Part shown: in pieces, positions 1-64,000 of the stretch
How the letters are laid out: every line of letters starts with the position of its first letter
Position numbering within the stretch: the stretch's first letter is position 1
Assembly (NCBI GenBank): GCA_019115825.1
Contig: DXCV01000033.1
Span: 1 to 64,000, forward strand
Direction of reading: 5' to 3'
Source of the DNA: Candidatus Bacteroides pullicola
GTDB lineage: Bacteria; Bacteroidota; Bacteroidia; Bacteroidales; Bacteroidaceae
DNA: 64,000 nt
Notes under the pieces: generated by a model
Told to the model about the DNA's origin: nothing
Database searches by the model: none
Seen by the model: only the letters and a program-made list of their open reading frames with translations
Made by a program: the position numbers and the translations under genes

Positions 1-2
1 TC

Positions 3-1616
3 TATACCAAGGCGGCCGACGTGGGCGCCGACCTCGTGGGCAAGGTCGAGGCGGGCATCCCCGAGGACGACCCGCGCAACCCCGCCACCATTGCCGACAA
101 CGTGGGCGACAACGTGGGCGACGTGGCCGGCATGGGCGCCGACCTCTACGAAAGCTACTGCGGTTCCATCCTTGCCACGGCGGCACTGGGCGCCGCCGCC
201 TTCCTCCACGCCGACGACACGCTGATGCAGCTCAAGGCCGTCATCGCCCCCATGCTGATTGCCGCCGTGGGCATCCTGCTCTCCCTGGTCGGCATCTTCG
301 CCGTGCGCACCCGTGAGGACGCCCGGATGAAGGACCTGCTGGGCGCATTGTCTCTGGGCACCAACCTCAGTTCGGTGCTCATCGTGGCTGCCACCTTTCT
401 TATATTGTGGGCCTTGGGCATCGACAACTGGCAGTGGCTGTCCTGCTCCGTCGTGGTGGGCCTGCTGGTGGGCGTGGTCATCGGACGTTCCACGGAGTAC
501 TACACCTCGCAGTCCTATAAGCCGACTAAACGGCTCAGCGAGAGCGGAAAGACCGGACCCGCCACGGTCATCATCTCCGGCATCGGGTTGGGCATGTTGT
601 CCACGGCCATCCCGGTCATTGCGGTGGTCGTAGGCATCATCGCTTCCTACCTCTTTGCGTCCGGCTTCGACTTCAACAACGTAGCCATGGGCCTCTACGG
701 CATCGGCATCGCCTCCGTGGGCATGTTGTCCACGCTGGGCATTACGCTGGCCACGGACGCCTACGGACCCATTGCCGACAATGCCGGCGGCAACGCTGAG
801 ATGTCCGGCCTGGGCGAGGAAGTGCGCCGCCGCACGGACGCCCTCGATTCGCTGGGCAACACCACGGCCGCCACGGGCAAGGGCTTTGCCATCGGTTCCG
901 CTGCCCTGACGGGACTTTCCCTGCTGGCCTCCTATGTGGAGGAAATCCGCATCGGCCTGGACCGCCTGGGCACCACCACGCTGACCGTGGGCAACGAGCA
1001 AATTCCGCTGCAGGACGCCACGTTCTTCGACTTCATGCACTACTACGACGTCACGCTGATGAATCCCAAGGTCTTGTCCGGCATGTTCATCGGCTCCATG
1101 ATGGCCTTCCTCTTCTGCGGCCTGACGATGAATGCCGTGGGCCGTGCTGCCTCGCGCATGGTGGCCGAGGTGCGCCGCCAGTTCAATGAAATCAAGGGCA
1201 TCCTGGACGGCCGCGCCGAGCCGGACTACGAGCGTTGTGTGGCCATCTCCACCAAGGGCGCGCAGTGCGAGATGGTCGTTCCTTCGCTCCTGGCCATCAT
1301 CGCCCCGGTGGCCACAGGTCTCATCTTCGGCATACCGGGCGTGATGGGCCTGCTCGTCGGCGGCCTCAGTGCGGGCTTCGTCCTGGCGGTCTTCATGGCC
1401 AATGCCGGCGGCGCGTGGGACAATGCCAAGAAATATGTCGAAGAGGGTAACTTCGGCGGCAAGGGCAGCGAGGTCCACAAGGCCACCGTGGTGGGCGACA
1501 CCGTGGGCGACCCCTTCAAGGATACCTCCGGCCCCAGCCTGAATATCCTCGTCAAGCTGATGAGCATGGTGGCCATCGTCATGGCGGGACTGACTGTGGC
1601 GTGGAGCTTCTTCTGA
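3..1616 (+). CDS. hppA: Membrane-bound (K+-dependent type) sodium/proton-translocating pyrophosphatase, 5' truncated by window edge
   Basis: Frame open from window start ([52 protein letters not shown]); hallmark mPPase motifs incl. [19 protein letters not shown] and [23 protein letters not shown]. Confidence 0.97.
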
Positions 1617-1637
1617 GCCTGTGTGGACATTCGTATT

Positions 1638-1716
1638 TTTTAGACGCGGATAATGCGGATTTAGCGGATTTCATTAGTTAACTAATCCGCACCATCCGCT
1701 AAATCCGCGTCTAAAA
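1638..1716. repeat. Intergenic palindromic element with GCGGAT words
   Basis: TTTTAGACGCGGAT (1638-1651) inverted as ATCCGCGTCTAAAA (1703-1716); centre ATTAGTTAACTAAT is a perfect palindrome. Confidence 0.85.
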
Positions 1717-2056
1717 GATTATCCTTTTCCGACATCTGCCCGTTGGGCGTAGGTGACAGATTAATTTCTCAATTTCTTAACTTCTTAGTTCCTTAACAAC
1801 TCCGTAACAACCCTTTCATAACTCCTTAATAAGTTCTTAACAACTCCTTAACTTCTCTAATTAGTTGGCGTGGAAACGGCCTGAATTGTAAACTGGAGTT
1901 AACAAAATGGACGTTTTTACCGGCTTATTCCTAAATAAATGCTAAAACAGAAATCCCGTCGAGAAAAAAAGAACGTTCGTCGATGATTTCTCCGGATATT
2001 TTACGTACCTTTACGCCAACGTGCAATATCTAATTGCTTAATTAAAAAATCACATT

Positions 2057-5000
2057 ATGCTAAAAGGACTTAAATCTATCAGCGCATTGCTCCTATGCTG
2101 TGCCATTAGTGGCGGGACGGTGTATGCAACGCCCAGTGAAAGACAAGTTTCTCAAGCCAGCCAGCAGCAGGATGGCACTTGTACGGGTGTAGTAGTGGAT
2201 GAAACCGGGATGACAGTCATCGGTGCATCTGTAGTAGTTAAAGGGACGAACAACGGGGCCATCACAGACCTCGATGGTAAGTTTTCCATCAAGAACGCCA
2301 AGCCTGGCGATGTCATTGTCATCACCTACGTGGGTTATTCGCCCATAGAGGTGACTTGGAACGGACAACCGCTGAACGTCACGCTGAAGGAAGATACCGA
2401 GATGCTGGAAGAGGTGGTTGTCGTAGGTTACGGTACGCAGAAGAAGGTCAACCTGACCGGTGCAGTCGCCATGACAGAGGGCGAAATCTTTGAGAACCGT
2501 CCTATCTCCAACATTGCCCAGGGTTTGCAGGGTGCCATCCCCAACCTGAATATCACAATGGGCAGCGGTGACCCGACGGCATCGGCCACGTTCAACATCC
2601 GTGGTATGACTTCTATCAATGGTGGTTCCGCCCTTATCCTGGTAGACGGCGTGGAAACCAACGACATCTCCTTGCTGAACCCGCAGGACATCGAGAGCAT
2701 CTCCGTGCTGAAGGATGCTTCGTCTGCCGCCGTGTATGGTGCGCGAGCTGCCTTCGGCGTGGTGCTCATCACGACCAAGCAGGGTAAGAAGAACCAGAAG
2801 GTGACGGTGAACTACAACAACAACTTCTCGTGGTCGGCACCGACCCGTCTGCCGGACGGCATGTCGTCAGACAAATGGATTGATGCGGTCAACCAGGCAA
2901 GTATCAATACGAACAATTCAATGGCTTTCTCGCAAGACTTGACGGATGCCATTCATTACTATCATGATAATCCCGGCACTCCCGCAGTGTTCATCGATGA
3001 AACGGGACAGTACACCGCATTAGGGCAGTGGGCATACGCAGGCAACACAGACTGGTTTGAAGAGTTCTATAAGAAGAACGCTTTCATGCAGCAGCACAAT
3101 GCCAGCATCCAGGGCGGTACGGAGAAGAACACCTACTATGCTTCTATCGGCTACAAAGGGCAGGATGGTTTGTTCCGTTTTGGTGAGGACCACTACAAGC
3201 GCATCAACATGTCGTTCAACTTCACCACGCAGGTGACTGACTGGTTGGAACTCGGCTTCCGTGCCAAGTATAATCGCAATGAAACAGACCAGCCCAATAC
3301 GCAGGCGTATTTGGGAAGTAATCCTTACCATGAGTTGTACCGTGCTTTCCCCTTCATTCCTATTTATATGAACGATGGGAAGACGTTCGCCGCTGTGGCA
3401 GGTAACAACTTCAACTACAATATCGCAGGTATCCAGGCACAAGCCGGCCGCAATACCAACAAGTATGACGATATCTGGTACACCGGTTCGTTCAACCTGA
3501 CCCCCATCAAGGGGCTCTCTGTCAAGGGTGACTTTACCGGCAACCGTTACTTCAGCACGGCCCGCAGCAGCTTCAAGCAACTGTATCAGACGCAGCCGGA
3601 CGGCTCACAAATCGTGCAGGGTGCCAACAGCAGTGCTTCGATGCGTAAGTACGATGACACGTACACGGCATTGAACTTGTGGGCAGAATACAAGGGCACC
3701 ATCAAGGATGACCACTCATACACCATCATGGCCGGTTACAACCAGGAAAAGAAAACCACCAGCAACATGTATGGCGTGGTACAGAACCTTTATTTGCAAG
3801 ATTTCCCCATCCTCGACATGGCTTCGAACATCCAGACCCTGACCGAAGCGGCTACGGTTTGGGCTGTGCAGGGTGCTTTCTTCCGCATCAATTATGACTA
3901 TAAGGGCAAGTATCTGTTGGAGGTGAACGGCCGTTATGACGGTTCGTCCAAATATGCTTCCGGCAGCCAGTGGGGCTTCTTCCCCTCCGCCTCCATCGGT
4001 TGGAGATTGTCTGAAGAAAAATTCTTCGAACCTGCCCGCGACCTCTTCCAGAACGTCAAGCTTCGTGCTTCTGTCGGTTCGTTGGGCAACCAGGTGACTA
4101 ATGGCAACTTCGACTTCATCAGTACCATTGGCAGTGAACAGTTGAACTACATCATCGGCGGTGCCCGTCCTAACGGCATCACGGCCCCGACGTTGGCTTA
4201 CCTCAATACCACGTGGGAAAAGGTGACGACGGCTGACTTCGGCTTGGACATCAATATGCTGAACAACCGCCTGACGGCTTCGTTCGACTATTACCTGCGC
4301 TATACCAACGACATGATTGTGTCCCGCACCTATCCGAACACAATGGGCGCCAGCGGCGGTAAAGAAAACCTGGCCAACATGCGCACCAACGGTTGGGAAT
4401 TGAGCGTCAACTGGACAGACCGTATCCAGGACGTGCTGGGCAGCCCGTTGGAGTATAACATTGGCATCGGCATTTCGGACGCTTTCTCCACCATCACGAA
4501 GTATGACAACCCGACCGGCACGCTGAACGACCTCTATGTGGGCAAGAAAATCGGTGAAATCTGGGGTTACACCACCGAAGGTTTCATCCAGGACGCAGCA
4601 GAAGCCGCCCTGCAGTCCGAGCGTCAGTCTTACATTTCCAATACGTGGATTCCGGGCGATATCCGCTATGCAGACCTCAATGGCGATGGCGTGGTGAACA
4701 ACGGTGATGCCTCGAAAGGCCCCATCAACACGTTGAGCAACCATGGCGACTTGAAGGTCATTGGTAATAATACTCCGCGTTATCGCTTCAATATCAATCT
4801 AGGCTTCAACTGGAAGGGATTCGATGTGCGTGCCTTGTTCGAAGGCGTGATGAAGCGCGACGTTTGGCTGAGTTCCGTTTTGTTCTGGGGCTACGACAGC
4901 ACTTGGCAGAATACGCTGAATGACTATATCGTGGATAACTCGTGGTCTGAGGACAATCCGAATGCTTATTATCCTGTGCCTTTGTACAACAGTAGAAGCA

Positions 5001-5302
5001 GACAGACGCAGACCAAGTATTTGCAGAACGGTGCCTATATCCGTTTGCGTGACCTGACCGTAGGTTACACGCTGCCGCAATCGTGGTTGCAGCCTATCGG
5101 CGTGCAGGCTCTCAAGGTCTTCTTCAGTGCCCAAAACCTGTGGGAAGCTACCGGTATGTATAAATATGTGGATCCCGATATGACGGCCAGTGCCAACCAA
5201 AACACGAATAATGGTACGACCAATCTCGGTGTCTTCACCGGCGATATGAAGGGTTATCCTTTCTGCCGTTCTTTCTCGTTCGGTGTAAATCTTACATTCT
5301 AA
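2057..5302 (+). CDS. SusC/RagA family TonB-linked outer membrane protein
   Basis: Signal peptide, carboxypeptidase-regulatory-like domain, plug motif EDTEMLEEVVVVGYGTQKKVNLTGAV, DASSAAVYGARAAFGVVLITTK, long beta-barrel. Confidence 0.96.
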   Translation: MLKGLKSISALLLCCAISGGTVYATPSERQVSQASQQQDGTCTGVVVDETGMTVIGASVVVKGTNNGAITDLDGKFSIKNAKPGDVIVITYVGYSPIEVTWNGQPLNVTLKEDTEMLEEVVVVGYGTQKKVNLTGAVAMTEGEIFENRPISNIAQGLQGAIPNLNITMGSGDPTASATFNIRGMTSINGGSALILVDGVETNDISLLNPQDIESISVLKDASSAAVYGARAAFGVVLITTKQGKKNQKVTVNYNNNFSWSAPTRLPDGMSSDKWIDAVNQASINTNNSMAFSQDLTDAIHYYHDNPGTPAVFIDETGQYTALGQWAYAGNTDWFEEFYKKNAFMQQHNASIQGGTEKNTYYASIGYKGQDGLFRFGEDHYKRINMSFNFTTQVTDWLELGFRAKYNRNETDQPNTQAYLGSNPYHELYRAFPFIPIYMNDGKTFAAVAGNNFNYNIAGIQAQAGRNTNKYDDIWYTGSFNLTPIKGLSVKGDFTGNRYFSTARSSFKQLYQTQPDGSQIVQGANSSASMRKYDDTYTALNLWAEYKGTIKDDHSYTIMAGYNQEKKTTSNMYGVVQNLYLQDFPILDMASNIQTLTEAATVWAVQGAFFRINYDYKGKYLLEVNGRYDGSSKYASGSQWGFFPSASIGWRLSEEKFFEPARDLFQNVKLRASVGSLGNQVTNGNFDFISTIGSEQLNYIIGGARPNGITAPTLAYLNTTWEKVTTADFGLDINMLNNRLTASFDYYLRYTNDMIVSRTYPNTMGASGGKENLANMRTNGWELSVNWTDRIQDVLGSPLEYNIGIGISDAFSTITKYDNPTGTLNDLYVGKKIGEIWGYTTEGFIQDAAEAALQSERQSYISNTWIPGDIRYADLNGDGVVNNGDASKGPINTLSNHGDLKVIGNNTPRYRFNINLGFNWKGFDVRALFEGVMKRDVWLSSVLFWGYDSTWQNTLNDYIVDNSWSEDNPNAYYPVPLYNSRSRQTQTKYLQNGAYIRLRDLTVGYTLPQSWLQPIGVQALKVFFSAQNLWEATGMYKYVDPDMTASANQNTNNGTTNLGVFTGDMKGYPFCRSFSFGVNLTF

Positions 5303-5319
5303 TTTCCTAAAAACGAAGC

Positions 5320-7107
5320 ATGATTATGAAAAAGTTATCTATATTGACAGGAGGCGTGTTCGCATTGGCGGCTCTGTCTGCCTGTGATTACCTGGATTTG
5401 GAACCGCTGGATGCCATCGGTACCGACCAGTTCTATGAAACGGCCAATTCCATTGCGTTGGAGCAGTATTGCAACGACCTCTATCCCAAGCTGATTGTCG
5501 GTTATGGCTCACCGGCCAGCTATGACTGGGGTATGTTCGGCGAGGATGAGTCGGGCGACGACCATCTGCCTTGGGATCGCAATGCCACCAGTTTTGGTCT
5601 GCGTACCGTGCCTTCCAGTGCCAGCAACACGCAGTGGACGTGGACGAACATCCGTGCCTGCAACGACTTCCTGAACAATTATATGCGCTCGCCCGAGAGC
5701 GACGAGGTGAAGCACCGCTATGCAGGCGAAATCCTGTTCTTCAAGACGCTGGACTATTACAACAAGTTGAAGACCTATGGCGATGTGCCTTGGCTGGACA
5801 ACGTGTTGAATCCCGGTGACGAGGAACTGTATAAAGCTCGCGACTCCCGTACTGTCGTGGCGGCAAATATGTTGCGCGACATCGACCAGGCTATCGAATG
5901 GCTGCCCAGAAAATCAGACGTTACCCGCGTAAGCAAGGATGCCGCCCTGGCCTTGAAAGCCCGTTTCTGCTTGTTCGAAGGCACGTGGCGCAAGTATCAT
6001 GGTTTGGATACGGAGAATGATCTTTATCTGAACGAGGCATTTGCTGCCACCACTGAGTTGATGAAGTCTGAATATGGGTATTCACTCTATACGAATGGCG
6101 ACCCGAATACGTCCTATCACGAATTGTTTGTGTTGGATGACCAGGCAAACAATCCGGAGGTCATCTTGTCGAAAGCATACGATCCGGGCATCGGTTTGGG
6201 TAACAACCTTACCCGCCAGCTTTATCTGGCCGAAGCAGGACAAATCAGAGGTATTGGCAAGAATTTGATAGATTCTTACCTGTGTGCCGAGACGGGTCTG
6301 CCTATCTCGCTGTGCGGTTGTCCGGGACATACCACCTATACGACGCTGAATGCAGAGTTGGCCAATCGTGACCCGCGTTTGCTGCAGACAACACCTAATA
6401 CGGATCCGAATGGTGTAAATCATTACTATAACACCACCCAGGTTGCTCCGAATGTTGCCAGACTTTTTGACACAGGTGCTGCCACGGCTTCTTCTACGGG
6501 TTATCCTTGCGTGAAGTATTACGATGTGACAGAATATAATCCTGCTCACTACATGGGCACAATGGATGCGCCGGTGTTCCGCTTTGGCGAAATCCTGTTG
6601 ATTCGTGCCGAGGCTGCTGCCGAATTGGGCACTATCAACCAGCAGATTCTGGACGAGACCATCAACGCCTTGCGCAAGCGTGTAGGCTTCAACCATAACC
6701 TGACGGTGAATGTTCCGTTTGACGATCCCGTTATCGCAGCGGATTATCCCAATGTGCAGGGCAGCAACGCGAAGCTGATTCGTGAAATCCGCCGCGAACG
6801 TCGTATTGAAATGTTCGGCGAAGGTGTGCGTTACGATGACATCCGTCGTTGGGCATGTGGCAACCTGCTGACGCAGCCGCGTCGGGGCATCAACATCACC
6901 GGTGCAGGCTTTACGGCTGAACAGCAACAGACTCTGCGCGACCAAGTGGGCGTGAACGAGAAGGGTGAATTGCTCATCTATTCTGTCCGTTATACTGGTC
7001 AGAACCCCGAACCTCAGTTCGAAGACCCGAAGGACTATCTGTCCCCCATTCCGACGGATGAAATCGGTGTGAACCCGAACCTTGAGCAGAATCCGGGATG
7101 GCAATAA
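5320..7107 (+). CDS. SusD/RagB family nutrient-binding lipoprotein
   Basis: Lipobox LSACDYLDLEPL; FRFGEILLIRAEAAAELG and RRERRIEMFGEGVRYDDIRRW motifs; directly downstream of SusC. Confidence 0.95.
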   Translation: MIMKKLSILTGGVFALAALSACDYLDLEPLDAIGTDQFYETANSIALEQYCNDLYPKLIVGYGSPASYDWGMFGEDESGDDHLPWDRNATSFGLRTVPSSASNTQWTWTNIRACNDFLNNYMRSPESDEVKHRYAGEILFFKTLDYYNKLKTYGDVPWLDNVLNPGDEELYKARDSRTVVAANMLRDIDQAIEWLPRKSDVTRVSKDAALALKARFCLFEGTWRKYHGLDTENDLYLNEAFAATTELMKSEYGYSLYTNGDPNTSYHELFVLDDQANNPEVILSKAYDPGIGLGNNLTRQLYLAEAGQIRGIGKNLIDSYLCAETGLPISLCGCPGHTTYTTLNAELANRDPRLLQTTPNTDPNGVNHYYNTTQVAPNVARLFDTGAATASSTGYPCVKYYDVTEYNPAHYMGTMDAPVFRFGEILLIRAEAAAELGTINQQILDETINALRKRVGFNHNLTVNVPFDDPVIAADYPNVQGSNAKLIREIRRERRIEMFGEGVRYDDIRRWACGNLLTQPRRGINITGAGFTAEQQQTLRDQVGVNEKGELLIYSVRYTGQNPEPQFEDPKDYLSPIPTDEIGVNPNLEQNPGWQ

Positions 7108-7137
7108 GTATGAATTCTATTGAATAACCCTTTTGAT

Positions 7138-7171
7138 ATCCCCGACGTCGTGAGGCGTCGGGGATTTTTTT
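7138..7171 (+). terminator. Rho-independent terminator after SusC/SusD pair
   Basis: ATCCCCGACG tcgtgagg CGTCGGGGAT followed by TTTTTT. Confidence 0.9.
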
Positions 7172-7225
7172 GTGCAGGTCGGATGATAATTCCGCTTTTC
7201 GCTTGCAAACTCGCTAAAATCCGCT

Positions 7226-7233
7226 TATTTTTG
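7226..7233 (+). promoter_or_regulatory. Putative Bacteroidetes -7 promoter element (TATTTTTG) upstream of Rpn-family gene
   Basis: Matches TAnnTTTG about 100 bp upstream of 7330 start. Confidence 0.45.
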
Positions 7234-7329
7234 TCCGAGGAATCACAAAAAGGAGGAGGAAACAATGGGCATATTACCTGCCCGTATAGGAAATTGAGAC
7301 TTTGTGGTTAATATAAATAGGATAGAAAT

Positions 7330-8187
7330 ATGGCAAGATTCATTAACCCTTTTACGGATGTCGGCTTCAAGCTAATCTTTGGTCAGGCAATCAACAAGGA
7401 TTTGCTGATGGATTTTTTGAACAGTCTGTTCGAAGGCGAAAAGCGTATCACGGACATCACCTTTTTAGACAAGGAAATGCTGGGTTTTTCCGTGGAGGAT
7501 CGCAGTTGCATTTACGACATCTATTGCACCAACGAGGACGGTGAGCATTTCATCGTGGAGATGCAGAACCGCGGCCATGTGAACTTTCGTGAACGTGCCC
7601 TTTTTTATCTTTCGCAGGCCATTGTCCGGCAAGGCGAGAAAGGCGTGGGCTGGCTATTTGACCTGAAAGCCGTCTATGGTATTTTCTTTATGAATTTCCG
7701 TTTGGGAGGCTTAGGAGACAAACTTCGCACGGATGTCTTGCTGGCTGATCGGGACACGCATCAAATTTTCACGGACAAGATGCGTTATGTCTTTTTGCAA
7801 CTGCCTTCCTTCCAAAAGGATGAGACGTCTTGTGAAACCGATTTTGAACGCTGGATATATATACTGAAGAATATGGATACGCTGCAACGAATGCCATTCA
7901 AACTCCGCAAGGCTGTCTTTCAGCGCTTGGAGGACATTGTGGACATCGCCTCCCTTTCCAAGGAGGATCGCATCAAGTATGACGAGAGCATCAAGACCTA
8001 TCGCGACAATCTCGTGACAGAAGCTTATGCCTTGCAGAAAGGCCGAACTGAAGGTCGTGCAGAGGGTTTCCTCGAAGCCAATCGGCGGAATGCCCGTGCC
8101 ATGAAAGCCAAAGGGCTTCCTATGGAACTGATAGCGGAAATCACCGGCCTGTCTGCGCAGGAAATCAATGACCTGGACGGTAAATAG
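7330..8187 (+). CDS. Rpn family recombination-promoting nuclease / putative transposase (PD-(D/E)XK)
   Basis: MARFINPFTDVGFKLIFGQ..NKDLLMDFLNSLF, IYDIYCTNEDGEHFIVEMQN (PDDEXK core), GRTEGRAEGFLEANRRNARAMKAKGLPMELIAEITGLS C-terminus. Confidence 0.92.
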   Translation: MARFINPFTDVGFKLIFGQAINKDLLMDFLNSLFEGEKRITDITFLDKEMLGFSVEDRSCIYDIYCTNEDGEHFIVEMQNRGHVNFRERALFYLSQAIVRQGEKGVGWLFDLKAVYGIFFMNFRLGGLGDKLRTDVLLADRDTHQIFTDKMRYVFLQLPSFQKDETSCETDFERWIYILKNMDTLQRMPFKLRKAVFQRLEDIVDIASLSKEDRIKYDESIKTYRDNLVTEAYALQKGRTEGRAEGFLEANRRNARAMKAKGLPMELIAEITGLSAQEINDLDGK

Positions 8188-8432
8188 GAATTTAGATTTC
8201 AACACAGAGACACTAAGACACAAAGTTTTATTGATACCGTCCATTTCATTGTTAGCGGTATAGAGAGCACAGAGTTTGTGACTTCGTCACTACAAAGAGG
8301 CAAGAACTGTTCTCCGTGACCTCTTGGCGGCAACGCCGTCCCTCTGTGCTTTTAAAAAGATTCGTGTGGTAGCAATGCTACTTATGAACTCTGTGTCTCT
8401 GTGTTTGAATAATCACCGATAAATTATCATTT
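8183..8432. repeat. Dispersed structured repeat, copy 1 (inverted relative to copy 2 at 27494-27750)
   Basis: Near-identical reverse complement of 27494-27750; internal hairpins (gtgacttcgtcac, ggcggcaacgccg, tagcaatgcta) and terminal CACAGAGACAC words. Confidence 0.93.
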
Positions 8433-8461
8433 GACTTTGAATACTTAATTCGACATAGCTT

Positions 8462-10528
8462 ATGATTAACCAACAACTCCTTCGCCCCGACAGCATCATC
8501 GTCGTAGGCGCATCGAACAACATACACAAGCCCGGTGGCGCCTTGCTGCGCAACCTCATCAGCGGACAATATTCGGGTACGCTCTATGCCGTCAATCCCA
8601 AGGAAACCGAGGTGCAGGGCGTCCGTGCCTATCCCTCGGTGCAGGAAGTGCCGTCGGCCGACCTGGCTGTGCTGGCCATCCCCGCCGCTGCCTGTCCTGA
8701 CGCCGTGGACGTGCTGGTGGAAAAGGGTGTCAAAGCCTTCATCATCCTGTCGGCGGGCTTTGGCGAAGAGACGCACGAGGGTGCCCTGCTGGAAGAGCGC
8801 ATCCTCCGGACGGTCAATGACCACCATGCCGCCCTCGTCGGTCCCAACTGCATCGGCCTGCTCACGACGTGGCACCACAGCGTCTTCTCGCAACCCATCC
8901 CGCAACTGCATCCGCAGGGCGTGGACCTCATCTCCAGCTCGGGCGCGACGGCGGTCTTCATCCTGGAGAGTGCCGTCACCAAGGGTCTGCAGTTCAACTC
9001 CGTCTGGTCCGTGGGCAACGCCACGCAGATAGGCGTGGAGGACGTGTTGCAGTACCTGGACGAGCACTTCGACCCGGAGCATGATTCGCGCATCAAGCTA
9101 CTCTATATAGAAAGTATAGGTGACCCGGATCGTCTGCTGTTCCATGCCTCGTCGCTCATCCGCAAGGGATGCCGCATCGCCGCCATCAAGGCGGGCAGCA
9201 GTGAGAGCGGCAGCCGGGCGGCTTCGTCGCACACGGGGGCTATCGCCAGCAGCGATTCGGCGGTGGAGGCCCTGTTCCGCAAGGCGGGCATCGTGCGCTG
9301 CTTCTCGCGCGAGGAGCTGACCACCGTGGGCTGTGTCTTCACCCTGCCCGAACTGAAGGGACGCAACTTCGCCATCGTCACCCATGCCGGAGGCCCCGGC
9401 GTGATGCTGACCGATGCCCTGAGCAAGGGCGGGTTGAACGTCCCCAAACTGGAAGGCCCGCTGGTGGACGAACTGAAAGCGCAACTCTATCCCGGCGCTG
9501 CCGTGGGCAATCCCATCGACATCCTGGCCACGGGCACGCCCGAGCATCTGGCGCTCTGCCTGGACTATTGCGAGGAGAAGTTTGAGCATATCGACGCCGT
9601 GCTGGCCATCTTCGGTACGCCGGGGTTGGTGACGATGTATAAGATGTATGACGTGCTGCACGAGAAGATGCAGCATTGCCGCAAGCCCATTTTCCCCATC
9701 CTTCCGTCCGTCAATACCGCCGGTGCCGAAGTGGCCGACTTCCTGGCCAAGGGACATGTGAACTTTGCCGACGAGGTGACGCTGGGCACGGCCTTGAGCC
9801 GCGTGTTGAACGCCCCGCGCCCCGCCAACAACGAGATTGAGCTGTTCGGGGTGGACGTGCCGCGCATCCGCCGCATCATCGACTCCATCCAGGAGGACGG
9901 CTATATCCCGCCCTACCAGGTGCAGGCGTTGCTGCGTTCGGCCGGCATCCCGGTGGTGGACGAGTTCGTGTCCGTCAAGAAGGAAGAGGTGCTGGCTTTC
10001 GCCCGCCGCACGGAATTCCCCGTGGTGGCGAAGGTGGTAGGCCCCGTGCACAAGTCGGACGTGGGCGGCGTGGTGCTGAACATCAAGACCGAGCAGCACC
10101 TGGCCCTGGAGTTCGACCGCATGATGCAGATTCCCGGCGCGACATCCGTGATGGTGCAACCCATGCTGAAAGGCACGGAGCTGTTCATTGGCGCGAAATA
10201 CGAGGAGAAGTTCGGCCATGTGGTGCTCTGCGGCCTGGGAGGCATCTTCGTGGAGGTGCTGAAGGATGTGTCGTCCGGCCTCGCCCCGCTGAGCTACGAG
10301 GAAGCTTACTCCATGATACGCTCCCTGCGCGCCTACAAGATTATCAAGGGCACGCGCGGCCAGAAAGGCGTCAACGAGGACAAGTTCGCGGAGATTATCG
10401 TCCGCCTCTCCACCCTGCTGCGCTTCGCCACGGAAATCAAGGAGATGGACATCAACCCGCTGCTCGCCACGGAGAAGAACGTCATAGCCGTGGATGCGCG
10501 CATACGCATTGAGAAGGACAAAGAATAA
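8462..10528 (+). CDS. ADP-forming acetate/acyl--CoA ligase family protein
   Basis: CoA-binding domain LLRPDSIIVVGASNNIHKPGGALLRNL, active-site region SSHTGAIASSDSAVEALFRKAGI, C-terminal ATP-grasp VVAKVVGPVHKSDVGGVVLNI. Confidence 0.93.
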   Translation: MINQQLLRPDSIIVVGASNNIHKPGGALLRNLISGQYSGTLYAVNPKETEVQGVRAYPSVQEVPSADLAVLAIPAAACPDAVDVLVEKGVKAFIILSAGFGEETHEGALLEERILRTVNDHHAALVGPNCIGLLTTWHHSVFSQPIPQLHPQGVDLISSSGATAVFILESAVTKGLQFNSVWSVGNATQIGVEDVLQYLDEHFDPEHDSRIKLLYIESIGDPDRLLFHASSLIRKGCRIAAIKAGSSESGSRAASSHTGAIASSDSAVEALFRKAGIVRCFSREELTTVGCVFTLPELKGRNFAIVTHAGGPGVMLTDALSKGGLNVPKLEGPLVDELKAQLYPGAAVGNPIDILATGTPEHLALCLDYCEEKFEHIDAVLAIFGTPGLVTMYKMYDVLHEKMQHCRKPIFPILPSVNTAGAEVADFLAKGHVNFADEVTLGTALSRVLNAPRPANNEIELFGVDVPRIRRIIDSIQEDGYIPPYQVQALLRSAGIPVVDEFVSVKKEEVLAFARRTEFPVVAKVVGPVHKSDVGGVVLNIKTEQHLALEFDRMMQIPGATSVMVQPMLKGTELFIGAKYEEKFGHVVLCGLGGIFVEVLKDVSSGLAPLSYEEAYSMIRSLRAYKIIKGTRGQKGVNEDKFAEIIVRLSTLLRFATEIKEMDINPLLATEKNVIAVDARIRIEKDKE

Positions 10529-10530
10529 AG

Positions 10531-12078
10531 TCACCTCGTTGCCCAATCCTCCCTGTCCAGGTTCCTGTATCCGATGGCCTCTGCCAGGTGTCCCGGCTGG
10601 ATATGCTCGGCGCCTTCCAGGTCAGCGATGGTGCGAGCCACCTTGCGGATGCGGTCGTAGGCACGGGCGGAGAGGTTCAGGCGGGTCATGGCGGCTTTCA
10701 GTAGGGCGAGACCGGTTTCGTCCGGCTGGGCATGGAGGGCCAGCAGTCGGCTGTTCATTTGGGCGTTGCAGTAGATGCCCGGCTCGGCAGCGTAGCGTTC
10801 CTCCTGGATGCGGCGGGCACGTATCACCCGTTCGCGGATGACGGCGCTTGATTCCCCGGGACGGGCGTCGGCCATCTTCTCGAAGGGTAGAGGAGTGACC
10901 TCGATTTGCAGGTCGATGCGGTCCAGCAAGGGACCGGAAATGCGGTTCAGGTACTTCTGCACTTGTCCCGGCGTGCAGACACAGGGCTTGGTGGGGTGGT
11001 TGTAGTAGCCGCAGGGGCAGGGATTCATCGAGGCTACCAGCATGAAGCTGGCCGGATATTCCACGCTGTATTTGGAGCGTGCCACCGTTATCTTGCGGTC
11101 TTCCAGCGGTTGGCGGAGCACCTCCAGCACGTTGCGGTTGAACTCCGGCAGTTCGTCGAGGAAAAGGATGCCGTTGTGCGCCAGGCTGATTTCGCCCGGC
11201 TGCGGATTGGCTCCGCCGCCCGTCATGGCGACGTTGGAGATGGTGTGGTGCGGGGCGCGGAAGGGACGTGTGGTGATGAGGCCGCCCTCGCCGCCCAGCT
11301 TGCCCGCCACGGAGTGTATCTTGGTGGTTTCCAGGCTCTCGCCAAGCGACAGCGGCGGCAGGATGGAGGGTAGCCGCTTGGCCAGCATGGATTTGCCGCT
11401 GCCCGGCGCACCGATGAGCAGGATGTTGTGTCCGCCGGCGGCTGCCACTTCGAGGGCGCGTTTCACGTTTTCTTGTCCTTTTACTTCCGAGAAATCATAG
11501 TCGAAGGTGCTTTGCCGGGCAAAGAATTCCTCGCGGGTGTTGACCACTGTCGGCTCCAACGCTTGCTTCCCCTCGAAGAAATCCACCACTTCCTGCACAT
11601 TGTTCGCGCCGTAGACGTCCAGGCGGTTCACCACGGCGGCTTCGCGGGCGTTGGCGCGGGGCACAATCATGCCTTCGAATCCCAGTTCGCGCGCCTTGAT
11701 GGCGATGGGCAGCACGCCCTTGATGGGTTGCAACGTGCCGTCCAGGCTCAGTTCGCCCATCAGCAGGAAGCGGGGTAAGCGGTCCTCCACGTCGCGGATG
11801 ACGCCGGTAGCAGTCAGCATGCCGATGGCCAAAGGCAGGTCATACGCCGCGCCCTCCTTGCGGATGTCGGCAGGCGCCATGTTGATGACCAGGCTGGTTT
11901 GGGGAATGCGCAAGCCGTTGACCTGCAAGGCCGAGAGTATGCGTTGGTAACTCTCCTTGACGGCTGCGTCGGGAAGGCCCACGAGGTGGAACATGCAGCC
12001 CCGCGTGCTGTTCATTTCCATGGTGATGAGTGTGGCGTCAATGCCGATGACGGCTGCGCCGTAGACTTTGATTAACAT
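10531..12078 (-). CDS. comM: YifB/ComM family Mg-chelatase-like AAA ATPase
   Basis: LIKVYGAAVIGIDATLITMEMNS, GHNILLIGAPGSGKSMLAKRLPSILPP, RAPHHTISNVAMTGGGANPQPGEISLAHNGILFLDELPEF. Confidence 0.95.
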   Translation of the reverse strand: MLIKVYGAAVIGIDATLITMEMNSTRGCMFHLVGLPDAAVKESYQRILSALQVNGLRIPQTSLVINMAPADIRKEGAAYDLPLAIGMLTATGVIRDVEDRLPRFLLMGELSLDGTLQPIKGVLPIAIKARELGFEGMIVPRANAREAAVVNRLDVYGANNVQEVVDFFEGKQALEPTVVNTREEFFARQSTFDYDFSEVKGQENVKRALEVAAAGGHNILLIGAPGSGKSMLAKRLPSILPPLSLGESLETTKIHSVAGKLGGEGGLITTRPFRAPHHTISNVAMTGGGANPQPGEISLAHNGILFLDELPEFNRNVLEVLRQPLEDRKITVARSKYSVEYPASFMLVASMNPCPCGYYNHPTKPCVCTPGQVQKYLNRISGPLLDRIDLQIEVTPLPFEKMADARPGESSAVIRERVIRARRIQEERYAAEPGIYCNAQMNSRLLALHAQPDETGLALLKAAMTRLNLSARAYDRIRKVARTIADLEGAEHIQPGHLAEAIGYRNLDREDWATR

Positions 12079-12082
12079 AGGC

Positions 12083-13132
12083 TTATTCTATTTCCTTCTC
12101 TACTTCTTCCACAGTCAGGTTGGTGCCTACGATGCGTCCCTTGGGATTGACCAGCACGTTGAAGGGCAGGGCGGTGACGTTGAGGCGTTGCACGGCGTCC
12201 GACTCCCATCCCTTCAGGTCGCAGCCTTGCTTCCAATCCAGCGTGTCGCGGCGGATGGCTTCCAGCCAGGCTTTCTTGTCCAGGTCGAGCGAGATGCCCA
12301 TCAGGGCCAGTTCTTTCTCCTTTTCGTCCTTCTTTCTTTTCTTCTTCTTGCCCTTCTGTGCTTCATACAGCGGGCGCAGTCCGGCATTGGCGCGGCGGCT
12401 GGCGGCATCCCACGATGCCCAGAAGTGGATCAGCAGGTATTGGTCTTTGAAGTCGCTGCGTGTCAGTTTTTCGCCGTCGGCGTCCAACGTCTGGAAGAAG
12501 GGGATGGAGCGTCCGTCTTTCAGTTTCTGTTCCTCTTCCAGCACATCCAGCAGGGCCACCATGCCGGGGCGGTCCTTCACTTCGCCCGTCAGAGGTTCTA
12601 TCAGCCGCTCGATGCGGTCGTAATCCGGGTCGGGTTGGCGGAGGAAATACTTCTCCACCATGTAGGCGCTGGCGGGTGAGGCGGGATGCGAGCGGATGAA
12701 GTCCTCGGCTTTTTCCCGCAGTTTCCTCGGCGTGGGAGCGTCCAAGGCGGCCACCTCCTGCTGGAAGGCGGTCAGCTCGTCGTTCGTCAGGTTGCCTGTC
12801 ACGGTCAGCGCGGTCAAGGCGTCGGCCGAGCCTTGGATGGTGATTTGCTCGCGCCGGTCGGCAAAGAGCGGGTATTCCGTCCCGTTGCTGAAGATCAGCC
12901 AAAGTCCCGTGAGGGTGTCCACGGACAATGTGTCGGCGAATTTGTCTTCCTTCACCGTCAGCGTGTCGATGCGGCCAAACAACCGGTCCATGCCGCACAC
13001 CAGGATGGTGTCATTGCCCAATCCCTTGATTTCGCCGCTCACGCGGGCAGCGTCGGTCGTCTGCTTTTTTCCACAGGCGGACACCAGCAGCAGGGTGACC
13101 AGCAGGCTGCAGAGTATGTGGAGTCTTTTCAT
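12083..13132 (-). CDS. Thioredoxin-like/DUF4369-type lipoprotein
   Basis: Lipobox LLLVSACGKK; N-terminal DUF4369-like region; C-terminal redoxin-like QYLLIHFWASWDAASRRANAGL.. without a CxxC pair. Confidence 0.7.
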   Translation of the reverse strand: MKRLHILCSLLVTLLLVSACGKKQTTDAARVSGEIKGLGNDTILVCGMDRLFGRIDTLTVKEDKFADTLSVDTLTGLWLIFSNGTEYPLFADRREQITIQGSADALTALTVTGNLTNDELTAFQQEVAALDAPTPRKLREKAEDFIRSHPASPASAYMVEKYFLRQPDPDYDRIERLIEPLTGEVKDRPGMVALLDVLEEEQKLKDGRSIPFFQTLDADGEKLTRSDFKDQYLLIHFWASWDAASRRANAGLRPLYEAQKGKKKKRKKDEKEKELALMGISLDLDKKAWLEAIRRDTLDWKQGCDLKGWESDAVQRLNVTALPFNVLVNPKGRIVGTNLTVEEVEKEIE

Positions 13133-13233
13133 TGAGTGCCAGGATTATGGTTTACGTCCGCGAATGTACGCCTTTTTGCCGTGATTAGAAAAAAAATCGT
13201 GTTTTATTTGAAGGTAGCGGCGCGATTTGCCGC

Positions 13234-13659
13234 TTAGTCGTTCACTTCCAACACGTAGGCACGTCCGCGGTCGGAGGTGATGTGCAGGTTGCTATGGTTT
13301 TCTACGATGGGCTTCAGGCGCCGGATGAGGGTGTAGAGCGTCTCGTCGGCGTTCTCCTTGCCCGGCCACAGGGCGCGGCAGATGTGGGGCTTGGTCAGGC
13401 GGTGGTCGTCGTTCAGGTAGAACATCTGCATCAGGGCATATTGCATCGGTGTCAGGTGCAAGCGTTCGCGGCGGTCGTTGTAGAAGCAGTCGTCCTGGCG
13501 CGAGAGGGAGAGGTTGCCCAGGGTGATGAGGGTCATGTCGTCTTCCGCAGGCGCTCCGGTAGAGGCGGTGCGGCGTTGGCGGCGGTAGAGCCATCCCGCG
13601 CAGAGCAGGGCCACGGCGGCCAGCACCAGGGGTAGGAGTATGGATTGATGGGGATTCAT
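13234..13659 (-). CDS. Membrane-anchored OmpR/PhoB-type winged-helix protein
   Basis: N-terminal single TM helix then LTPMQYALMQMFYLNDDHRLTKPHICRALWPGKENADETLYTLIRRLKPIVENHSNLHITSDRGRAYVL. Confidence 0.78.
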   Translation of the reverse strand: MNPHQSILLPLVLAAVALLCAGWLYRRQRRTASTGAPAEDDMTLITLGNLSLSRQDDCFYNDRRERLHLTPMQYALMQMFYLNDDHRLTKPHICRALWPGKENADETLYTLIRRLKPIVENHSNLHITSDRGRAYVLEVND

Positions 13660-13748
13660 GGCTTATCTTTTACTGATTTATTCTTTATGGGGTGCAAAGA
13701 TAAGCAAAATGTTACAATATCGCTCTGTTTGCGGACATTTTTCCTGAT

Positions 13749-14315
13749 TTATTTTTCTTCTTCAATCCTTCGTATCACCCGGCACGGGTTTCCCGCCGCC
13801 ACCACTCCCGGCGGCACGTCGCGCGTCACCACGCTGCCCGCCCCGATGACGCTTCCCCGGCCGATGGTCACGCCCGGCAGGATGCACGCCTGTGCGCCTA
13901 TCCACACGTCGTCCTCCACCGTGATGGGCAGGGCGCGCTCCAGGCCGGCGTTGCGGCGGGCGGCGTCCAGCGGGTGGATTGCGGTGTGGAAGCCGCAGTG
14001 GGGACCCACGAAGACATGGCTGCCAAAGCGGATGGGCGCCTCGTCCAGGAAGGTGGCGCCGTAGTTGAAGAAGCAGTCCGCGCCCGTCGCGACGTTGTAG
14101 CCGTAGTCGCAGTACAAGGGCGGGACAATGACGGTGCGCTCGCCCAGGCGGGGCAAGGCTTGGTGCAGGGCGGCGTCGCGTTCGGCATCCGTGCATGACG
14201 GATTGTTGAAGGTCTCGCAGAGGCGGCGGCAATGTTCGCGCTCGGCCAGGAGGGTGCGGTCGTAGTTGGCGTCATACCACTCGCCGCGTAGCATCTTTTC
14301 TTTCTCGGTGCTCAT
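13749..14315 (-). CDS. Sugar O-acetyltransferase (maltose/galactoside acetyltransferase, LbH fold)
   Basis: MSTEKEKMLRGEWYDANYD..; hexapeptide repeats VEDDVWIGAQACILPGVTIGRGSVIGAGSVVTRDVPPGVVAAGNPCRVIR. The ORF extends to 14378; an internal Met at 14315 is the more likely start. Confidence 0.93.
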   Translation of the reverse strand: MSTEKEKMLRGEWYDANYDRTLLAEREHCRRLCETFNNPSCTDAERDAALHQALPRLGERTVIVPPLYCDYGYNVATGADCFFNYGATFLDEAPIRFGSHVFVGPHCGFHTAIHPLDAARRNAGLERALPITVEDDVWIGAQACILPGVTIGRGSVIGAGSVVTRDVPPGVVAAGNPCRVIRRIEEEK

Positions 14316-14395
14316 TGTTGCGGTATTTGAACGGCAAAGATAGCATTTTGACCACAAAACATGCCTCAAAGAATACAATTATTCGCATTTTCTTC

Positions 14396-14403
14396 TACCT
14401 TTG
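14396..14403 (+). promoter_or_regulatory. Bacteroidetes -7 promoter element TACCTTTG
   Basis: Exact TAnnTTTG about 40 bp upstream of 14442 start. Confidence 0.65.
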
Positions 14404-14441
14404 CGCACGGAAATCCTTTAATCTGATAATCTGATTCTGCG

Positions 14442-16100
14442 ATGGGACATAAGATAGCATTTATCCTCCTACTCCTGCCGGCCCTGCTGCTGTGCAACAG
14501 TCTTTCCGTGTCGGCTTATACGCCTCGATTGGATTCGTTGTTGCAAGTGCTGGACGAGACCATTGAGCAGAACCGGCAATATTCTGATCGGCGCGAGGCG
14601 CAGATCGGTGTTGTGCGTCAACAGCTCGATGCGCCTGAACTGAGCGACTTGGACAAATATCGCCTCACCCGCCAACTGGCCCGGCTGTACGACCCCTATA
14701 TCTGCGATTCGGCCATCTCCTGCCTGAACCGTGGAATCGTCCTGGCCGATCGTTTGCAGAATCCCCGCCTGCAAGCCGAGAGCCGCATCGGTTTGGCCTA
14801 TCTGTTGGGCTCGTCGGGCATGTACATGGAGGCTCTGGACGTGTTGTGCGAGGTGGACCGTACCGCCGTGGACACCACCTTGTTGCTGCGATACTATGCC
14901 ACCTACGACCATATTTATGGGGAATCGGGCTACTATACCCAGGACAAACGCCTGGGGCAACGCTATTGGAATCTTTCCGTTGCCTATAAGGATTCCATCA
15001 GCCGCGTGGCCAATCATGCGTCCGATTTCTACCTGCAAGTGGTGGAAACCCGCCTGCGGGACGAAAACCGCTTGGAAGAAGCCTTGCAACTGAACAAACA
15101 GCGTGCCACCCGAATTCCGAAAAACACGCGCGAGTATGCCACCTTGCTCTACTATCGTGCTCTCATCTACCGCGAAATGAACGCTTCCGAACCCTACCGC
15201 TCCAGCCTCGCCCTGTCCGCCATCACGGACATCCGTTCAGCCGTCAAGGACCACGCCTCGCTGTGGATGCTGGCCCAGGCCCTGCTGGATGATGGTGACG
15301 TGGAGCGTGCCTACCGCTATATGGATTTTTCGTGGAGCGCGTCTTCCTTCTACAACGCCCGGCTGCGCGCTTGGCAGAGCGTGGAATATCTCTCCGTCAT
15401 AGACAGCACTTACCAGTTGTTGTTGCACAAGCGCAACGCCGTCCTGCAACGCTATATCCTTTTTGTTTCCGTGCTCACCGTGCTGCTCATCCTGGCCTTG
15501 ATTTGCATCTGGAGACAGATGAAACGTTTGGCCCGGGCACGCCGCGAACTGCTGGCCGTCAACGGACAACTGCATGACCTCAATGCCGACCTGCAGCGCA
15601 TCAACGCCGAACTGCAACAGGCCAATGCCAACCTGCGCGAGGCCAACACCATCAAGGAGAACTATCTGGGACGCTTCATCAAGCTCTGCTCCACCTATGT
15701 GGACCGCCTGGAAGCCTTCCGCCGCATGGCAGGCAAAATGCTCAGCACGGGCAAGTCGGCCGAATTGCTGAAAATCTCGCGTTCGTCCTCCGTATTGGAC
15801 GAGGCGCTGAACGAGCTTTATTCCAACTTCGACACCGTGTTCCTGCGCATCTTCCCCGACTTTGTGGCGCGCTTCAACGCCTTGTTGCGCGACGATGAGC
15901 AAATCCTGCCCAAGGCCGAGGGGCAGCTCAACACCGAATTGCGCATCTTCGCCCTCATCCGTCTGGGCATCACGGACAGTTCGCAGATAGCCGAGTTCCT
16001 GCACTATTCCGTCAACACCATCTATAACTATCGCGCCAAGGTGAAGAACAAGGCCCGCAACCGCGAGGATTTTGAAGAAAACGTGGCGCACATCCAGTAA
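14442..16100 (+). CDS. DUF6377-type membrane regulator (TPR-like periplasmic region, TM, coiled coil, C-terminal HTH)
   Basis: Signal peptide, TM YILFVSVLTVLLILALICIW, C-terminal LRIFALIRLGITDSSQIAEFLHYSVNTIYNYRAKVKNKA; adjacent to the PUL. Confidence 0.85.
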   Translation: MGHKIAFILLLLPALLLCNSLSVSAYTPRLDSLLQVLDETIEQNRQYSDRREAQIGVVRQQLDAPELSDLDKYRLTRQLARLYDPYICDSAISCLNRGIVLADRLQNPRLQAESRIGLAYLLGSSGMYMEALDVLCEVDRTAVDTTLLLRYYATYDHIYGESGYYTQDKRLGQRYWNLSVAYKDSISRVANHASDFYLQVVETRLRDENRLEEALQLNKQRATRIPKNTREYATLLYYRALIYREMNASEPYRSSLALSAITDIRSAVKDHASLWMLAQALLDDGDVERAYRYMDFSWSASSFYNARLRAWQSVEYLSVIDSTYQLLLHKRNAVLQRYILFVSVLTVLLILALICIWRQMKRLARARRELLAVNGQLHDLNADLQRINAELQQANANLREANTIKENYLGRFIKLCSTYVDRLEAFRRMAGKMLSTGKSAELLKISRSSSVLDEALNELYSNFDTVFLRIFPDFVARFNALLRDDEQILPKAEGQLNTELRIFALIRLGITDSSQIAEFLHYSVNTIYNYRAKVKNKARNREDFEENVAHIQ

Positions 16101-16144
16101 ATTTATCTTATAATATTCCCTTGGGGCAACGGGCGTCTTCGTGG

Positions 16145-16235
16145 GGCTATGCTTAGGTATACCCCCGCCCGTGTCCGGAGGAGCCTGCGCCCGTGCTTAG
16201 GCGGGCGGCCGCCCGTGGGCGGGGGCATACCTGTC
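16145..16235. repeat. GC-rich palindromic element sharing words with 57261-57345
   Basis: aggtatacccccgcccgtg ... cgtgggcgggggcatacct inverted arms; CCTGCGCCCGTGCTTAG word shared with the 57.3 kb repeat. Confidence 0.7.
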
Positions 16236-16398
16236 CGTTTCTGCCGGAATCGTTAACCAAAATGGCCAGCGTCTGGGACGTTTTTCCTTAGGACAGCATC
16301 CACTTTTAGAGAGCCTGACAATCCTGAATCCCAGTAGTTTACGTCTAATATCATCCACTTTTTCATTCCTCTTGGTTTTATGGTATGGCAGTTTGGAA

Positions 16399-16406
16399 TA
16401 ACTTTG
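16399..16406 (+). promoter_or_regulatory. Putative PUL promoter -7 element TAACTTTG
   Basis: Matches TAnnTTTG 79 bp upstream of the SusC start. Confidence 0.55.
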
Positions 16407-16484
16407 CGACAGCACTTGCGACTGTCCGCGACGGAAGCAAGTGCCGAGTGTTCCTAATATTAATAAAAACAAACAGTTTTACCA

Positions 16485-19466
16485 ATGAGAAACGTAAGAC
16501 CTTTATGGGGAATCCGTCGCTGGTCAGTGTTCATGCTGATGACGTGTTTGTCCCTGTGTGCTTTTGCACAGAAAATCACTGTGAAGGGGCGCGTGGTCGA
16601 TGCCGCCAACGAGGCTGTCATCGGTGCCAGCGTCCAAGAGAAAGGTACGGCCAATGGCGCCATCACCGACATGGACGGCAACTTCACGTTGCAGGCCGAG
16701 CCGGGCGTCACGCTGGTCATCTCCTACATCGGTTACCAGACGCGCGAGGTGAAAGCCGCCCCCAGCGTCAATGTCACTTTGAGCGAAGACAACGAACTGC
16801 TGGACGAGGTGGTGGTCATCGGCTACGGCTCCGTCAAGCGCCGTGATGTCACCACAGCCGTGTCGTCCGTCTCGACCGACGACATCCAGAACCGTCCCAT
16901 CCTGTCCGCCGCACAGGCCATGCAGGGCAAGGCGGCCGGTGTCAGCGTCATCCAGCCTACCGGCCAGCCCGGCGGCGACATGAGCATCCGTGTGCGTGGC
17001 ACCACTTCGTTCAACGGCAGCAACGACCCGCTGTATGTCGTGGACGGTGTGCCGGTGGACAACATCAAGTTCCTATCGCCCAACGACATCGCTTCGATGC
17101 AGATTCTGAAGGATGCCTCCTCGGCTGCCATCTACGGTTCGCGTGCCGCCAACGGCGTGGTCCTCATCACGACCAAGGCCGGAGAGGCAGGCAATGCCAA
17201 GGTCAGCCTGAGCATCCAGGCCGGTTTCACGCAGGTGGGCAACAAGATCGAGTCGCTGAACACCGCCCAGTACAAGGAATTGATGGACGAGATCGGCCTC
17301 ATCACGCTGCCCGACGGATTGACCGACCAGACAGACTGGTGGGATGAAACTTATACGACCGGCAACACGCAGAATTACCAAGTGTCCGTGTCCGACGGCA
17401 ACGAGAAGTTGCGCTATTACCTCTCCGCCGGTTACCAAAATGAGAAAGGTATCTTGGAGACCGCCTTCTTCCGCCGTTATAACTTCCGCGCCAACATCGA
17501 CAATGATGTGCGCAAGTGGCTGCGCATTTCGGCCAACATCACCTATTCTGACTATACCAGCAACGGTGCCGGCGAGATGGGTACGGGTGCCAACCGTGGC
17601 GGTACGGTATTGTCCGTCATCAACACGCCGAAGTATGCCCCCATCATGGACCCGGAGAATCCCGACCAGTACTACACCAACTTCTACGGCGCCAACATCA
17701 CCAGCCCGCTGGAGAACCTGGAACGCCGCCGCAATGACCGCAACCGCGAGAACCGCCTGATTGCATCGGGCAGCGCGTTGTTCACGTTCATTCCCAAGGA
17801 ACTGACCTTCAAGACGACCTTCTCGCTGGACCGCCGAAATGTCATCTCCACCACCTTCCTGGATCCGCACAAGACGCAGCACGGCCGCGACCAATATGGC
17901 GAAGGTTCGGACAACCGCAACCAAAACACGGTGCTGACGTGGGATAACGTCCTGACCTACGACAAGCTGTTCAAGGAGAAGCATGGCCTGAACGTGATGG
18001 TCGGCTCGTCGTGGACGGATTCGGACTACACCAACAACTACATCAGCGGCTCGCATTACCGCAACGGCCTCATCCAGACACTGAACGCCGCCAACATGAT
18101 CGGCCTGAACGGAGCCGGTTCCAGCGCGTCGCAGTGGGGCATCATGTCCTACTTCGGACGTATCTCCTACAACTATGATTCCAAGTACCTCGTGACGGCC
18201 AATGTCCGTGCAGACGGTTCGTCGCGCCTGCATCCCGACCACCGTTGGGGAGTGTTCCCCTCGTTTTCGGCAGCCTGGCGCATCTCGTCCGAGGAGTTCA
18301 TGGAAGGCACCCGCGGCTGGCTGGACGACCTGAAGCTCCGTGCCGGCTGGGGACAGACCGGTAACCAATCCGGCTTGGGCGACTATGCTTACCTGCAGTT
18401 GTACAACATCAACCGCATTCCTTGGTATGAGGAAGGCAATGGCGACGCCGTGCCCACCATCACGCCCTCCAACCTGCGTACGCGCGACCTGACGTGGGAG
18501 ACCACCACGCAGACCAATGTGGGTCTGGACTTCACCGCCTTCAACAGCCGCTTGAACGTGACGTTGGACTGGTATTACAAGCGCACCACCGACATGCTGA
18601 TGAATGTGTCCCTGCCCTCCGGCTCGGCCATCGCCAGCAGCATCAGCCGCAACGAAGGCACGATGACCAACAAGGGCTTCGAATTCTCCATCAGCTCCAA
18701 GAACTTTGTGGGCGAGTTCTCGTGGGACACCGACCTGAACATGTCCTTCAACCGCAACAAGCTGGAAGAACTCGAATTGCAGAAAGTCTACTATGCAGCC
18801 ACGGCCAGTGAGCGCATCACCGAATATATCGTGCGCAATGAGCCGGGACGTCCCTTGGGAGGCTTCTATGGCTACATCTGCGACGGCGTGGATCCCGAGA
18901 CCGGCGACTTGATGTACCGCGACATCAATGGCGACGGCGTGGTGTCCACCTCGGACCGCACCTACATCGGCGACCCGAACCCCAAGTTCACCTACGGTAT
19001 GACCAACACGTTCTCCTACAAGAACTTCACGTTGAGCGTCCTCATCCAAGGCTCATATGGCAACGATGTGTTCAACGCTTCGCGCATGGAGACTGAAGGC
19101 ATGTACGACGGCAAGAACCAGAGCACCCGCGTGCTGGACCGCTGGCGCATCCCCGGCCAGATCACGGACGTGCCCCGTGCCAACTACACCATGCACAACT
19201 CCACTTACTTCGTGGAAGACGGCAGCTACCTGCGCGTGAAGGACATCACCCTGTCTTACGACGTCAAAGGCCCGTTGTTGCGCAAATTCGGTGTCACCCG
19301 CCTGCAACCCTACTTCACCGCCACCAACCTGCTGACGTGGACGAAGTACAGCGGCATGGACCCCGAGGTGAATCAATGGGGAAACAATGGTGCCGTGCAG
19401 GGCATTGACTGGGGAACTTATCCGCAGTGCCGCTCCTTCGTGTTCGGTGTCAATCTCGAATTCTAA
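16485..19466 (+). CDS. SusC/RagA family TonB-linked outer membrane protein (PUL)
   Basis: ITVKGRVVDAANEAVIGASVQEKGTANGAITDMDGNFTL, LLDEVVVIGYGSVKRRDVTTAVSSV; C-terminal barrel ending FVFGVNLEF. Confidence 0.96.
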   Translation: MRNVRPLWGIRRWSVFMLMTCLSLCAFAQKITVKGRVVDAANEAVIGASVQEKGTANGAITDMDGNFTLQAEPGVTLVISYIGYQTREVKAAPSVNVTLSEDNELLDEVVVIGYGSVKRRDVTTAVSSVSTDDIQNRPILSAAQAMQGKAAGVSVIQPTGQPGGDMSIRVRGTTSFNGSNDPLYVVDGVPVDNIKFLSPNDIASMQILKDASSAAIYGSRAANGVVLITTKAGEAGNAKVSLSIQAGFTQVGNKIESLNTAQYKELMDEIGLITLPDGLTDQTDWWDETYTTGNTQNYQVSVSDGNEKLRYYLSAGYQNEKGILETAFFRRYNFRANIDNDVRKWLRISANITYSDYTSNGAGEMGTGANRGGTVLSVINTPKYAPIMDPENPDQYYTNFYGANITSPLENLERRRNDRNRENRLIASGSALFTFIPKELTFKTTFSLDRRNVISTTFLDPHKTQHGRDQYGEGSDNRNQNTVLTWDNVLTYDKLFKEKHGLNVMVGSSWTDSDYTNNYISGSHYRNGLIQTLNAANMIGLNGAGSSASQWGIMSYFGRISYNYDSKYLVTANVRADGSSRLHPDHRWGVFPSFSAAWRISSEEFMEGTRGWLDDLKLRAGWGQTGNQSGLGDYAYLQLYNINRIPWYEEGNGDAVPTITPSNLRTRDLTWETTTQTNVGLDFTAFNSRLNVTLDWYYKRTTDMLMNVSLPSGSAIASSISRNEGTMTNKGFEFSISSKNFVGEFSWDTDLNMSFNRNKLEELELQKVYYAATASERITEYIVRNEPGRPLGGFYGYICDGVDPETGDLMYRDINGDGVVSTSDRTYIGDPNPKFTYGMTNTFSYKNFTLSVLIQGSYGNDVFNASRMETEGMYDGKNQSTRVLDRWRIPGQITDVPRANYTMHNSTYFVEDGSYLRVKDITLSYDVKGPLLRKFGVTRLQPYFTATNLLTWTKYSGMDPEVNQWGNNGAVQGIDWGTYPQCRSFVFGVNLEF

Positions 19467-19495
19467 CCCATAAACCATACCTAATATCATAGATT

Positions 19496-21025
19496 ATGAA
19501 ACTGAGAAATTATAAGCAATATATCATTGGCGGACTGTTGGCAGGAGGACTCCTGAACTTTTCCGCCTGCAGCCTGGATTACGATCCTCTGGCTTCTTAT
19601 TCCGATGTCACCGAAGGCGTCCAGGATGAAGAGGGCGAACAACTGGAGTTTGCCACAAAGGCCGACGTGGAGTCCGCGCTCCAAGCACTCTATCAGCTGA
19701 TCCGCGACCGCATGGAACACTGGTACATGGACCAGCTGCTCATGGGCGACAGCCATTCGGACAATGCCTACGGCGGTTCCACGGATGGCGGCGTCATCAA
19801 CTACGAGAACAATTCCATCGACGCCAACAATCCCAACATCGTGCGCGACTGGGACCGCTTCATGGCCGATGCCACCCAGGCCACGCGCATCATCAACAAT
19901 GTGGACCTGGTGCCCGACGCCTCTTTCTCGGAATCCGAGCGCAACAGCATCAAGGCGCAGGCCATGATTTTCCGTGCCTTCATCTGGTTCGAGATGACGC
20001 GCATGTGGGGAAACATCCCCTTGAACACTGTCTTGCCGCCCGACATCACGGCCGACAACATCGAGGAGGTATATCCCGACTACTTCCCGCCTCAGAACAC
20101 GCAGCAGGAAGCCTATGAGAAGATCGAGGAAGACCTGCTCTATGCCGTGCAGTATGCGCCCGATACAGACCAGGCCGACAAGACTTTGTTCTCAAACGAC
20201 GTGGCACGCGCCCTCTTGGCCAAGATTTATGCCGAGAAGCCGATGCGCGATTACAACAAGGTCATCCAGTATTGCGATGAACTGGAAGCCCATGGCTATG
20301 GTCTGGCCGACAGCTTCTCCGACCTGTTCGGCATGAACGAGACGGTGACGGACATGAAGATGCGCAACACCCGCGAAGGCATCCTCGAGGCCCAGTTCCC
20401 GGCTTCGGGCGGCAACTGGATGGCGTGGATGTTCGGCCGCGACCTCTTGGACTATGATTATTCCTTCACTTGGGCCAAGTGGATCACGCCTTCCCGCAAC
20501 TTGGTAGCCGCCTTCGAGCAAGCCGGCGACACGGAGCGTTACAACGAGACCATCGTCTGGTACGAGTGCTCTTGGAGCAACTACTATCCTTCCGATCACT
20601 ACGCTTTTGCCTACAAATGCCGTTCGGGCGCCAGCAGCATGATTTACCTGCGCTTTGCCGACATCCTTCTGCTGAAGGCTGAAGCCTGCCTGCGTGGCGA
20701 CAACAAGGACCTGAATGCCGCTGCCGACATCATCGACCGCATCCGCGAGCGTGCCGGTCTGGCTCCGCTGTCGGCCTCCGTGCGTGGCAATGAAGCCAGC
20801 CTGTGGGAAGCCTACAAGCTGGAGCGTCGCCTCGAGCTGGCTTTGGAGGGACAGCGTTGGTATGACCTCTGCCGTTGGGACGAAGTGGAGAACGTGATGA
20901 ACAACATCGACGACGAAGGCCGTGCAGCCAACGTCAACCCGTACAACGCCAATTCCTACTTGATGCCTCTCCCGCAGACCGTGCTGGACAGCAACGAGAA
21001 TCTGGTGCAGAATCCCGGATATTAA
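19496..21025 (+). CDS. SusD/RagB family nutrient-binding lipoprotein (PUL)
   Basis: Lipobox LLNFSACSLDYDPL; SMIYLRFADILLLKAEA, ERRLELALEGQRWYDLCRW. Confidence 0.95.
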   Translation: MKLRNYKQYIIGGLLAGGLLNFSACSLDYDPLASYSDVTEGVQDEEGEQLEFATKADVESALQALYQLIRDRMEHWYMDQLLMGDSHSDNAYGGSTDGGVINYENNSIDANNPNIVRDWDRFMADATQATRIINNVDLVPDASFSESERNSIKAQAMIFRAFIWFEMTRMWGNIPLNTVLPPDITADNIEEVYPDYFPPQNTQQEAYEKIEEDLLYAVQYAPDTDQADKTLFSNDVARALLAKIYAEKPMRDYNKVIQYCDELEAHGYGLADSFSDLFGMNETVTDMKMRNTREGILEAQFPASGGNWMAWMFGRDLLDYDYSFTWAKWITPSRNLVAAFEQAGDTERYNETIVWYECSWSNYYPSDHYAFAYKCRSGASSMIYLRFADILLLKAEACLRGDNKDLNAAADIIDRIRERAGLAPLSASVRGNEASLWEAYKLERRLELALEGQRWYDLCRWDEVENVMNNIDDEGRAANVNPYNANSYLMPLPQTVLDSNENLVQNPGY

Positions 21026-21114
21026 TCAGGATGTGGATGTTTTCGAATAACAAGTTTACGGATTTCAATAGGTTTTTAATATACGATTAGCAAATATAAA
21101 AAGAAGTAAAGAAT

Positions 21115-22632
21115 ATGAGAATATTGATAGACAAGACCAAAGTCATGGCTCTCCTGCTTTGCATGAGCTTTACGGCCTGTATGGCTTGCAGCGATTCCAA
21201 TGACGGTACGGGCACTACACCCGAGCCGGAGCCGGAACCAGTGCCTACGGATGGCGTCAGCTACTACCTCACCACGTCCAACCGTGCCTATGACTTGACG
21301 CCCGGCACCTTGGATTTTGGCGAGGGCAGTAACATGTCGCCCAGTACGGTGCGCCTTGACCCTGCCACGCGCTACCAGCAGATGGACGGTTTTGGTGCGG
21401 CCATCACCGGCTCTACCAGCTACAACCTCTCGCTAATGCCCGCGGAGGCACGCGCAAAGTTCCTCGAAGAGACCTTCTCGCCGGAACATTACGGCTACAG
21501 TTATGTCCGCATCGCCATCGGCTGTTCGGATTTTTCCATTGCCGGCGAATATACTTGTTGCGACACGGAAGGTATTGAGAACTTCGCCTTGACCACTGAG
21601 GAGACCGACTACGTCATCCCGGCCTTGAAGCAAATCCTGGCCATCAACCCTGATGTGAAGATCATCGCGGCTCCCTGGACGTGTCCCCGCTGGATGAAGG
21701 TGGAAGACCTGCAGAGCCTCAAGCCTTATAACTCATGGACAGGCGGACAGCTTAATCCCAAGTATTACCAGGACTACGCCACTTACTTCGTCAAGTGGCT
21801 TCAGGCCTTCAAGGATGCAGGCGTGGACGTTGATGCCATTTCCGTGGAGAATGAACCGCTGAACCGCGGCAATTCCGCCTCCCTCTACATGGGCTGGGAG
21901 GAACAACGCGACTTTGTCAAGACGGCTCTTGGCCCCGCCTTGCAGCAGAACGGCTTCGGGCATGTGCAGATCTATGCCTTCGACCATAACTATAACTACG
22001 ACAACATCGCCGAACAGCAGGATTATTCGCTGAAGATCTTCCAGGATGCCGAGGCGAAGAAGTACTTCACCGGCACGGCCTTCCACGACTATGGCGGCAC
22101 GCGCGACGAGTTGCAGGATGTCCATCAGAAAGCTCCCGACATGGAACTGCTCTTCACTGAGACTTCCATCGGCGAGTGGAACAATGGCCGCGACCTCAGC
22201 CAGACGCTCAACCGCGACATGGAGAACATCGCCTTGGGCACGGTGAACAACTGGTGCGTGGGTGTCATCGTCTGGAACCTGATGCTGGACAGCGACCAAG
22301 GTCCTTACGGAGGCCCGGGCGCCTGCACCACCTGCTATGGCGCCGTGGATGTGGACAACACGAACTACACCACCATAACCCGCAACTCGCACTATTACAT
22401 CATCGCCCACTTGGCATCTGTGGTCAAGCCAGGCGCCACGCGCATCGGCACTTCCGGTTATACGGATGAAGGAATCGTTTACGCCGCTTTTGAGAATACC
22501 GACGGCACGTATGCCTTCGTCTTGAGCAATGCCAACCAGGAGGCCCAACGCGTCACCGTGGACGATGGCACGCATTACTTCTCCTTCGAGGTACCTGCAC
22601 GGGCGGCTATCTCTTATAGATGGAAGAAGTGA
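21115..22632 (+). CDS. Glycoside hydrolase family 30 protein
   Basis: RYQQMDGFGAAITGSTSYNLSLMPAEARAKFLEETFSPEHYGYSYVRIAIGCSDFS; acid/base region DAISVENEP and nucleophile region LLFTETSIGEW. Confidence 0.94.
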   Translation: MRILIDKTKVMALLLCMSFTACMACSDSNDGTGTTPEPEPEPVPTDGVSYYLTTSNRAYDLTPGTLDFGEGSNMSPSTVRLDPATRYQQMDGFGAAITGSTSYNLSLMPAEARAKFLEETFSPEHYGYSYVRIAIGCSDFSIAGEYTCCDTEGIENFALTTEETDYVIPALKQILAINPDVKIIAAPWTCPRWMKVEDLQSLKPYNSWTGGQLNPKYYQDYATYFVKWLQAFKDAGVDVDAISVENEPLNRGNSASLYMGWEEQRDFVKTALGPALQQNGFGHVQIYAFDHNYNYDNIAEQQDYSLKIFQDAEAKKYFTGTAFHDYGGTRDELQDVHQKAPDMELLFTETSIGEWNNGRDLSQTLNRDMENIALGTVNNWCVGVIVWNLMLDSDQGPYGGPGACTTCYGAVDVDNTNYTTITRNSHYYIIAHLASVVKPGATRIGTSGYTDEGIVYAAFENTDGTYAFVLSNANQEAQRVTVDDGTHYFSFEVPARAAISYRWKK

Positions 22633-22691
22633 GGGGAATAAGAACTGCGCTTCGCGCATAGATTATCATTTATTTAACAAAAAAGAAAACC

Positions 22692-24044
22692 ATGAAGAAA
22701 TTGAATCTCTTATATCTGTCGGCCCTGATAGCAGGGATACTGACGTTGGGAGCCTGTGACGATGAGGACAACGCGCCGGGCAATCCCGTGATGGACATCA
22801 AGACCGAGGTGGGCAGCGCCTGCTTTGGCGATAGCCTGGAGTTTACTGTGAATGCTTCGGATGCGGACGTGCCGCTCTCCACCCTGAAGGCACAACTTTA
22901 TTTCAGCGAGGAGATGGTGGGCGAGACCGTCATCCGCACCAAGGAAAGCGGCGTGGATTATACGGGCAAGATTTACGTCCCCTTCCTCAAGAATGTGCCC
23001 GATGGTACCGCCACGCTGAAGTTCATCTTGCAAAACATTCACTTCACCATTACGGAACAGACGGTGGCCGTGGCTTGCACGCGCCCGCAGTATGACCACC
23101 TCGTGCTGGTGGCCGAGGATGGCACGCAATACGACATGCCGCGCACGGGGCAGAACCAATATGCCGTGACGGCCGAGTTCCCCCAAAAGCTTAATGCCTA
23201 TATTGTGGCGCCGGCCTATGGCGCTGCCGGCAATGAGTTGACTTTTGGATACTCCAACGGTGAAATTGTCGATGGCAGCACCGCCAACATCCCCTTCTCC
23301 AATCTGGAGGCAGGCGAATATACCGTGACCTTCAATACGTTGACCTACGAGGCTGGGCCATTCCTCACCGTCAACATGAACGGGCAGGAATTTACTCAGG
23401 TGGATGCCAATACCATGAAGGTGGAAATGGCGTTGACCCAAGGCGAAGCCATCACCTTCGAGGGTGTGCCCGATTATGAAAGCTGGTGGATTGATCCGGA
23501 CTTCTTTGCCGAGGATGCAGAAGGCAACCTGACCTTTGTGCCCATCAGTGGCAACTATCGTGTCACGGCCGATATGCAGAAGCAGTACTTCAAGGTGGAG
23601 GTGCTGGACGGCGCCATGTCCGATGCCACCCTTCAGGACGATGGTACCGGCGCGCTTTGGATTGTGGGTGGTAGTGGCTCGAAAGGGACAGAGGCCATCG
23701 GCAAGCCCTCGCATGCCGGTGCGCCCAGTTGGGACGGCGGCAACGGTGCCATCTGCATGTCGCCCATCGCACCGACCACTTACCAAATCACTCTGGTGGC
23801 AGGACAGCAGATTACGTCCGATGGCGCAAACTTCAAGTTCTACGGTGGAAAGAACTGGGCTAATGAATACAAGAGCGACCGCATGAGTACGGATAGCGAC
23901 ATCTTCGTGGTCAACCCTGGTCCTAATGATGACGGAAACGTCTGGTTGGCCGAAGGCGTTACCTTGGAGGAAGGAGCTACTTACGTCATTACCGTGGACA
24001 TGAGCGACCCCGCCCATGCCGTGATGCACGCGGTGAAGAAGTGA
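22692..24044 (+). CDS. SusE/SusF-like surface glycan-binding lipoprotein
   Basis: Lipobox TLGACDDEDNAPG; DUF5121/SusE-like layout (LWIVGGSGSKGTEAIGKPSHAGAPSWDGGNGAICM...); last gene of PUL. Confidence 0.75.
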   Translation: MKKLNLLYLSALIAGILTLGACDDEDNAPGNPVMDIKTEVGSACFGDSLEFTVNASDADVPLSTLKAQLYFSEEMVGETVIRTKESGVDYTGKIYVPFLKNVPDGTATLKFILQNIHFTITEQTVAVACTRPQYDHLVLVAEDGTQYDMPRTGQNQYAVTAEFPQKLNAYIVAPAYGAAGNELTFGYSNGEIVDGSTANIPFSNLEAGEYTVTFNTLTYEAGPFLTVNMNGQEFTQVDANTMKVEMALTQGEAITFEGVPDYESWWIDPDFFAEDAEGNLTFVPISGNYRVTADMQKQYFKVEVLDGAMSDATLQDDGTGALWIVGGSGSKGTEAIGKPSHAGAPSWDGGNGAICMSPIAPTTYQITLVAGQQITSDGANFKFYGGKNWANEYKSDRMSTDSDIFVVNPGPNDDGNVWLAEGVTLEEGATYVITVDMSDPAHAVMHAVKK

Positions 24045-24070
24045 TTCTTGCAGATTCATTCTAATATATT

Positions 24071-24109
24071 GAAGCACCCCGGTAGCAGTTGCTGTTATCG
24101 GGGTGCTTC
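24071..24109 (+). terminator. Probable PUL terminator hairpin
   Basis: GAAGCACCCCGg...cGGGGTGCTTC hairpin 27 bp after the stop; weak T tract. Confidence 0.6.
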
Positions 24110-24292
24110 TCATATCGGCGTGCGAGTTTTTTCTTTAATACCCGAAATCTTTTCCCTCGTCAGTTCCGTCACGGGTCCCAGCTTGCGTAGAGCCTCCATG
24201 TTGAGGTCTTTCTCCGGCGGTCCGTTTCAAAGGTTTCATAGGGTTGATGTATTTACTTTGTCATTGTCCTGCAAAGATATGCGTTTTTTTCC

Positions 24293-24300
24293 TACCTTTG
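24293..24300 (+). promoter_or_regulatory. Bacteroidetes -7 promoter element TACCTTTG upstream of prfB
   Basis: Exact TAnnTTTG 45 bp upstream of ATG. Confidence 0.65.
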
Positions 24301-24344
24301 CACGTTGAAAGGCAAATAATGACAAAATCAGACTTATTACAACA

Positions 24345-25463
24345 ATGATAACCATCGAACAACTGAAGGACGTCCGGGAGCGCACCGAAGCGTTGAACCG
24401 CTACCTGGATATCGAAGGCAAGAAGATACAAGTGGAGGAAGAACAGCTGCGCACGCAGGCGCCCGGATTCTGGGACGACCAGAAGGCTGCCGAGGCGCAG
24501 ATGAAGAAGGTGAAGGGCCTGCAGCAATGGATCAGCGGCTACAACGAGGTGAAGACCCTGGCCGACGAACTGCAACTGGCCTTCGACTTCCACAAGGACG
24601 AGCTGGTGAGCGAGGAAGAGGTGGACGAGGCTTACGCCAAGGCCGTGGCCGCCGTGGAGGCCCTGGAGTTGAAGAACATGCTGCGCGACGAGGCGGACCA
24701 GATGGACTGCGTGCTGAAAATCAACTCCGGCGCGGGCGGCACCGAGAGCCAGGACTGGGCCAGCATGCTGATGCGCATGTACCTGCGCTATGCCGAGACG
24801 CACGGCTACAAGACTTCCATCGCCAACCTGCAGGAGGGCGACGAGGCGGGCATCAAGACCTGCACTATCGAGATCAGCGGCCCGTATGCCTACGGTTACC
24901 TGAAGGGGGAGAACGGTGTGCACCGTCTGGTGCGCGTGTCGCCCTACAATGCCCAGGGCAAGCGCATGACCTCCTTTGCCTCCGTATTTGTCACGCCCTT
25001 GGTGGACGACACCATCGAGGTGACCATCGAGCCGGCACGTCTGTCGTGGGATACCTTCCGAAGCGGCGGCGCGGGTGGTCAGAACGTGAACAAGGTAGAG
25101 TCCGGCGTGCGCCTGCGCTACCAGTATAAGGATCCCTACACGGGCGAAGAGGAGGAAATCCTCATTGAGAACACCGAGACGCGCGACCAGCCCAAGAACC
25201 GCGAGAATGCCTTGCGACTGTTGCGCTCCATGCTGTATGACAAGGAGATGAAACACCGCATGGCCGAGCAGGCCAAGATTGAGGCGGGCAAGAAGAAAAT
25301 CGAGTGGGGCTCGCAGATACGCAGCTACGTCTTCGACGACCGCCGCGTCAAGGACCACCGCACCAACTACCAGACCTCGGACGTCAACGGCGTGATGGAC
25401 GGCAAGATAGACGGATTCATCAAGGCTTATCTGATGGAGTTCGCGGGAGAAGGCGAGGCGTAA
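24345..25463 (+). CDS. prfB: Peptide chain release factor 2
   Basis: GGAGGQNVNKVESGVRLRY (GGQ), MRMYLRYAETHGYK; uninterrupted frame. Confidence 0.97.
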   Translation: MITIEQLKDVRERTEALNRYLDIEGKKIQVEEEQLRTQAPGFWDDQKAAEAQMKKVKGLQQWISGYNEVKTLADELQLAFDFHKDELVSEEEVDEAYAKAVAAVEALELKNMLRDEADQMDCVLKINSGAGGTESQDWASMLMRMYLRYAETHGYKTSIANLQEGDEAGIKTCTIEISGPYAYGYLKGENGVHRLVRVSPYNAQGKRMTSFASVFVTPLVDDTIEVTIEPARLSWDTFRSGGAGGQNVNKVESGVRLRYQYKDPYTGEEEEILIENTETRDQPKNRENALRLLRSMLYDKEMKHRMAEQAKIEAGKKKIEWGSQIRSYVFDDRRVKDHRTNYQTSDVNGVMDGKIDGFIKAYLMEFAGEGEA

Positions 25464-25487
25464 GCACTGACTCTTGAAGCATAATTC

Positions 25488-25555
25488 AGGCGCGGATTGC
25501 GCGGATTACACGGAGATGATTGGAGTCATCCGTGAAATTCGCGAGATCCGCGCCT
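25488..25555. repeat. Intergenic palindromic element (CGCGGAT words) between convergent genes
   Basis: AGGCGCGGAT (25488-25497) / ATCCGCGCCT (25546-25555) with reiterated CGCGGATT inside. Confidence 0.85.
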
Positions 25556-25576
25556 AAGTTGTTCTTGTACTTCCTT

Positions 25577-27457
25577 TCAGAAACTCACGCTCACCCCGCC
25601 CAGGAATGTCGCCTTGGGCATCGGATAGCCTGCCATAATCTCATACCGTTGCGCCAGCAGGTTCTCCCCACGCACAAAGAGCGAAGCGTAGGGGCAGAGA
25701 CGGTAGGAGGCGCGGACATTCCACAGGACAAAGTCCTCCGTCGTGGCATCAGTGCCTACCGAGGTATAGAGACCTTTTATATATTGCAGGCCCGTGGAGA
25801 CCGCCCAACGCCCTTGGTGGAAGTCGGCCCCGGCGTAGAGCTTGTGCTGCGGCGCGGAGATGACGGGATTCTCCATGTGTACCCAGCTGTAATTGGCGTT
25901 GACACTCCAGCGTGGGTTGATGCGCCAGGCGGCGTTGGCCTCTAGCCCCCAGTTCTCTATCTCGCCGCTGTTCACGTTGTGCGGACGGCCATCCACGCGG
26001 GTGGTCATGATGAGGTTGTCGCCGTTGATGTAGAAGAGGTTGGCCCCGTAGGTCAGTGCACCGTCCAGTTGCGTCTGCGTGAAAGACAGTTCATAGTTCA
26101 TCAGGCGCTCCGGTTTCAGGTCGGGATTTTGCGGAGGAAACATGTACATCTCGCGGATGGTGGGGTTGCGGAAGCCCTTGCTCACCATCGCCTTCAGTTC
26201 GGCGCGGTGGGGCAGGTGGAAGGCCAGGCCGCCTTGAGGAACAAGCTCCGTGCCCACGTGCGAATGATGGTCTACGCGGAGGCCTGCGTTCAGCGAGAGC
26301 CACGAGCCGAAGTCCTGGCGGAAGTCCACGTAGCCGGCTATCTCGTCCTGCTTCTTGTCCACGCCGGGGGTGCGTGCGCCGTCGGCCACTGCTTCGTTCC
26401 ACGACTCGCCGCCGAAGTGCTGGTAGTCGATGCCCACAGTCAGACGGTTGCCCTCGTACAGCTCCGCGCTTTGGTACCACGACACACCCATCATCAGGTC
26501 CTTGCTGTGGAAGAGCGATTCCTGCGGCTCCTCGCCGGGGCCGTAGCCGTCGTTTATCTTGTGTCGTCCCCAGTTGTAGAAGAAGCTCAGTGCACCGGAC
26601 GTGCGTTCGTAGTGGTTTTCCAGCATCGCCGATGCCATGCCACGGGTAATGCGTGAATCGTTGTCCGTGAGCGGGGAGAAGGTCTCGCCTGGGTTGGACG
26701 CGTTGAAGTGCGTCACGTTCACGTCGCCCCACAGACGCCAGTTCTGTGTCAGGTCGTAGGCCAGTTTGGCGTAGCCGCTATATTGTTCGAAGGCCATATC
26801 CGGGCGATGTCCGTCCGTGCGGTTGTAGGAGAAGGCGGCGGTGCTGCTGAATCGTCCGCTACGCACGCGGTTGACGCCTTCGGCCTGCAGCGTGCCGTAA
26901 GAGCCCGCACCTATATTAATATCGGTTTTCACGCCGTCCTCCTGCATCCGTCGGGTGACGATGTTGATGACGCCGCCCATCGCGTTGGAGCCGTAGAGCA
27001 CCGAGGCAGGTCCTCGTAGCACCTCCACACGTTCGGCCAGCATCGTTTGGTAGGAGTCGGAGATGGGGTGGCCGAAGAGGCCCATGTATTGTGGATGCCC
27101 GTCGATGAGCACCAGCATCTGCGAGCTGCCCGACAGGCCGCGCATACTCAATCCGCCCGCCGCACCCGTGGACACGCCGTAGCCCATCACGCCGCGGCTG
27201 GTGACGAAAAGGCCGGGCACTTGCTCCGTCAGGGCGGGGAGAATGGAGGGCTGGTAACGTCCTTCCAGTTGCGGACGGCCCACAACAGAGATGGTCATGG
27301 GCAGGTGGCGGATGTCGGTGGCGTTGCGCGTGCCGGTCACCACCACTTCGTGCAATACGTGATTGCCGTCCGTGACGAGGCTGTCAAGGGGTTCGGCGGC
27401 TCCGGCGGCAGTGGCCAGGCCGAGGGAGAGCAGGGAGAGGGTCAGTAGTTTCTTCAT
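25577..27457 (-). CDS. TonB-dependent receptor (BtuB/FepA-like)
   Basis: Plug domain VLHEVVVTGTRNATDIRHLPMTISVVGRPQL, RVEVLRGPASVLYGSNAMGGVINIVTRR; ends FLGGVSVSF. Confidence 0.94.
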   Translation of the reverse strand: MKKLLTLSLLSLGLATAAGAAEPLDSLVTDGNHVLHEVVVTGTRNATDIRHLPMTISVVGRPQLEGRYQPSILPALTEQVPGLFVTSRGVMGYGVSTGAAGGLSMRGLSGSSQMLVLIDGHPQYMGLFGHPISDSYQTMLAERVEVLRGPASVLYGSNAMGGVINIVTRRMQEDGVKTDINIGAGSYGTLQAEGVNRVRSGRFSSTAAFSYNRTDGHRPDMAFEQYSGYAKLAYDLTQNWRLWGDVNVTHFNASNPGETFSPLTDNDSRITRGMASAMLENHYERTSGALSFFYNWGRHKINDGYGPGEEPQESLFHSKDLMMGVSWYQSAELYEGNRLTVGIDYQHFGGESWNEAVADGARTPGVDKKQDEIAGYVDFRQDFGSWLSLNAGLRVDHHSHVGTELVPQGGLAFHLPHRAELKAMVSKGFRNPTIREMYMFPPQNPDLKPERLMNYELSFTQTQLDGALTYGANLFYINGDNLIMTTRVDGRPHNVNSGEIENWGLEANAAWRINPRWSVNANYSWVHMENPVISAPQHKLYAGADFHQGRWAVSTGLQYIKGLYTSVGTDATTEDFVLWNVRASYRLCPYASLFVRGENLLAQRYEIMAGYPMPKATFLGGVSVSF

Positions 27458-27493
27458 ATTCTATAAAGTATATAATTTGCAGGTGTGTAAAAC

Positions 27494-27750
27494 AAATGAT
27501 AATTTATCGGTGATTATTCAAACACAGAGACACGGAGATACAGAGTTCATAAGTAGCATTGCTGCCACACGAGTCTTTTTAAAAGCACAGAGGGGCGGCG
27601 TTGCCGCCAAGAGGTCACGGAGAACAGTTCTTGCCTCTTTGTAGTGACGAAGTCACAAACTCTGTGCTCTCCCGCTAACAATGAAATGGACGGTATCAAT
27701 AAAACTTTGTGTCTTAGTGTCTCTGTGTTGAAATCTAATTTCCTATTTAT
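27494..27750. repeat. Dispersed structured repeat, copy 2
   Basis: Reverse complement of 8183-8432 with few substitutions and small indels. Confidence 0.93.
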
Positions 27751-27930
27751 ATAATCGCGCCGCAAAGGTAAGGCGTTCTGTATGCTTGCGGGTTATCTTT
27801 ATTACAGAAAATGCTACCAGTATCACTGAAATGGGACAGGAAGTTAATTTTTTCCTCCAATCGCTTGCAAACTTCCCGAATTTGGTCTTACTTTGCTTCC
27901 GTTGAACCTAAAACTAAACATAGTTATATC

Positions 27931-28068
27931 ATGGGAAAGAGTAATAAAAACCGCGTGACACACACGCAACGTGAAGAAGAACAGGGCAAGAAAGTCCTCC
28001 GTGGAATGACCATTGTCGCCATCATCTTGATCATCATCATGCTGGTGGCCTACACCGTATGGGCTTGA
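27931..28068 (+). CDS. Small single-TM membrane protein (45 aa)
   Basis: MGKSNKNRVTHTQREEEQGKKVLRGMTIVAIILIIIMLVAYTVWA; ATG at 27931, followed almost immediately by the CYTH gene. Confidence 0.65.
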   Translation: MGKSNKNRVTHTQREEEQGKKVLRGMTIVAIILIIIMLVAYTVWA

Positions 28069-28071
28069 GCC

Positions 28072-28545
28072 GTGGCACAGGAGATTGAACGCAAGTTCCT
28101 GGTGACGGGCGACTATCGGTCGTCCGCCACCTCGTCCAGCCGCATTGCGCAGGGGTATATCTGTTGCGACGGGCGGACAGTGCGCGTGCGCATCCGGGGC
28201 GACCGCGGCTATCTCACCATCAAAGGACCTTCGTCCGATGGTGGCCTCAGTCGTTATGAGTGGGAGACGGAGATTTCCCTGGACGATGCCCGCGACTTGA
28301 TGAAACTTTGCCGGGGCGGAGTCATCGACAAGACGCGCTATTTGGTTCCCTTTGGCGGCCATACTTTCGAGGTGGACGAGTTCTACGGCGACAACGAAGG
28401 TTTGGTCGTGGCCGAAGTCGAGCTTTCCTCGCCCGACGAACCTTTCGAGCGTCCCGCTTTCCTCGGCCGTGAGGTGACGGGCGACCGGCGGTATTACAAT
28501 GCCCAACTGATGCAACGGCCCTATTGCACTTGGAAGGAACCGTAA
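28072..28545 (+). CDS. CYTH domain protein (inorganic triphosphatase-like), GTG start
   Basis: MAQEIERKFLVTGDY (ExExK), RVRIRGDRGYLTIKG, KTRYLVPFGGHTFEVDEFYGDNEGLVVAEVEL. Confidence 0.92.
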   Translation: MAQEIERKFLVTGDYRSSATSSSRIAQGYICCDGRTVRVRIRGDRGYLTIKGPSSDGGLSRYEWETEISLDDARDLMKLCRGGVIDKTRYLVPFGGHTFEVDEFYGDNEGLVVAEVELSSPDEPFERPAFLGREVTGDRRYYNAQLMQRPYCTWKEP

Positions 28546-28554
28546 AAAGATGAA

Positions 28555-29844
28555 ATGGAGAAAATCTACCAATACCTGCCCGAGGAGTTTGTCACCTTCG
28601 TCCTGGTGACGTTGTTCTCCTTGCTCATCGGCCTCTCGCAACGGCGCATCAGCCTGAAGCGCGAGGGCGAAACCACCCTTTTCGGCACTGACCGTACCTT
28701 CACTTTTATCGGCATCCTGGGGTATGTGTTGTATATCCTCGACCCGACGGAGTACCGCCTCTTTCTGGGCGGCGGAGCGGTGTTGGGGCTGCTGCTGGCG
28801 CTTAATTATTATGTGAAGCAGACGCACTATCGCGTGTTTGGCGTGACCACCATCGTCATAGCTCTCATCACCTATTGCCTGGCGCCGATAGTCATCACCC
28901 AGCCGTCGTGGTTTTATGTTATGGTAGTGGTGACGGTGCTGCTCTTCACGGAGCTGAAGCACACGTTCACGGAGTTGGCGCAACGCATGAAGAACGATGA
29001 GATGATTACGTTGGCCAAGTTCTTGGCCATCAGCGGCATCATCCTCCCCATGCTTCCGGACAAGACGCTGATACCCGGCATCAGCCTGACGCCCTACAGC
29101 GTGTGGCTGGCTACGGTGGTGGTGTCCGGCATTTCCTACCTCTCTTATTTGTTGCGGCGGTACGTTTTCCGTGAGTCGGGCATCTTGGTGTCTGGCATCG
29201 TAGGCGGACTTTATAGCAGCACGGCGACCATCTCCGTCCTGGCGCGCAAAAGCCGCGAAAGCTCAGCGGGGGAGGCGCCGGAGTATGCCTCGGCCATGCT
29301 CTTGGCAGTGAGCATGATGTTTCTGCGCTTCCTTATCCTGATAGGCATCTTCAGCCGGGAGGCGCTGGCTGTCATCTATCCCTACCTGTTGGCAATGGCG
29401 GTGGTGTCTGCTCTTGTGGCATGGTGGATTCACCGGCAACGGGCAGCTGCGGTGGACGCGCAGGCCGCCGATACCGACACGGGCAATCCGTTGGAGTTCA
29501 AAGTCGCCTTGATATTCGCGCTGCTCTTTGTGGTATTCACGCTGCTGACGCACTATACGCTGCTTTATGCGGGTACGGGAGGACTGACCGTCTTGTCTTT
29601 CATCTCCGGCGTAAGCGACATTACCCCTTTTATCCTCAACCTGCTGCAAGGTACAGGCAATGTCCCCGTGCCTCTCATCACAGCGTGCAGCCTTCAGGCC
29701 ATCGTCAGCAACATTGCCGTCAACCTTTGCTATGCCCTGTTCTTCGCCGGACGGAAGAGCGCGCTGCGTCGCTGGGTGTTGGTCGGCTTCGGGGTGGTGA
29801 TTGCGGTGAATGTGGGGCTGCTGGCTGCGTTTTATGTATTTTAA
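28555..29844 (+). CDS. MgtC/SapB-like and DUF4010 membrane protein
   Basis: LLIGLSQRRISLKREGETTLFGTDRTFTFIGILGYV, RDSGILVSGIVGGLYSSTATISVLARKS-like core; multi-TM. Confidence 0.87.
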   Translation: MEKIYQYLPEEFVTFVLVTLFSLLIGLSQRRISLKREGETTLFGTDRTFTFIGILGYVLYILDPTEYRLFLGGGAVLGLLLALNYYVKQTHYRVFGVTTIVIALITYCLAPIVITQPSWFYVMVVVTVLLFTELKHTFTELAQRMKNDEMITLAKFLAISGIILPMLPDKTLIPGISLTPYSVWLATVVVSGISYLSYLLRRYVFRESGILVSGIVGGLYSSTATISVLARKSRESSAGEAPEYASAMLLAVSMMFLRFLILIGIFSREALAVIYPYLLAMAVVSALVAWWIHRQRAAAVDAQAADTDTGNPLEFKVALIFALLFVVFTLLTHYTLLYAGTGGLTVLSFISGVSDITPFILNLLQGTGNVPVPLITACSLQAIVSNIAVNLCYALFFAGRKSALRRWVLVGFGVVIAVNVGLLAAFYVF

Positions 29845-29878
29845 CTCCTCTTACCGTCAGGTTTCTACGGAGAAGCTG

Positions 29879-29886
29879 TACTTTTG
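29879..29886 (+). promoter_or_regulatory. -7 promoter element TACTTTTG
   Basis: TAnnTTTG 37 bp upstream of ATG 29923; supports that start over 29884. Confidence 0.5.
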
Positions 29887-29922
29887 CGGCATTTATCAGA
29901 CGTTCATAAACAGACAAAGAAA

Positions 29923-32460
29923 ATGAAATTCAGACAAACCCTGCTGTTGCTGTGCTTGCTGACGTGCGGCATGGCAATGGCTCAGACGAGCGGTTCCTTC
30001 CGCGTGAAGGGTGTCGTGCTCGACTCGCTGACCCAGGAAGGCGAACCCTATGCTACAGTCAAGATTGCGAAGAAGAACAAGCCGGAGAAAGCCGTCAAAG
30101 CTGTGCTCACCGACATCAACGGAGCATTCAGCGCCACGGTGAACGGACAGGGCGACTTCCTGCTCACCATAAGTTCGATGGGACGTGAACCGTTGGTGCG
30201 GGAATTTGCTTCTGGTGCAAAGGAAGTGGACCTAGGTACGCTCTACATCACCGATGCCGCCAACGAACTGGCCGAAGTGGTGGTTACCGCCCAGAAACCC
30301 TTGGTGAAGGCGGATATCGACAAGATAGAGTATAACGTAGCCGACGACCCCGACTCGGAAACCAACTCCCTGCTGGAGATGCTCCGCAAGGTGCCGATGG
30401 TCACCGTGGATGGCGAGGACAACATCCAGGTGAACGGCAGCAGCAGCTTCAAGGTGTACGTCAACGGACGCCCCAACAACATGATGAGCAACAATCCCAA
30501 GGAGGTGCTGAAGAGTATGCCTGCCAACACCATCAAGCACATCGAGGTCATCACCAATCCCGGTCCTAAATACGATGCCGAGGGTGTGGGCGGCATCTTG
30601 AACATCGTCACCGAGGGAGGCGGCTTCGAAGGATACACCGTCACCCTCAGCGCCAACGGCAGCAACCGCGGGGCAGGTGGAGGATTCTTCGGCACGGTGC
30701 AGAAAGGCAAGTTCACCCTCAGCGCACGCTATAATTATAACAAGAGCTACAGCCCCCGCAGCTATATGGGAGGCAGTCAGACGGCTACCGAACCTTCCGC
30801 CGACCGCGCCAACGTGGCCTACGGCGGCAGCAGCAAGAGTGACGGCAACTTCCAGGCGGGCAGTCTGGAGGCGAGCTACGAGATAGACACGCTCAATCTG
30901 GTGACCGCTTCTTTCGGCTTGTGGGGAGGAGGCAACGACGGGCATAGCGGATCGTCCTACCTCGCCACCTCGTCCGTAGAGCCGGTGGGCGCCACGCTCT
31001 ACCGCTACACCACCGCCGGACGCAGCCACTCCTCGTGGTACTCCATCGACGGCGGCTTGGATTACCAGCACATCTTCCCGCACGTGAAGAACCGCATGCT
31101 GACCATTTCCTACAAAATCAATACCCGCCCCGATACTTCGGATTCCTACTCCGAATACAGCGTGGACGACGGCTACGCCACCGACTGGGCCGACTACATC
31201 CGCCGCTTGGAAGACCTGCGGATGGACGGCAGCCAAAACACTACCGAGCACACCGTGCAAACCGACTTCACCACGCCCATCGGCCAATACCACACGGTGG
31301 AGACGGGCGTGAAGTACATCCGCCGCAACAACTCGGCGGACAACGACCGCTACACCCGCCGGCAGGATGGAAGCGACTATGCCTTCGACGAGGATCATAG
31401 CACCCACTACCGCCATGCCAACGACATCCTGGCCGCCTACTTAGGGTATGCCCTGCGCTGGAAGAAACTCTCCGGACGTCTGGGTGTGCGCTACGAGCAC
31501 ACCATCCAAAACGTGAAGTACCTCCTGGGGCGCGGCGAAGACTTCCGCAAGGATTTTGACGACGTGGTGCCCTCCGCTTCGATAGGATGGAAATTGAGCG
31601 ACTTCTCCAACGTTCGCCTGGGCTACAACATGCGCATCTACCGCCCCGGCATCTGGTATCTGAATCCCTATCTGGACGACAGCAATCCGTCGGCCATGAG
31701 CCAGGGCAACTCCGACCTGGACAGCGAGAAGAATCACTCGTTTGACCTGAGCTACAGCAGCTTCTCCCAGAAGTTCAACATCAATCTGTCTGCCCGCTAT
31801 TCCTTCACGAACAACAGCATCCAGCCTGTCACCCGCCTGGTGTCCGAGACGGAAATCGCCGACCTGAATCCGGAGAACTATACGGGCAAGGATGTGCTCT
31901 ACACCTCCTATTATAATATTGGCAAGAGCCGCAACGCTTCGCTCAGCGCCTACGTCAATTGGAATGCCTCGTCCAACACGCGCGTCTATGTCAATCTCTT
32001 TGGCGGCTACACCCAGTTGAAGGGTGCGGACGGCTTGGAGAACCACGGATGGAACCTTTTCGCCTTTGGCGGGGCGCAGCAGAGCTTCAAGCATGATTGG
32101 CGCCTCAGTCTGAATGTCTACGGCCAGACGCCGTGGATTATGCTGCAAGGCAAGGGCAGCAGCTTCCTGGGCTATTCGCTCAGCTTGAACAAATCGTTCC
32201 TGGACAAGCGCCTCACCCTCTCGGCGTTCGCCAGCAATTTCCTGGAGAAATACCAGCGTTATGAGTCGCACACCGAGGGTGCCGGCTTCCGCAGCGATTC
32301 ATGGAACCGTTTTCCGCAAGCCAATTTCGGCGTGAGCGTCAGCTACCGCCTGGGCGAGCTGAAAGCCAGCGTGAAGCGTGTAGCGCGCAGCATCAGCAAT
32401 GACGACGTCAAGAGCGGCGGCAGCGAAGGCGGCGGAGGAAGTATGGGGGGAGGACAATAA
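29923..32460 (+). CDS. Outer membrane beta-barrel / TonB-dependent receptor-like protein
   Basis: Signal peptide, CarboxypepD_reg-like domain, plug-like ETNSLLEMLRKVPMVTVDGEDNIQVNGSSSFKVYVNGRP, GPKYDAEGVGGILNIVT, barrel. Confidence 0.92.
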   Translation: MKFRQTLLLLCLLTCGMAMAQTSGSFRVKGVVLDSLTQEGEPYATVKIAKKNKPEKAVKAVLTDINGAFSATVNGQGDFLLTISSMGREPLVREFASGAKEVDLGTLYITDAANELAEVVVTAQKPLVKADIDKIEYNVADDPDSETNSLLEMLRKVPMVTVDGEDNIQVNGSSSFKVYVNGRPNNMMSNNPKEVLKSMPANTIKHIEVITNPGPKYDAEGVGGILNIVTEGGGFEGYTVTLSANGSNRGAGGGFFGTVQKGKFTLSARYNYNKSYSPRSYMGGSQTATEPSADRANVAYGGSSKSDGNFQAGSLEASYEIDTLNLVTASFGLWGGGNDGHSGSSYLATSSVEPVGATLYRYTTAGRSHSSWYSIDGGLDYQHIFPHVKNRMLTISYKINTRPDTSDSYSEYSVDDGYATDWADYIRRLEDLRMDGSQNTTEHTVQTDFTTPIGQYHTVETGVKYIRRNNSADNDRYTRRQDGSDYAFDEDHSTHYRHANDILAAYLGYALRWKKLSGRLGVRYEHTIQNVKYLLGRGEDFRKDFDDVVPSASIGWKLSDFSNVRLGYNMRIYRPGIWYLNPYLDDSNPSAMSQGNSDLDSEKNHSFDLSYSSFSQKFNINLSARYSFTNNSIQPVTRLVSETEIADLNPENYTGKDVLYTSYYNIGKSRNASLSAYVNWNASSNTRVYVNLFGGYTQLKGADGLENHGWNLFAFGGAQQSFKHDWRLSLNVYGQTPWIMLQGKGSSFLGYSLSLNKSFLDKRLTLSAFASNFLEKYQRYESHTEGAGFRSDSWNRFPQANFGVSVSYRLGELKASVKRVARSISNDDVKSGGSEGGGGSMGGGQ

Positions 32461-32531
32461 TATCCTCTCTGCGCAGGGATAACTCCGAGTACGGACGGGG
32501 ATATACCTGGGCAAAGGCTTGGTAAAAGACG

Positions 32532-32583
32532 GGATTCCCTATTGATTTCCTGCCCTTTCTATTGGGAAATCAATAGGGAATCC
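32532..32583. promoter_or_regulatory. Perfect 19-bp inverted repeat, probable operator of the MNT-HEPN operon
   Basis: GGATTCCCTATTGATTTCC (32532-32550) / GGAAATCAATAGGGAATCC (32565-32583), ending 1 nt before TATATTTG. Confidence 0.7.
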
Positions 32584-32584
32584 G

Positions 32585-32592
32585 TATATTTG
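32585..32592 (+). promoter_or_regulatory. -7 promoter element TATATTTG
   Basis: TAnnTTTG 24 bp upstream of the MNT start. Confidence 0.6.
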
Positions 32593-32615
32593 TAGCATTC
32601 TTATGAAAGACGATT

Positions 32616-32930
32616 ATGAGACGGACGGAAGTTGTCAGACAAATCAAGGAAATCATCCGACAGGTAGATCCAACGGCAGAGGTCATCTTGTTTGGTTCGG
32701 AAGCGCGGGGAGACGCACGTCCTGACAGCGATATAGACTTGTTGGTTTTGCTGGATGGTGACACCCTCTCATTGGCTCGTGAGGAGACTGTTACGATGCC
32801 TTTGTACGAATTGGAACTGAATACTGGTGTGTGCATCAGTCCTATTGTGATGTTGAAGAAACAATGGCGAAACCGTCCGTTCAAGACGCCATTCTATGTG
32901 AATGTGGTCAATGAAGGAGTATTGCTATGA
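32616..32930 (+). CDS. MNT-type minimal nucleotidyltransferase (putative antitoxin)
   Basis: VILFGSEARGDARPDSDIDLLVLLDGD (GSx10DxD). Confidence 0.92.
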   Translation: MRRTEVVRQIKEIIRQVDPTAEVILFGSEARGDARPDSDIDLLVLLDGDTLSLAREETVTMPLYELELNTGVCISPIVMLKKQWRNRPFKTPFYVNVVNEGVLL

Positions 32931-33331
32931 AGGAAAAACTAGATGAGGAAAGCAAGAAAGCGTTGGTTGCTTATCGTTTGGAGCGTGCGTACAGCACGTT
33001 GAAAGAGGCTGACGTGATGAGGCGGGAGGGCTTTTATAATGCAACCGTCAATAGGTTGTATTATGCTTGTTATTATGCCGCTGTAGCGCTACTCTTGAAA
33101 AACGACATACAGACGCAGACGCATAATGGGGTAAAGACGATGCTGGGCTTACACTTCGTGTCGACTGGAAAATTATCTGTCCGTATGGGAAAGACATTCG
33201 GTACGTTGTTTGAGAAACGTCATAGTGGTGACTATGATGATTTTGTCTATTGTGATAAGGAATTGGTAGATGCGTTATTTCCACAAGCAGAAGACTTTAT
33301 CAATGCTGTTCATACCCTGATTGACAAATAA
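32927..33331 (+). CDS. HEPN domain protein (putative toxin partner of MNT)
   Basis: YNATVNRLYYACYYAAVALLLKNDIQTQTHNGVKTMLGLHFV; ATGA overlap with MNT gene. Confidence 0.9.
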   Translation: MKEKLDEESKKALVAYRLERAYSTLKEADVMRREGFYNATVNRLYYACYYAAVALLLKNDIQTQTHNGVKTMLGLHFVSTGKLSVRMGKTFGTLFEKRHSGDYDDFVYCDKELVDALFPQAEDFINAVHTLIDK

Positions 33332-33367
33332 TCCCTCCAATCTTTTTCCCATATCCCCCTTTTTTCG

Positions 33368-33375
33368 TACATTTG
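33368..33375 (+). promoter_or_regulatory. -7 promoter element TACATTTG
   Basis: TAnnTTTG 56 bp upstream of 33431. Confidence 0.55.
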
Positions 33376-33430
33376 CCTGCCCCCTTCCGCCAACGCCGGC
33401 GGGAGGCGCATTACAATCCCCGGACAAATT

Positions 33431-36109
33431 ATGAGCGAAGACTACGAAATACCCAAAGACGACATTAATCCCGACGCAACGCCCGAGGCGAGCGCCGAAC
33501 ATACCGATTACAAACCTGCTGACGCCAACACCGGCGACGTGCGCCACCGCCTGAGCGGCATGTATCAGAACTGGTTCTTGGATTACGCCTCCTACGTCAT
33601 CCTGGAGCGTGCTGTACCCCATGTGGCGGACGGATTGAAACCCGTGCAACGCCGCATCCTGCACACCATGCGCCGCATGGAGGACGGACGATACAACAAG
33701 GTGGCCAACATCGTGGGAGAGGCTATGAAATTCCATCCGCACGGCGATGCTTCCATCAAGGATGCGCTGGTGCAGCTGGGACAGAAAGACCTCCTCATCG
33801 ACTGCCAAGGAAACTGGGGAAACATCCTCACCGGAGACGATGCCGCCGCCGGCCGATACATCGAAGCACGCCTCACCAAATTTGCCCTGGACGTTGTTTT
33901 CAATCCGAAAACAACCGAGTGGAAGCAATCCTACGACGGGCGTAACCGCGAGCCGGTGACTCTCCCCGTCAAGTTCCCCCTGCTGCTGGCGCAGGGCGTG
34001 GAAGGCATTGCCGTGGGCTTGTCCTCCAAGATATTGCCCCATAACTTCAACGAGTTGTGCGAAGCCGCCATCAGCTACCTGCACGGCGAGGAGTTCCACC
34101 TCTATCCCGACTTCCAGACAGGCGGCAGCATCGACGTCTCCCGCTACAACGACGGCGAGCGTGGCGGCTCCGTGCGTGTGCGCTCCAAGATAGAGAAGGT
34201 GGACAACAAGACGCTGGCCATCCGCGAGATACCCTACGGCAAGACCGTGGCGAGCGTGTGCGACTCCATCGTGAAAGCCAGCGAGAAAGGCAAGATAAAG
34301 ATTCGCAAAGTGGAGGATTTGACTTCGGGGAACGTGGAGATACTCGTGCACCTGGCTCCCGGCGTGTCGTCGGACAAGACCATCGACGCCCTCTACGCCT
34401 TCACCGACTGCGAGGTGAACATATCGCCCAACTGCTGCGTCATAGACGAGCAGAAACCGCATTTCCTGGCCGTCAGCGACGTCCTCCGCCGCTCGGTGGA
34501 CAACACCAAGGAACTGCTGCGCCGCGAGCTCCAGATACGCCGGGATGAGGTGATGGAGAGCCTGCACTTCGCCTCCCTGGAGAAAATCTTCATCGAGGAG
34601 CGCATCTACAAGGACGCCGAGTTCGAGCAAGCCAAGTCGATGGACGCCGCCTGCGAGCATATCGACCTGCGCCTCACACCCTACTATCCCACCTTCATCC
34701 GCGAGGTGACCAAGGACGACATCCTCCGCCTGATGGAAATCAAGATGGCGCGCATCCTCAAGTTCAACTCTGACAAGGCCGAGGAGCAGATAGCCCGCAT
34801 GAAAGCCGAAGTGGAGGAGATTGACCGCCACCTGGCCAACCTGGTGGAGTACACCGTGGAGTGGTTCCGCATGTTGGAGGAGAAATACGGCAAGAATTTC
34901 CCCCGCCGCACCGAGCTGCGCAGCTTCGACGTCATCGAGGCTACCAAAGTTATCGAAGCCAACGAGAAGCTCTACATCAACCGCGAGGAAGGCTTCATCG
35001 GCACCGGCCTGAAGAAGGACGAGTTCGTGGCCAACTGCTCGCCCATCGACGACGTCATCATCTTCTACCGCGACGGCAAGTATGTCATCACGCCCGTGGC
35101 GGACAAGAAGTTCGTGGGCAAGAACATCCTCTATATCAACATCTTCAAGAAGAACGACAAGCGCACCATCTACAACGTGGCCTACCGCGACGGCAAAGAC
35201 GGCACGTGCTACATCAAGCGTTTTGCCGTCACCGGCATCGTGCGCGACCGCGAATACGACCTCACGCAGGGCAAGCCCGATTCGCGCATCCTCTACTTCA
35301 GCGCCAACCCCAACGGCGAGGCGGAAGTCATCAAGGTGACGCTCAAACCCAATCCGCGCGTGCGCAAGATTGTCTTCGAGGAAGACTTCAGCCAGCTGGC
35401 CATCAAAGGACGCCAAGCCATCGGCAACATCCTGACGCGCCTGCCCGTCCACAAGATTGTGCTGAAGCAGCGCGGAGCCTCCACGCTGGGCGGACGCAAG
35501 GTGTGGTTCGACCGCGACGTCCTCCGCCTCAACTACGACGGACGCGGTGAATATCTGGGCGAGTTCCAGACGGACGACCGCATCCTTGTGGTGCTGGAGA
35601 ACGGCGACTTCTACGCCACCAACTTCGACCTGGAGAACCACTACGAACCTAATATCCGCTTCCTCGAGAAGTTCGACCCGCAGAAGGTGTGGACGGCCGT
35701 CCTCTACGATGCCGACCAGCAGGGCTATCCCTACATCAAGCGCTTCTGCTTCGAGCCCACCGCCCGCAAGCAGAACTACCTGGGCGAGAATCCCAAGAAC
35801 CAGCTCATCCTCCTGACGGACGAGTACTATCCGCGCCTGGAGGTGGTCTTCGGCGGGCACGATGCCTTCCGCGACCCGCTGGTGGTGGAGGCCGACGACT
35901 TTATTGCTGTCAAAGGATTCAAGGCGAAAGGCAAGCGCCTGACCACCTACGCCATAGACACCATCAACGAGCTGGAGCCCACGCGCCGTCCCGAGTCTGC
36001 GCCCGAAGCACCGGCCACGACGGAGGAAGCCGAAGACCTTGACCCGGACAAAGACAAGACGCCGGGCGACATACTGGACGAACTGACAGGACAAATGAAA
36101 CTGTTTTGA
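33431..36109 (+). CDS. parC: DNA gyrase/topoisomerase IV subunit A (ParC-like)
   Basis: YASYVILERAVPHVADGLKPVQRRILHTM, KFHPHGDASIKDALVQLGQKDLLIDCQGNWGNILTGDDAAAGRYIEARLT. Confidence 0.95.
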   Translation: MSEDYEIPKDDINPDATPEASAEHTDYKPADANTGDVRHRLSGMYQNWFLDYASYVILERAVPHVADGLKPVQRRILHTMRRMEDGRYNKVANIVGEAMKFHPHGDASIKDALVQLGQKDLLIDCQGNWGNILTGDDAAAGRYIEARLTKFALDVVFNPKTTEWKQSYDGRNREPVTLPVKFPLLLAQGVEGIAVGLSSKILPHNFNELCEAAISYLHGEEFHLYPDFQTGGSIDVSRYNDGERGGSVRVRSKIEKVDNKTLAIREIPYGKTVASVCDSIVKASEKGKIKIRKVEDLTSGNVEILVHLAPGVSSDKTIDALYAFTDCEVNISPNCCVIDEQKPHFLAVSDVLRRSVDNTKELLRRELQIRRDEVMESLHFASLEKIFIEERIYKDAEFEQAKSMDAACEHIDLRLTPYYPTFIREVTKDDILRLMEIKMARILKFNSDKAEEQIARMKAEVEEIDRHLANLVEYTVEWFRMLEEKYGKNFPRRTELRSFDVIEATKVIEANEKLYINREEGFIGTGLKKDEFVANCSPIDDVIIFYRDGKYVITPVADKKFVGKNILYINIFKKNDKRTIYNVAYRDGKDGTCYIKRFAVTGIVRDREYDLTQGKPDSRILYFSANPNGEAEVIKVTLKPNPRVRKIVFEEDFSQLAIKGRQAIGNILTRLPVHKIVLKQRGASTLGGRKVWFDRDVLRLNYDGRGEYLGEFQTDDRILVVLENGDFYATNFDLENHYEPNIRFLEKFDPQKVWTAVLYDADQQGYPYIKRFCFEPTARKQNYLGENPKNQLILLTDEYYPRLEVVFGGHDAFRDPLVVEADDFIAVKGFKAKGKRLTTYAIDTINELEPTRRPESAPEAPATTEEAEDLDPDKDKTPGDILDELTGQMKLF

Positions 36110-36113
36110 CACT

Positions 36114-36920
36114 ATGCTACCCTTTCTCTCTATTCTCGCGCTTTCGGCCGTCCTGTCCGCGGCTTCCCCGGCGGACACCGTGCAGGCGGACGACGCCCGT
36201 CCCATCGAGCGTGCCACGATGTACGGCCTCGGCTGGGCCAACGAGTATGACACCTACCTTTCGCCCCAGGAATACCGCGGCATCGAGTTCCGCCTCTCGC
36301 GCGAGAGCCTGCGCCGCACCCGTTGGGCGGACGGACGCCTGGTGCGCCAATCCTTCTTCCAAGGTTACGCCAACTACACGCACAACCACGTGGACAACAA
36401 CAACGCCCTGGGCGCCCTCGTCAACTGGAACTGGGGATTGCACTACGACTTCCCCGTGGCCGACGGCCTGCACCTCTTCGCCGGCGGCTTGGCCGACCTC
36501 TCCGGCGGCTTCCTCTGGAACTTCCGCAACGGCAACAATCCCGCCAACGCCCGCGCTGCTGTGGCCGTGGATGCTTCCGTGGGAGGCGCGTGGGACTTCC
36601 GCCTGCGTCGCGTGCCCTTCCGCCTGCGCTACCAGTTGGATGTACCTCTTGTCGGCGCGATGTTCTCTCCCCACTACGGGCAGTCCTATTATGAAATCTT
36701 TTCCCAAGGCAATGCCGGCGGGGTAGTGCGCTTCACGTCGTTGCACAACCGCCCGTCGTGGCGCCACCGCCTGTCGCTGGATTTCCCCGTGGGGCGCGCC
36801 CGGATGCGCTTCACCTACCTGTGGGACGCCCAGCAGTCCGAAGTCAACCATATCCGCACCCATGCCTACGGACATATCTTCATGGTGGGATTTGTCAAAC
36901 GGTTCAACCTGATAAAATAG
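36114..36920 (+). CDS. DUF3316-type outer membrane-like protein
   Basis: Signal peptide; ATMYGLGWANEYDTYLSPQEYRGIEFRLSRES; beta-rich; immediately follows parC. Confidence 0.75.
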   Translation: MLPFLSILALSAVLSAASPADTVQADDARPIERATMYGLGWANEYDTYLSPQEYRGIEFRLSRESLRRTRWADGRLVRQSFFQGYANYTHNHVDNNNALGALVNWNWGLHYDFPVADGLHLFAGGLADLSGGFLWNFRNGNNPANARAAVAVDASVGGAWDFRLRRVPFRLRYQLDVPLVGAMFSPHYGQSYYEIFSQGNAGGVVRFTSLHNRPSWRHRLSLDFPVGRARMRFTYLWDAQQSEVNHIRTHAYGHIFMVGFVKRFNLIK

Positions 36921-36927
36921 CCTGACA

Positions 36928-37926
36928 ATGAAACAGCTTTCTCTCCTCCTGTCCCTCCTTCTGCTCTTTGCCTCGTGCATCCGCGAGGAGGAATACGACA
37001 ACAGCGCCGTCGGCAACTTCGAAGCGCTGTGGACGCTCATCGACGAACACTACTGCTACCTGGACTACAAGCAGATAGACTGGGATGCCATCCACGAGCA
37101 ATACCGCCGGCAGATAACGGACGATATGGGCAGTGACGCCCTCTTCGAGGTGCTGGGCAATATGCTGGCCGAGTTGCGCGACGGCCACGTCAACCTCTAC
37201 TCCGCCTGGAACACCGCCCGCTACTGGGACTGGTACCTGGACTATCCGCGCAACTTCAGCGAGGCGTTGATTGAAGATTACCTCGGACGCGACTACCGCA
37301 TCGGCGGCGGTGCCAGGTACACCATCCTCAAGGACAACATCGGCTACGTCTACTACCCCGACTTCTCCGCCGGCATCGGCGATGGCAACCTGGACGAGAT
37401 GCTGCTCTACCTCGGCGTATGCAACGGCCTTATCATCGACGTGCGCGGCAACGGCGGCGGCAACCTGACCACCTCGTCCAAGCTCGCCGCCCGCTTCACC
37501 AACGAGCGCGTCCATGTGGGATACCTGCAGCACAAGACCGGTCCCGGCCACAGCGATTTCTCCGACCCCGAGCCAATCTACATCGACCCGTCCGATGGCG
37601 TGCGCTGGCAGAAGCCTGTCGTCGTGCTGACCAACCGCCACAGCTACAGCGCGACCAACGACTTTGTCAACTCCATGCGCTGCTTCCCCCAAGTCACCCT
37701 CGTGGGCGACCGCACAGGCGGCGGGGGAGGTATGCCCTTCTCTTCCGAGCTGCCCAACGGCTGGGGCGTCCGCTTCTCCGCCAGTCCCACGCTGGATGCC
37801 GACGGCCAGCACATCGAGGACGGCATTGACCCCGACATCCATGTGGATATGACCGAGGAGGACGAGGCGCGGGGAGTGGATACCATTATCGAAACGGCGA
37901 GGAAAGCATTGAAAAACCGCACCTGA
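36928..37926 (+). CDS. S41 family peptidase (tail-specific protease-like lipoprotein)
   Basis: Lipobox LLFASCIREEE; LIIDVRGNGGGNL, VVVLTNRHSYSATNDFVNSMRCFPQVTLVGDRTGGGGGMPF. Confidence 0.93.
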   Translation: MKQLSLLLSLLLLFASCIREEEYDNSAVGNFEALWTLIDEHYCYLDYKQIDWDAIHEQYRRQITDDMGSDALFEVLGNMLAELRDGHVNLYSAWNTARYWDWYLDYPRNFSEALIEDYLGRDYRIGGGARYTILKDNIGYVYYPDFSAGIGDGNLDEMLLYLGVCNGLIIDVRGNGGGNLTTSSKLAARFTNERVHVGYLQHKTGPGHSDFSDPEPIYIDPSDGVRWQKPVVVLTNRHSYSATNDFVNSMRCFPQVTLVGDRTGGGGGMPFSSELPNGWGVRFSASPTLDADGQHIEDGIDPDIHVDMTEEDEARGVDTIIETARKALKNRT

Positions 37927-37973
37927 TTCGTCAACTTCCTCGCCGAAACTTTGCCGGAAACGAAAAATCTCCG

Positions 37974-37981
37974 TATCTTTG
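37974..37981 (+). promoter_or_regulatory. -7 promoter element TATCTTTG of tRNA-Leu
   Basis: TAnnTTTG 24 bp upstream of the tRNA 5' end. Confidence 0.65.
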
Positions 37982-38004
37982 CGCCCGTTCACACTAAACT
38001 TGTT

Positions 38005-38086
38005 GCGGGTGTGGCGTAATTGGCAGCCGCGCCAGACTTAGGATCTGGTGCCGAAAGGCGTGCAGGTTCGAGTCCTGTCACCCGCA
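38005..38086 (+). tRNA. tRNA-Leu (anticodon TAG)
   Basis: GCGGGTG...CACCCGC acceptor stem; AGACTTAGGATCT anticodon arm; variable arm; GGTTCGAGTCC T-loop. Confidence 0.95.
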
Positions 38087-38123
38087 CAAAGATACGGAGT
38101 AAAAACGCTTGCGTCGTCCTTCT

Positions 38124-38546
38124 TCACTTCACCCTAATCCACATCATCTCCCCCTCCGGCCTCTCCGCCAGACGCTTCATCAGTCGTTGCAGCCACTGGC
38201 GCGAATCGAACAACCGTCCGGGATAATGCTTCAAGGTATGGCCCACCAGGATGCACCCCTCGGTGTCCTCCGCTGTGTTGCCTGCATGGATGCGTATGCC
38301 CTCGAAACCGCGCACATGGAGCAGCAGCGGCAGCCACTTCCCGCCGAACTTCGGCGAGCGGGTGATGAACAGCGGATAATACCCTTCGGGAATGGCCGTC
38401 CGGCCGGGTATCTTGATCTCTTTTCCGCGCGGAGGTATGTCGCGCCACGTCGGTTCAAGCGTGTTGCAGAAGGGTTTCCCCTCTATCGAGAGGATACCCA
38501 AGGTGTAGTACTTTCGCTTCTTAGTTCGCTTTAAGGTCAATTCCAT
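38124..38546 (-). CDS. DUF5675 family protein
   Basis: MELTLKRTKKRKYYTLGILSIEGKPFCNTLEPTWRDI..IRIHAGNTAEDTEGCILVGHT. Confidence 0.88.
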   Translation of the reverse strand: MELTLKRTKKRKYYTLGILSIEGKPFCNTLEPTWRDIPPRGKEIKIPGRTAIPEGYYPLFITRSPKFGGKWLPLLLHVRGFEGIRIHAGNTAEDTEGCILVGHTLKHYPGRLFDSRQWLQRLMKRLAERPEGEMMWIRVK

Positions 38547-40953
38547 TGCTGCGGTATTTTAGTTTTTGATAACTGTGATCTGTGATAATTGTGATGTATC
38601 CTCTGAGTTTCCACTGGCTCAGCATGTGCGAAGTGCCTTTTGCATCCATCCCTTGCATCAGCCGAAGTCGTTCGGCATCGGCTGTGGTGAACTCATCGGG
38701 TAACAGTTCCAACAAGTTGCGTGGGCCGGTATGTATTTTCCTTCCGCACATCGCTTCTTGGTTGGCCGCCTCGATGGCCTCACCGAAAAACTCCATCTTG
38801 CACCACATATCATATTGCAACGACCAGCGCACAAAGTCCTCCAACGTCTTGTCCCACGTGCAGCCCTGCGCCACATACAGTACACACGCCTTCAGGTAGG
38901 CTATCACATTGGCGCGGAAGCTCAGATTTTCGTACACCCGGCTTTGCGAGAGGCGGGCAAACTCGGCATTCTCCTCGCACAATTTTTTCGCCAACTTGTA
39001 TGCTTCGGGGCAATCTACCAATCCCGTGGCACGCACCAAGTTTTCGATATATGGACGCAATTCCTCGTCAAATGCGGCGTCATACGTGCCATAGACCGGC
39101 ATATCCGCACCGATTTCGCGCTCGGGGATGGTGCAGAAGTTGATGCGCGAGATGGGACCGTCCGTCAAGACCTTGGAGAAATAGCGCTTGCCTTTCTGGA
39201 TAGTTGTCGCGGCATTCCAGTTGAAGCGGATGGTAACTTTTTCTGTCACGCTCTGCGAACCTACGCGCGTCTGTCCGTAGCGGTTGCCGGGGTCGAACGC
39301 CAGACACATAATCTGGAATTGCTGTCCGCCCTTTCCGCTTCCCCGCAAGGCGTCGAATTGGTCTATCTCATTCAATTTTGTGTACAGGAAGTGTCCGTCC
39401 GCCTCTGCCGTGCGCATGACGAATGCCGGGTTGGTCATATCCGCATCAATCTCCTGAATGATAAGGCCTTCCGGGCGTTGCCGTTTGTCCTTGTTTGCGC
39501 CCTTCGAGTTGACTTCCTGCTTCCATTGCCGCTCACGTTCGAGGTTGCGTGCGTCGCGCTCGCGGATGTCCGCCATGATGCGGTTGATGGGTTCGCTGAT
39601 GCAATCCTTGCCCGCTCCGGTGCCTGCCATAAGGACGTTCATCAGCGTGGCCTCGTGCTCCACATTGTCAATGTATTTGAAGCGGACGCGGTGCAGGTGT
39701 GCGGCCAGCGAAGGGAAGACGGCGTGCGCCACGGCAGGTTTGTAGAGGTCCGGCGTGCGGCTGACCAGCAGCTTGATGAGCGGCGGTAATTTTTTCGGCA
39801 TGGGAGGGGCCCCCTCAACTCCCCCCGAGGGGGAGCTTATGGATACCCCCGCCGTATCGGGCTTCCCCCCGTATGGGGGGATTGAGGGGGGCTGTTGGAT
39901 TGAGGGGGGCTGTGGGTTGCAGCGTTCCACCGCTTCCTGCATCATCTTCGGCATTCCGCACCATTGCGCCGTGCAGGCAGAGTGTATTAGGCTTTTCATT
40001 TCCTCTTCACCCAATCCATAGCGCGGCATGATTTTCAACAAAAGCTCCTCATTATTGTCCGTGATGTGGCGCAAATGATACGCTAATCTGTGCAGCTTCG
40101 TGTTGCGCTCACCCTCCGCAGGTTCGCCACCGGCGAGGATGAACCATTGTTTGATAATTTCTGAATACGGGATGCCTTTGAAGGTATCCAAATTCCCCTC
40201 CTCCGGGGAGGAGGGGTGGCCAACGGCCGGGGTGGTAGCGGCAGCAACCAACGCAATATTCCCCGCGAGCGACTTCGCTACCACCTCCCCCTTCGGGTAC
40301 TTACCCCCTCCTTGCTCCCCCGTTTCCCGGGGGAGGGCAACCTCCTCGGAGGAGGAGAATTGAGTTACCTCGTTGCGTGCGGCAACCTCCGCGGAAAACA
40401 ACCGTTCCTCGTCAATATACAGGATATACTCCTCCGGCACCGCGAACGATGACCGTGCCAAGTCCTTGACGCTCTGGTCATAATTCGGGTCGTTCAACTG
40501 CTGCGACATCCAGCGTTGCGCCCCTGCCAAGTCCATGCCCGGCGGGATGACAAACACCAGGCGCAGCCCCTCGCGCGAGGGCGTGATGTGCGCCAGGACG
40601 ATGCCCAACTCCTCCCTGCGCTCCTCGACGACGTGCTCATAATACTCCCACGGTGCTTCCAGGTGGTCGATGTCATACATGGAGAGGCCGGTGGGCACGG
40701 CGTCCGCATTCAGCCTCCGTCCGCCGGGGAAAGTGGCGTGGAATGTAAATATCGGCAACCGCTTCTTCTCACGGTTTTTCAATTCCTCAAACTCTTCTTT
40801 TGCCAGTTCTCCCCGCTTCCATTGTTCCCAGGCGTCGGCGATGCCTGCACAGACCGTGGCCACGTAGTCCGAGCGCACGGCTTTCCAAAACAGTTCCGGG
40901 GTGCAGGTGCGCACCTCGCGACTTCTAACGTTGTTTGATATTCCGAATGACAT
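38521..40953 (-). CDS. BT4734/BF3469-like protein: VirE N-terminal / primase-like domain plus DUF3987
   Basis: N-terminal KRLPIFTFHATFPGGRRLNADAVPTGLSMYDIDHL..GIVLAHITPSREGLRLVF; C-terminal DUF3987 ATPase-like region; contains palindromic repeat insertions. Confidence 0.88.
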   Translation of the reverse strand: MSFGISNNVRSREVRTCTPELFWKAVRSDYVATVCAGIADAWEQWKRGELAKEEFEELKNREKKRLPIFTFHATFPGGRRLNADAVPTGLSMYDIDHLEAPWEYYEHVVEERREELGIVLAHITPSREGLRLVFVIPPGMDLAGAQRWMSQQLNDPNYDQSVKDLARSSFAVPEEYILYIDEERLFSAEVAARNEVTQFSSSEEVALPRETGEQGGGKYPKGEVVAKSLAGNIALVAAATTPAVGHPSSPEEGNLDTFKGIPYSEIIKQWFILAGGEPAEGERNTKLHRLAYHLRHITDNNEELLLKIMPRYGLGEEEMKSLIHSACTAQWCGMPKMMQEAVERCNPQPPSIQQPPSIPPYGGKPDTAGVSISSPSGGVEGAPPMPKKLPPLIKLLVSRTPDLYKPAVAHAVFPSLAAHLHRVRFKYIDNVEHEATLMNVLMAGTGAGKDCISEPINRIMADIRERDARNLERERQWKQEVNSKGANKDKRQRPEGLIIQEIDADMTNPAFVMRTAEADGHFLYTKLNEIDQFDALRGSGKGGQQFQIMCLAFDPGNRYGQTRVGSQSVTEKVTIRFNWNAATTIQKGKRYFSKVLTDGPISRINFCTIPEREIGADMPVYGTYDAAFDEELRPYIENLVRATGLVDCPEAYKLAKKLCEENAEFARLSQSRVYENLSFRANVIAYLKACVLYVAQGCTWDKTLEDFVRWSLQYDMWCKMEFFGEAIEAANQEAMCGRKIHTGPRNLLELLPDEFTTADAERLRLMQGMDAKGTSHMLSQWKLRGYITIITDHSYQKLKYRSNGIDLKAN
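39795..39916. repeat. GC-rich palindromic/tandem element within the VirE/DUF3987 CDS
   Basis: gaggggccccctcaactccccccgagggggag...ccccccgtatggggggattgaggggggctgttggattgaggggggctgtgg; encodes PQPPSIQQPPSIPPYGGKPDTAGVSISSPSGGVEGAP. Confidence 0.75.
40191..40361. repeat. 171-bp palindromic element in frame within the VirE/DUF3987 CDS
   Basis: AATTCcCCTCCTCCGgGGAGG ... CCTCCTCGGAGGAGGaGAATT inverted ends; length is a multiple of 3. Confidence 0.78.
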
Positions 40954-40962
40954 GATGATTAG

Positions 40963-41098
40963 GAGCCCCTCCCTACCTCCCCCGATGGGGAGGAGTTCAG
41001 AGCATTTTTTTGATTTATTAATCAGTTATTATTATACATAATTCTCTCAGATGGTTGTAACGGGTCCCCTCCCCTTCGGGGGGAGGAGGGAGGGGGCT
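40963..41098. repeat. Intergenic GC-rich inverted repeat
   Basis: AGCCCCTCCCTACCTCC inverted as GGAGGAGGGAGGGGGCT around an AT-rich centre. Confidence 0.7.
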
Positions 41099-41411
41099 AT
41101 TCCCACGCTCCTCCGAACACATTATCCACGAAATCCGAGGCCTGCCGGCTCTCCTCCTCGATGGCCTGTGCGGGCAGGATGTCCGCCTCGTCAAGGTTCA
41201 CTACGAGAGAGAGGCGCACGTTTTTCTTGCTCACGCTGGCCCGTCCGTGGGGCAACTTCATATAGAGGCTTCCCGGCTGGGAACAGGATTTGTTGTGTTC
41301 GTTGAAGTTGCCTTCCGTGGGACTGGTCAGTCCGATGGTGCCTTGGATGCGGCTTCCGCCCGAGATAAGACGCTTGTAGGCAGCGTCGCTAAGTTGTAAA
41401 GTAATATTCAT
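41097..41411 (-). CDS. Hypothetical protein (104 aa), upstream of VirE gene
   Basis: Intact ORF with host-like codon pattern, same strand and spacing as VirE operon. Confidence 0.65.
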   Translation of the reverse strand: MNITLQLSDAAYKRLISGGSRIQGTIGLTSPTEGNFNEHNKSCSQPGSLYMKLPHGRASVSKKNVRLSLVVNLDEADILPAQAIEEESRQASDFVDNVFGGAWE

Positions 41412-41432
41412 AATGGTTAATGGATAATGGTT

Positions 41433-41714
41433 TCACGCCAGGCGTGCGATGTAGATTTGGTTCTCGTAGCGCGTCGCCCCGTTCTTGTCCTGGTAGGCGC
41501 GTTGGCGGATGGTGGCCTGCACCGTGTGCAGCATGGCGGGGTCCAGCTCGGGGCAGCTGAGGGCGGCGTCGCCCGTCATTTCGGCATAGAACTCGTCGAT
41601 GCCGTCCGTCAGCAGGAAGCCGCGGCTGTGGAAGGTGCGTTGCGTGCCGTCCTGCGCGGTGTAGGTGCGGGAGGCGAGGGGGTGTTGCTTGATGATGCGT
41701 ACAAGTTTTTCCAT
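41433..41714 (-). CDS. Hypothetical protein (93 aa)
   Basis: MEKLVRIIKQHPLASRTYTAQDGTQRTFHSRGFLLTDGIDEFYAEMTGDAA...; same apparent operon as 41097-41411. Confidence 0.65.
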   Translation of the reverse strand: MEKLVRIIKQHPLASRTYTAQDGTQRTFHSRGFLLTDGIDEFYAEMTGDAALSCPELDPAMLHTVQATIRQRAYQDKNGATRYENQIYIARLA

Positions 41715-41898
41715 ACGAATTTAAAGTTTGATGGGTTGTCCGTAGCACTATTGCCACGGCTTCTGAATGCGAAATTACGCAAGGGGCTTCATGGATTGAT
41801 TTTCCGGCGGCAAGATATTTTCCTCTTGTCCAACAAGTCCAACCGTTTGGCCGTGTCTTGTCCGGCGAGTCCAAGCCATTGTCCAACTACCAACAAAA

Positions 41899-41953
41899 AA
41901 ATCCCATTACCTTCAGAGTTGAGGAGGCCTCTTCAGGGTAATGGGAATCTTTT
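41899..41953. terminator. Bidirectional terminator hairpin separating the VirE operon and HerA operon
   Basis: aaaaaaATCCCATTACC...GGGTAATGGGAatctttttt. Confidence 0.8.
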
Positions 41954-41972
41954 TTGCAGGAGGTGACCCGGC

Positions 41973-43010
41973 CTATTGCTGGCTCTTCTCCTTGTCCATC
42001 CTTTGTTTCAGATCCACGAGCTTTTTGTACAGTCCTGTGTAGGCTATGGAATATATACGCTCCATTTTAGCTTGTTCCATTTGCAGGTATTTGCGTTTGG
42101 CCCACATGTCTTGGAGAGTTATTATCGTTTTGGCTTTTCCGTATCTCCATAGTCTTTTTTCTTCGGAGATTGACTTGGCAAGATGTCGTTTGTATTTGTT
42201 CCACTCATCGGAGCTGGCTATTGAAAAGACGGTGGGATACCAATCCAACATTTGGTCTATGAAGGAGGTGACGGCAAAGTTGTTTTTTCCTACGCGGGCT
42301 TCTTCAATGGCCTTCACGATGTAATACCATTCCCCCTGCACGCCGGGATTGATTCGCATCTCTTGCGGTGTCCCATATATTATGGAAGCGTCTCCTGTAT
42401 CAATGGCAGCGGCAATGGTTGAACGTAGTGCGATTAACTTCCTGTTTGTGTCAAACAAGCGTTCATTGAATATCAGATTTTTCAGCAGGTCTTCTTCTTC
42501 TCCTTCTTCATGGTCTTCTTCGGCAGAGGCAGGCGTGCCGAAGTGGATGTCCCCATTGATGTTGAAAAAAAATTTCGTTGTATGGCCAGGGGCATTTTTC
42601 TTCTCATGTATTATTTTCGTCAGCAAATCATCTATTGTCTTTGTCAAACAATACCAGGAAAAGAATCCGTCAAGTTCTTCTTGATTGATATGTCCATCGC
42701 ACAGGAAATTCCATTTGTATATGAATTTGATGCAATCGAAGTCGCCCTTGTCCAAGTCGAAACAGCTTTTCCAGATGAGATAAAATTCCCTGCTTTCGCA
42801 ATCTTTGGCAATGCTTGCGCGTTTGTCACGAAGCACCCGTGTGAGTTCCTCTACATCATTGGGGGAAACCCGCATCTTCAGTTCGCGCCAGAATGCTGTA
42901 AGCACTTTTTTCCAGGATTCTGAGGCCACATAGGTCAATTTGTATCTTTGGAAAAAACCTTCGTAATCATGGTTTTGCAATGCCGGATATTTATCTTTCC
43001 GCTCATCCAT
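41973..43010 (-). CDS. Hypothetical protein, last gene of HerA/NurA/HSP90/radical-SAM operon
   Basis: MDERKDKYPALQNHDYEGFFQRYKLTYVASESWKKVLTAFW...; ORF overlaps the 3' end of the radical-SAM gene (ORF maximum start 43040). Confidence 0.8.
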   Translation of the reverse strand: MDERKDKYPALQNHDYEGFFQRYKLTYVASESWKKVLTAFWRELKMRVSPNDVEELTRVLRDKRASIAKDCESREFYLIWKSCFDLDKGDFDCIKFIYKWNFLCDGHINQEELDGFFSWYCLTKTIDDLLTKIIHEKKNAPGHTTKFFFNINGDIHFGTPASAEEDHEEGEEEDLLKNLIFNERLFDTNRKLIALRSTIAAAIDTGDASIIYGTPQEMRINPGVQGEWYYIVKAIEEARVGKNNFAVTSFIDQMLDWYPTVFSIASSDEWNKYKRHLAKSISEEKRLWRYGKAKTIITLQDMWAKRKYLQMEQAKMERIYSIAYTGLYKKLVDLKQRMDKEKSQQ

Positions 43011-44934
43011 TATTCTCAACTGACTGTCTTGACGCATCAAATTCTTTCTTTAATTGATATAATTTAGACTTATGGTTTGCAATCTCGCTCCGATAGTTTT
43101 TGTAGAAGGTCAGAATTTCCCTGAACTTCTTGTTGTCGGTCAACTCTTCTATGTGGTTGAAGTCATTGTCATAAATAAGGGGCAGAAGTTCTTCTCTTTC
43201 TTTGTCAGACAATGCTTCCATGGACTCGCGCCATTTTTGTGTATATCCCAAGTGTTCAAAGAAGTAGCGGAACAACAGGAACGTTTCGGGCATGGTCAAT
43301 AGTTCCATGAATTCGTTTTCGTCCTTGCCAAAGGCTTTTTCAAAGAAAGATTTTCCTTTCCCTATTTTCCCTTTGGTAGCGTTCAGGATGACTTGCACGG
43401 CCCGGATATATTTTTTGTTCCAATGGATGCCTATGAAGTCCCGGTCGTGGCTATGTTCCCCGTTTATCGGATGGTACTTCATGGGAAAAGAATAGATGTT
43501 CACCTTCATCTTCTCGCACAAGTCTACGTTGATGCGCATCCTGTGATACAGGTCTGTAGGTTTGTCCTGGTAGTTGTAGAGCAAATAGTTCGAAAAATTC
43601 TTTATGCCCCGATCCCGGCTCATTGTCAATGCCCGCACGTAGGATTGCTCCGTCTTGACGTCGTCAAAGGCTATCCGGAGTGGACGTATGGGGATTTGGG
43701 CCAATAATCCGACCCTTTCCTCGTTGAACAAACGAGCATCTACGCCTTGGTTGAAATCCACATAGCGCAATCTGCCCTTGCTTTTGCCAGGCGCATACTT
43801 CTTGTCAAAATACGGTGCGAAGTTCTTGTAAGTCGCTATCAAGGCTTCGCGCGAGCAAGTCTCCAAGTGGAGCAGTCCGTTTTGTTCCCGCAGTTTGTAG
43901 ATGTTCATCCGTTCGTCTTCGTCCAGCAGTTTGCATTCGTTGATGGCCTGCAGCAGTTTGAAGGTCTTTTTGGTATAGGCCCGGTCGTTCAGCCTCAGGC
44001 GCAGGTTGCGTATGGCAATGTCATATTGGTTCGGCTCCACGAATTTGGATCCCGGCGTGAAACCGCATTTCTTTATGTCATCTATGATTGCAGGCAGTTG
44101 TTTGGAAGCCAATACATTGTTATCCATCAGCAATAAGTTCTGCTGCTCTCCGTACAAGCGACGCGTGCGCTCGATGCGTTCGACAAGAGGTATGTATTCC
44201 TGATACTGGGGTTCCAACGTCCATACAGCACAAAACGGGCATCGGCGGATGCAACCGCGCGTGGCATAGCCATAGTATGCGTCGCTATCGGGATATACAT
44301 AGTCTATTTCGTCCAGGATGGAATAATCCAAAGGCAGTTCGTCTATGACATACGGGTTGTCGGCATCTATGTCCTGGTAGGGCGTATGAAGCGTCCCGCG
44401 ATGAGGCTTGATGCCTGTTGCCGCTTCTATCTCTTCGGGTTGAATGGTAGCCAGCACCCCGCCTACCATCAGGTTGGCAGGATCTTTCACCATGGTTTTG
44501 GCAAATTCGATGGTTTCTATCGTGATGTCCCAGTAGAATGTGAACAACGTGGTGACACCTACCCAATCCCAACGGGGATGCATTTTGTACTCGCCGCTGT
44601 GATAAAACTTCTTGTAATGTTCCAGCCAAGGGTAGATGAAGATGGACATCCTTGAATCATCTACTTTGATTTTTTCCAGATCTTCCTTTTTCCTGTATCT
44701 GATATAGGTTCCTATCTGGGAGAGGCGGCGTTTCCAGTCTATCGCATCATCTACCTTGCTCAGTTGCGTCACACATTCTTCCGCTATCTGATTTACGATA
44801 AATGCGTTCAAATCTCCCTTGTAGAATACCACGTCATCACCACGCAGGCGGAAATAAGTGGCCAGCTTCATCAAGCCGATGGGTGGGAATTTGTTCTTGT
44901 AATTGGGCTCTAATAATAATACTCTGCGGTTCAT
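43003..44934 (-). CDS. Radical SAM protein with N-terminal B12-binding-like domain
   Basis: RVLLLEPNYKNKFPPIGLMKLATYFRLRGDDVVF; YATRGCIRRCPFCAVWTLEP (CxxxCxxC); NLLLMDNNVLASKQL; RYVDFNQGVDARLF. Confidence 0.88.
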   Translation of the reverse strand: MNRRVLLLEPNYKNKFPPIGLMKLATYFRLRGDDVVFYKGDLNAFIVNQIAEECVTQLSKVDDAIDWKRRLSQIGTYIRYRKKEDLEKIKVDDSRMSIFIYPWLEHYKKFYHSGEYKMHPRWDWVGVTTLFTFYWDITIETIEFAKTMVKDPANLMVGGVLATIQPEEIEAATGIKPHRGTLHTPYQDIDADNPYVIDELPLDYSILDEIDYVYPDSDAYYGYATRGCIRRCPFCAVWTLEPQYQEYIPLVERIERTRRLYGEQQNLLLMDNNVLASKQLPAIIDDIKKCGFTPGSKFVEPNQYDIAIRNLRLRLNDRAYTKKTFKLLQAINECKLLDEDERMNIYKLREQNGLLHLETCSREALIATYKNFAPYFDKKYAPGKSKGRLRYVDFNQGVDARLFNEERVGLLAQIPIRPLRIAFDDVKTEQSYVRALTMSRDRGIKNFSNYLLYNYQDKPTDLYHRMRINVDLCEKMKVNIYSFPMKYHPINGEHSHDRDFIGIHWNKKYIRAVQVILNATKGKIGKGKSFFEKAFGKDENEFMELLTMPETFLLFRYFFEHLGYTQKWRESMEALSDKEREELLPLIYDNDFNHIEELTDNKKFREILTFYKNYRSEIANHKSKLYQLKKEFDASRQSVENNG

Positions 44935-46559
44935 TCCTTCATCAACTCTTTTTCTATCTTCAAAATCAGGCTATCGCGCATGTTCTCGTCCGCAATGGCA
45001 TTGTAAATGGCGGCGTAGACTACATTGATTATGTTTTTTTCTTTCTCGTCGAATTTTCGATAGGATTCCCTGTCGGTTCGCAGCAAGCAGCGAGGAACCT
45101 CACTGGATGATGCGGGGAAAGTCTCTTTGTCGGCCGTGTGGGCATACGGGTGTTCCTGTTGCTTATATGCGGTCGACTCTTGGGGTGTAGCAGCCGGAAC
45201 AGTCTTGGGGAGGATGGAATCTGCATTGCTGTAAATAAGGCGGAGCGGTGAATTCTTTTCTTCCATCTTACGCTGTAGTTTCTCTATCTTTTGCTCAGCC
45301 GCTTCCTTGTTCTTCTTGAACTGTTCAAAGTCTTTTTCATCCTTCTCCCGCTCTGCTGGTGCAATGTAACCGGTTACTTTCTTCTTCTCCAGCTTTTCTT
45401 GCTTTTCAAGGGCTTTGTCATAGTCATCCCGTGCGCTTCTCATTTTTGACGCATCATTGCAAAGTTCCTTGAGCACCTTGAAATCTTCTCTTACCCAGTT
45501 CTCGAAGTCGGGACGGTAATCGCTTTCACGGATGTAGTCACGGCGTGCGTCGGGCACCAATTCCGGAGCCTCCACATGCAATTCGCCATAAAAATATTGG
45601 GAAAAACGCTTGTCGCCTTCCGCCGCGAAGAAATTGCGGCAAGTGCGTTCGTCCCCCACTTGGATATTCTTGCACCTCAAGCGCATTCCGTATGCCAGGT
45701 TTTCGGAAGGTATTTGCCCACGCAACTCCGAGATAGAATACCATCCCCAATAAACCATATTGTCGTCTTGGTTTTTCTTGCTGAAAAATTGAATGTCCTT
45801 GACATCATAATCACCATTGCGTTTGTCTCTTATACTTGTGGTATAGGCTTTGTAAATCTGCTCTTCGGCCTGCTCGTCCCCCACATAGATGTTGTAGACA
45901 TCGAGGGACAGGCCGTTGCTGCGGACAAAGTCCTTGATCTTGGCAGCAAATCTGGTGAACGAGGTGGGGTAGTCTACCGGCGATACAAGGGACAAATAGT
46001 CACGAATGTTTCCCACGTCGAGCAGGCGGTCGTCTTTGACGTTCTCCAGAATGACCTTGAAGTAGTGTTTCGCATTCTCTTCGGGTTGCTCTTCAAACGA
46101 GGTGCAATCGTCTATCACGTCTCCGGCTTCGCTTTCGTCCATGTCGTCGTCGAGGATGCGGCTCATCTTATCGGCATCCCAGCGCATGATGGTCTTTACC
46201 TCTTCACCCTTAGCCGAAGTCTCGAAGACCAGCATCGAACAATATCCCAATCCGCCCAGGCGGCCTATCCCGCGGAAGCCTTTCTGCTCTCCACGTTTCT
46301 TTCTCGAAGCGGCCACGTCAAGGAGTTGGCTTCTGTCTTCATGCCTCACCCCTGTGGCCGTGTCTTCTATCTCTATTCTGCGCCGGTCGCGGAAAATCCG
46401 CACATGGATGCTATAATAGTCGTCCTCCTCAAGGTGTTGTTCGCGTGCCAAGTCTATTTGGTCTGCTGCGTTTTGGATATATTCACGATAGATGCACCTA
46501 CTGTCTTCGTACATGCTCCGGGTGAGCGATTCTATGACGTTTTTGCCGATTTTTGCCAT
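44931..46559 (-). CDS. HSP90-like / GHKL ATPase protein
   Basis: YREYIQNAADQI (ExxxN), IEDTATGV (DxxxG), KGFRGIGRLGGL (GxxGxG). Confidence 0.87.
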   Translation of the reverse strand: MAKIGKNVIESLTRSMYEDSRCIYREYIQNAADQIDLAREQHLEEDDYYSIHVRIFRDRRRIEIEDTATGVRHEDRSQLLDVAASRKKRGEQKGFRGIGRLGGLGYCSMLVFETSAKGEEVKTIMRWDADKMSRILDDDMDESEAGDVIDDCTSFEEQPEENAKHYFKVILENVKDDRLLDVGNIRDYLSLVSPVDYPTSFTRFAAKIKDFVRSNGLSLDVYNIYVGDEQAEEQIYKAYTTSIRDKRNGDYDVKDIQFFSKKNQDDNMVYWGWYSISELRGQIPSENLAYGMRLRCKNIQVGDERTCRNFFAAEGDKRFSQYFYGELHVEAPELVPDARRDYIRESDYRPDFENWVREDFKVLKELCNDASKMRSARDDYDKALEKQEKLEKKKVTGYIAPAEREKDEKDFEQFKKNKEAAEQKIEKLQRKMEEKNSPLRLIYSNADSILPKTVPAATPQESTAYKQQEHPYAHTADKETFPASSSEVPRCLLRTDRESYRKFDEKEKNIINVVYAAIYNAIADENMRDSLILKIEKELMKE

Positions 46560-46561
46560 GG

Positions 46562-48241
46562 TTATTCGTAATACTTGTAAATGGGTAATGGGAAATTGAT
46601 GTGCAGCATGGAGCGGAACACCGGGTTCTGGATGATGTATTCTCCCTGCTTCATGCGGGTGAGCATAGTCTTGTAGACGCTGGGGACGAAGCGGAAATCC
46701 TCGCGGGAGATTTCAATGGCATTCGTCCTGCCGAAGGCTTGTGTGGCACAATTGCCCTTGACCCGGCGATGTATGTCGCTTACGAACTGCTCTGCTCCGA
46801 AAAGCACGATGCCCAACGAGCGTCCGCGCTCTGTGATGTCCAGCAGTTGGTGGAGGATGGGGGATGATTTGGGTATGTCCACGGAGGCATATTTGTTTAG
46901 CTCGTCAATGAAGATGATGATTCGTCCGGGTATTTCCTCATCGGGCCGGAGTGACGTGCCGAGTTTCAGGTTATATACGGCACGCATCACGTCGCCGAAG
47001 ACGAAGCCTTGGGATTCTTCATCCAACTTGGCCACGTCTATCACCATTACGTCATTTTTCTTGATTTGGGCTATCTTGTCCCGCAGGCGGACACCTGTAC
47101 CCAACTGGTTGGTGAACATTTGCTGGCATTTCTGATAGCTCTTGTTGAAAAGCCGGTAGAATTTCCGCCAGCTCATCACGGAAATCTCCTTGCCGGCATT
47201 CCGGCTCTTGTCTGTTTGGGTCTGCTTGTAAAGGGCGTTCTTGAAATCCTCCCACGATTCAATCCCCTTGAAGTCGCCACTATTGGATATGATGTAGTTC
47301 AGGATGCTTTCCACCGTCTCATTGGGGTCATCCACATTGGCAAAAAGCAAGTCCAGGCACTCTTTGTCTTCGTCCGTTTCAAAAAGATATTTGTATTGAA
47401 AGGCTTTCTTGTCCCGCATGCGTTCTTCTATAACCTCCTTTTTCTCATAGGTGTACGAGGTATGGTCCTTGGAAAACGGATAGAAATATTTCACTTGCTT
47501 GAAGGGGAACATCTCCATCCCCAGCAGGTCGTAGACTGGCCTTATCTGTTCCAATTCATTCTTGCGTCCGTTGGGTTGGTCTACTTTCAGCAGGTCGGTG
47601 CCCTTTACGTTTATCATAATGAAAGCCACGGATTCCGTTTCGTCCTTCATCGCATAGTCCTGAATGGCTTTCATCAGGAACATGGCATATGATGTCTTGG
47701 AAGCCAGGCCGGAAATGCCGGAAATGTTCAGATGGGCTCCTTCGGGCCCGATCAGGAAATGGGAGTTGAAGAACACGGGTAACATCTTGCGGTTCTCCCC
47801 ATCATACATCTTTATGTAGCCGGCTGGCATGGGGTTCTTCACGTCTTTCAGCCCCAAGGCTTCCATAATCTCTTCTTCATCGGCCAAGGACACCTTCCGC
47901 CCTTCTTGGACGGGGATGTAAATACCCCGACTGTTTCCCACCACTTTGCATTTCACATAATTCATTCCTATGCGTTCGGTATATGAATGGGCGTTCACGT
48001 CTCCGAAATCGCTGGAAATGAATCCGGCCAACGCACTGGGAGAATCCGTCATGTGGGAAATTTCTTCCACCACTCCGAATGTCTTAGATTCATTGCCTTC
48101 AGAATCTTGCACGTGCTCGACGACAACGACGTCGAACGGATTCAACTTTAAATCCTGTTTCGTCCAAAACGTGAATTCTTCGATGGTAGAAGGTTGTTTC
48201 TCGGTCGCTATGACTCTTCCAATGATTTCCATAATGATCAA
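46562..48241 (-). CDS. HerA-like ATP-binding protein (HAS-barrel plus DUF87-type ATPase)
   Basis: IGRVIATEKQPSTIEEFTFWTKQDLKLNPFDVVVVEH, LNISGISGLASKTSYAMFLMKAI, RIIIFIDELNKYAS (Walker B), VKGNCATQAFGRTNAIEIS. Confidence 0.87.
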   Translation of the reverse strand: MIIMEIIGRVIATEKQPSTIEEFTFWTKQDLKLNPFDVVVVEHVQDSEGNESKTFGVVEEISHMTDSPSALAGFISSDFGDVNAHSYTERIGMNYVKCKVVGNSRGIYIPVQEGRKVSLADEEEIMEALGLKDVKNPMPAGYIKMYDGENRKMLPVFFNSHFLIGPEGAHLNISGISGLASKTSYAMFLMKAIQDYAMKDETESVAFIMINVKGTDLLKVDQPNGRKNELEQIRPVYDLLGMEMFPFKQVKYFYPFSKDHTSYTYEKKEVIEERMRDKKAFQYKYLFETDEDKECLDLLFANVDDPNETVESILNYIISNSGDFKGIESWEDFKNALYKQTQTDKSRNAGKEISVMSWRKFYRLFNKSYQKCQQMFTNQLGTGVRLRDKIAQIKKNDVMVIDVAKLDEESQGFVFGDVMRAVYNLKLGTSLRPDEEIPGRIIIFIDELNKYASVDIPKSSPILHQLLDITERGRSLGIVLFGAEQFVSDIHRRVKGNCATQAFGRTNAIEISREDFRFVPSVYKTMLTRMKQGEYIIQNPVFRSMLHINFPLPIYKYYE

Positions 48242-49464
48242 AATAAATTAATGAATTGGATATCGCTTTTGAAACGGCTTTTGCAATAACTTTCAGTCAT
48301 GTAAACTGGGTACAGATGATTGGCCCAGCGGGCATCGCTGCCGTAGCACACGGGATTGCGCTCATTGATGATGTTGGCGGTGATTGCATCGACTTCATCC
48401 GTCAGCAGGCCATGGTCATTTTCATGCCCGGTCATCAGCATCTTTTCTATTTTCAAGATGCCGGAATAAGGGGTCACAGTATGCCTGGCATCGCGGATCC
48501 GTACATACCAGATGGCAAAATTCACCCCGCCCCATTCAGGTCCCGGACTCCAGAGAATGGCAGGCGTGCGGTGATATAGGGGCAATTTGGCTATTCGTCC
48601 CGCGCAACTCTGTCCGCGATTGTCCTTCATCAGATTGGGATTAAATTTTTTCGATACTCCTACCACGTGTCGGTAATTGTTGCGGATTCGATTCAATTCC
48701 TTGTAGTCTCCGGTCTTCATGGGCTTATACTGGATGGAGCCGTCTTTTATCAAATAGCTTTCGTGGGTCAGCAGATGCTTATTCATCAGGCGTGCCACGA
48801 TACGTTTCTCGCAGTCTGTCATCTCGTCTTGTATGCGGGCCACTCCTTTGTTCTCCAATGTCTCTTTCCCCTCACACTTGGTCAAGTAGTAGAGGACTCT
48901 GCCTATTTGTATTCCTGAACTACGCAATAAAGCCAATTCATTCAACTTGTTTTTCAGGTTTCCGAAAAACGAAGCATTATCTCCGCCGTCACCATTGGCT
49001 ATGATGGGCAAGCATACAACGGAATAACACTCTTCGTCAATATGACTGAAAGAATGGAAGGTAAAATCCTCATTCATTTCCCGGGCACAACAAGCCACGG
49101 CGATTTGCCCGCTAACTATGGGATAGACCTTCTTGTCATATTGCACATCATCCACCTTGTAAACACGGCGCGAGCCATCCAAAAAATATTTGAATAGCGC
49201 CGGGCCTTGGTTGCAATCTTTGGCTAGTGCCCTCATATCTCGGTCATGGGCATCATGGTTGTTTTCCGCGAACTCCTTCAAATTGACATATTTGTCTTCA
49301 TCCGATTCATACTCAACATTGGGATTTGACGAATCGTCGTAGCAATACTTGAAAGAAGCAAAGCATTCTCCATTGGTTTCTCGCGCTATGTAGTTTAGAA
49401 TCTTCTCCATCTGTCTATCTGGCTCATTTTTTGCGACCTTTATGATAAATCTCAATGATAACAA
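48238..49464 (-). CDS. NurA-like nuclease (probable ATG start 49410; TTG at 49464)
   Basis: YFLDGSRRVYKV...YPIVSGQIAVACCARE (DGS motif), ESYLIKDGSIQYKP, C-terminal DARWANHLYPVYMTE; translationally coupled to HerA. Confidence 0.68.
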   Translation of the reverse strand: MLSLRFIIKVAKNEPDRQMEKILNYIARETNGECFASFKYCYDDSSNPNVEYESDEDKYVNLKEFAENNHDAHDRDMRALAKDCNQGPALFKYFLDGSRRVYKVDDVQYDKKVYPIVSGQIAVACCAREMNEDFTFHSFSHIDEECYSVVCLPIIANGDGGDNASFFGNLKNKLNELALLRSSGIQIGRVLYYLTKCEGKETLENKGVARIQDEMTDCEKRIVARLMNKHLLTHESYLIKDGSIQYKPMKTGDYKELNRIRNNYRHVVGVSKKFNPNLMKDNRGQSCAGRIAKLPLYHRTPAILWSPGPEWGGVNFAIWYVRIRDARHTVTPYSGILKIEKMLMTGHENDHGLLTDEVDAITANIINERNPVCYGSDARWANHLYPVYMTESYCKSRFKSDIQFINLF

Positions 49465-49480
49465 CTAAGTAAATGATTTG

Positions 49481-49488
49481 CAAAAATA
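49481..49488 (-). promoter_or_regulatory. -7 promoter element TATTTTTG of the HerA/NurA operon
   Basis: CAAAAATA on + strand = TATTTTTG on - strand, upstream of the first gene. Confidence 0.5.
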
Positions 49489-49626
49489 GTTCTTTGCTTT
49501 TTATTTGCAAAATAGAATAATCACTTTCTGACATCCAAGGTTTCAACTATATGACTTCAACATGTGGTTGCCAATATAGTGTACTTCCCGAAAGCGTCTC
49601 AGTGCTTCCGGTGTCTCAATCATCAC

Positions 49627-49806
49627 AATCACAGTTATCACAGTTCACAGTTAGCAAAAACGGATTATTTGTAAAGATAGAGGGTAAAATATAGTTTAAT
49701 ATATATATAATATATATTATATATATATTAAGTATTATATAGAGATATTTTCTCTACTTTCGGGCGGAACTCTTTTCGGTAACTGTGAACTGTGATAACT
49801 GTGATT
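49627..49806. repeat. Perfect 27-bp inverted repeat flanking an AT-rich palindromic core
   Basis: AATCACAGTTATCACAGTTCACAGTTA (49627-49653) / TAACTGTGAACTGTGATAACTGTGATT (49780-49806); core TTTAATATATATATAATATATATTATATATATATTAA. Confidence 0.93.
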
Positions 49807-49959
49807 TGTGATTGCTATTCCTTGGTGATAAAAGAGCGGTTTTATCTCTTTACATTTCAACAGCTTGATCCCCAGCGCAATAACTCAAAAACGCCCCAAA
49901 ATTCAGCAAAAACACCCCCGCGCGACGCCATATCACTTGCTTTTGCCGAACAAAATGCG

Positions 49960-49967
49960 TACCTTTG
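49960..49967 (+). promoter_or_regulatory. -7 promoter element TACCTTTG of HU-like gene
   Basis: TAnnTTTG 68 bp upstream of 50035. Confidence 0.65.
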
Positions 49968-50034
49968 TTCCGTCAAGGCCAAGACACCGCGAAACGTTAA
50001 CCAATCAATTATTAACCCTTAAATCAGAAAGACT

Positions 50035-50514
50035 ATGAGTTTCTACAAAAAGATTTTCAATGAAAAATTCGGCGTCTACTATCCCAGCGCCGTGACTGTG
50101 GGCCAGCCCGTCCCCGTGAAGAAGGTGGCCAAGCGATTGAGCCAAATGTGTACCGTGACGTATGCCGACGTGATGGCTGTCTTGGGCGAACTGCCGGGCG
50201 TGATGGCCGACTATATGGGCCAGGGCAAGAGCGTCCGCCTCGACGGACTGGGCACCTTCCGCTACACGCTGAAGACCAAGGGCGTCGCCGACGAAGCCGA
50301 CTTCGACTTCCAGAAGCAGGTGAAAGCCATCCGCGTCCAGTTCGTCCCCGCACGCGAGGGAGCGCAGACCAAAGGCTCCGTAGCCACCCGCGGCCTGGTG
50401 CCTACCGGCATTGAGTGGCTGCCCTACGATGCCATCGCGACCGAAGAAGGCGGCAGCGTGACCCCGGGCGAACCGATCGAGCCGGGCAGCGGCGACGAGG
50501 ACTCCTTCGGCTGA
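50035..50514 (+). CDS. HU family (HU-like) DNA-binding protein
   Basis: VKKVAKRLSQMCTVTYADVMAVLGELPGVMADYMGQGKSVRLDGLGTFRYTLKTKG. Confidence 0.92.
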   Translation: MSFYKKIFNEKFGVYYPSAVTVGQPVPVKKVAKRLSQMCTVTYADVMAVLGELPGVMADYMGQGKSVRLDGLGTFRYTLKTKGVADEADFDFQKQVKAIRVQFVPAREGAQTKGSVATRGLVPTGIEWLPYDAIATEEGGSVTPGEPIEPGSGDEDSFG

Positions 50515-50630
50515 TTTTAGGACATAGGAACATAGATGACATAAGTTTTTAAGACATAGGAACATAGGAACATATTCGTTCCAATCATCTAAAGGAAATA
50601 TATGTTCTTATGTTCCTCTGTCTAAAAATA
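50515..50630. repeat. Intergenic imperfect palindrome (ACATAGGAACATA words)
   Basis: ttttaggacataggaacata ... tatgttcttatgttcctctgtctaaaa. Confidence 0.75.
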
Positions 50631-50660
50631 AAATTTGTCTAACCACTAACCATTAAAAAC

Positions 50661-50759
50661 ATGACCAAGAAAGACACCTGGAAAATGATTATCCAAACGC
50701 TTATCAGCATCCTGACGGCCATCGGCACGACGCTGGGCATGGTGAGCTGCGTGGCCTAA
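50661..50759 (+). CDS. smalltalk protein (32 aa, single TM)
   Basis: MTKKDTWKMIIQTLISILTAIGTTLGMVSCVA*, directly downstream of HU-like gene; too short for ORF track. Confidence 0.85.
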   Translation: MTKKDTWKMIIQTLISILTAIGTTLGMVSCVA

Positions 50760-50815
50760 GTCGTTATTTTCTGTAAAAAAACCATTTCTGCCGACGCTCG
50801 TTGGGGATAAATCCC

Positions 50816-50823
50816 TATCTTTG
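50816..50823 (+). promoter_or_regulatory. -7 promoter element TATCTTTG of glyS
   Basis: TAnnTTTG 54 bp upstream of ATG 50877. Confidence 0.6.
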
Positions 50824-50876
50824 TGGCGTTTTTTACAAGTATAAAAATCAAACCAGAAGATAGACAATCAAAAGAA

Positions 50877-52418
50877 ATGGCACAAGAAGACGTTTTTAAG
50901 AAAATCGTTTCGCACTGCAAGGAATACGGCTTTGTCTTCCCCAGCAGCGAGATTTACGACGGATTGGGCGCTGTGTATGACTACGGTCAGAACGGCGTGG
51001 AACTGAAGAACAACATCAAGCAATACTGGTGGCAAAGCATGGTGCTGCTGCACGAGAACATCGTGGGCATCGACTCTGCCATCTTCATGCACCCCACCAT
51101 CTGGAAAGCCAGCGGACACGTGGATGCCTTCAACGACCCCCTCATCGACAACCGCGACTCGAAGAAGCGCTACCGCGCGGACGTGCTCATCGAGGACCAG
51201 ATAGCCAAGTATGACGACAAGATAGCCAAGGAAGTGGCCAAGGCTGCCAAGAAATATGGCGACGCCTTCAACGAAGAGGAATTCCGCTCGACCAACGCCC
51301 GCGTCCTGGAGCACCAGCGCAAGCGCGACGCCCTGCACGAGCGTTACTCCCGCGCGATGAACGCCGGTCCCGACCTGAACGAACTGCGCCAAATCATCCT
51401 GGACGAGGAAATCGTCTGCCCCATCAGCGGCACGAAAAACTGGACGGAGGTGCGCCAGTTCAACCTGATGTTCTCCACCGAGATGGGCAGCACCGCCGAC
51501 GGCGCCATGAAGGTCTACCTCCGCCCCGAGACGGCACAGGGCATCTTCGTCAACTACCTGAACGTGCAGAAGACGGGCCGCATGAAGATTCCTTTCGGCA
51601 TCGCGCAGATTGGTAAGGCTTTCCGCAACGAGATCGTGGCACGCCAGTTCATCTTCCGTATGCGCGAGTTCGAGCAGATGGAGATGCAGTTCTTCGTGAA
51701 GCCCGGCACCGAGCTGGAGTGGTTCAAGCAGTGGAAGGAGACGCGCCTCCGGTGGCACAAGGCCCTGGGCTTCGGCGACGACCACTACCGCTACCACGAC
51801 CACGAGAAGCTGGCCCACTATGCCAACGCCGCTACGGACATCGAGTTCCTGATGCCCTTCGGCTTCAAGGAGGTGGAGGGCATCCACAGCCGCACGAACT
51901 TCGACCTCTCGCAACACGAGAAGTTCTCCGGCAAGAACATCAAGTACTTCGACCCCGAGACGAACGAGAGCTACACGCCCTACGTCATCGAGACGTCCAT
52001 CGGCGTGGACCGCATGTTCCTCAGCATCATGTGCGGCTCCTACCACGAGGAGAAGCTGGAAAACGGCGAGACGCGCGTCGTGCTGAAGTTGCCCGCCGCC
52101 TTGGCTCCCGTCAAGCTGGCTGTAATGCCGCTGGTCAAGAAAGACGGCCTGCCCGAGAAGGCACGCGAGATTATCGACGCGCTGAAGTTCCACTTCAACT
52201 GCCAGTACGACGAGAAGGACAGCATCGGCAAGCGCTACCGCCGCCAGGACGCCATCGGCACGCCCTATTGCGTCACCGTGGACCACGACACGCTGACGGA
52301 TAACTGCGTCACCCTGCGCAACCGCGACACCATGCAGCAGGAGCGTGTGCCCATCAGCGAGCTGGACAGCATCATCGCCGACCGCGTCAGCATCACGTCG
52401 CTGCTGAAAACGCTGTGA
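50877..52418 (+). CDS. glyS: Glycine--tRNA ligase
   Basis: FKKIVSHCKEYGFVFPSSEIYDGLGAVYDYGQNGVELKNNIKQYWW; YLRPETAQGIFVNYLNVQKT; RMREFEQMEMQFF. Confidence 0.97.
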   Translation: MAQEDVFKKIVSHCKEYGFVFPSSEIYDGLGAVYDYGQNGVELKNNIKQYWWQSMVLLHENIVGIDSAIFMHPTIWKASGHVDAFNDPLIDNRDSKKRYRADVLIEDQIAKYDDKIAKEVAKAAKKYGDAFNEEEFRSTNARVLEHQRKRDALHERYSRAMNAGPDLNELRQIILDEEIVCPISGTKNWTEVRQFNLMFSTEMGSTADGAMKVYLRPETAQGIFVNYLNVQKTGRMKIPFGIAQIGKAFRNEIVARQFIFRMREFEQMEMQFFVKPGTELEWFKQWKETRLRWHKALGFGDDHYRYHDHEKLAHYANAATDIEFLMPFGFKEVEGIHSRTNFDLSQHEKFSGKNIKYFDPETNESYTPYVIETSIGVDRMFLSIMCGSYHEEKLENGETRVVLKLPAALAPVKLAVMPLVKKDGLPEKAREIIDALKFHFNCQYDEKDSIGKRYRRQDAIGTPYCVTVDHDTLTDNCVTLRNRDTMQQERVPISELDSIIADRVSITSLLKTL

Positions 52419-52455
52419 GAATTGAAAGTTGAAAATTGAGAATTGAAAATTGAGC
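52418..52455. repeat. Short-word tandem repeat (AATTGAAAATTGAG)
   Basis: gagaattgaaagttgaaaattgagaattgaaaattgag between glyS and the FKBP gene. Confidence 0.8.
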
Positions 52456-53112
52456 ATGAAGAAATCATTCTTTATCCCTTCCCTCCTGGTGGCGTTGGCC
52501 TTCGCTTTCGCTGCCTGCGAGGAGACTGCCGAGCCTTCCGCCTACGACAACTGGCGCGAACGCAACGATGCCTTCATCGACTCCATCCGCACGGAGACGG
52601 GCGAGAACTACCTGGTGTGGCGCAGTCCCGCCACCCGCGCCACGACCGACTTGGGACAGACGCCGATGGAGCTGGGCAAGCTCTACGCCATCGAGGTGCA
52701 GGACGGCAGCACGACCGAAGGCCTGCAATATACCTACGCCAAGAAGCTGGTGGACAATCCCGACGGGACGCGCCTGCTTTATACGGACAACGCGGAGATG
52801 TTCTATCGCGGCACCCTCATCAATGGTGTGGAATTTGACGGCAACTTCGACGGCTACGGCGCGCTCGACCAACAGATTCCGCTTGACCCGGCGCAGATGA
52901 AGAATCCCACGGATTTCGATGAACCCGCCACGATGAGCGTCAGCGGCATGATAGGCGGCGTCGAGTGGGTGTTGCAACATGCCCGCACGGGCGAACGCTG
53001 GATTATCTATATCCCTTACAACGTGGGGTATGGCGCGAGCTCCAGCGGCTCCGTCCCTGCCTACTCCGCCTTGACGTTCGACTTCGTTATCGGCGACATC
53101 GTGGAGGATTGA
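52456..53112 (+). CDS. FKBP-type peptidyl-prolyl isomerase-like lipoprotein
   Basis: Lipobox AFAACEETAEP; MFYRGTLINGVEFDGNF...VEWVLQHARTGERWIIYIPYNVGYGASSSGSVPAYSALTFDFVIGDIV. Confidence 0.82.
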   Translation: MKKSFFIPSLLVALAFAFAACEETAEPSAYDNWRERNDAFIDSIRTETGENYLVWRSPATRATTDLGQTPMELGKLYAIEVQDGSTTEGLQYTYAKKLVDNPDGTRLLYTDNAEMFYRGTLINGVEFDGNFDGYGALDQQIPLDPAQMKNPTDFDEPATMSVSGMIGGVEWVLQHARTGERWIIYIPYNVGYGASSSGSVPAYSALTFDFVIGDIVED

Positions 53113-53120
53113 GCCTGAGA

Positions 53121-53957
53121 TTAAAAGAAGTGATAACGCACCAGCCCTTCCATGGGGCTTTGGACCACCTGGCCGATGCGGATGCCCAACGAGGCGCCCG
53201 CCTCGGCCAGTATCTTTTTATAGTGCCAGGCGATGGAGCCGCAGCAATGCACGTCGTGCGCCTGCCAGTCGTATTGCATCACGTTGCGCCGCAGGAAGTC
53301 GCGGAAGGCGTCCAACACCAACTGATGCACGCCTGCATCCTCCAGATGCGCGGCCAGGAAAGGCGAGAGCGAGGCGAGGAAGCGGTTGGGCAACGGGCGG
53401 CGGTAGACGCGCTCGATGATGTCCGCCGGGGTGAGGGCGTATTGCTCGAGGAACGCTTCTTTCAAGCCGGACGTCAGCTGGTTCTTCAGCAGGCTGCCCA
53501 CCAGGAGCTTGCCCAGCACCGCGCCGCTGCCTTCATCGCCGAGGATGAAGCCGAGGGGAGATACGTTCGCCACGATGTTTTCCCCGTCGTAGAAGCACGA
53601 GTTGCTGCCGGTGCCCAGGATGCAGGCGATGCCCGCCCGGCGTCCGCAGAGCGCGCGTGCGGCTCCCAACATGTCCGAGGCTACCTCCACTTCGTCTGCG
53701 GCGGGAAAAGCCTGCCGTAGGGCGTGTATGACCCGCTCCGCTTGCGTGGGGATGCAGCCTGCGCCGTAGAAGTGGATGGCCTCCGGGCGCAAGTCCTCCA
53801 GCAGGCTGGCTGCTTCTGCTGCTGCCTCGCGCAGTTCTTCATCCGTCAGGAAAACCGGGTTGATGCCGCCCGCCTTTATCCGCCGTAGGATTTTCCCGTC
53901 TTCGGCCACGCACCAATCGGTCTTGGTGGAGCCGCTGTCTGCAATCAGTATGTTCAT
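53121..53957 (-). CDS. BadF/BadG/BcrA/BcrD-type ATPase / amino-sugar kinase
   Basis: MNILIADSGSTKTDWCVAEDG, IACILGTGSNSCFYDGENI, GFILGDEGSGAVLGKLL. Confidence 0.92.
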   Translation of the reverse strand: MNILIADSGSTKTDWCVAEDGKILRRIKAGGINPVFLTDEELREAAAEAASLLEDLRPEAIHFYGAGCIPTQAERVIHALRQAFPAADEVEVASDMLGAARALCGRRAGIACILGTGSNSCFYDGENIVANVSPLGFILGDEGSGAVLGKLLVGSLLKNQLTSGLKEAFLEQYALTPADIIERVYRRPLPNRFLASLSPFLAAHLEDAGVHQLVLDAFRDFLRRNVMQYDWQAHDVHCCGSIAWHYKKILAEAGASLGIRIGQVVQSPMEGLVRYHFF

Positions 53958-56923
53958 GGCTTGGCCTCCGTGCATTCATCCACCAGGTAAGCAATCGACA
54001 CGTAGGGGATGCCGCTGTTGGTCGTCAGTCCGATTTCGCACGTGCGGCTGTTGCTGTAGCCTATCTGGATGTTGGCCGCCTCGATTTGCGGGCGCAGCTT
54101 GCGCAGGGCGTAGGCGTTCAGCTCGGGATGCGTGAATCCACGGTCGCCGGCAAAGGCGCAGCAGCCAATCTCTTCAGGCACAAGTACTTGTCCGGTGGTG
54201 CAGAGTCGGGCGAGCTTCACGAGCGTGTCCGCCAAACCCATTTCGCGCGTGGAGCAGGTGATGTGCACGGCTACCGGCCGGTCGATGGGTTTGAACGTCA
54301 GGTGCGGGCGCAGGAAGGTGTAGATGAACTCTGCCGGTTCGTAGAGCTTCATCCGGTGGATGGTCTGCCGCATGCGGTGCAGGCAGGGACTCTGGTCGCA
54401 GAGGACGGGATAGCGGCCTTCCTCGCTCGCCCGCCACAAGGCGTCTTCCAGTTCCTTGCTCTTGCGGTCGGCGATGTCGGGCATGCCTTTGCTCTCCCAG
54501 ATGGTGCCGCAGCAGAGGTTGCTCATGTTTTCGGGGAAGATGACTTCGTAGCCCGCCTTGTGCAGGAGGTGCATCATCTTGTTCACCAACGGCTGCTCCA
54601 CGGGCGATTTGCGGGCCAGGCCCATCGTCTGGTTGATGCAGCTGGGGAAGTAAACCACCTTCCTTGCGGATTCCTCATTCTTAATTCTCAATTCTCCATT
54701 CTTAATTTTCAATTTGAACGCTTTCGGCATTGCAGGCGTCCATTGCGGGATACCCAGCAGATGGTGTAGTCCGCGCGTCAGCTTGCTCATCGTCGAGGTG
54801 CCGAGGATGGCGTGCGCCGTGTCCGCCAACGTCAGTACGGGGCGCAGGGTGCTTTCGATGTCGGCGAGGTGGCGTGCGGCGAAGTCTCCTGTCTTATATC
54901 CTATGCTGTCGGGCGGCAAGAGCTGTTGACGGACGTAGTGCGTCAGGTCGCCAGTATTGATACCCATCGGGCAGGACATGGAGCAGAGGCCGTCGCCTGC
55001 ACACGTCTGGTTGCCGGGATAGTAGTATTGCTTGACGAGCAAAGCCAGGCGTTCGGGGTCTTCCCCGCTTTGGCGCAGGCGGGCTATCTCGCGCTGGATG
55101 ACGATGCGCTGGCGCGAGGACAGCGTGAAGCCGCACGACACGCAGTTGACCTCGCAGAAGCCGCATTCGATGCACTTGTCCACTTTTGCTAATGAAGAAT
55201 GATGAATATCCGCTTCGCGATGAAATGAAGAATTTTCGTTGGAAGCACCCAATTCTTCATTCTTCATTCTTACTTCTTCATTAAACAATAGCGGTAGCGG
55301 CTTGAAGTGCTTCAGGTGGCATTGCGGGTCGTCGTTGAAGATGACGCCGGGATTGAGCAGGCCGTCCGGGTCGAAGATGCGCTTCACTTCCTTCATGCAC
55401 TCGTACGCCTTGTCGCCCCATTCGTAGCGGACATACGGCGCCATGTTACGGCCTGTGCCGTGTTCGGCTTTCAGCGAGCCGTCGTATTTGTCCACCACCA
55501 GCGTCTTGACGTCTTCCATCAGGTCGGCGTAGCGTTTCACTTCGGCTTCGCTGGAGAAGCTCTGGTTGAGGATGAAGTGGTAGTTGCCTTCCAAGGCGTG
55601 GCCGTAGATGCAGGCGTCGTCATAGCCGTGGCGGGCGATGAGCTGTTGCAGGTCGGCGGTGGCTTCGGGCAGGTCGTCGATGTGGAAAGCCACGTCTTCG
55701 ATGAGGCAGGTCGTGCCGGGACGTCGTGTGCCGCCTACCGACGGGAAGATGCCCGAGCGGATGGCCCAGTATTTGCCATACTCCGCCGGGTCGTCCGTGA
55801 AGCGCACGGGGATGTAGGTGGAGAAGGCGGAAAGTGCCTCGGTGATGCGGGCAATGTGTTGCGAAAGCTCTTCCTTTGTTCTGCCTTTGGTTTCGGTCAG
55901 GACGGCGGTCAGGCCGGAGGCGTCGGGCACTTCGCTTTTGTAGCGCAGGTAGTTGGCGTCGTCCACGGAGGACAGGCTCTTGTAGTCGAGCAGTTCGGCG
56001 CTCTTCACCAGCCACTCGCCGCCGTCGTCCACCAGCTTCTTCAGGGCCACCACGGCGCGGCACGCTTCCTTGATGGTGGTGAAGTAGAGCATCGCGCTGG
56101 CTTTGAAGGGATAGTCGTATTCGGTCTTCATCGTCACCTGCGAGAGGAAGGCGAGGGTGCCTTCGCTGCCCACCATCAGGTGTGCGATGATGTCGAACGG
56201 GTCGTCGAAGCGCACGAACGGCAGCAGGTTCAGTCCGGTGACGTTCTTGATGGCGTATTTGTAGCGGATGCGTCCGGCCAGTTCTTCGTCGGCGCGGATG
56301 GCGTCGCGCAGGGCGCAGAGGCGTTGCAGGAAGTCGCGGTGGGTCACCTCGAACGAGGCGCGGCTGACGGGGTCGCCCGTGTCCAGCACGGTGCCGTCCG
56401 CCAGGACGATGCGGGCGGAGAGCATCATCTTGTCGCTGTTGGCGTGTGTGCCGCAGTTCATGCCCGAGGCGTTGTTCATCACGATGCCGCCCACCATCGC
56501 GCTCTTCACCGACGCCGGGTCGGGAGCGAACTTGCGTCCGTAGGGAGCCAGCAGTTCGTTGACGCGCTGTCCGATGAGACCCGGTTGCAGGGTGATTTGT
56601 TCGTGGTCGGGGCTGATGCTGTATTGCTCCCAATGCTTGCCCGCCACGATGAGGATAGAGTCGCTGATGGCCTGTCCCGACAGGCTGGTGCCTGCCGCGC
56701 GGAAGGTCACGGGCAGCTTATGGCGCGTGGCCAGGCGCAGGAGTTGGGAGATTTCGTCCTCGTCCTTCGAGCGGATGACGATGTGCGGGATGAGGCGGTA
56801 GAATCCGGCGTCCGTGCCCCAGGCCAGGCGGCGCAGTTCGTCGGTATAGATGCGTTCCTGCGGGATGATGCCGAGGGCGTCGTGCAGGAAGGCGGTGTAC
56901 TTGTCTGATGTCGTTGTTGCCAT
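53954..56923 (-). CDS. FAD-linked oxidase and Fe-S (CCG) domain protein, D-lactate dehydrogenase-like
   Basis: VTFRAAGTSLSGQAISDSILI, DKCIECGFCEVNCVSCG, MSCPMGINTGDL, YFPSCINQTMG, DKSPCLHRM-like region; coupled to kinase (ATGA overlap). Confidence 0.93.
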   Translation of the reverse strand: MATTTSDKYTAFLHDALGIIPQERIYTDELRRLAWGTDAGFYRLIPHIVIRSKDEDEISQLLRLATRHKLPVTFRAAGTSLSGQAISDSILIVAGKHWEQYSISPDHEQITLQPGLIGQRVNELLAPYGRKFAPDPASVKSAMVGGIVMNNASGMNCGTHANSDKMMLSARIVLADGTVLDTGDPVSRASFEVTHRDFLQRLCALRDAIRADEELAGRIRYKYAIKNVTGLNLLPFVRFDDPFDIIAHLMVGSEGTLAFLSQVTMKTEYDYPFKASAMLYFTTIKEACRAVVALKKLVDDGGEWLVKSAELLDYKSLSSVDDANYLRYKSEVPDASGLTAVLTETKGRTKEELSQHIARITEALSAFSTYIPVRFTDDPAEYGKYWAIRSGIFPSVGGTRRPGTTCLIEDVAFHIDDLPEATADLQQLIARHGYDDACIYGHALEGNYHFILNQSFSSEAEVKRYADLMEDVKTLVVDKYDGSLKAEHGTGRNMAPYVRYEWGDKAYECMKEVKRIFDPDGLLNPGVIFNDDPQCHLKHFKPLPLLFNEEVRMKNEELGASNENSSFHREADIHHSSLAKVDKCIECGFCEVNCVSCGFTLSSRQRIVIQREIARLRQSGEDPERLALLVKQYYYPGNQTCAGDGLCSMSCPMGINTGDLTHYVRQQLLPPDSIGYKTGDFAARHLADIESTLRPVLTLADTAHAILGTSTMSKLTRGLHHLLGIPQWTPAMPKAFKLKIKNGELRIKNEESARKVVYFPSCINQTMGLARKSPVEQPLVNKMMHLLHKAGYEVIFPENMSNLCCGTIWESKGMPDIADRKSKELEDALWRASEEGRYPVLCDQSPCLHRMRQTIHRMKLYEPAEFIYTFLRPHLTFKPIDRPVAVHITCSTREMGLADTLVKLARLCTTGQVLVPEEIGCCAFAGDRGFTHPELNAYALRKLRPQIEAANIQIGYSNSRTCEIGLTTNSGIPYVSIAYLVDECTEAKP
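54673..54716. repeat. AATTGAGAATT-word repeat within FAD/Fe-S CDS
   Basis: attcctcattcttaattctcaattctccattcttaattttcaattt; encodes KLKIKNGELRIKNEE. Confidence 0.75.
55191..55282. repeat. Palindromic AATGAAGAATGA-word element within FAD/Fe-S CDS
   Basis: aatgaagaatgatgaatatccgcttcgcgatgaaatgaagaatt ... aattcttcattcttcattcttacttcttcatt; encodes NEEVRMKNEELGASNENSSFHREADIHHSSLA. Confidence 0.82.
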
Positions 56924-57011
56924 AAACTTTCGTACTTAGGTTTAGCGGGCGTAAAAGTAGGCATTTTCATTGGGGTGGTCAAGAGGAAGGGGCATCAATT
57001 TTCATCGAATA

Positions 57012-57046
57012 AAAACAGGCACCCGGATTCACATCCAAGTGCCTGA
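57012..57046 (-). terminator. Terminator hairpin downstream of tRNA-Gly
   Basis: AAAAACAGGCACccggattcacatccaaGTGCCTG on + strand; T tract on - strand. Confidence 0.75.
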
Positions 57047-57057
57047 TTCGTATCGAG

Positions 57058-57130
57058 AGCGGCAAGCGAGGCTCGAACTCGTGACCCTCAGCTTGGGAAG
57101 CTGATGCTCTACCAACTGAGCTATTGCCGC
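57058..57130 (-). tRNA. tRNA-Gly (anticodon CCC)
   Basis: Minus strand GCGGCAATAGCTCAGTTGGTAGAGCATCAGCTTCCCAAGCTGAGGGTCACGAGTTCGAGCCTCGCTTGCCGCT. Confidence 0.95.
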
Positions 57131-57260
57131 AAACCGATATTAATTTTCACCATGAAAAACGTTGCAAAGGTAGTAAAAATACTTGGGGAACAAACAAATC
57201 TTCCCCGTTTTTTTGCTTCCTGATTGTATTCCGCTGATTTTCTGTTTCTTATTTTGCCTG

Positions 57261-57326
57261 TGCTTAGCCGTACCTGCGTCCGTGCTTAGCTGTACCTGCG
57301 CCCGCGCTTAGCTGTACCTGCGCCCG
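57261..57326. repeat. Three tandem 22-bp units
   Basis: TGCTTAGCCGTACCTGCGTCCG, TGCTTAGCTGTACCTGCGCCCG, CGCTTAGCTGTACCTGCGCCCG; overlaps 3' end of transporter gene. Confidence 0.9.
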
Positions 57327-58786
57327 TGTCCGGGGGTATGCCTGTCTTTCCTTATCAGCAGGCAAAGCCCGAAGACGGTCACCAGCGCATTGATGAGCAG
57401 CAGCTCGAAGCTGATTTGGTAGCCGCCAAACCATGCTTCGCTGTGGGTCTTCAGCACGTAGCAGAGCAGGGGAGAAACCACTGCCACCAGCGGCACCCAG
57501 CGGTCGCGCACCGGTCGGCGGCAGGCCAGGCCGAAGATGAACATCCCCAGGATGGGGCCGTAGGTGTACGAGGCGAGGCTATACACGGCATTGATGGCGC
57601 TGTCGTCGTTCAGCTCATGGAAGATGACAATGACAATGACCATCAGCAGCGACATCACCACGTGCACCAGCTTGCGCGTCAGCGTCAGGTCGCGTTCGCC
57701 TTGCTTCTGGTCGGCTTGCAGGATGTCCACGGTGAACGAGGTGGTCAGCGCCGTCAGTGCCGAGCCTGCCGCGGAGTAGGCTGCCGCTACCAATCCGATG
57801 ATGAACACGATGCCGACGAACAGCGGAAATTCCTCGCTCCACGCCACCCGTCCGAAAAGGGCATCGCCGGTGGCTCCTTCCGCCAGACGCGCGTCGGCAT
57901 ACATATATAATAAGGTGCCCAACACGAGGAAGAGTCCGATGACGAAAATCTGCACGAAGGCGCTCACCACCATGTTCTTCTGCGAGGCGCGGAAGTCGCG
58001 GCAGCTCAGCGTGCGTTGCATCAAGTCCTGATCCAATCCCGTGGTGGCGATGACCATGAAAATGCCCGCTATGAACTGCTTCCAGAAGTAGCGGCCGTCA
58101 TCGGGATTGTCCAGGAAAAATACGCGGCTGGTGGGGTGGGAGGCTACGGCAGCGGGAAGTTCCGTCACGCCCAATCCCAGGCTGTGGGCGATGAAGCCGA
58201 TGCAGCACACCACGGACAGCACCAGGCAGAGCGTCTTCAGCGCGTCCGTCCAGATGAGCGACTTCACGCCCCCTTGGAAGGAGTAAAGCCAGATGAGCGC
58301 GACGGTCAGCACCACGTTCACCGTGAAGGGCACGCCAAGCGGGCCGAACACCAGCGTCTGCAACACCACGCACACCACGAAGAAGCGCACCGACGCTCCC
58401 AGCATCTTCGACACGAAGAAGAACCACGCTCCCGTGCGGTAGGTGGACAGCCCGAAGCGATGCTCCAGGTAGCCGTAGATGCTCACGAGGTTCATCCGGT
58501 AAAACGTAGGTATCAGTACCCACGCCACCAGCACCGACCCCACGAAGAAACCCAGCACCATCTGCAGGTAGGCATAGCCGCCCGCCTGCACCGCGCCCGG
58601 CACGGAGATGAACGTCACGCCGGAGATGCTGGCGCCTATCATCGCCACCGTCGCCATCAGCCACGACGACTTGCGTCCGCCGGTGAAGAAGCTGCGGTTG
58701 TCTGCTTTGCGGCCTGTCAGCCACGAAATGAGAAACAACAGGGCGAAGTAGCCCACAAGGGTGAGGAGGATAATCCAGGGAGTCAT
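57308..58786 (-). CDS. Sodium:solute symporter (SSS) family transporter
   Basis: MTPWIILLTLVGYFALLFLISWLTGRKADNRSFFTGGRKSSWLMATVAMIGASISGVTFISVPG; multi-TM. Confidence 0.94.
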   Translation of the reverse strand: MTPWIILLTLVGYFALLFLISWLTGRKADNRSFFTGGRKSSWLMATVAMIGASISGVTFISVPGAVQAGGYAYLQMVLGFFVGSVLVAWVLIPTFYRMNLVSIYGYLEHRFGLSTYRTGAWFFFVSKMLGASVRFFVVCVVLQTLVFGPLGVPFTVNVVLTVALIWLYSFQGGVKSLIWTDALKTLCLVLSVVCCIGFIAHSLGLGVTELPAAVASHPTSRVFFLDNPDDGRYFWKQFIAGIFMVIATTGLDQDLMQRTLSCRDFRASQKNMVVSAFVQIFVIGLFLVLGTLLYMYADARLAEGATGDALFGRVAWSEEFPLFVGIVFIIGLVAAAYSAAGSALTALTTSFTVDILQADQKQGERDLTLTRKLVHVVMSLLMVIVIVIFHELNDDSAINAVYSLASYTYGPILGMFIFGLACRRPVRDRWVPLVAVVSPLLCYVLKTHSEAWFGGYQISFELLLINALVTVFGLCLLIRKDRHTPGHGRRYS

Positions 58787-58799
58787 AGTAATTAAACAA

Positions 58800-59969
58800 T
58801 TATTCATTATATAAGAGATAGGGTTTCCGTTGCGTCTTGAACCGCGCCACATCGTCCTGCCACGTGGCTTCTATCTCGTCCGCGCTCTTGCCTTGCACAA
58901 TCATCCGGCGCACGTAGGCCACGCCCATCAGCTTCTCGAAGAAGGAAGTGAAGAACTTGTCGCCCATCCCGAGGTTGCGGTAAGCGTCGATGAGGTAGCT
59001 CAGGTCGATGCCTTTCGTCCGCAATTCAGCTTCGTCCAGCGTGCTGAGGTTGACGCCGTGGCAGAGCTTGTCGCGTTGCGGGGGATTCTTGGCGCCGGGT
59101 CGGCTGCGGGGAGTGAAGGAGTAGTCATAGCCCGTCATCCGCGGATGGCCGTACACCTGGAAGGGAAGCTCCGTGCCGCGCCCCAGGCTGACAGGGGTCG
59201 CCTCGAAGTAGCAGAGCGAGGCGTAGAGGTAGACGGACTTCATATTGGGCAGGTTGGGCGAGGGAGGAATGGGCAGGCGGTACTCCGTCTGGTGCGTGTA
59301 GTTCAGGCAGGGGATGACGGTGACGTCGCACGTCCTTCCCTGGGGCAGCCAACCCTCGCCGTTCACCATCCGCGCCAGTTCGCCCAGCGTCATGCCGTGC
59401 ACAGTGGGGATGGGCAGCCAACCCACGGCCGACTTGTACTTCATGTCGAGGATGGGGCCGTCCACGTAGTGTCCGTTGGGATTGGGGCGGTCGAGGATGA
59501 GCATCTGCTTGCCGTGCTCGGCGCAGGCGTCCATCAGGCGGCACATCGAGGCGTAGTAGGTGTAGTAGCGCAAGCCCACGTCCTGGATGTCCACGATGAG
59601 CAGGTCGAACTTCTGCATCGAGGCAGCCGAGGGTTTGCCCAGCTTGCCGTCGTAGAGGGAGAGGATGGGCACGCCCGTCAGCGGGTCCACCGAGCTGCGG
59701 ACGTGTTCGCCGGCGTCGGCCTGTCCGCGGAAGCCGTGTTCGGGCGAGAATATGGCGGTCACGTTGAAGTGGTTCTCAAGCAGTACGTCCAGCAGGTGCT
59801 TGTTGCCAATCATCCCCGTATGGTTGCTGAAGATGGCGATGCGTTTGCCCTCAAGCAGGGGGAAGTATTGGTCGGTGCGCTCGTCACCGGAGATGACACG
59901 TGTCTGCGCCGTGCCAATCAGGGCGGTGAAGAGCAGCAAGAGGCCGAGAAAAGAGAGTCTTTTGTACAT
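58800..59969 (-). CDS. namZ: DUF1343 protein, exo-beta-N-acetylmuramidase NamZ-like
   Basis: RIAIFSNHTGMIGNKHLLDVLL, AIFSPEHGFRGQADAGEHV, DLLIVDIQDVGLRYYTYYASMCRLMDACAEHGKQMLILDRPNPNG. Confidence 0.93.
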   Translation of the reverse strand: MYKRLSFLGLLLLFTALIGTAQTRVISGDERTDQYFPLLEGKRIAIFSNHTGMIGNKHLLDVLLENHFNVTAIFSPEHGFRGQADAGEHVRSSVDPLTGVPILSLYDGKLGKPSAASMQKFDLLIVDIQDVGLRYYTYYASMCRLMDACAEHGKQMLILDRPNPNGHYVDGPILDMKYKSAVGWLPIPTVHGMTLGELARMVNGEGWLPQGRTCDVTVIPCLNYTHQTEYRLPIPPSPNLPNMKSVYLYASLCYFEATPVSLGRGTELPFQVYGHPRMTGYDYSFTPRSRPGAKNPPQRDKLCHGVNLSTLDEAELRTKGIDLSYLIDAYRNLGMGDKFFTSFFEKLMGVAYVRRMIVQGKSADEIEATWQDDVARFKTQRKPYLLYNE

Positions 59970-59973
59970 GATA

Positions 59974-61338
59974 TTAGAGTAAGTGCAGTTCATTGATGAA
60001 GATAAAGGCAATGCCGATGGGCGCCACGAACTTCAGCAGGAAGATGACCAGGCCGTAAATCTGCAGGCGCAACGTGCCGCGGTTGGTCAGTTCCTCGTGG
60101 ACAATCTGCTTGTCCAGGAACCAGCCCGTGAACAGCGAGATGAAGAATCCGCCCAACGGAAGCATCAGCTTGGCCGTTACGAAGTCGAAGAGGTCGAACA
60201 GCGTCATGCCAAACAGGGTATATCCTTTGCCGAGCCCCAGGGACAGCGAGCAGAGCGTGCCCAGCACGATGCAGCCGCCCGTCACTAGTCGGGCAGCCTT
60301 GCCGCGGGACATGTTGAACTCCTCGTGCAGATAGGCCGTCACCACTTCGTGCAGGGAGATGGTGGACGTCAGCGCGGCGAGCGCCAGCAGGATGTAGAAC
60401 ATCACGGCCAATAGGGAGGCGATGAAAGGCACATTGCCGAAGGCTTGCTGGAAGACATTGGGCAGGGTGACAAACAGCAGGCCGGGACCGGAGTCGGGCT
60501 GGATGCCCACGGCAAAGGCGGCGGGGAAGATGATGAAGCCTGCCAGGATGGCCACACACGTATCGATGATGGCTACGCTGAAGGCCGTGCGCGGCAGGTT
60601 GGTGTCCGGCTTGAAGTAGGAGGCGTAGGTACAGAGGCAGCCCATGCCCAGACTGAGCGAGAAGAACGCCTGACCCATGGCGGCCAGCAGCACGCTGCCG
60701 TCCACCTTGCTCAAATCCGGTTTCAGCAGGAATTCGAGGCCGCGCTCAGCCCCGGGCAGCAGCACGGCGCATACGGCCAGGATGAGCAGCAGGATGAAGA
60801 GGGCGGGCATCATCACCTTGGACGATCGCTCGATGCCCTTCTCCACGCCTCTCACCACGATGAAGTGGGTCAGCAGCAGGAAGACAATGGTCCACACCAC
60901 GGGCAGCCACGGGTGGCTGACGAAGGAGTTGTAGAATTGCACGAAGTCATCCGGTCCCTTGCCGGCGAAGGTGCCGATGCCTGAATCCACCATGTACTCC
61001 AGCGTCCAGCCGGCCACCACGGAATAGTAGCTCAGGATGAGGAAGCCGGCCAGCACACCCATCCGTCCCACCCAGCGCCACGGGGTGCCGGGGGCCAGCT
61101 TCTGGTAGGCGCGGGCGGTGTTGGAGCGCGAGCGGCGGCCGATGATGAACTCGGCCATCATGATGGGTGCGCCGAACAGCAGGACACAGCCCAGGTAGGT
61201 GAGAATGAAGGCGGCACCGCCATATTCGCCCGTCATGTAGGGGAAGCGCCAGATGTTTCCCAGGCCTACCGCCGAGCCTGCGGAGGCCAGGATGACGCCC
61301 AGTTTGGTGCCGAAGTTGGCTCTCTTGTCTGTTGTCAT
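59974..61338 (-). CDS. Sodium-dependent (NSS/SNF) transporter
   Basis: KLGVILASAGSAVGLGNIWRFPYMTGEYGGAAFILTYLGCVLLFGAPIMMAEFIIGR. Confidence 0.96.
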   Translation of the reverse strand: MTTDKRANFGTKLGVILASAGSAVGLGNIWRFPYMTGEYGGAAFILTYLGCVLLFGAPIMMAEFIIGRRSRSNTARAYQKLAPGTPWRWVGRMGVLAGFLILSYYSVVAGWTLEYMVDSGIGTFAGKGPDDFVQFYNSFVSHPWLPVVWTIVFLLLTHFIVVRGVEKGIERSSKVMMPALFILLLILAVCAVLLPGAERGLEFLLKPDLSKVDGSVLLAAMGQAFFSLSLGMGCLCTYASYFKPDTNLPRTAFSVAIIDTCVAILAGFIIFPAAFAVGIQPDSGPGLLFVTLPNVFQQAFGNVPFIASLLAVMFYILLALAALTSTISLHEVVTAYLHEEFNMSRGKAARLVTGGCIVLGTLCSLSLGLGKGYTLFGMTLFDLFDFVTAKLMLPLGGFFISLFTGWFLDKQIVHEELTNRGTLRLQIYGLVIFLLKFVAPIGIAFIFINELHLL

Positions 61339-61436
61339 GATCTTGTGGTTTTCTTACAATCTGTTATTAAAAGTGATAGAATTGCGCAAATGTAGGAAAT
61401 CTTCTGTATTTTTGGGGCGCAATTCGTAATATATTT

Positions 61437-61826
61437 GTGCCTATGCTCTACTTTATTCGAAAATACCCCCTTTCGTTGCTGGTGATTCTGGCCGTAATCT
61501 ACCTTTCTTTCTTCCGTCCGCCCAGTACAGAGTTGAGCACCATCCCTTATATAGATAAGGTGGTGCACATGTGCATGTACTTCGGCATGTCCGGCATGTT
61601 GTGGCTGGAATTTCTGCGGGCGCACCGGCGGGACAATACGCCGTTGTGGCACGCCTGGGTGGGCGCGTTGCTCTGTCCCGTCCTGTTCAGTGGGGTGGTG
61701 GAGTTGCTGCAGGCCTATTGCACCACCTACCGCGGCGGCGACTGGGTGGACTTTGCCGCCAATACTGCTGGTGCGCTCTTGGCGTCGGGGGTGGCGCAGG
61801 TGGTGCGGAGGAAAATGATAAAGTAA
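61437..61826 (+). CDS. VanZ-like family protein
   Basis: YIDKVVHMCMYFGMSGMLWLEFLRAHR..FSGVVELLQAYCTTYRGGDWVDFAANTAGALLASG. Confidence 0.88.
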   Translation: MPMLYFIRKYPLSLLVILAVIYLSFFRPPSTELSTIPYIDKVVHMCMYFGMSGMLWLEFLRAHRRDNTPLWHAWVGALLCPVLFSGVVELLQAYCTTYRGGDWVDFAANTAGALLASGVAQVVRRKMIK

Positions 61827-61850
61827 CTAAGTAGATATTCATAATTAGTT

Positions 61851-62039
61851 TATAGCATCAAGAAGCGAAGGGTAGTATTCATCTTGATATAAAAGAGGTG
61901 CCACCTTTTTATACCAAAGGTACGACCTTTGCCTACCAAAGGTGCCACCTTTGATAGTCATCAATGGCATTGATGACTACCATCAATGCCATTGATGCTA
62001 GGACAAGCTGAATACTACCCTTCGCTTCTTGATGCTATA
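61851..62039. repeat. MITE-like element with perfect 31-bp terminal inverted repeats
   Basis: TATAGCATCAAGAAGCGAAGGGTAGTATTCA (61851-61881) and its exact reverse complement (62009-62039); internal CCAAAGGTGCCACCTTTG and CATCAATGGCATTGATG palindromes. Confidence 0.95.
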
Positions 62040-62047
62040 TTGAACAT

Positions 62048-63358
62048 CTACTTCATGCTTAATGCGTCCGCCACTGTGTTCAGGTGGAGGCCGTTCGACC
62101 CCTTTATCAGGATGGTCTTGCCCGTGGGGCGGTGCGTGCGTAGCTCCGCGATGAGGGTCGGGGCATCCGGATAGGTGGGATAGCGGTGGCGGGTGGCGGA
62201 AAATTCGGTGCCGACCAATACCACGTCTTCGAAGCCGCAGGACTCCAGATGATCCACTATCTCCTGGTGCAGAGCGAGGCTGTCCGTGCCCAGCTCGCGC
62301 ATATCTCCCAATATCAGCATCTTGTGGTCGGCCTGCATCTGGTGGAAGTTGTCGATGGCTGCCCGCATGCTGGTAGGATTGGCGTTGTAGGCGTCTACGA
62401 TGAGGACATTATCGGCCGTGCGCACCAGTTGCGAGCGGTTGTTGTGGGGGATGTAGCTCTCTAGGGCTTGGTCAATCAGCTCGGCCGGCACGTGGAAGTA
62501 ATGCCCCACGGCGACGGCGGCCAGCACGTTGGGCAGGTTGTATTCCCCGATGAGGTGTGTCTGCACGGAGTGAGCCTCCGTTTCTCCTTCCGCCTTCCAT
62601 TGCAGGGCCAGGTAGGGCGAGTTGCCCGTCATCTGTCCGCTGACGTACAAATGGGTTGCTGTGCCGTAGCGCAGCTGCTTCAAGTCGTGCGCCATCTCCT
62701 TCAGGTAGGGGTTGTCATCGTGTACGAAGACCGTGGCGCCGCCTTTCTCCCGCAGGAAGTCAAAGAGTTCGCCTTTGGTGCGGATGACGCCTTCGAAGGA
62801 GCCGAAGCCCTCCAGGTGTGCCCGGCCCACGTTGGTGATGAGGCCGAAGTCCGGCTCGGCGATATCCACCAGCTCGCGGATGTCGCCGGGATGACTCGCG
62901 CCCATCTCGACCACGGCCAGCTGGTGTTCGGGGCGCAGGCCCAGCAGGGTCAGCGGCACGCCGATGTGGTTGTTCAGGTTGCCTTGCGTGTAGTGCAGGC
63001 GGTATTGTCGGGACAGGACGGCGGCGGTCAGTTCCTTGGTGGTGGTCTTTCCGTTGGTGCCGGTAATGCCAAGGATAGGCGTGCCCAATGTTCGGCGGTG
63101 GTGGCGGGCCAAGGCTTGCAGGGCCTTCAGGCAGTCGTCCACGAGGAAGTAGCGCGTGTCGCCCTCGGGCAGGTACTTGGGGTTGTCGATGACGGCGTGG
63201 GTGCAGCCGTCCTTCAAGGCTTGGGCGGCGAAGGCATTGCCGTCGAACGTCTCGCCCCGGAGGGCGATGAACAGGGAACCTGCGGGGCAGCGGCGGCTGT
63301 CGGTGGTGACTTCCGTGCTTTGCAGGAATATCCGGTAGAGGGGGGTGATATCTGTCAT
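62048..63358 (-). CDS. murF: UDP-N-acetylmuramoyl-tripeptide--D-alanyl-D-alanine ligase
   Basis: TTDSRRCPAGSLFIALRGETFDGNAFA, ILGITGTNGKTTTKELTAAVL, VEMGASHPGDIRELVDIAEPDFGLITNVGRAHLEGFGS, DAYNANPTSM. Confidence 0.97.
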   Translation of the reverse strand: MTDITPLYRIFLQSTEVTTDSRRCPAGSLFIALRGETFDGNAFAAQALKDGCTHAVIDNPKYLPEGDTRYFLVDDCLKALQALARHHRRTLGTPILGITGTNGKTTTKELTAAVLSRQYRLHYTQGNLNNHIGVPLTLLGLRPEHQLAVVEMGASHPGDIRELVDIAEPDFGLITNVGRAHLEGFGSFEGVIRTKGELFDFLREKGGATVFVHDDNPYLKEMAHDLKQLRYGTATHLYVSGQMTGNSPYLALQWKAEGETEAHSVQTHLIGEYNLPNVLAAVAVGHYFHVPAELIDQALESYIPHNNRSQLVRTADNVLIVDAYNANPTSMRAAIDNFHQMQADHKMLILGDMRELGTDSLALHQEIVDHLESCGFEDVVLVGTEFSATRHRYPTYPDAPTLIAELRTHRPTGKTILIKGSNGLHLNTVADALSMK

Positions 63359-63372
63359 TGTAGTCTGATGTT

Positions 63373-63774
63373 TTATTTTTCCACTTCCATCTCGGCCTTC
63401 TGCCAACCGTTAAAACCGCTGTCCAGTTCGTAGACCTCATAACCGGCTTGGCTGAGAATCTCGGCGGCTTTCTTGCTGCGGCGTCCACTGCGGCAATAGA
63501 GGGCTACGGGCTGGTCTTTCTGCAAAAGGGAATCGGCCATTTGGGCAAACAGGGGGTCGAGGACATTGATGTTCAGACTGCCGGGTATGCGGCCTTCGGT
63601 ATATTCGGCCACGGTGCGCACGTCCAACCGCTGGACATCGGGGGCGGCTATCACATCGGCAAACTCTTCAACGGAGAGGCTCTTGAAATCCGCGCCTTTC
63701 TGCTGGCAGGCACAGAAAGGAAACAACAGGCATAGCAGGGCCACAATCGTTTTCATCGGGAAAGGGATTCTCAT
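63373..63774 (-). CDS. Rhodanese-like domain lipoprotein
   Basis: Lipobox LLFPFCACQQKG; VQRLDVRTVAEYTEGRIPGSLNINV, VALYCRSGRRSKKAAEIL. Confidence 0.93.
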   Translation of the reverse strand: MRIPFPMKTIVALLCLLFPFCACQQKGADFKSLSVEEFADVIAAPDVQRLDVRTVAEYTEGRIPGSLNINVLDPLFAQMADSLLQKDQPVALYCRSGRRSKKAAEILSQAGYEVYELDSGFNGWQKAEMEVEK

Positions 63775-63780
63775 AAGGTA

Positions 63781-64000
63781 TCAATCATTTTCAGGAACAT
63801 ATTCGAAGGAGTAGGTTTCCACTTCATTGTCATAATTGTGCAGGCTGAAGCGGAGGGAAACGGTGCGGGCGCCGTCTGCGGCATATTGTCGCAAAGGCAC
63901 GGAAAGGTAGACGCGCCGGGTGTAATATTGCGGGTCGTCGCCGGCGTCGTGATAGAGCGACAAAGCCACCTCGCGCCAGGCTGTTGCGGCGTCCCACGAC
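63781..64000 (-). CDS. C-terminal part of an uncharacterised protein (5' end beyond window)
   Basis: Minus frame open to the window edge (..TAWREVALSLYHDAGDDPQYYTRRVYLSVPLRQYAADGARTVSLRFSLHNYDNEVETYSFEYVPEND*). Confidence 0.6.
   Translation of the reverse strand, partial: SWDAATAWREVALSLYHDAGDDPQYYTRRVYLSVPLRQYAADGARTVSLRFSLHNYDNEVETYSFEYVPEND

What the first reader, a model, noticed from the sequence alone, without database searches (positions are those of the whole stretch)
41973..49488. Candidate undescribed system: NurA-like nuclease + HerA ATPase + HSP90-like ATPase + radical SAM + orphan protein in one operon
Seen: five minus-strand genes with 4-nt or similarly short overlaps or gaps (48238/48241, 46562/46559, 44934/44931, 43003/43010), one TATTTTTG promoter-like box upstream (49481-49488) and a hairpin terminator at the end (41899-41953). 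The block is visibly more AT-rich than its flanks. Established: HerA-NurA is a nuclease/translocase pair for DNA end processing, HerA-like ATPases recur in anti-phage systems (SIR2-HerA, DUF4297-HerA), and GHKL/HSP90-like ATPases occur in several immune operons. Inference: coupling these to a cobalamin-type radical SAM enzyme and an orphan protein matches no named defence system I can recall. A DNA/RNA-modification or modified-nucleic-acid-sensing defence module is plausible.
Basis: partly seen in the sequence, partly recalled or inferred. Interest (0 to 1): 0.9.

Follow-up and report, generated by a model that had tools for sequence, protein, structure and literature searches.

The report
Mobile NurA-HerA-GHKL-radical SAM defence operon
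A bacterial gut genome carries a foreign-looking set of genes for a DNA-pumping motor, a DNA-cutting enzyme, an HSP90-like switch and a vitamin-B12-type radical enzyme that travel together through many bacteria and phages, most likely an undescribed anti-virus system that adds an unusual chemical step to a known DNA-shredding machine.

Summary
The five-gene operon is real, with minor corrections to the starts of genes 1 and 2. It is not chance adjacency. NurA-like nuclease, Deinococcus-type HerA, HSP90-like GHKL ATPase and B12-type radical SAM occur in that order in dozens of loci, with 4-nt overlaps and co-evolving sequences. In 395 Bacteroidia genomes the GHKL and radical SAM profiles hit exactly the same five genomes; HerA hits those five plus one divergent locus. 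Gene 5 is not core: it is one of several exchangeable genes in its slot (AbiP2 reverse transcriptase, Schlafen-AlbA ATPase, MazG, a second GHKL pair). Some loci insert Menshen-like NsnB-NsnC. The operon is rare (about 1-2% of genomes, 1 of 160 in its genus), low-GC and in an accessory segment between tRNA-Leu and glyS. GHKL plus radical SAM also pair without NurA-HerA, behind a DndB/DpdB-like protein on alphaproteobacterial plasmids. Genes 1, 4 and 5 have no PADLOC hit; no paper found describes the set. Best reading: an undescribed anti-invader system in which GHKL gates a NurA-HerA DNA shredder and radical SAM modifies nucleic acid or protein. Defence role and radical SAM chemistry are inferred, not shown.

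The parts
   Evidence: No Pfam hit alone. Family profile's only PDB match is D. radiodurans NurA 7f6d_H, E=0.11, 0.0015 with the extended profile. Invariant D96 (FLDGSR), E219, D241, K272, R379, H383, P0001 numbering. Homologous to the annotated NurA-like UF08_56 of Marinitoga camini virus 1, 6.6e-29.
   Evidence: phmmer to DrHerA 7f6d_B 1.9e-39, family profile 1.4e-51. Walker A GISGLASKTS (K182/T183) and Walker B D446/E447 align with DrHerA K175/T176 and D487/E488.
44931..46559 (-). g3: GHKL (HSP90-like) ATPase, 542 aa
   Evidence: HATPase_c_3 1.3e-6; profile to HtpG 2ior 4.3e-11. N-box E26/N30/D33, D66, G70, G94/G97/G99 invariant.
43003..44934 (-). g4: radical SAM enzyme with N-terminal B12-binding-like domain, 643 aa
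   Evidence: C228-x3-C232-x2-C235 invariant; phrog_9298 'radical SAM domain protein' 7.8e-33. AlphaFold pLDDT 88.8, pTM 0.83; best PDB folds TsrM 6.5e-7, MgmA 1.5e-6, AprD4 5.3e-4.
41973..43010 (-). g5: orphan, mostly helical accessory protein (345 aa) in the variable fifth slot
   Evidence: No Pfam, PADLOC, NCBIfam or PHROGs hit. Homologues found only behind g4, in 12 loci counting the window; none on plasmids or phages. AlphaFold pLDDT 81, pTM 0.52, no PDB or viral fold match.
49481..49511 (-). Promoter-like TTTG-N19-TATTTTTG (Bacteroidetes -33/-7 type)
   Evidence: Pattern search, 3 in window vs 0.27 expected.
41890..41960 (-). Intrinsic terminator hairpin with T-run closing the operon
   Evidence: Fold -28.2 kcal/mol, z -4.56.
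38005..38087 (+). tRNA-Leu at the boundary of the accessory segment 38.09-50.8 kb that holds the operon
   Evidence: ARAGORN; synteny with same-genus relatives.

Best explanation
A horizontally mobile, undescribed anti-invader (most likely anti-phage) system. Core: a HerA hexamer that pumps dsDNA into a NurA nuclease (known biochemistry of the closest homologue), controlled by a GHKL ATPase that occupies the place SbcCD/Rad50 holds in other NurA-HerA operons and probably acts as an ATP-driven clamp or switch that loads or licenses the shredder on invader DNA. A B12-type radical SAM enzyme, tied to the GHKL protein more tightly than to NurA-HerA, performs a radical modification, most plausibly of nucleic acid (a self/non-self mark or a signal), less plausibly of a partner protein. 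A swappable fifth gene adds back-up or effector function. Shown here: homologies, conserved active-site residues, co-occurrence, co-evolution, mobility, variable slot. Inferred: complex formation, DNA degradation, GHKL gating, radical SAM substrate, defence phenotype.
For: Recurrent unit: g4 in 38 loci, order g1-g2-g3-g4, g3/g4 overlap exactly 4 nt in 28 of 36. Three separate profile searches of 395 Bacteroidia genomes: g3 and g4 in the same 5 genomes, HerA in those 5 plus one divergent locus, physically together. Distance-matrix correlation r = 0.89-0.98 in 29 loci, 0 of 999 permutations. NurA/HerA catalytic residues that are essential in D. radiodurans (D53, K201, R309; Walker motifs; PMC9960219) are conserved here. 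Sporadic and mobile: 5 of 297 phylum genomes, 1 of 160 in the genus with a full-length copy, low GC3, accessory segment absent from relatives, plasmid, phage and viral-contig relatives. Defence company in the fifth slot or inserted: AbiP2 3e-182, Schlafen AlbA_2 in 3 loci, second GHKL pairs, MazG, NsnB 1.4e-63 with NsnC 4e-9. Divergent NurA-HerA pairs follow Type IIG restriction-modification genes. GHKL paraMORC ATPases are argued in the literature to act like SbcC/Rad50 (PMC3710099), and NurA-HerA sits with SbcC-SbcD on other plasmids.
Against: No phage assay or expression data. NurA-HerA is a bona fide repair/end-resection complex in archaea and Deinococcus, so the core could serve repair or recombination. 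The neighbour survey was not scored against a random-gene background. The Marinitoga virus carries NurA-HerA plus a short radical SAM gene and no GHKL gene, which fits a viral DNA-metabolism use. The radical SAM substrate is unknown and cobalamin binding was not tested.
Confidence: 0.62

Rival explanations
1. A mobile-element-borne DNA repair or recombination module: NurA-HerA resects ends during element replication or integration, and GHKL and radical SAM assist (for example base-repair chemistry), without immunity.
For: NurA-HerA is a resection complex in D. radiodurans and archaea (PMC9960219). A temperate virus, Marinitoga camini virus 1, encodes NurA, HerA and a phrog_9298 radical SAM gene. 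Plasmid NurA-HerA-SbcD-SbcC operons look like repair sets.
Against: Low, patchy occurrence; exchange of known defence genes in the fifth slot and inserted Menshen-like genes; the GHKL-radical SAM pair also sits with a DndB/DpdB-like protein instead of NurA-HerA.
Confidence: 0.2
2. A modification-based self/non-self system: radical SAM plus GHKL write a mark in host DNA or RNA, and NurA-HerA (or the DndB/PIN partners on plasmids) destroy unmarked DNA.
For: The alternative partner of GHKL-radical SAM belongs to the DndB/DpdB family of DNA-modification proteins (PF14072 2.6e-5; DpdB 2.1e-7). The radical SAM fold is of the B12 methyltransferase type, TsrM and MgmA. Divergent NurA-HerA pairs adjoin Type IIG modification-restriction enzymes.
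Against: No DNA-binding or specificity domain was recognised in g3-g5. TsrM modifies tryptophan and MgmA a protein glutamine, so the fold does not imply nucleic acid. Radical marking of a whole genome has no example known to me.
Confidence: 0.13
3. Chance adjacency of unrelated genes.
For: None beyond the rarity of the set.
Against: Recurrence, translational coupling, co-evolution and exact genome co-occurrence.
Confidence: 0.01

Closest known systems
Deinococcus / archaeal NurA-HerA end-resection complex
   Same: Same two enzymes, adjacent; the unusual Walker A (GISGxAxKTSYA) is shared with DrHerA; NurA catalytic residues conserved.
   Different: There a general repair complex; here rare, mobile and coupled to GHKL and radical SAM.
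HerA-nuclease/NADase defence pairs (HerA-DUF4297, SIR2-HerA)
   Same: HerA ATPase paired with an effector enzyme (PMC11291478, PMC12198126).
   Different: The effector is a NurA-like nuclease, not DUF4297 or SIR2 (no such hit), plus two components those systems lack.
MADS (methylation-associated defence system)
   Same: P0002 matches PADLOC mad8 at 1.1e-9.
   Different: No match of g1, g3, g4 or g5 to any other mad model.
Menshen (NsnABC)
   Same: NsnB-like (1.4e-63) and NsnC-like (4e-9) proteins (scanned in L072) are inserted in the expanded variants L071, L072 and L119.
   Different: Absent from the window's operon; the variants carry NurA-HerA-GHKL-radical SAM around them.
Plasmid NurA-HerA-SbcD-SbcC operons
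   Same: HerA, with a NurA-sized gene before it in two of three cases, heads an operon on mobile DNA, next to Wadjet-like genes in one case.
   Different: SbcCD stands where GHKL-radical SAM stands here.
Dnd/Dpd DNA-modification systems
   Same: DndB/DpdB-like protein is the alternative partner of the GHKL-radical SAM pair on alphaproteobacterial plasmids.
   Different: In the plasmid stretches read no other Dnd/Dpd gene is named beyond a second DGQHR protein in two; no DndB in the window operon.

Membership tests
NurA nuclease family | RNase H-like nuclease with DGS Asp, second acidic residues and catalytic Lys/Arg | tested here: met
   D96, E219, D241, K272 and R379 invariant in 23 homologues; only PDB match is DrNurA, E 0.0015 with extended profile. 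The fold itself was not modelled.
HerA translocase family | HAS barrel plus RecA-like core with Walker A/B | tested here: met
   DrHerA 1.4e-51 over both parts; Walker residues align; weak HAS-barrel hit, E 0.079.
GHKL ATPase superfamily (HSP90-like) | N-box ExxxNxxD, G1 DxxxG and G2 glycine motifs | tested here: met
   Invariant E26, N30, D33, D66, G70, G94/G97/G99; HtpG 4.3e-11.
Cobalamin-type (class B) radical SAM | CxxxCxxC cluster motif and N-terminal B12-binding-like domain | tested here: met
   Motif invariant; model matches TsrM, MgmA and AprD4. By my own knowledge AprD4 has the domain but needs no cobalamin.
Cobalamin-type (class B) radical SAM | Actual cobalamin binding | not testable with these tools
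   Needs purified protein; no DxHxxG motif seen in P0004, which class B enzymes often lack (own knowledge).
MADS | Further Mad proteins beside a mad8-like ATPase | tested here: not met
   Only mad8 similarity of g2.
HerA-DUF4297 / SIR2-HerA | DUF4297 or SIR2 effector next to HerA | tested here: not met
   No such domain in any of the five proteins.
Mza (MzaABCDE) | MzaB-like GHKL plus the other Mza proteins | tested here: not met
   Only weak MzaB similarity of g3, 1.3e-3.
Menshen | NsnA, NsnB and NsnC together | tested here: not met
   None in the window; NsnB/NsnC-like only in expanded relatives.
Anti-phage defence system (functional class) | Protects cells from phage | not testable with these tools
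   Genomic association only; no assay.

The most novel reading that the evidence does not exclude
GHKL and B12-type radical SAM form a portable two-protein licensing module of a new class of prokaryotic immunity: it plugs into different DNA-handling effectors (NurA-HerA in Bacteroidota, DndB/DpdB-like and PIN partners on alphaproteobacterial plasmids) and uses radical chemistry, on nucleic acid or on the effector, to decide when invader DNA is destroyed. I know of no defence system that uses a B12-type radical SAM enzyme in this way.
Probability: 0.35. Interest if true: 0.88.

Novelty: new variant of a known kind. Interest (0 to 1): 0.74.

Why it matters
If it defends, it would add radical chemistry of the B12 type to HerA-nuclease immunity and show a GHKL-radical SAM pair that moves between different DNA-destroying effectors. 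It makes a direct question testable: what does this radical SAM enzyme modify, and does that mark, signal or switch decide when NurA-HerA attacks DNA? It also gives a concrete set of loci, cultured hosts included (Parabacteroides, Prevotella ruminicola KHT3), for experiments.

Tried and rejected
Chance adjacency: rejected. Five-gene core: rejected, gene 5 is missing or replaced in most loci. Membership in MADS, Mza, Menshen, HerA-DUF4297, SIR2-HerA: not met. A PDB relative of g4 by sequence alone: none; it needed a model. A fold for g5: none in PDB or the viral library. Near-identical DNA on plasmids: none. A paper describing the set: none found with eight queries; bioRxiv and most subscription papers are not held. 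A query for Menshen papers returned only unrelated ones. Neighbour PADLOC/Pfam survey: suggestive (RhuM, YhcG, Fic, HipA, integrase) but not compared with a background, so not used as main evidence.

Full report
Observation. The five minus-strand ORFs, their tight junctions, the promoter-like box and the terminator are present as described. Comparison with homologues moves the starts of g1 to ATG 49410 and g2 to ATG 48232, so the g1/g2 junction is a 5-nt gap; g2/g3 is a 2-nt gap, g3/g4 a 4-nt overlap, g4/g5 an 8-nt overlap. The operon is poorer in GC (0.435-0.492; GC3 0.51-0.66) than flanking native genes (GC3 0.82-0.86).

Identities. g1 is a NurA-family nuclease: no Pfam match alone, but its family profile finds only D. 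radiodurans NurA in the whole PDB (E 0.11; 0.0015 after adding divergent relatives), and D96, E219, D241, K272, R379 and H383 (P0001 numbering) are invariant. By my reading of the profile alignments K272 and R379 fall on DrNurA K201 and R309, whose mutation abolishes nuclease activity, as does D53A (PMC9960219); the mapping assumes a 20-residue offset between the PDB chain and the published numbers, which fits both residues. g2 is HerA of the Deinococcus type (1.4e-51), with the same odd Walker A (residues in PMC9960219). g3 is a GHKL ATPase nearest HSP90/HtpG with all ATP-site motifs invariant. g4 is a radical SAM enzyme (invariant CxxxCxxC; phrog_9298 7.8e-33) whose confident model (pLDDT 88.8, pTM 0.83) matches TsrM, MgmA and AprD4, i.e. 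the class with a B12-binding-like N-terminal domain. g5 is an orphan, mostly helical, without a significant sequence or fold match.

It is a unit. A scan with g4 gave 39 loci, nearly all Bacteroidales; L041 is cut by the contig end inside g4, and L037 (Izimaplasma) has radical SAM and a divergent GHKL without NurA-HerA. Where contigs allow, the order is g1-g2-g3-g4, and g3/g4 overlap by exactly 4 nt in 28 of 36. Across 29 complete loci pairwise distances of the four proteins correlate at r = 0.89-0.98, 0 of 999 permutations. To avoid finding only what the g4 query selects, I searched the same 395 Bacteroidia genomes with three profiles: g4 hit 5, g3 hit the same 5, HerA hit those 5 plus one divergent locus. 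The own locus and the four other shared loci carry the full set, two of them with insertions (L119, L121).

The fifth slot varies. g5 homologues follow g4 in 12 loci including the window; elsewhere the slot holds an AbiP2 reverse transcriptase overlapping g4 by 4 nt (L010), Schlafen AlbA_2-HATPase proteins (L028, L030, L062), MazG (L023), orphan proteins, or a second GHKL with a 330-aa partner (L018, and before g4 in L121). L071, L072 and L119 insert an NsnB-like AAA ATPase, an NsnC-like protein and a second GHKL between g3 and g4 (NsnB/NsnC scores are for L072).

Mobility and distribution. g4 occurs in 5 of 297 genomes of the phylum and, full-length, in 1 of 160 same-genus genomes. In five of eight same-genus relatives the gene at window 33431-36109 lies within about 1 kb of glyS (in L110 about 10.7 kb away; in L107 and L111 not within the 16 kb read). 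In the window that segment, with tRNA-Leu, is inverted, and 38.09-50.8 kb (DUF3987/HU cluster plus operon) lies between tRNA-Leu and glyS and has no counterpart in any of the eight 16-kb stretches. All four genes occur in viral contigs L054 and L055 and in a human-gut 'Bacteriophage sp.' scaffold, L062. Marinitoga camini virus 1 carries NurA, HerA and a short radical SAM gene on the other strand.

A second context. tblastn with g3 and with g4 hits the same 12 of 72,556 plasmid records (some are duplicates of one plasmid), all alphaproteobacterial, none with this HerA. In the four read, the order is DndB/DpdB-like protein, radical SAM, GHKL; in three of them a PIN_8-type protein with a second g3-family GHKL lies nearby. 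So GHKL and radical SAM are partners independent of NurA-HerA. Conversely HerA relatives sit with SbcD-SbcC on other plasmids, and divergent NurA-HerA pairs sit behind Type IIG restriction-modification genes in L056 and L122.

Mechanism. HerA pumps and NurA cuts dsDNA by homology to a characterised complex; GHKL stands where SbcCD stands in other NurA-HerA operons, and GHKL paraMORCs have been argued to act like SbcC/Rad50 (PMC3710099), so I propose a GHKL clamp or switch that loads or licenses NurA-HerA. HerA/FtsK capture by defence systems is a described theme (PMC10853773). The radical SAM step is the open part: the DndB/DpdB link favours nucleic acid, while the fold neighbours (tryptophan, protein glutamine and aminoglycoside substrates, own knowledge) do not decide. 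I put defence at about 0.7 and the specific scheme lower; overall 0.62.

Comparison. PADLOC 2023 gives only mad8 for g2 and a weak MzaB for g3; the other defining parts of those systems are absent. Full-text searches found no paper with this combination, but preprints and many journals are not held, so a recent name cannot be excluded. As a HerA-nuclease system it is a new variant of a known kind; the portable GHKL-radical SAM pair is the part without precedent that I know of.

Noticed in passing
49627-49806: 34-nt inverted repeat (94% complementary) around an AT-rich stretch with a perfect 18+18 palindrome (49696-49731), just upstream of the operon; in the own genome it matches only itself.
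   Followed up: partly
38124-41714 and 50035-50514: DUF3987/VirE-like, DUF5675 and HU-like genes around the operon; a DUF3987 relative lies in the fetched flanks of the operon in 7 other loci (L004, L006, L013, L016, L029, L034, L040), and the HU region has several diverged copies in the own genome: possible insertion hot spot.
   Followed up: partly
33431-38090: Segment with tRNA-Leu is inverted relative to same-genus relatives, where gene 33431-36109 usually lies near glyS.
   Followed up: yes
L071, L072, L119 (between g3 and g4): Menshen-like NsnB and NsnC genes plus a second GHKL inserted inside the operon.
   Followed up: yes
L057:1659-12047 and L058, L059, L060: Alphaproteobacterial plasmid operons DndB/DpdB-like, radical SAM, GHKL, with a PIN_8-GHKL pair in three of the four: a probable sister system.
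   Followed up: partly
L056:3361-9755 and L122:1998-8007: Type IIG restriction-modification gene directly upstream of a divergent NurA-HerA pair: another likely defence module.
   Followed up: partly
L014:8415-10004 / L118:10544-12133: g3 is split by a stop in Parabacteroides chinchillae while its neighbours are intact: decay or sequencing error.
   Followed up: no
L061:7927-11753 (Marinitoga camini virus 1): A temperate virus carries NurA, HerA and a phrog_9298 radical SAM gene without GHKL.
   Followed up: partly
L077:165-12050 (Streptomyces plasmid): HerA-SbcD-SbcC beside TIGR02680/TIGR02678/DUF2397 genes, which I recall as Wadjet-type.
   Followed up: no
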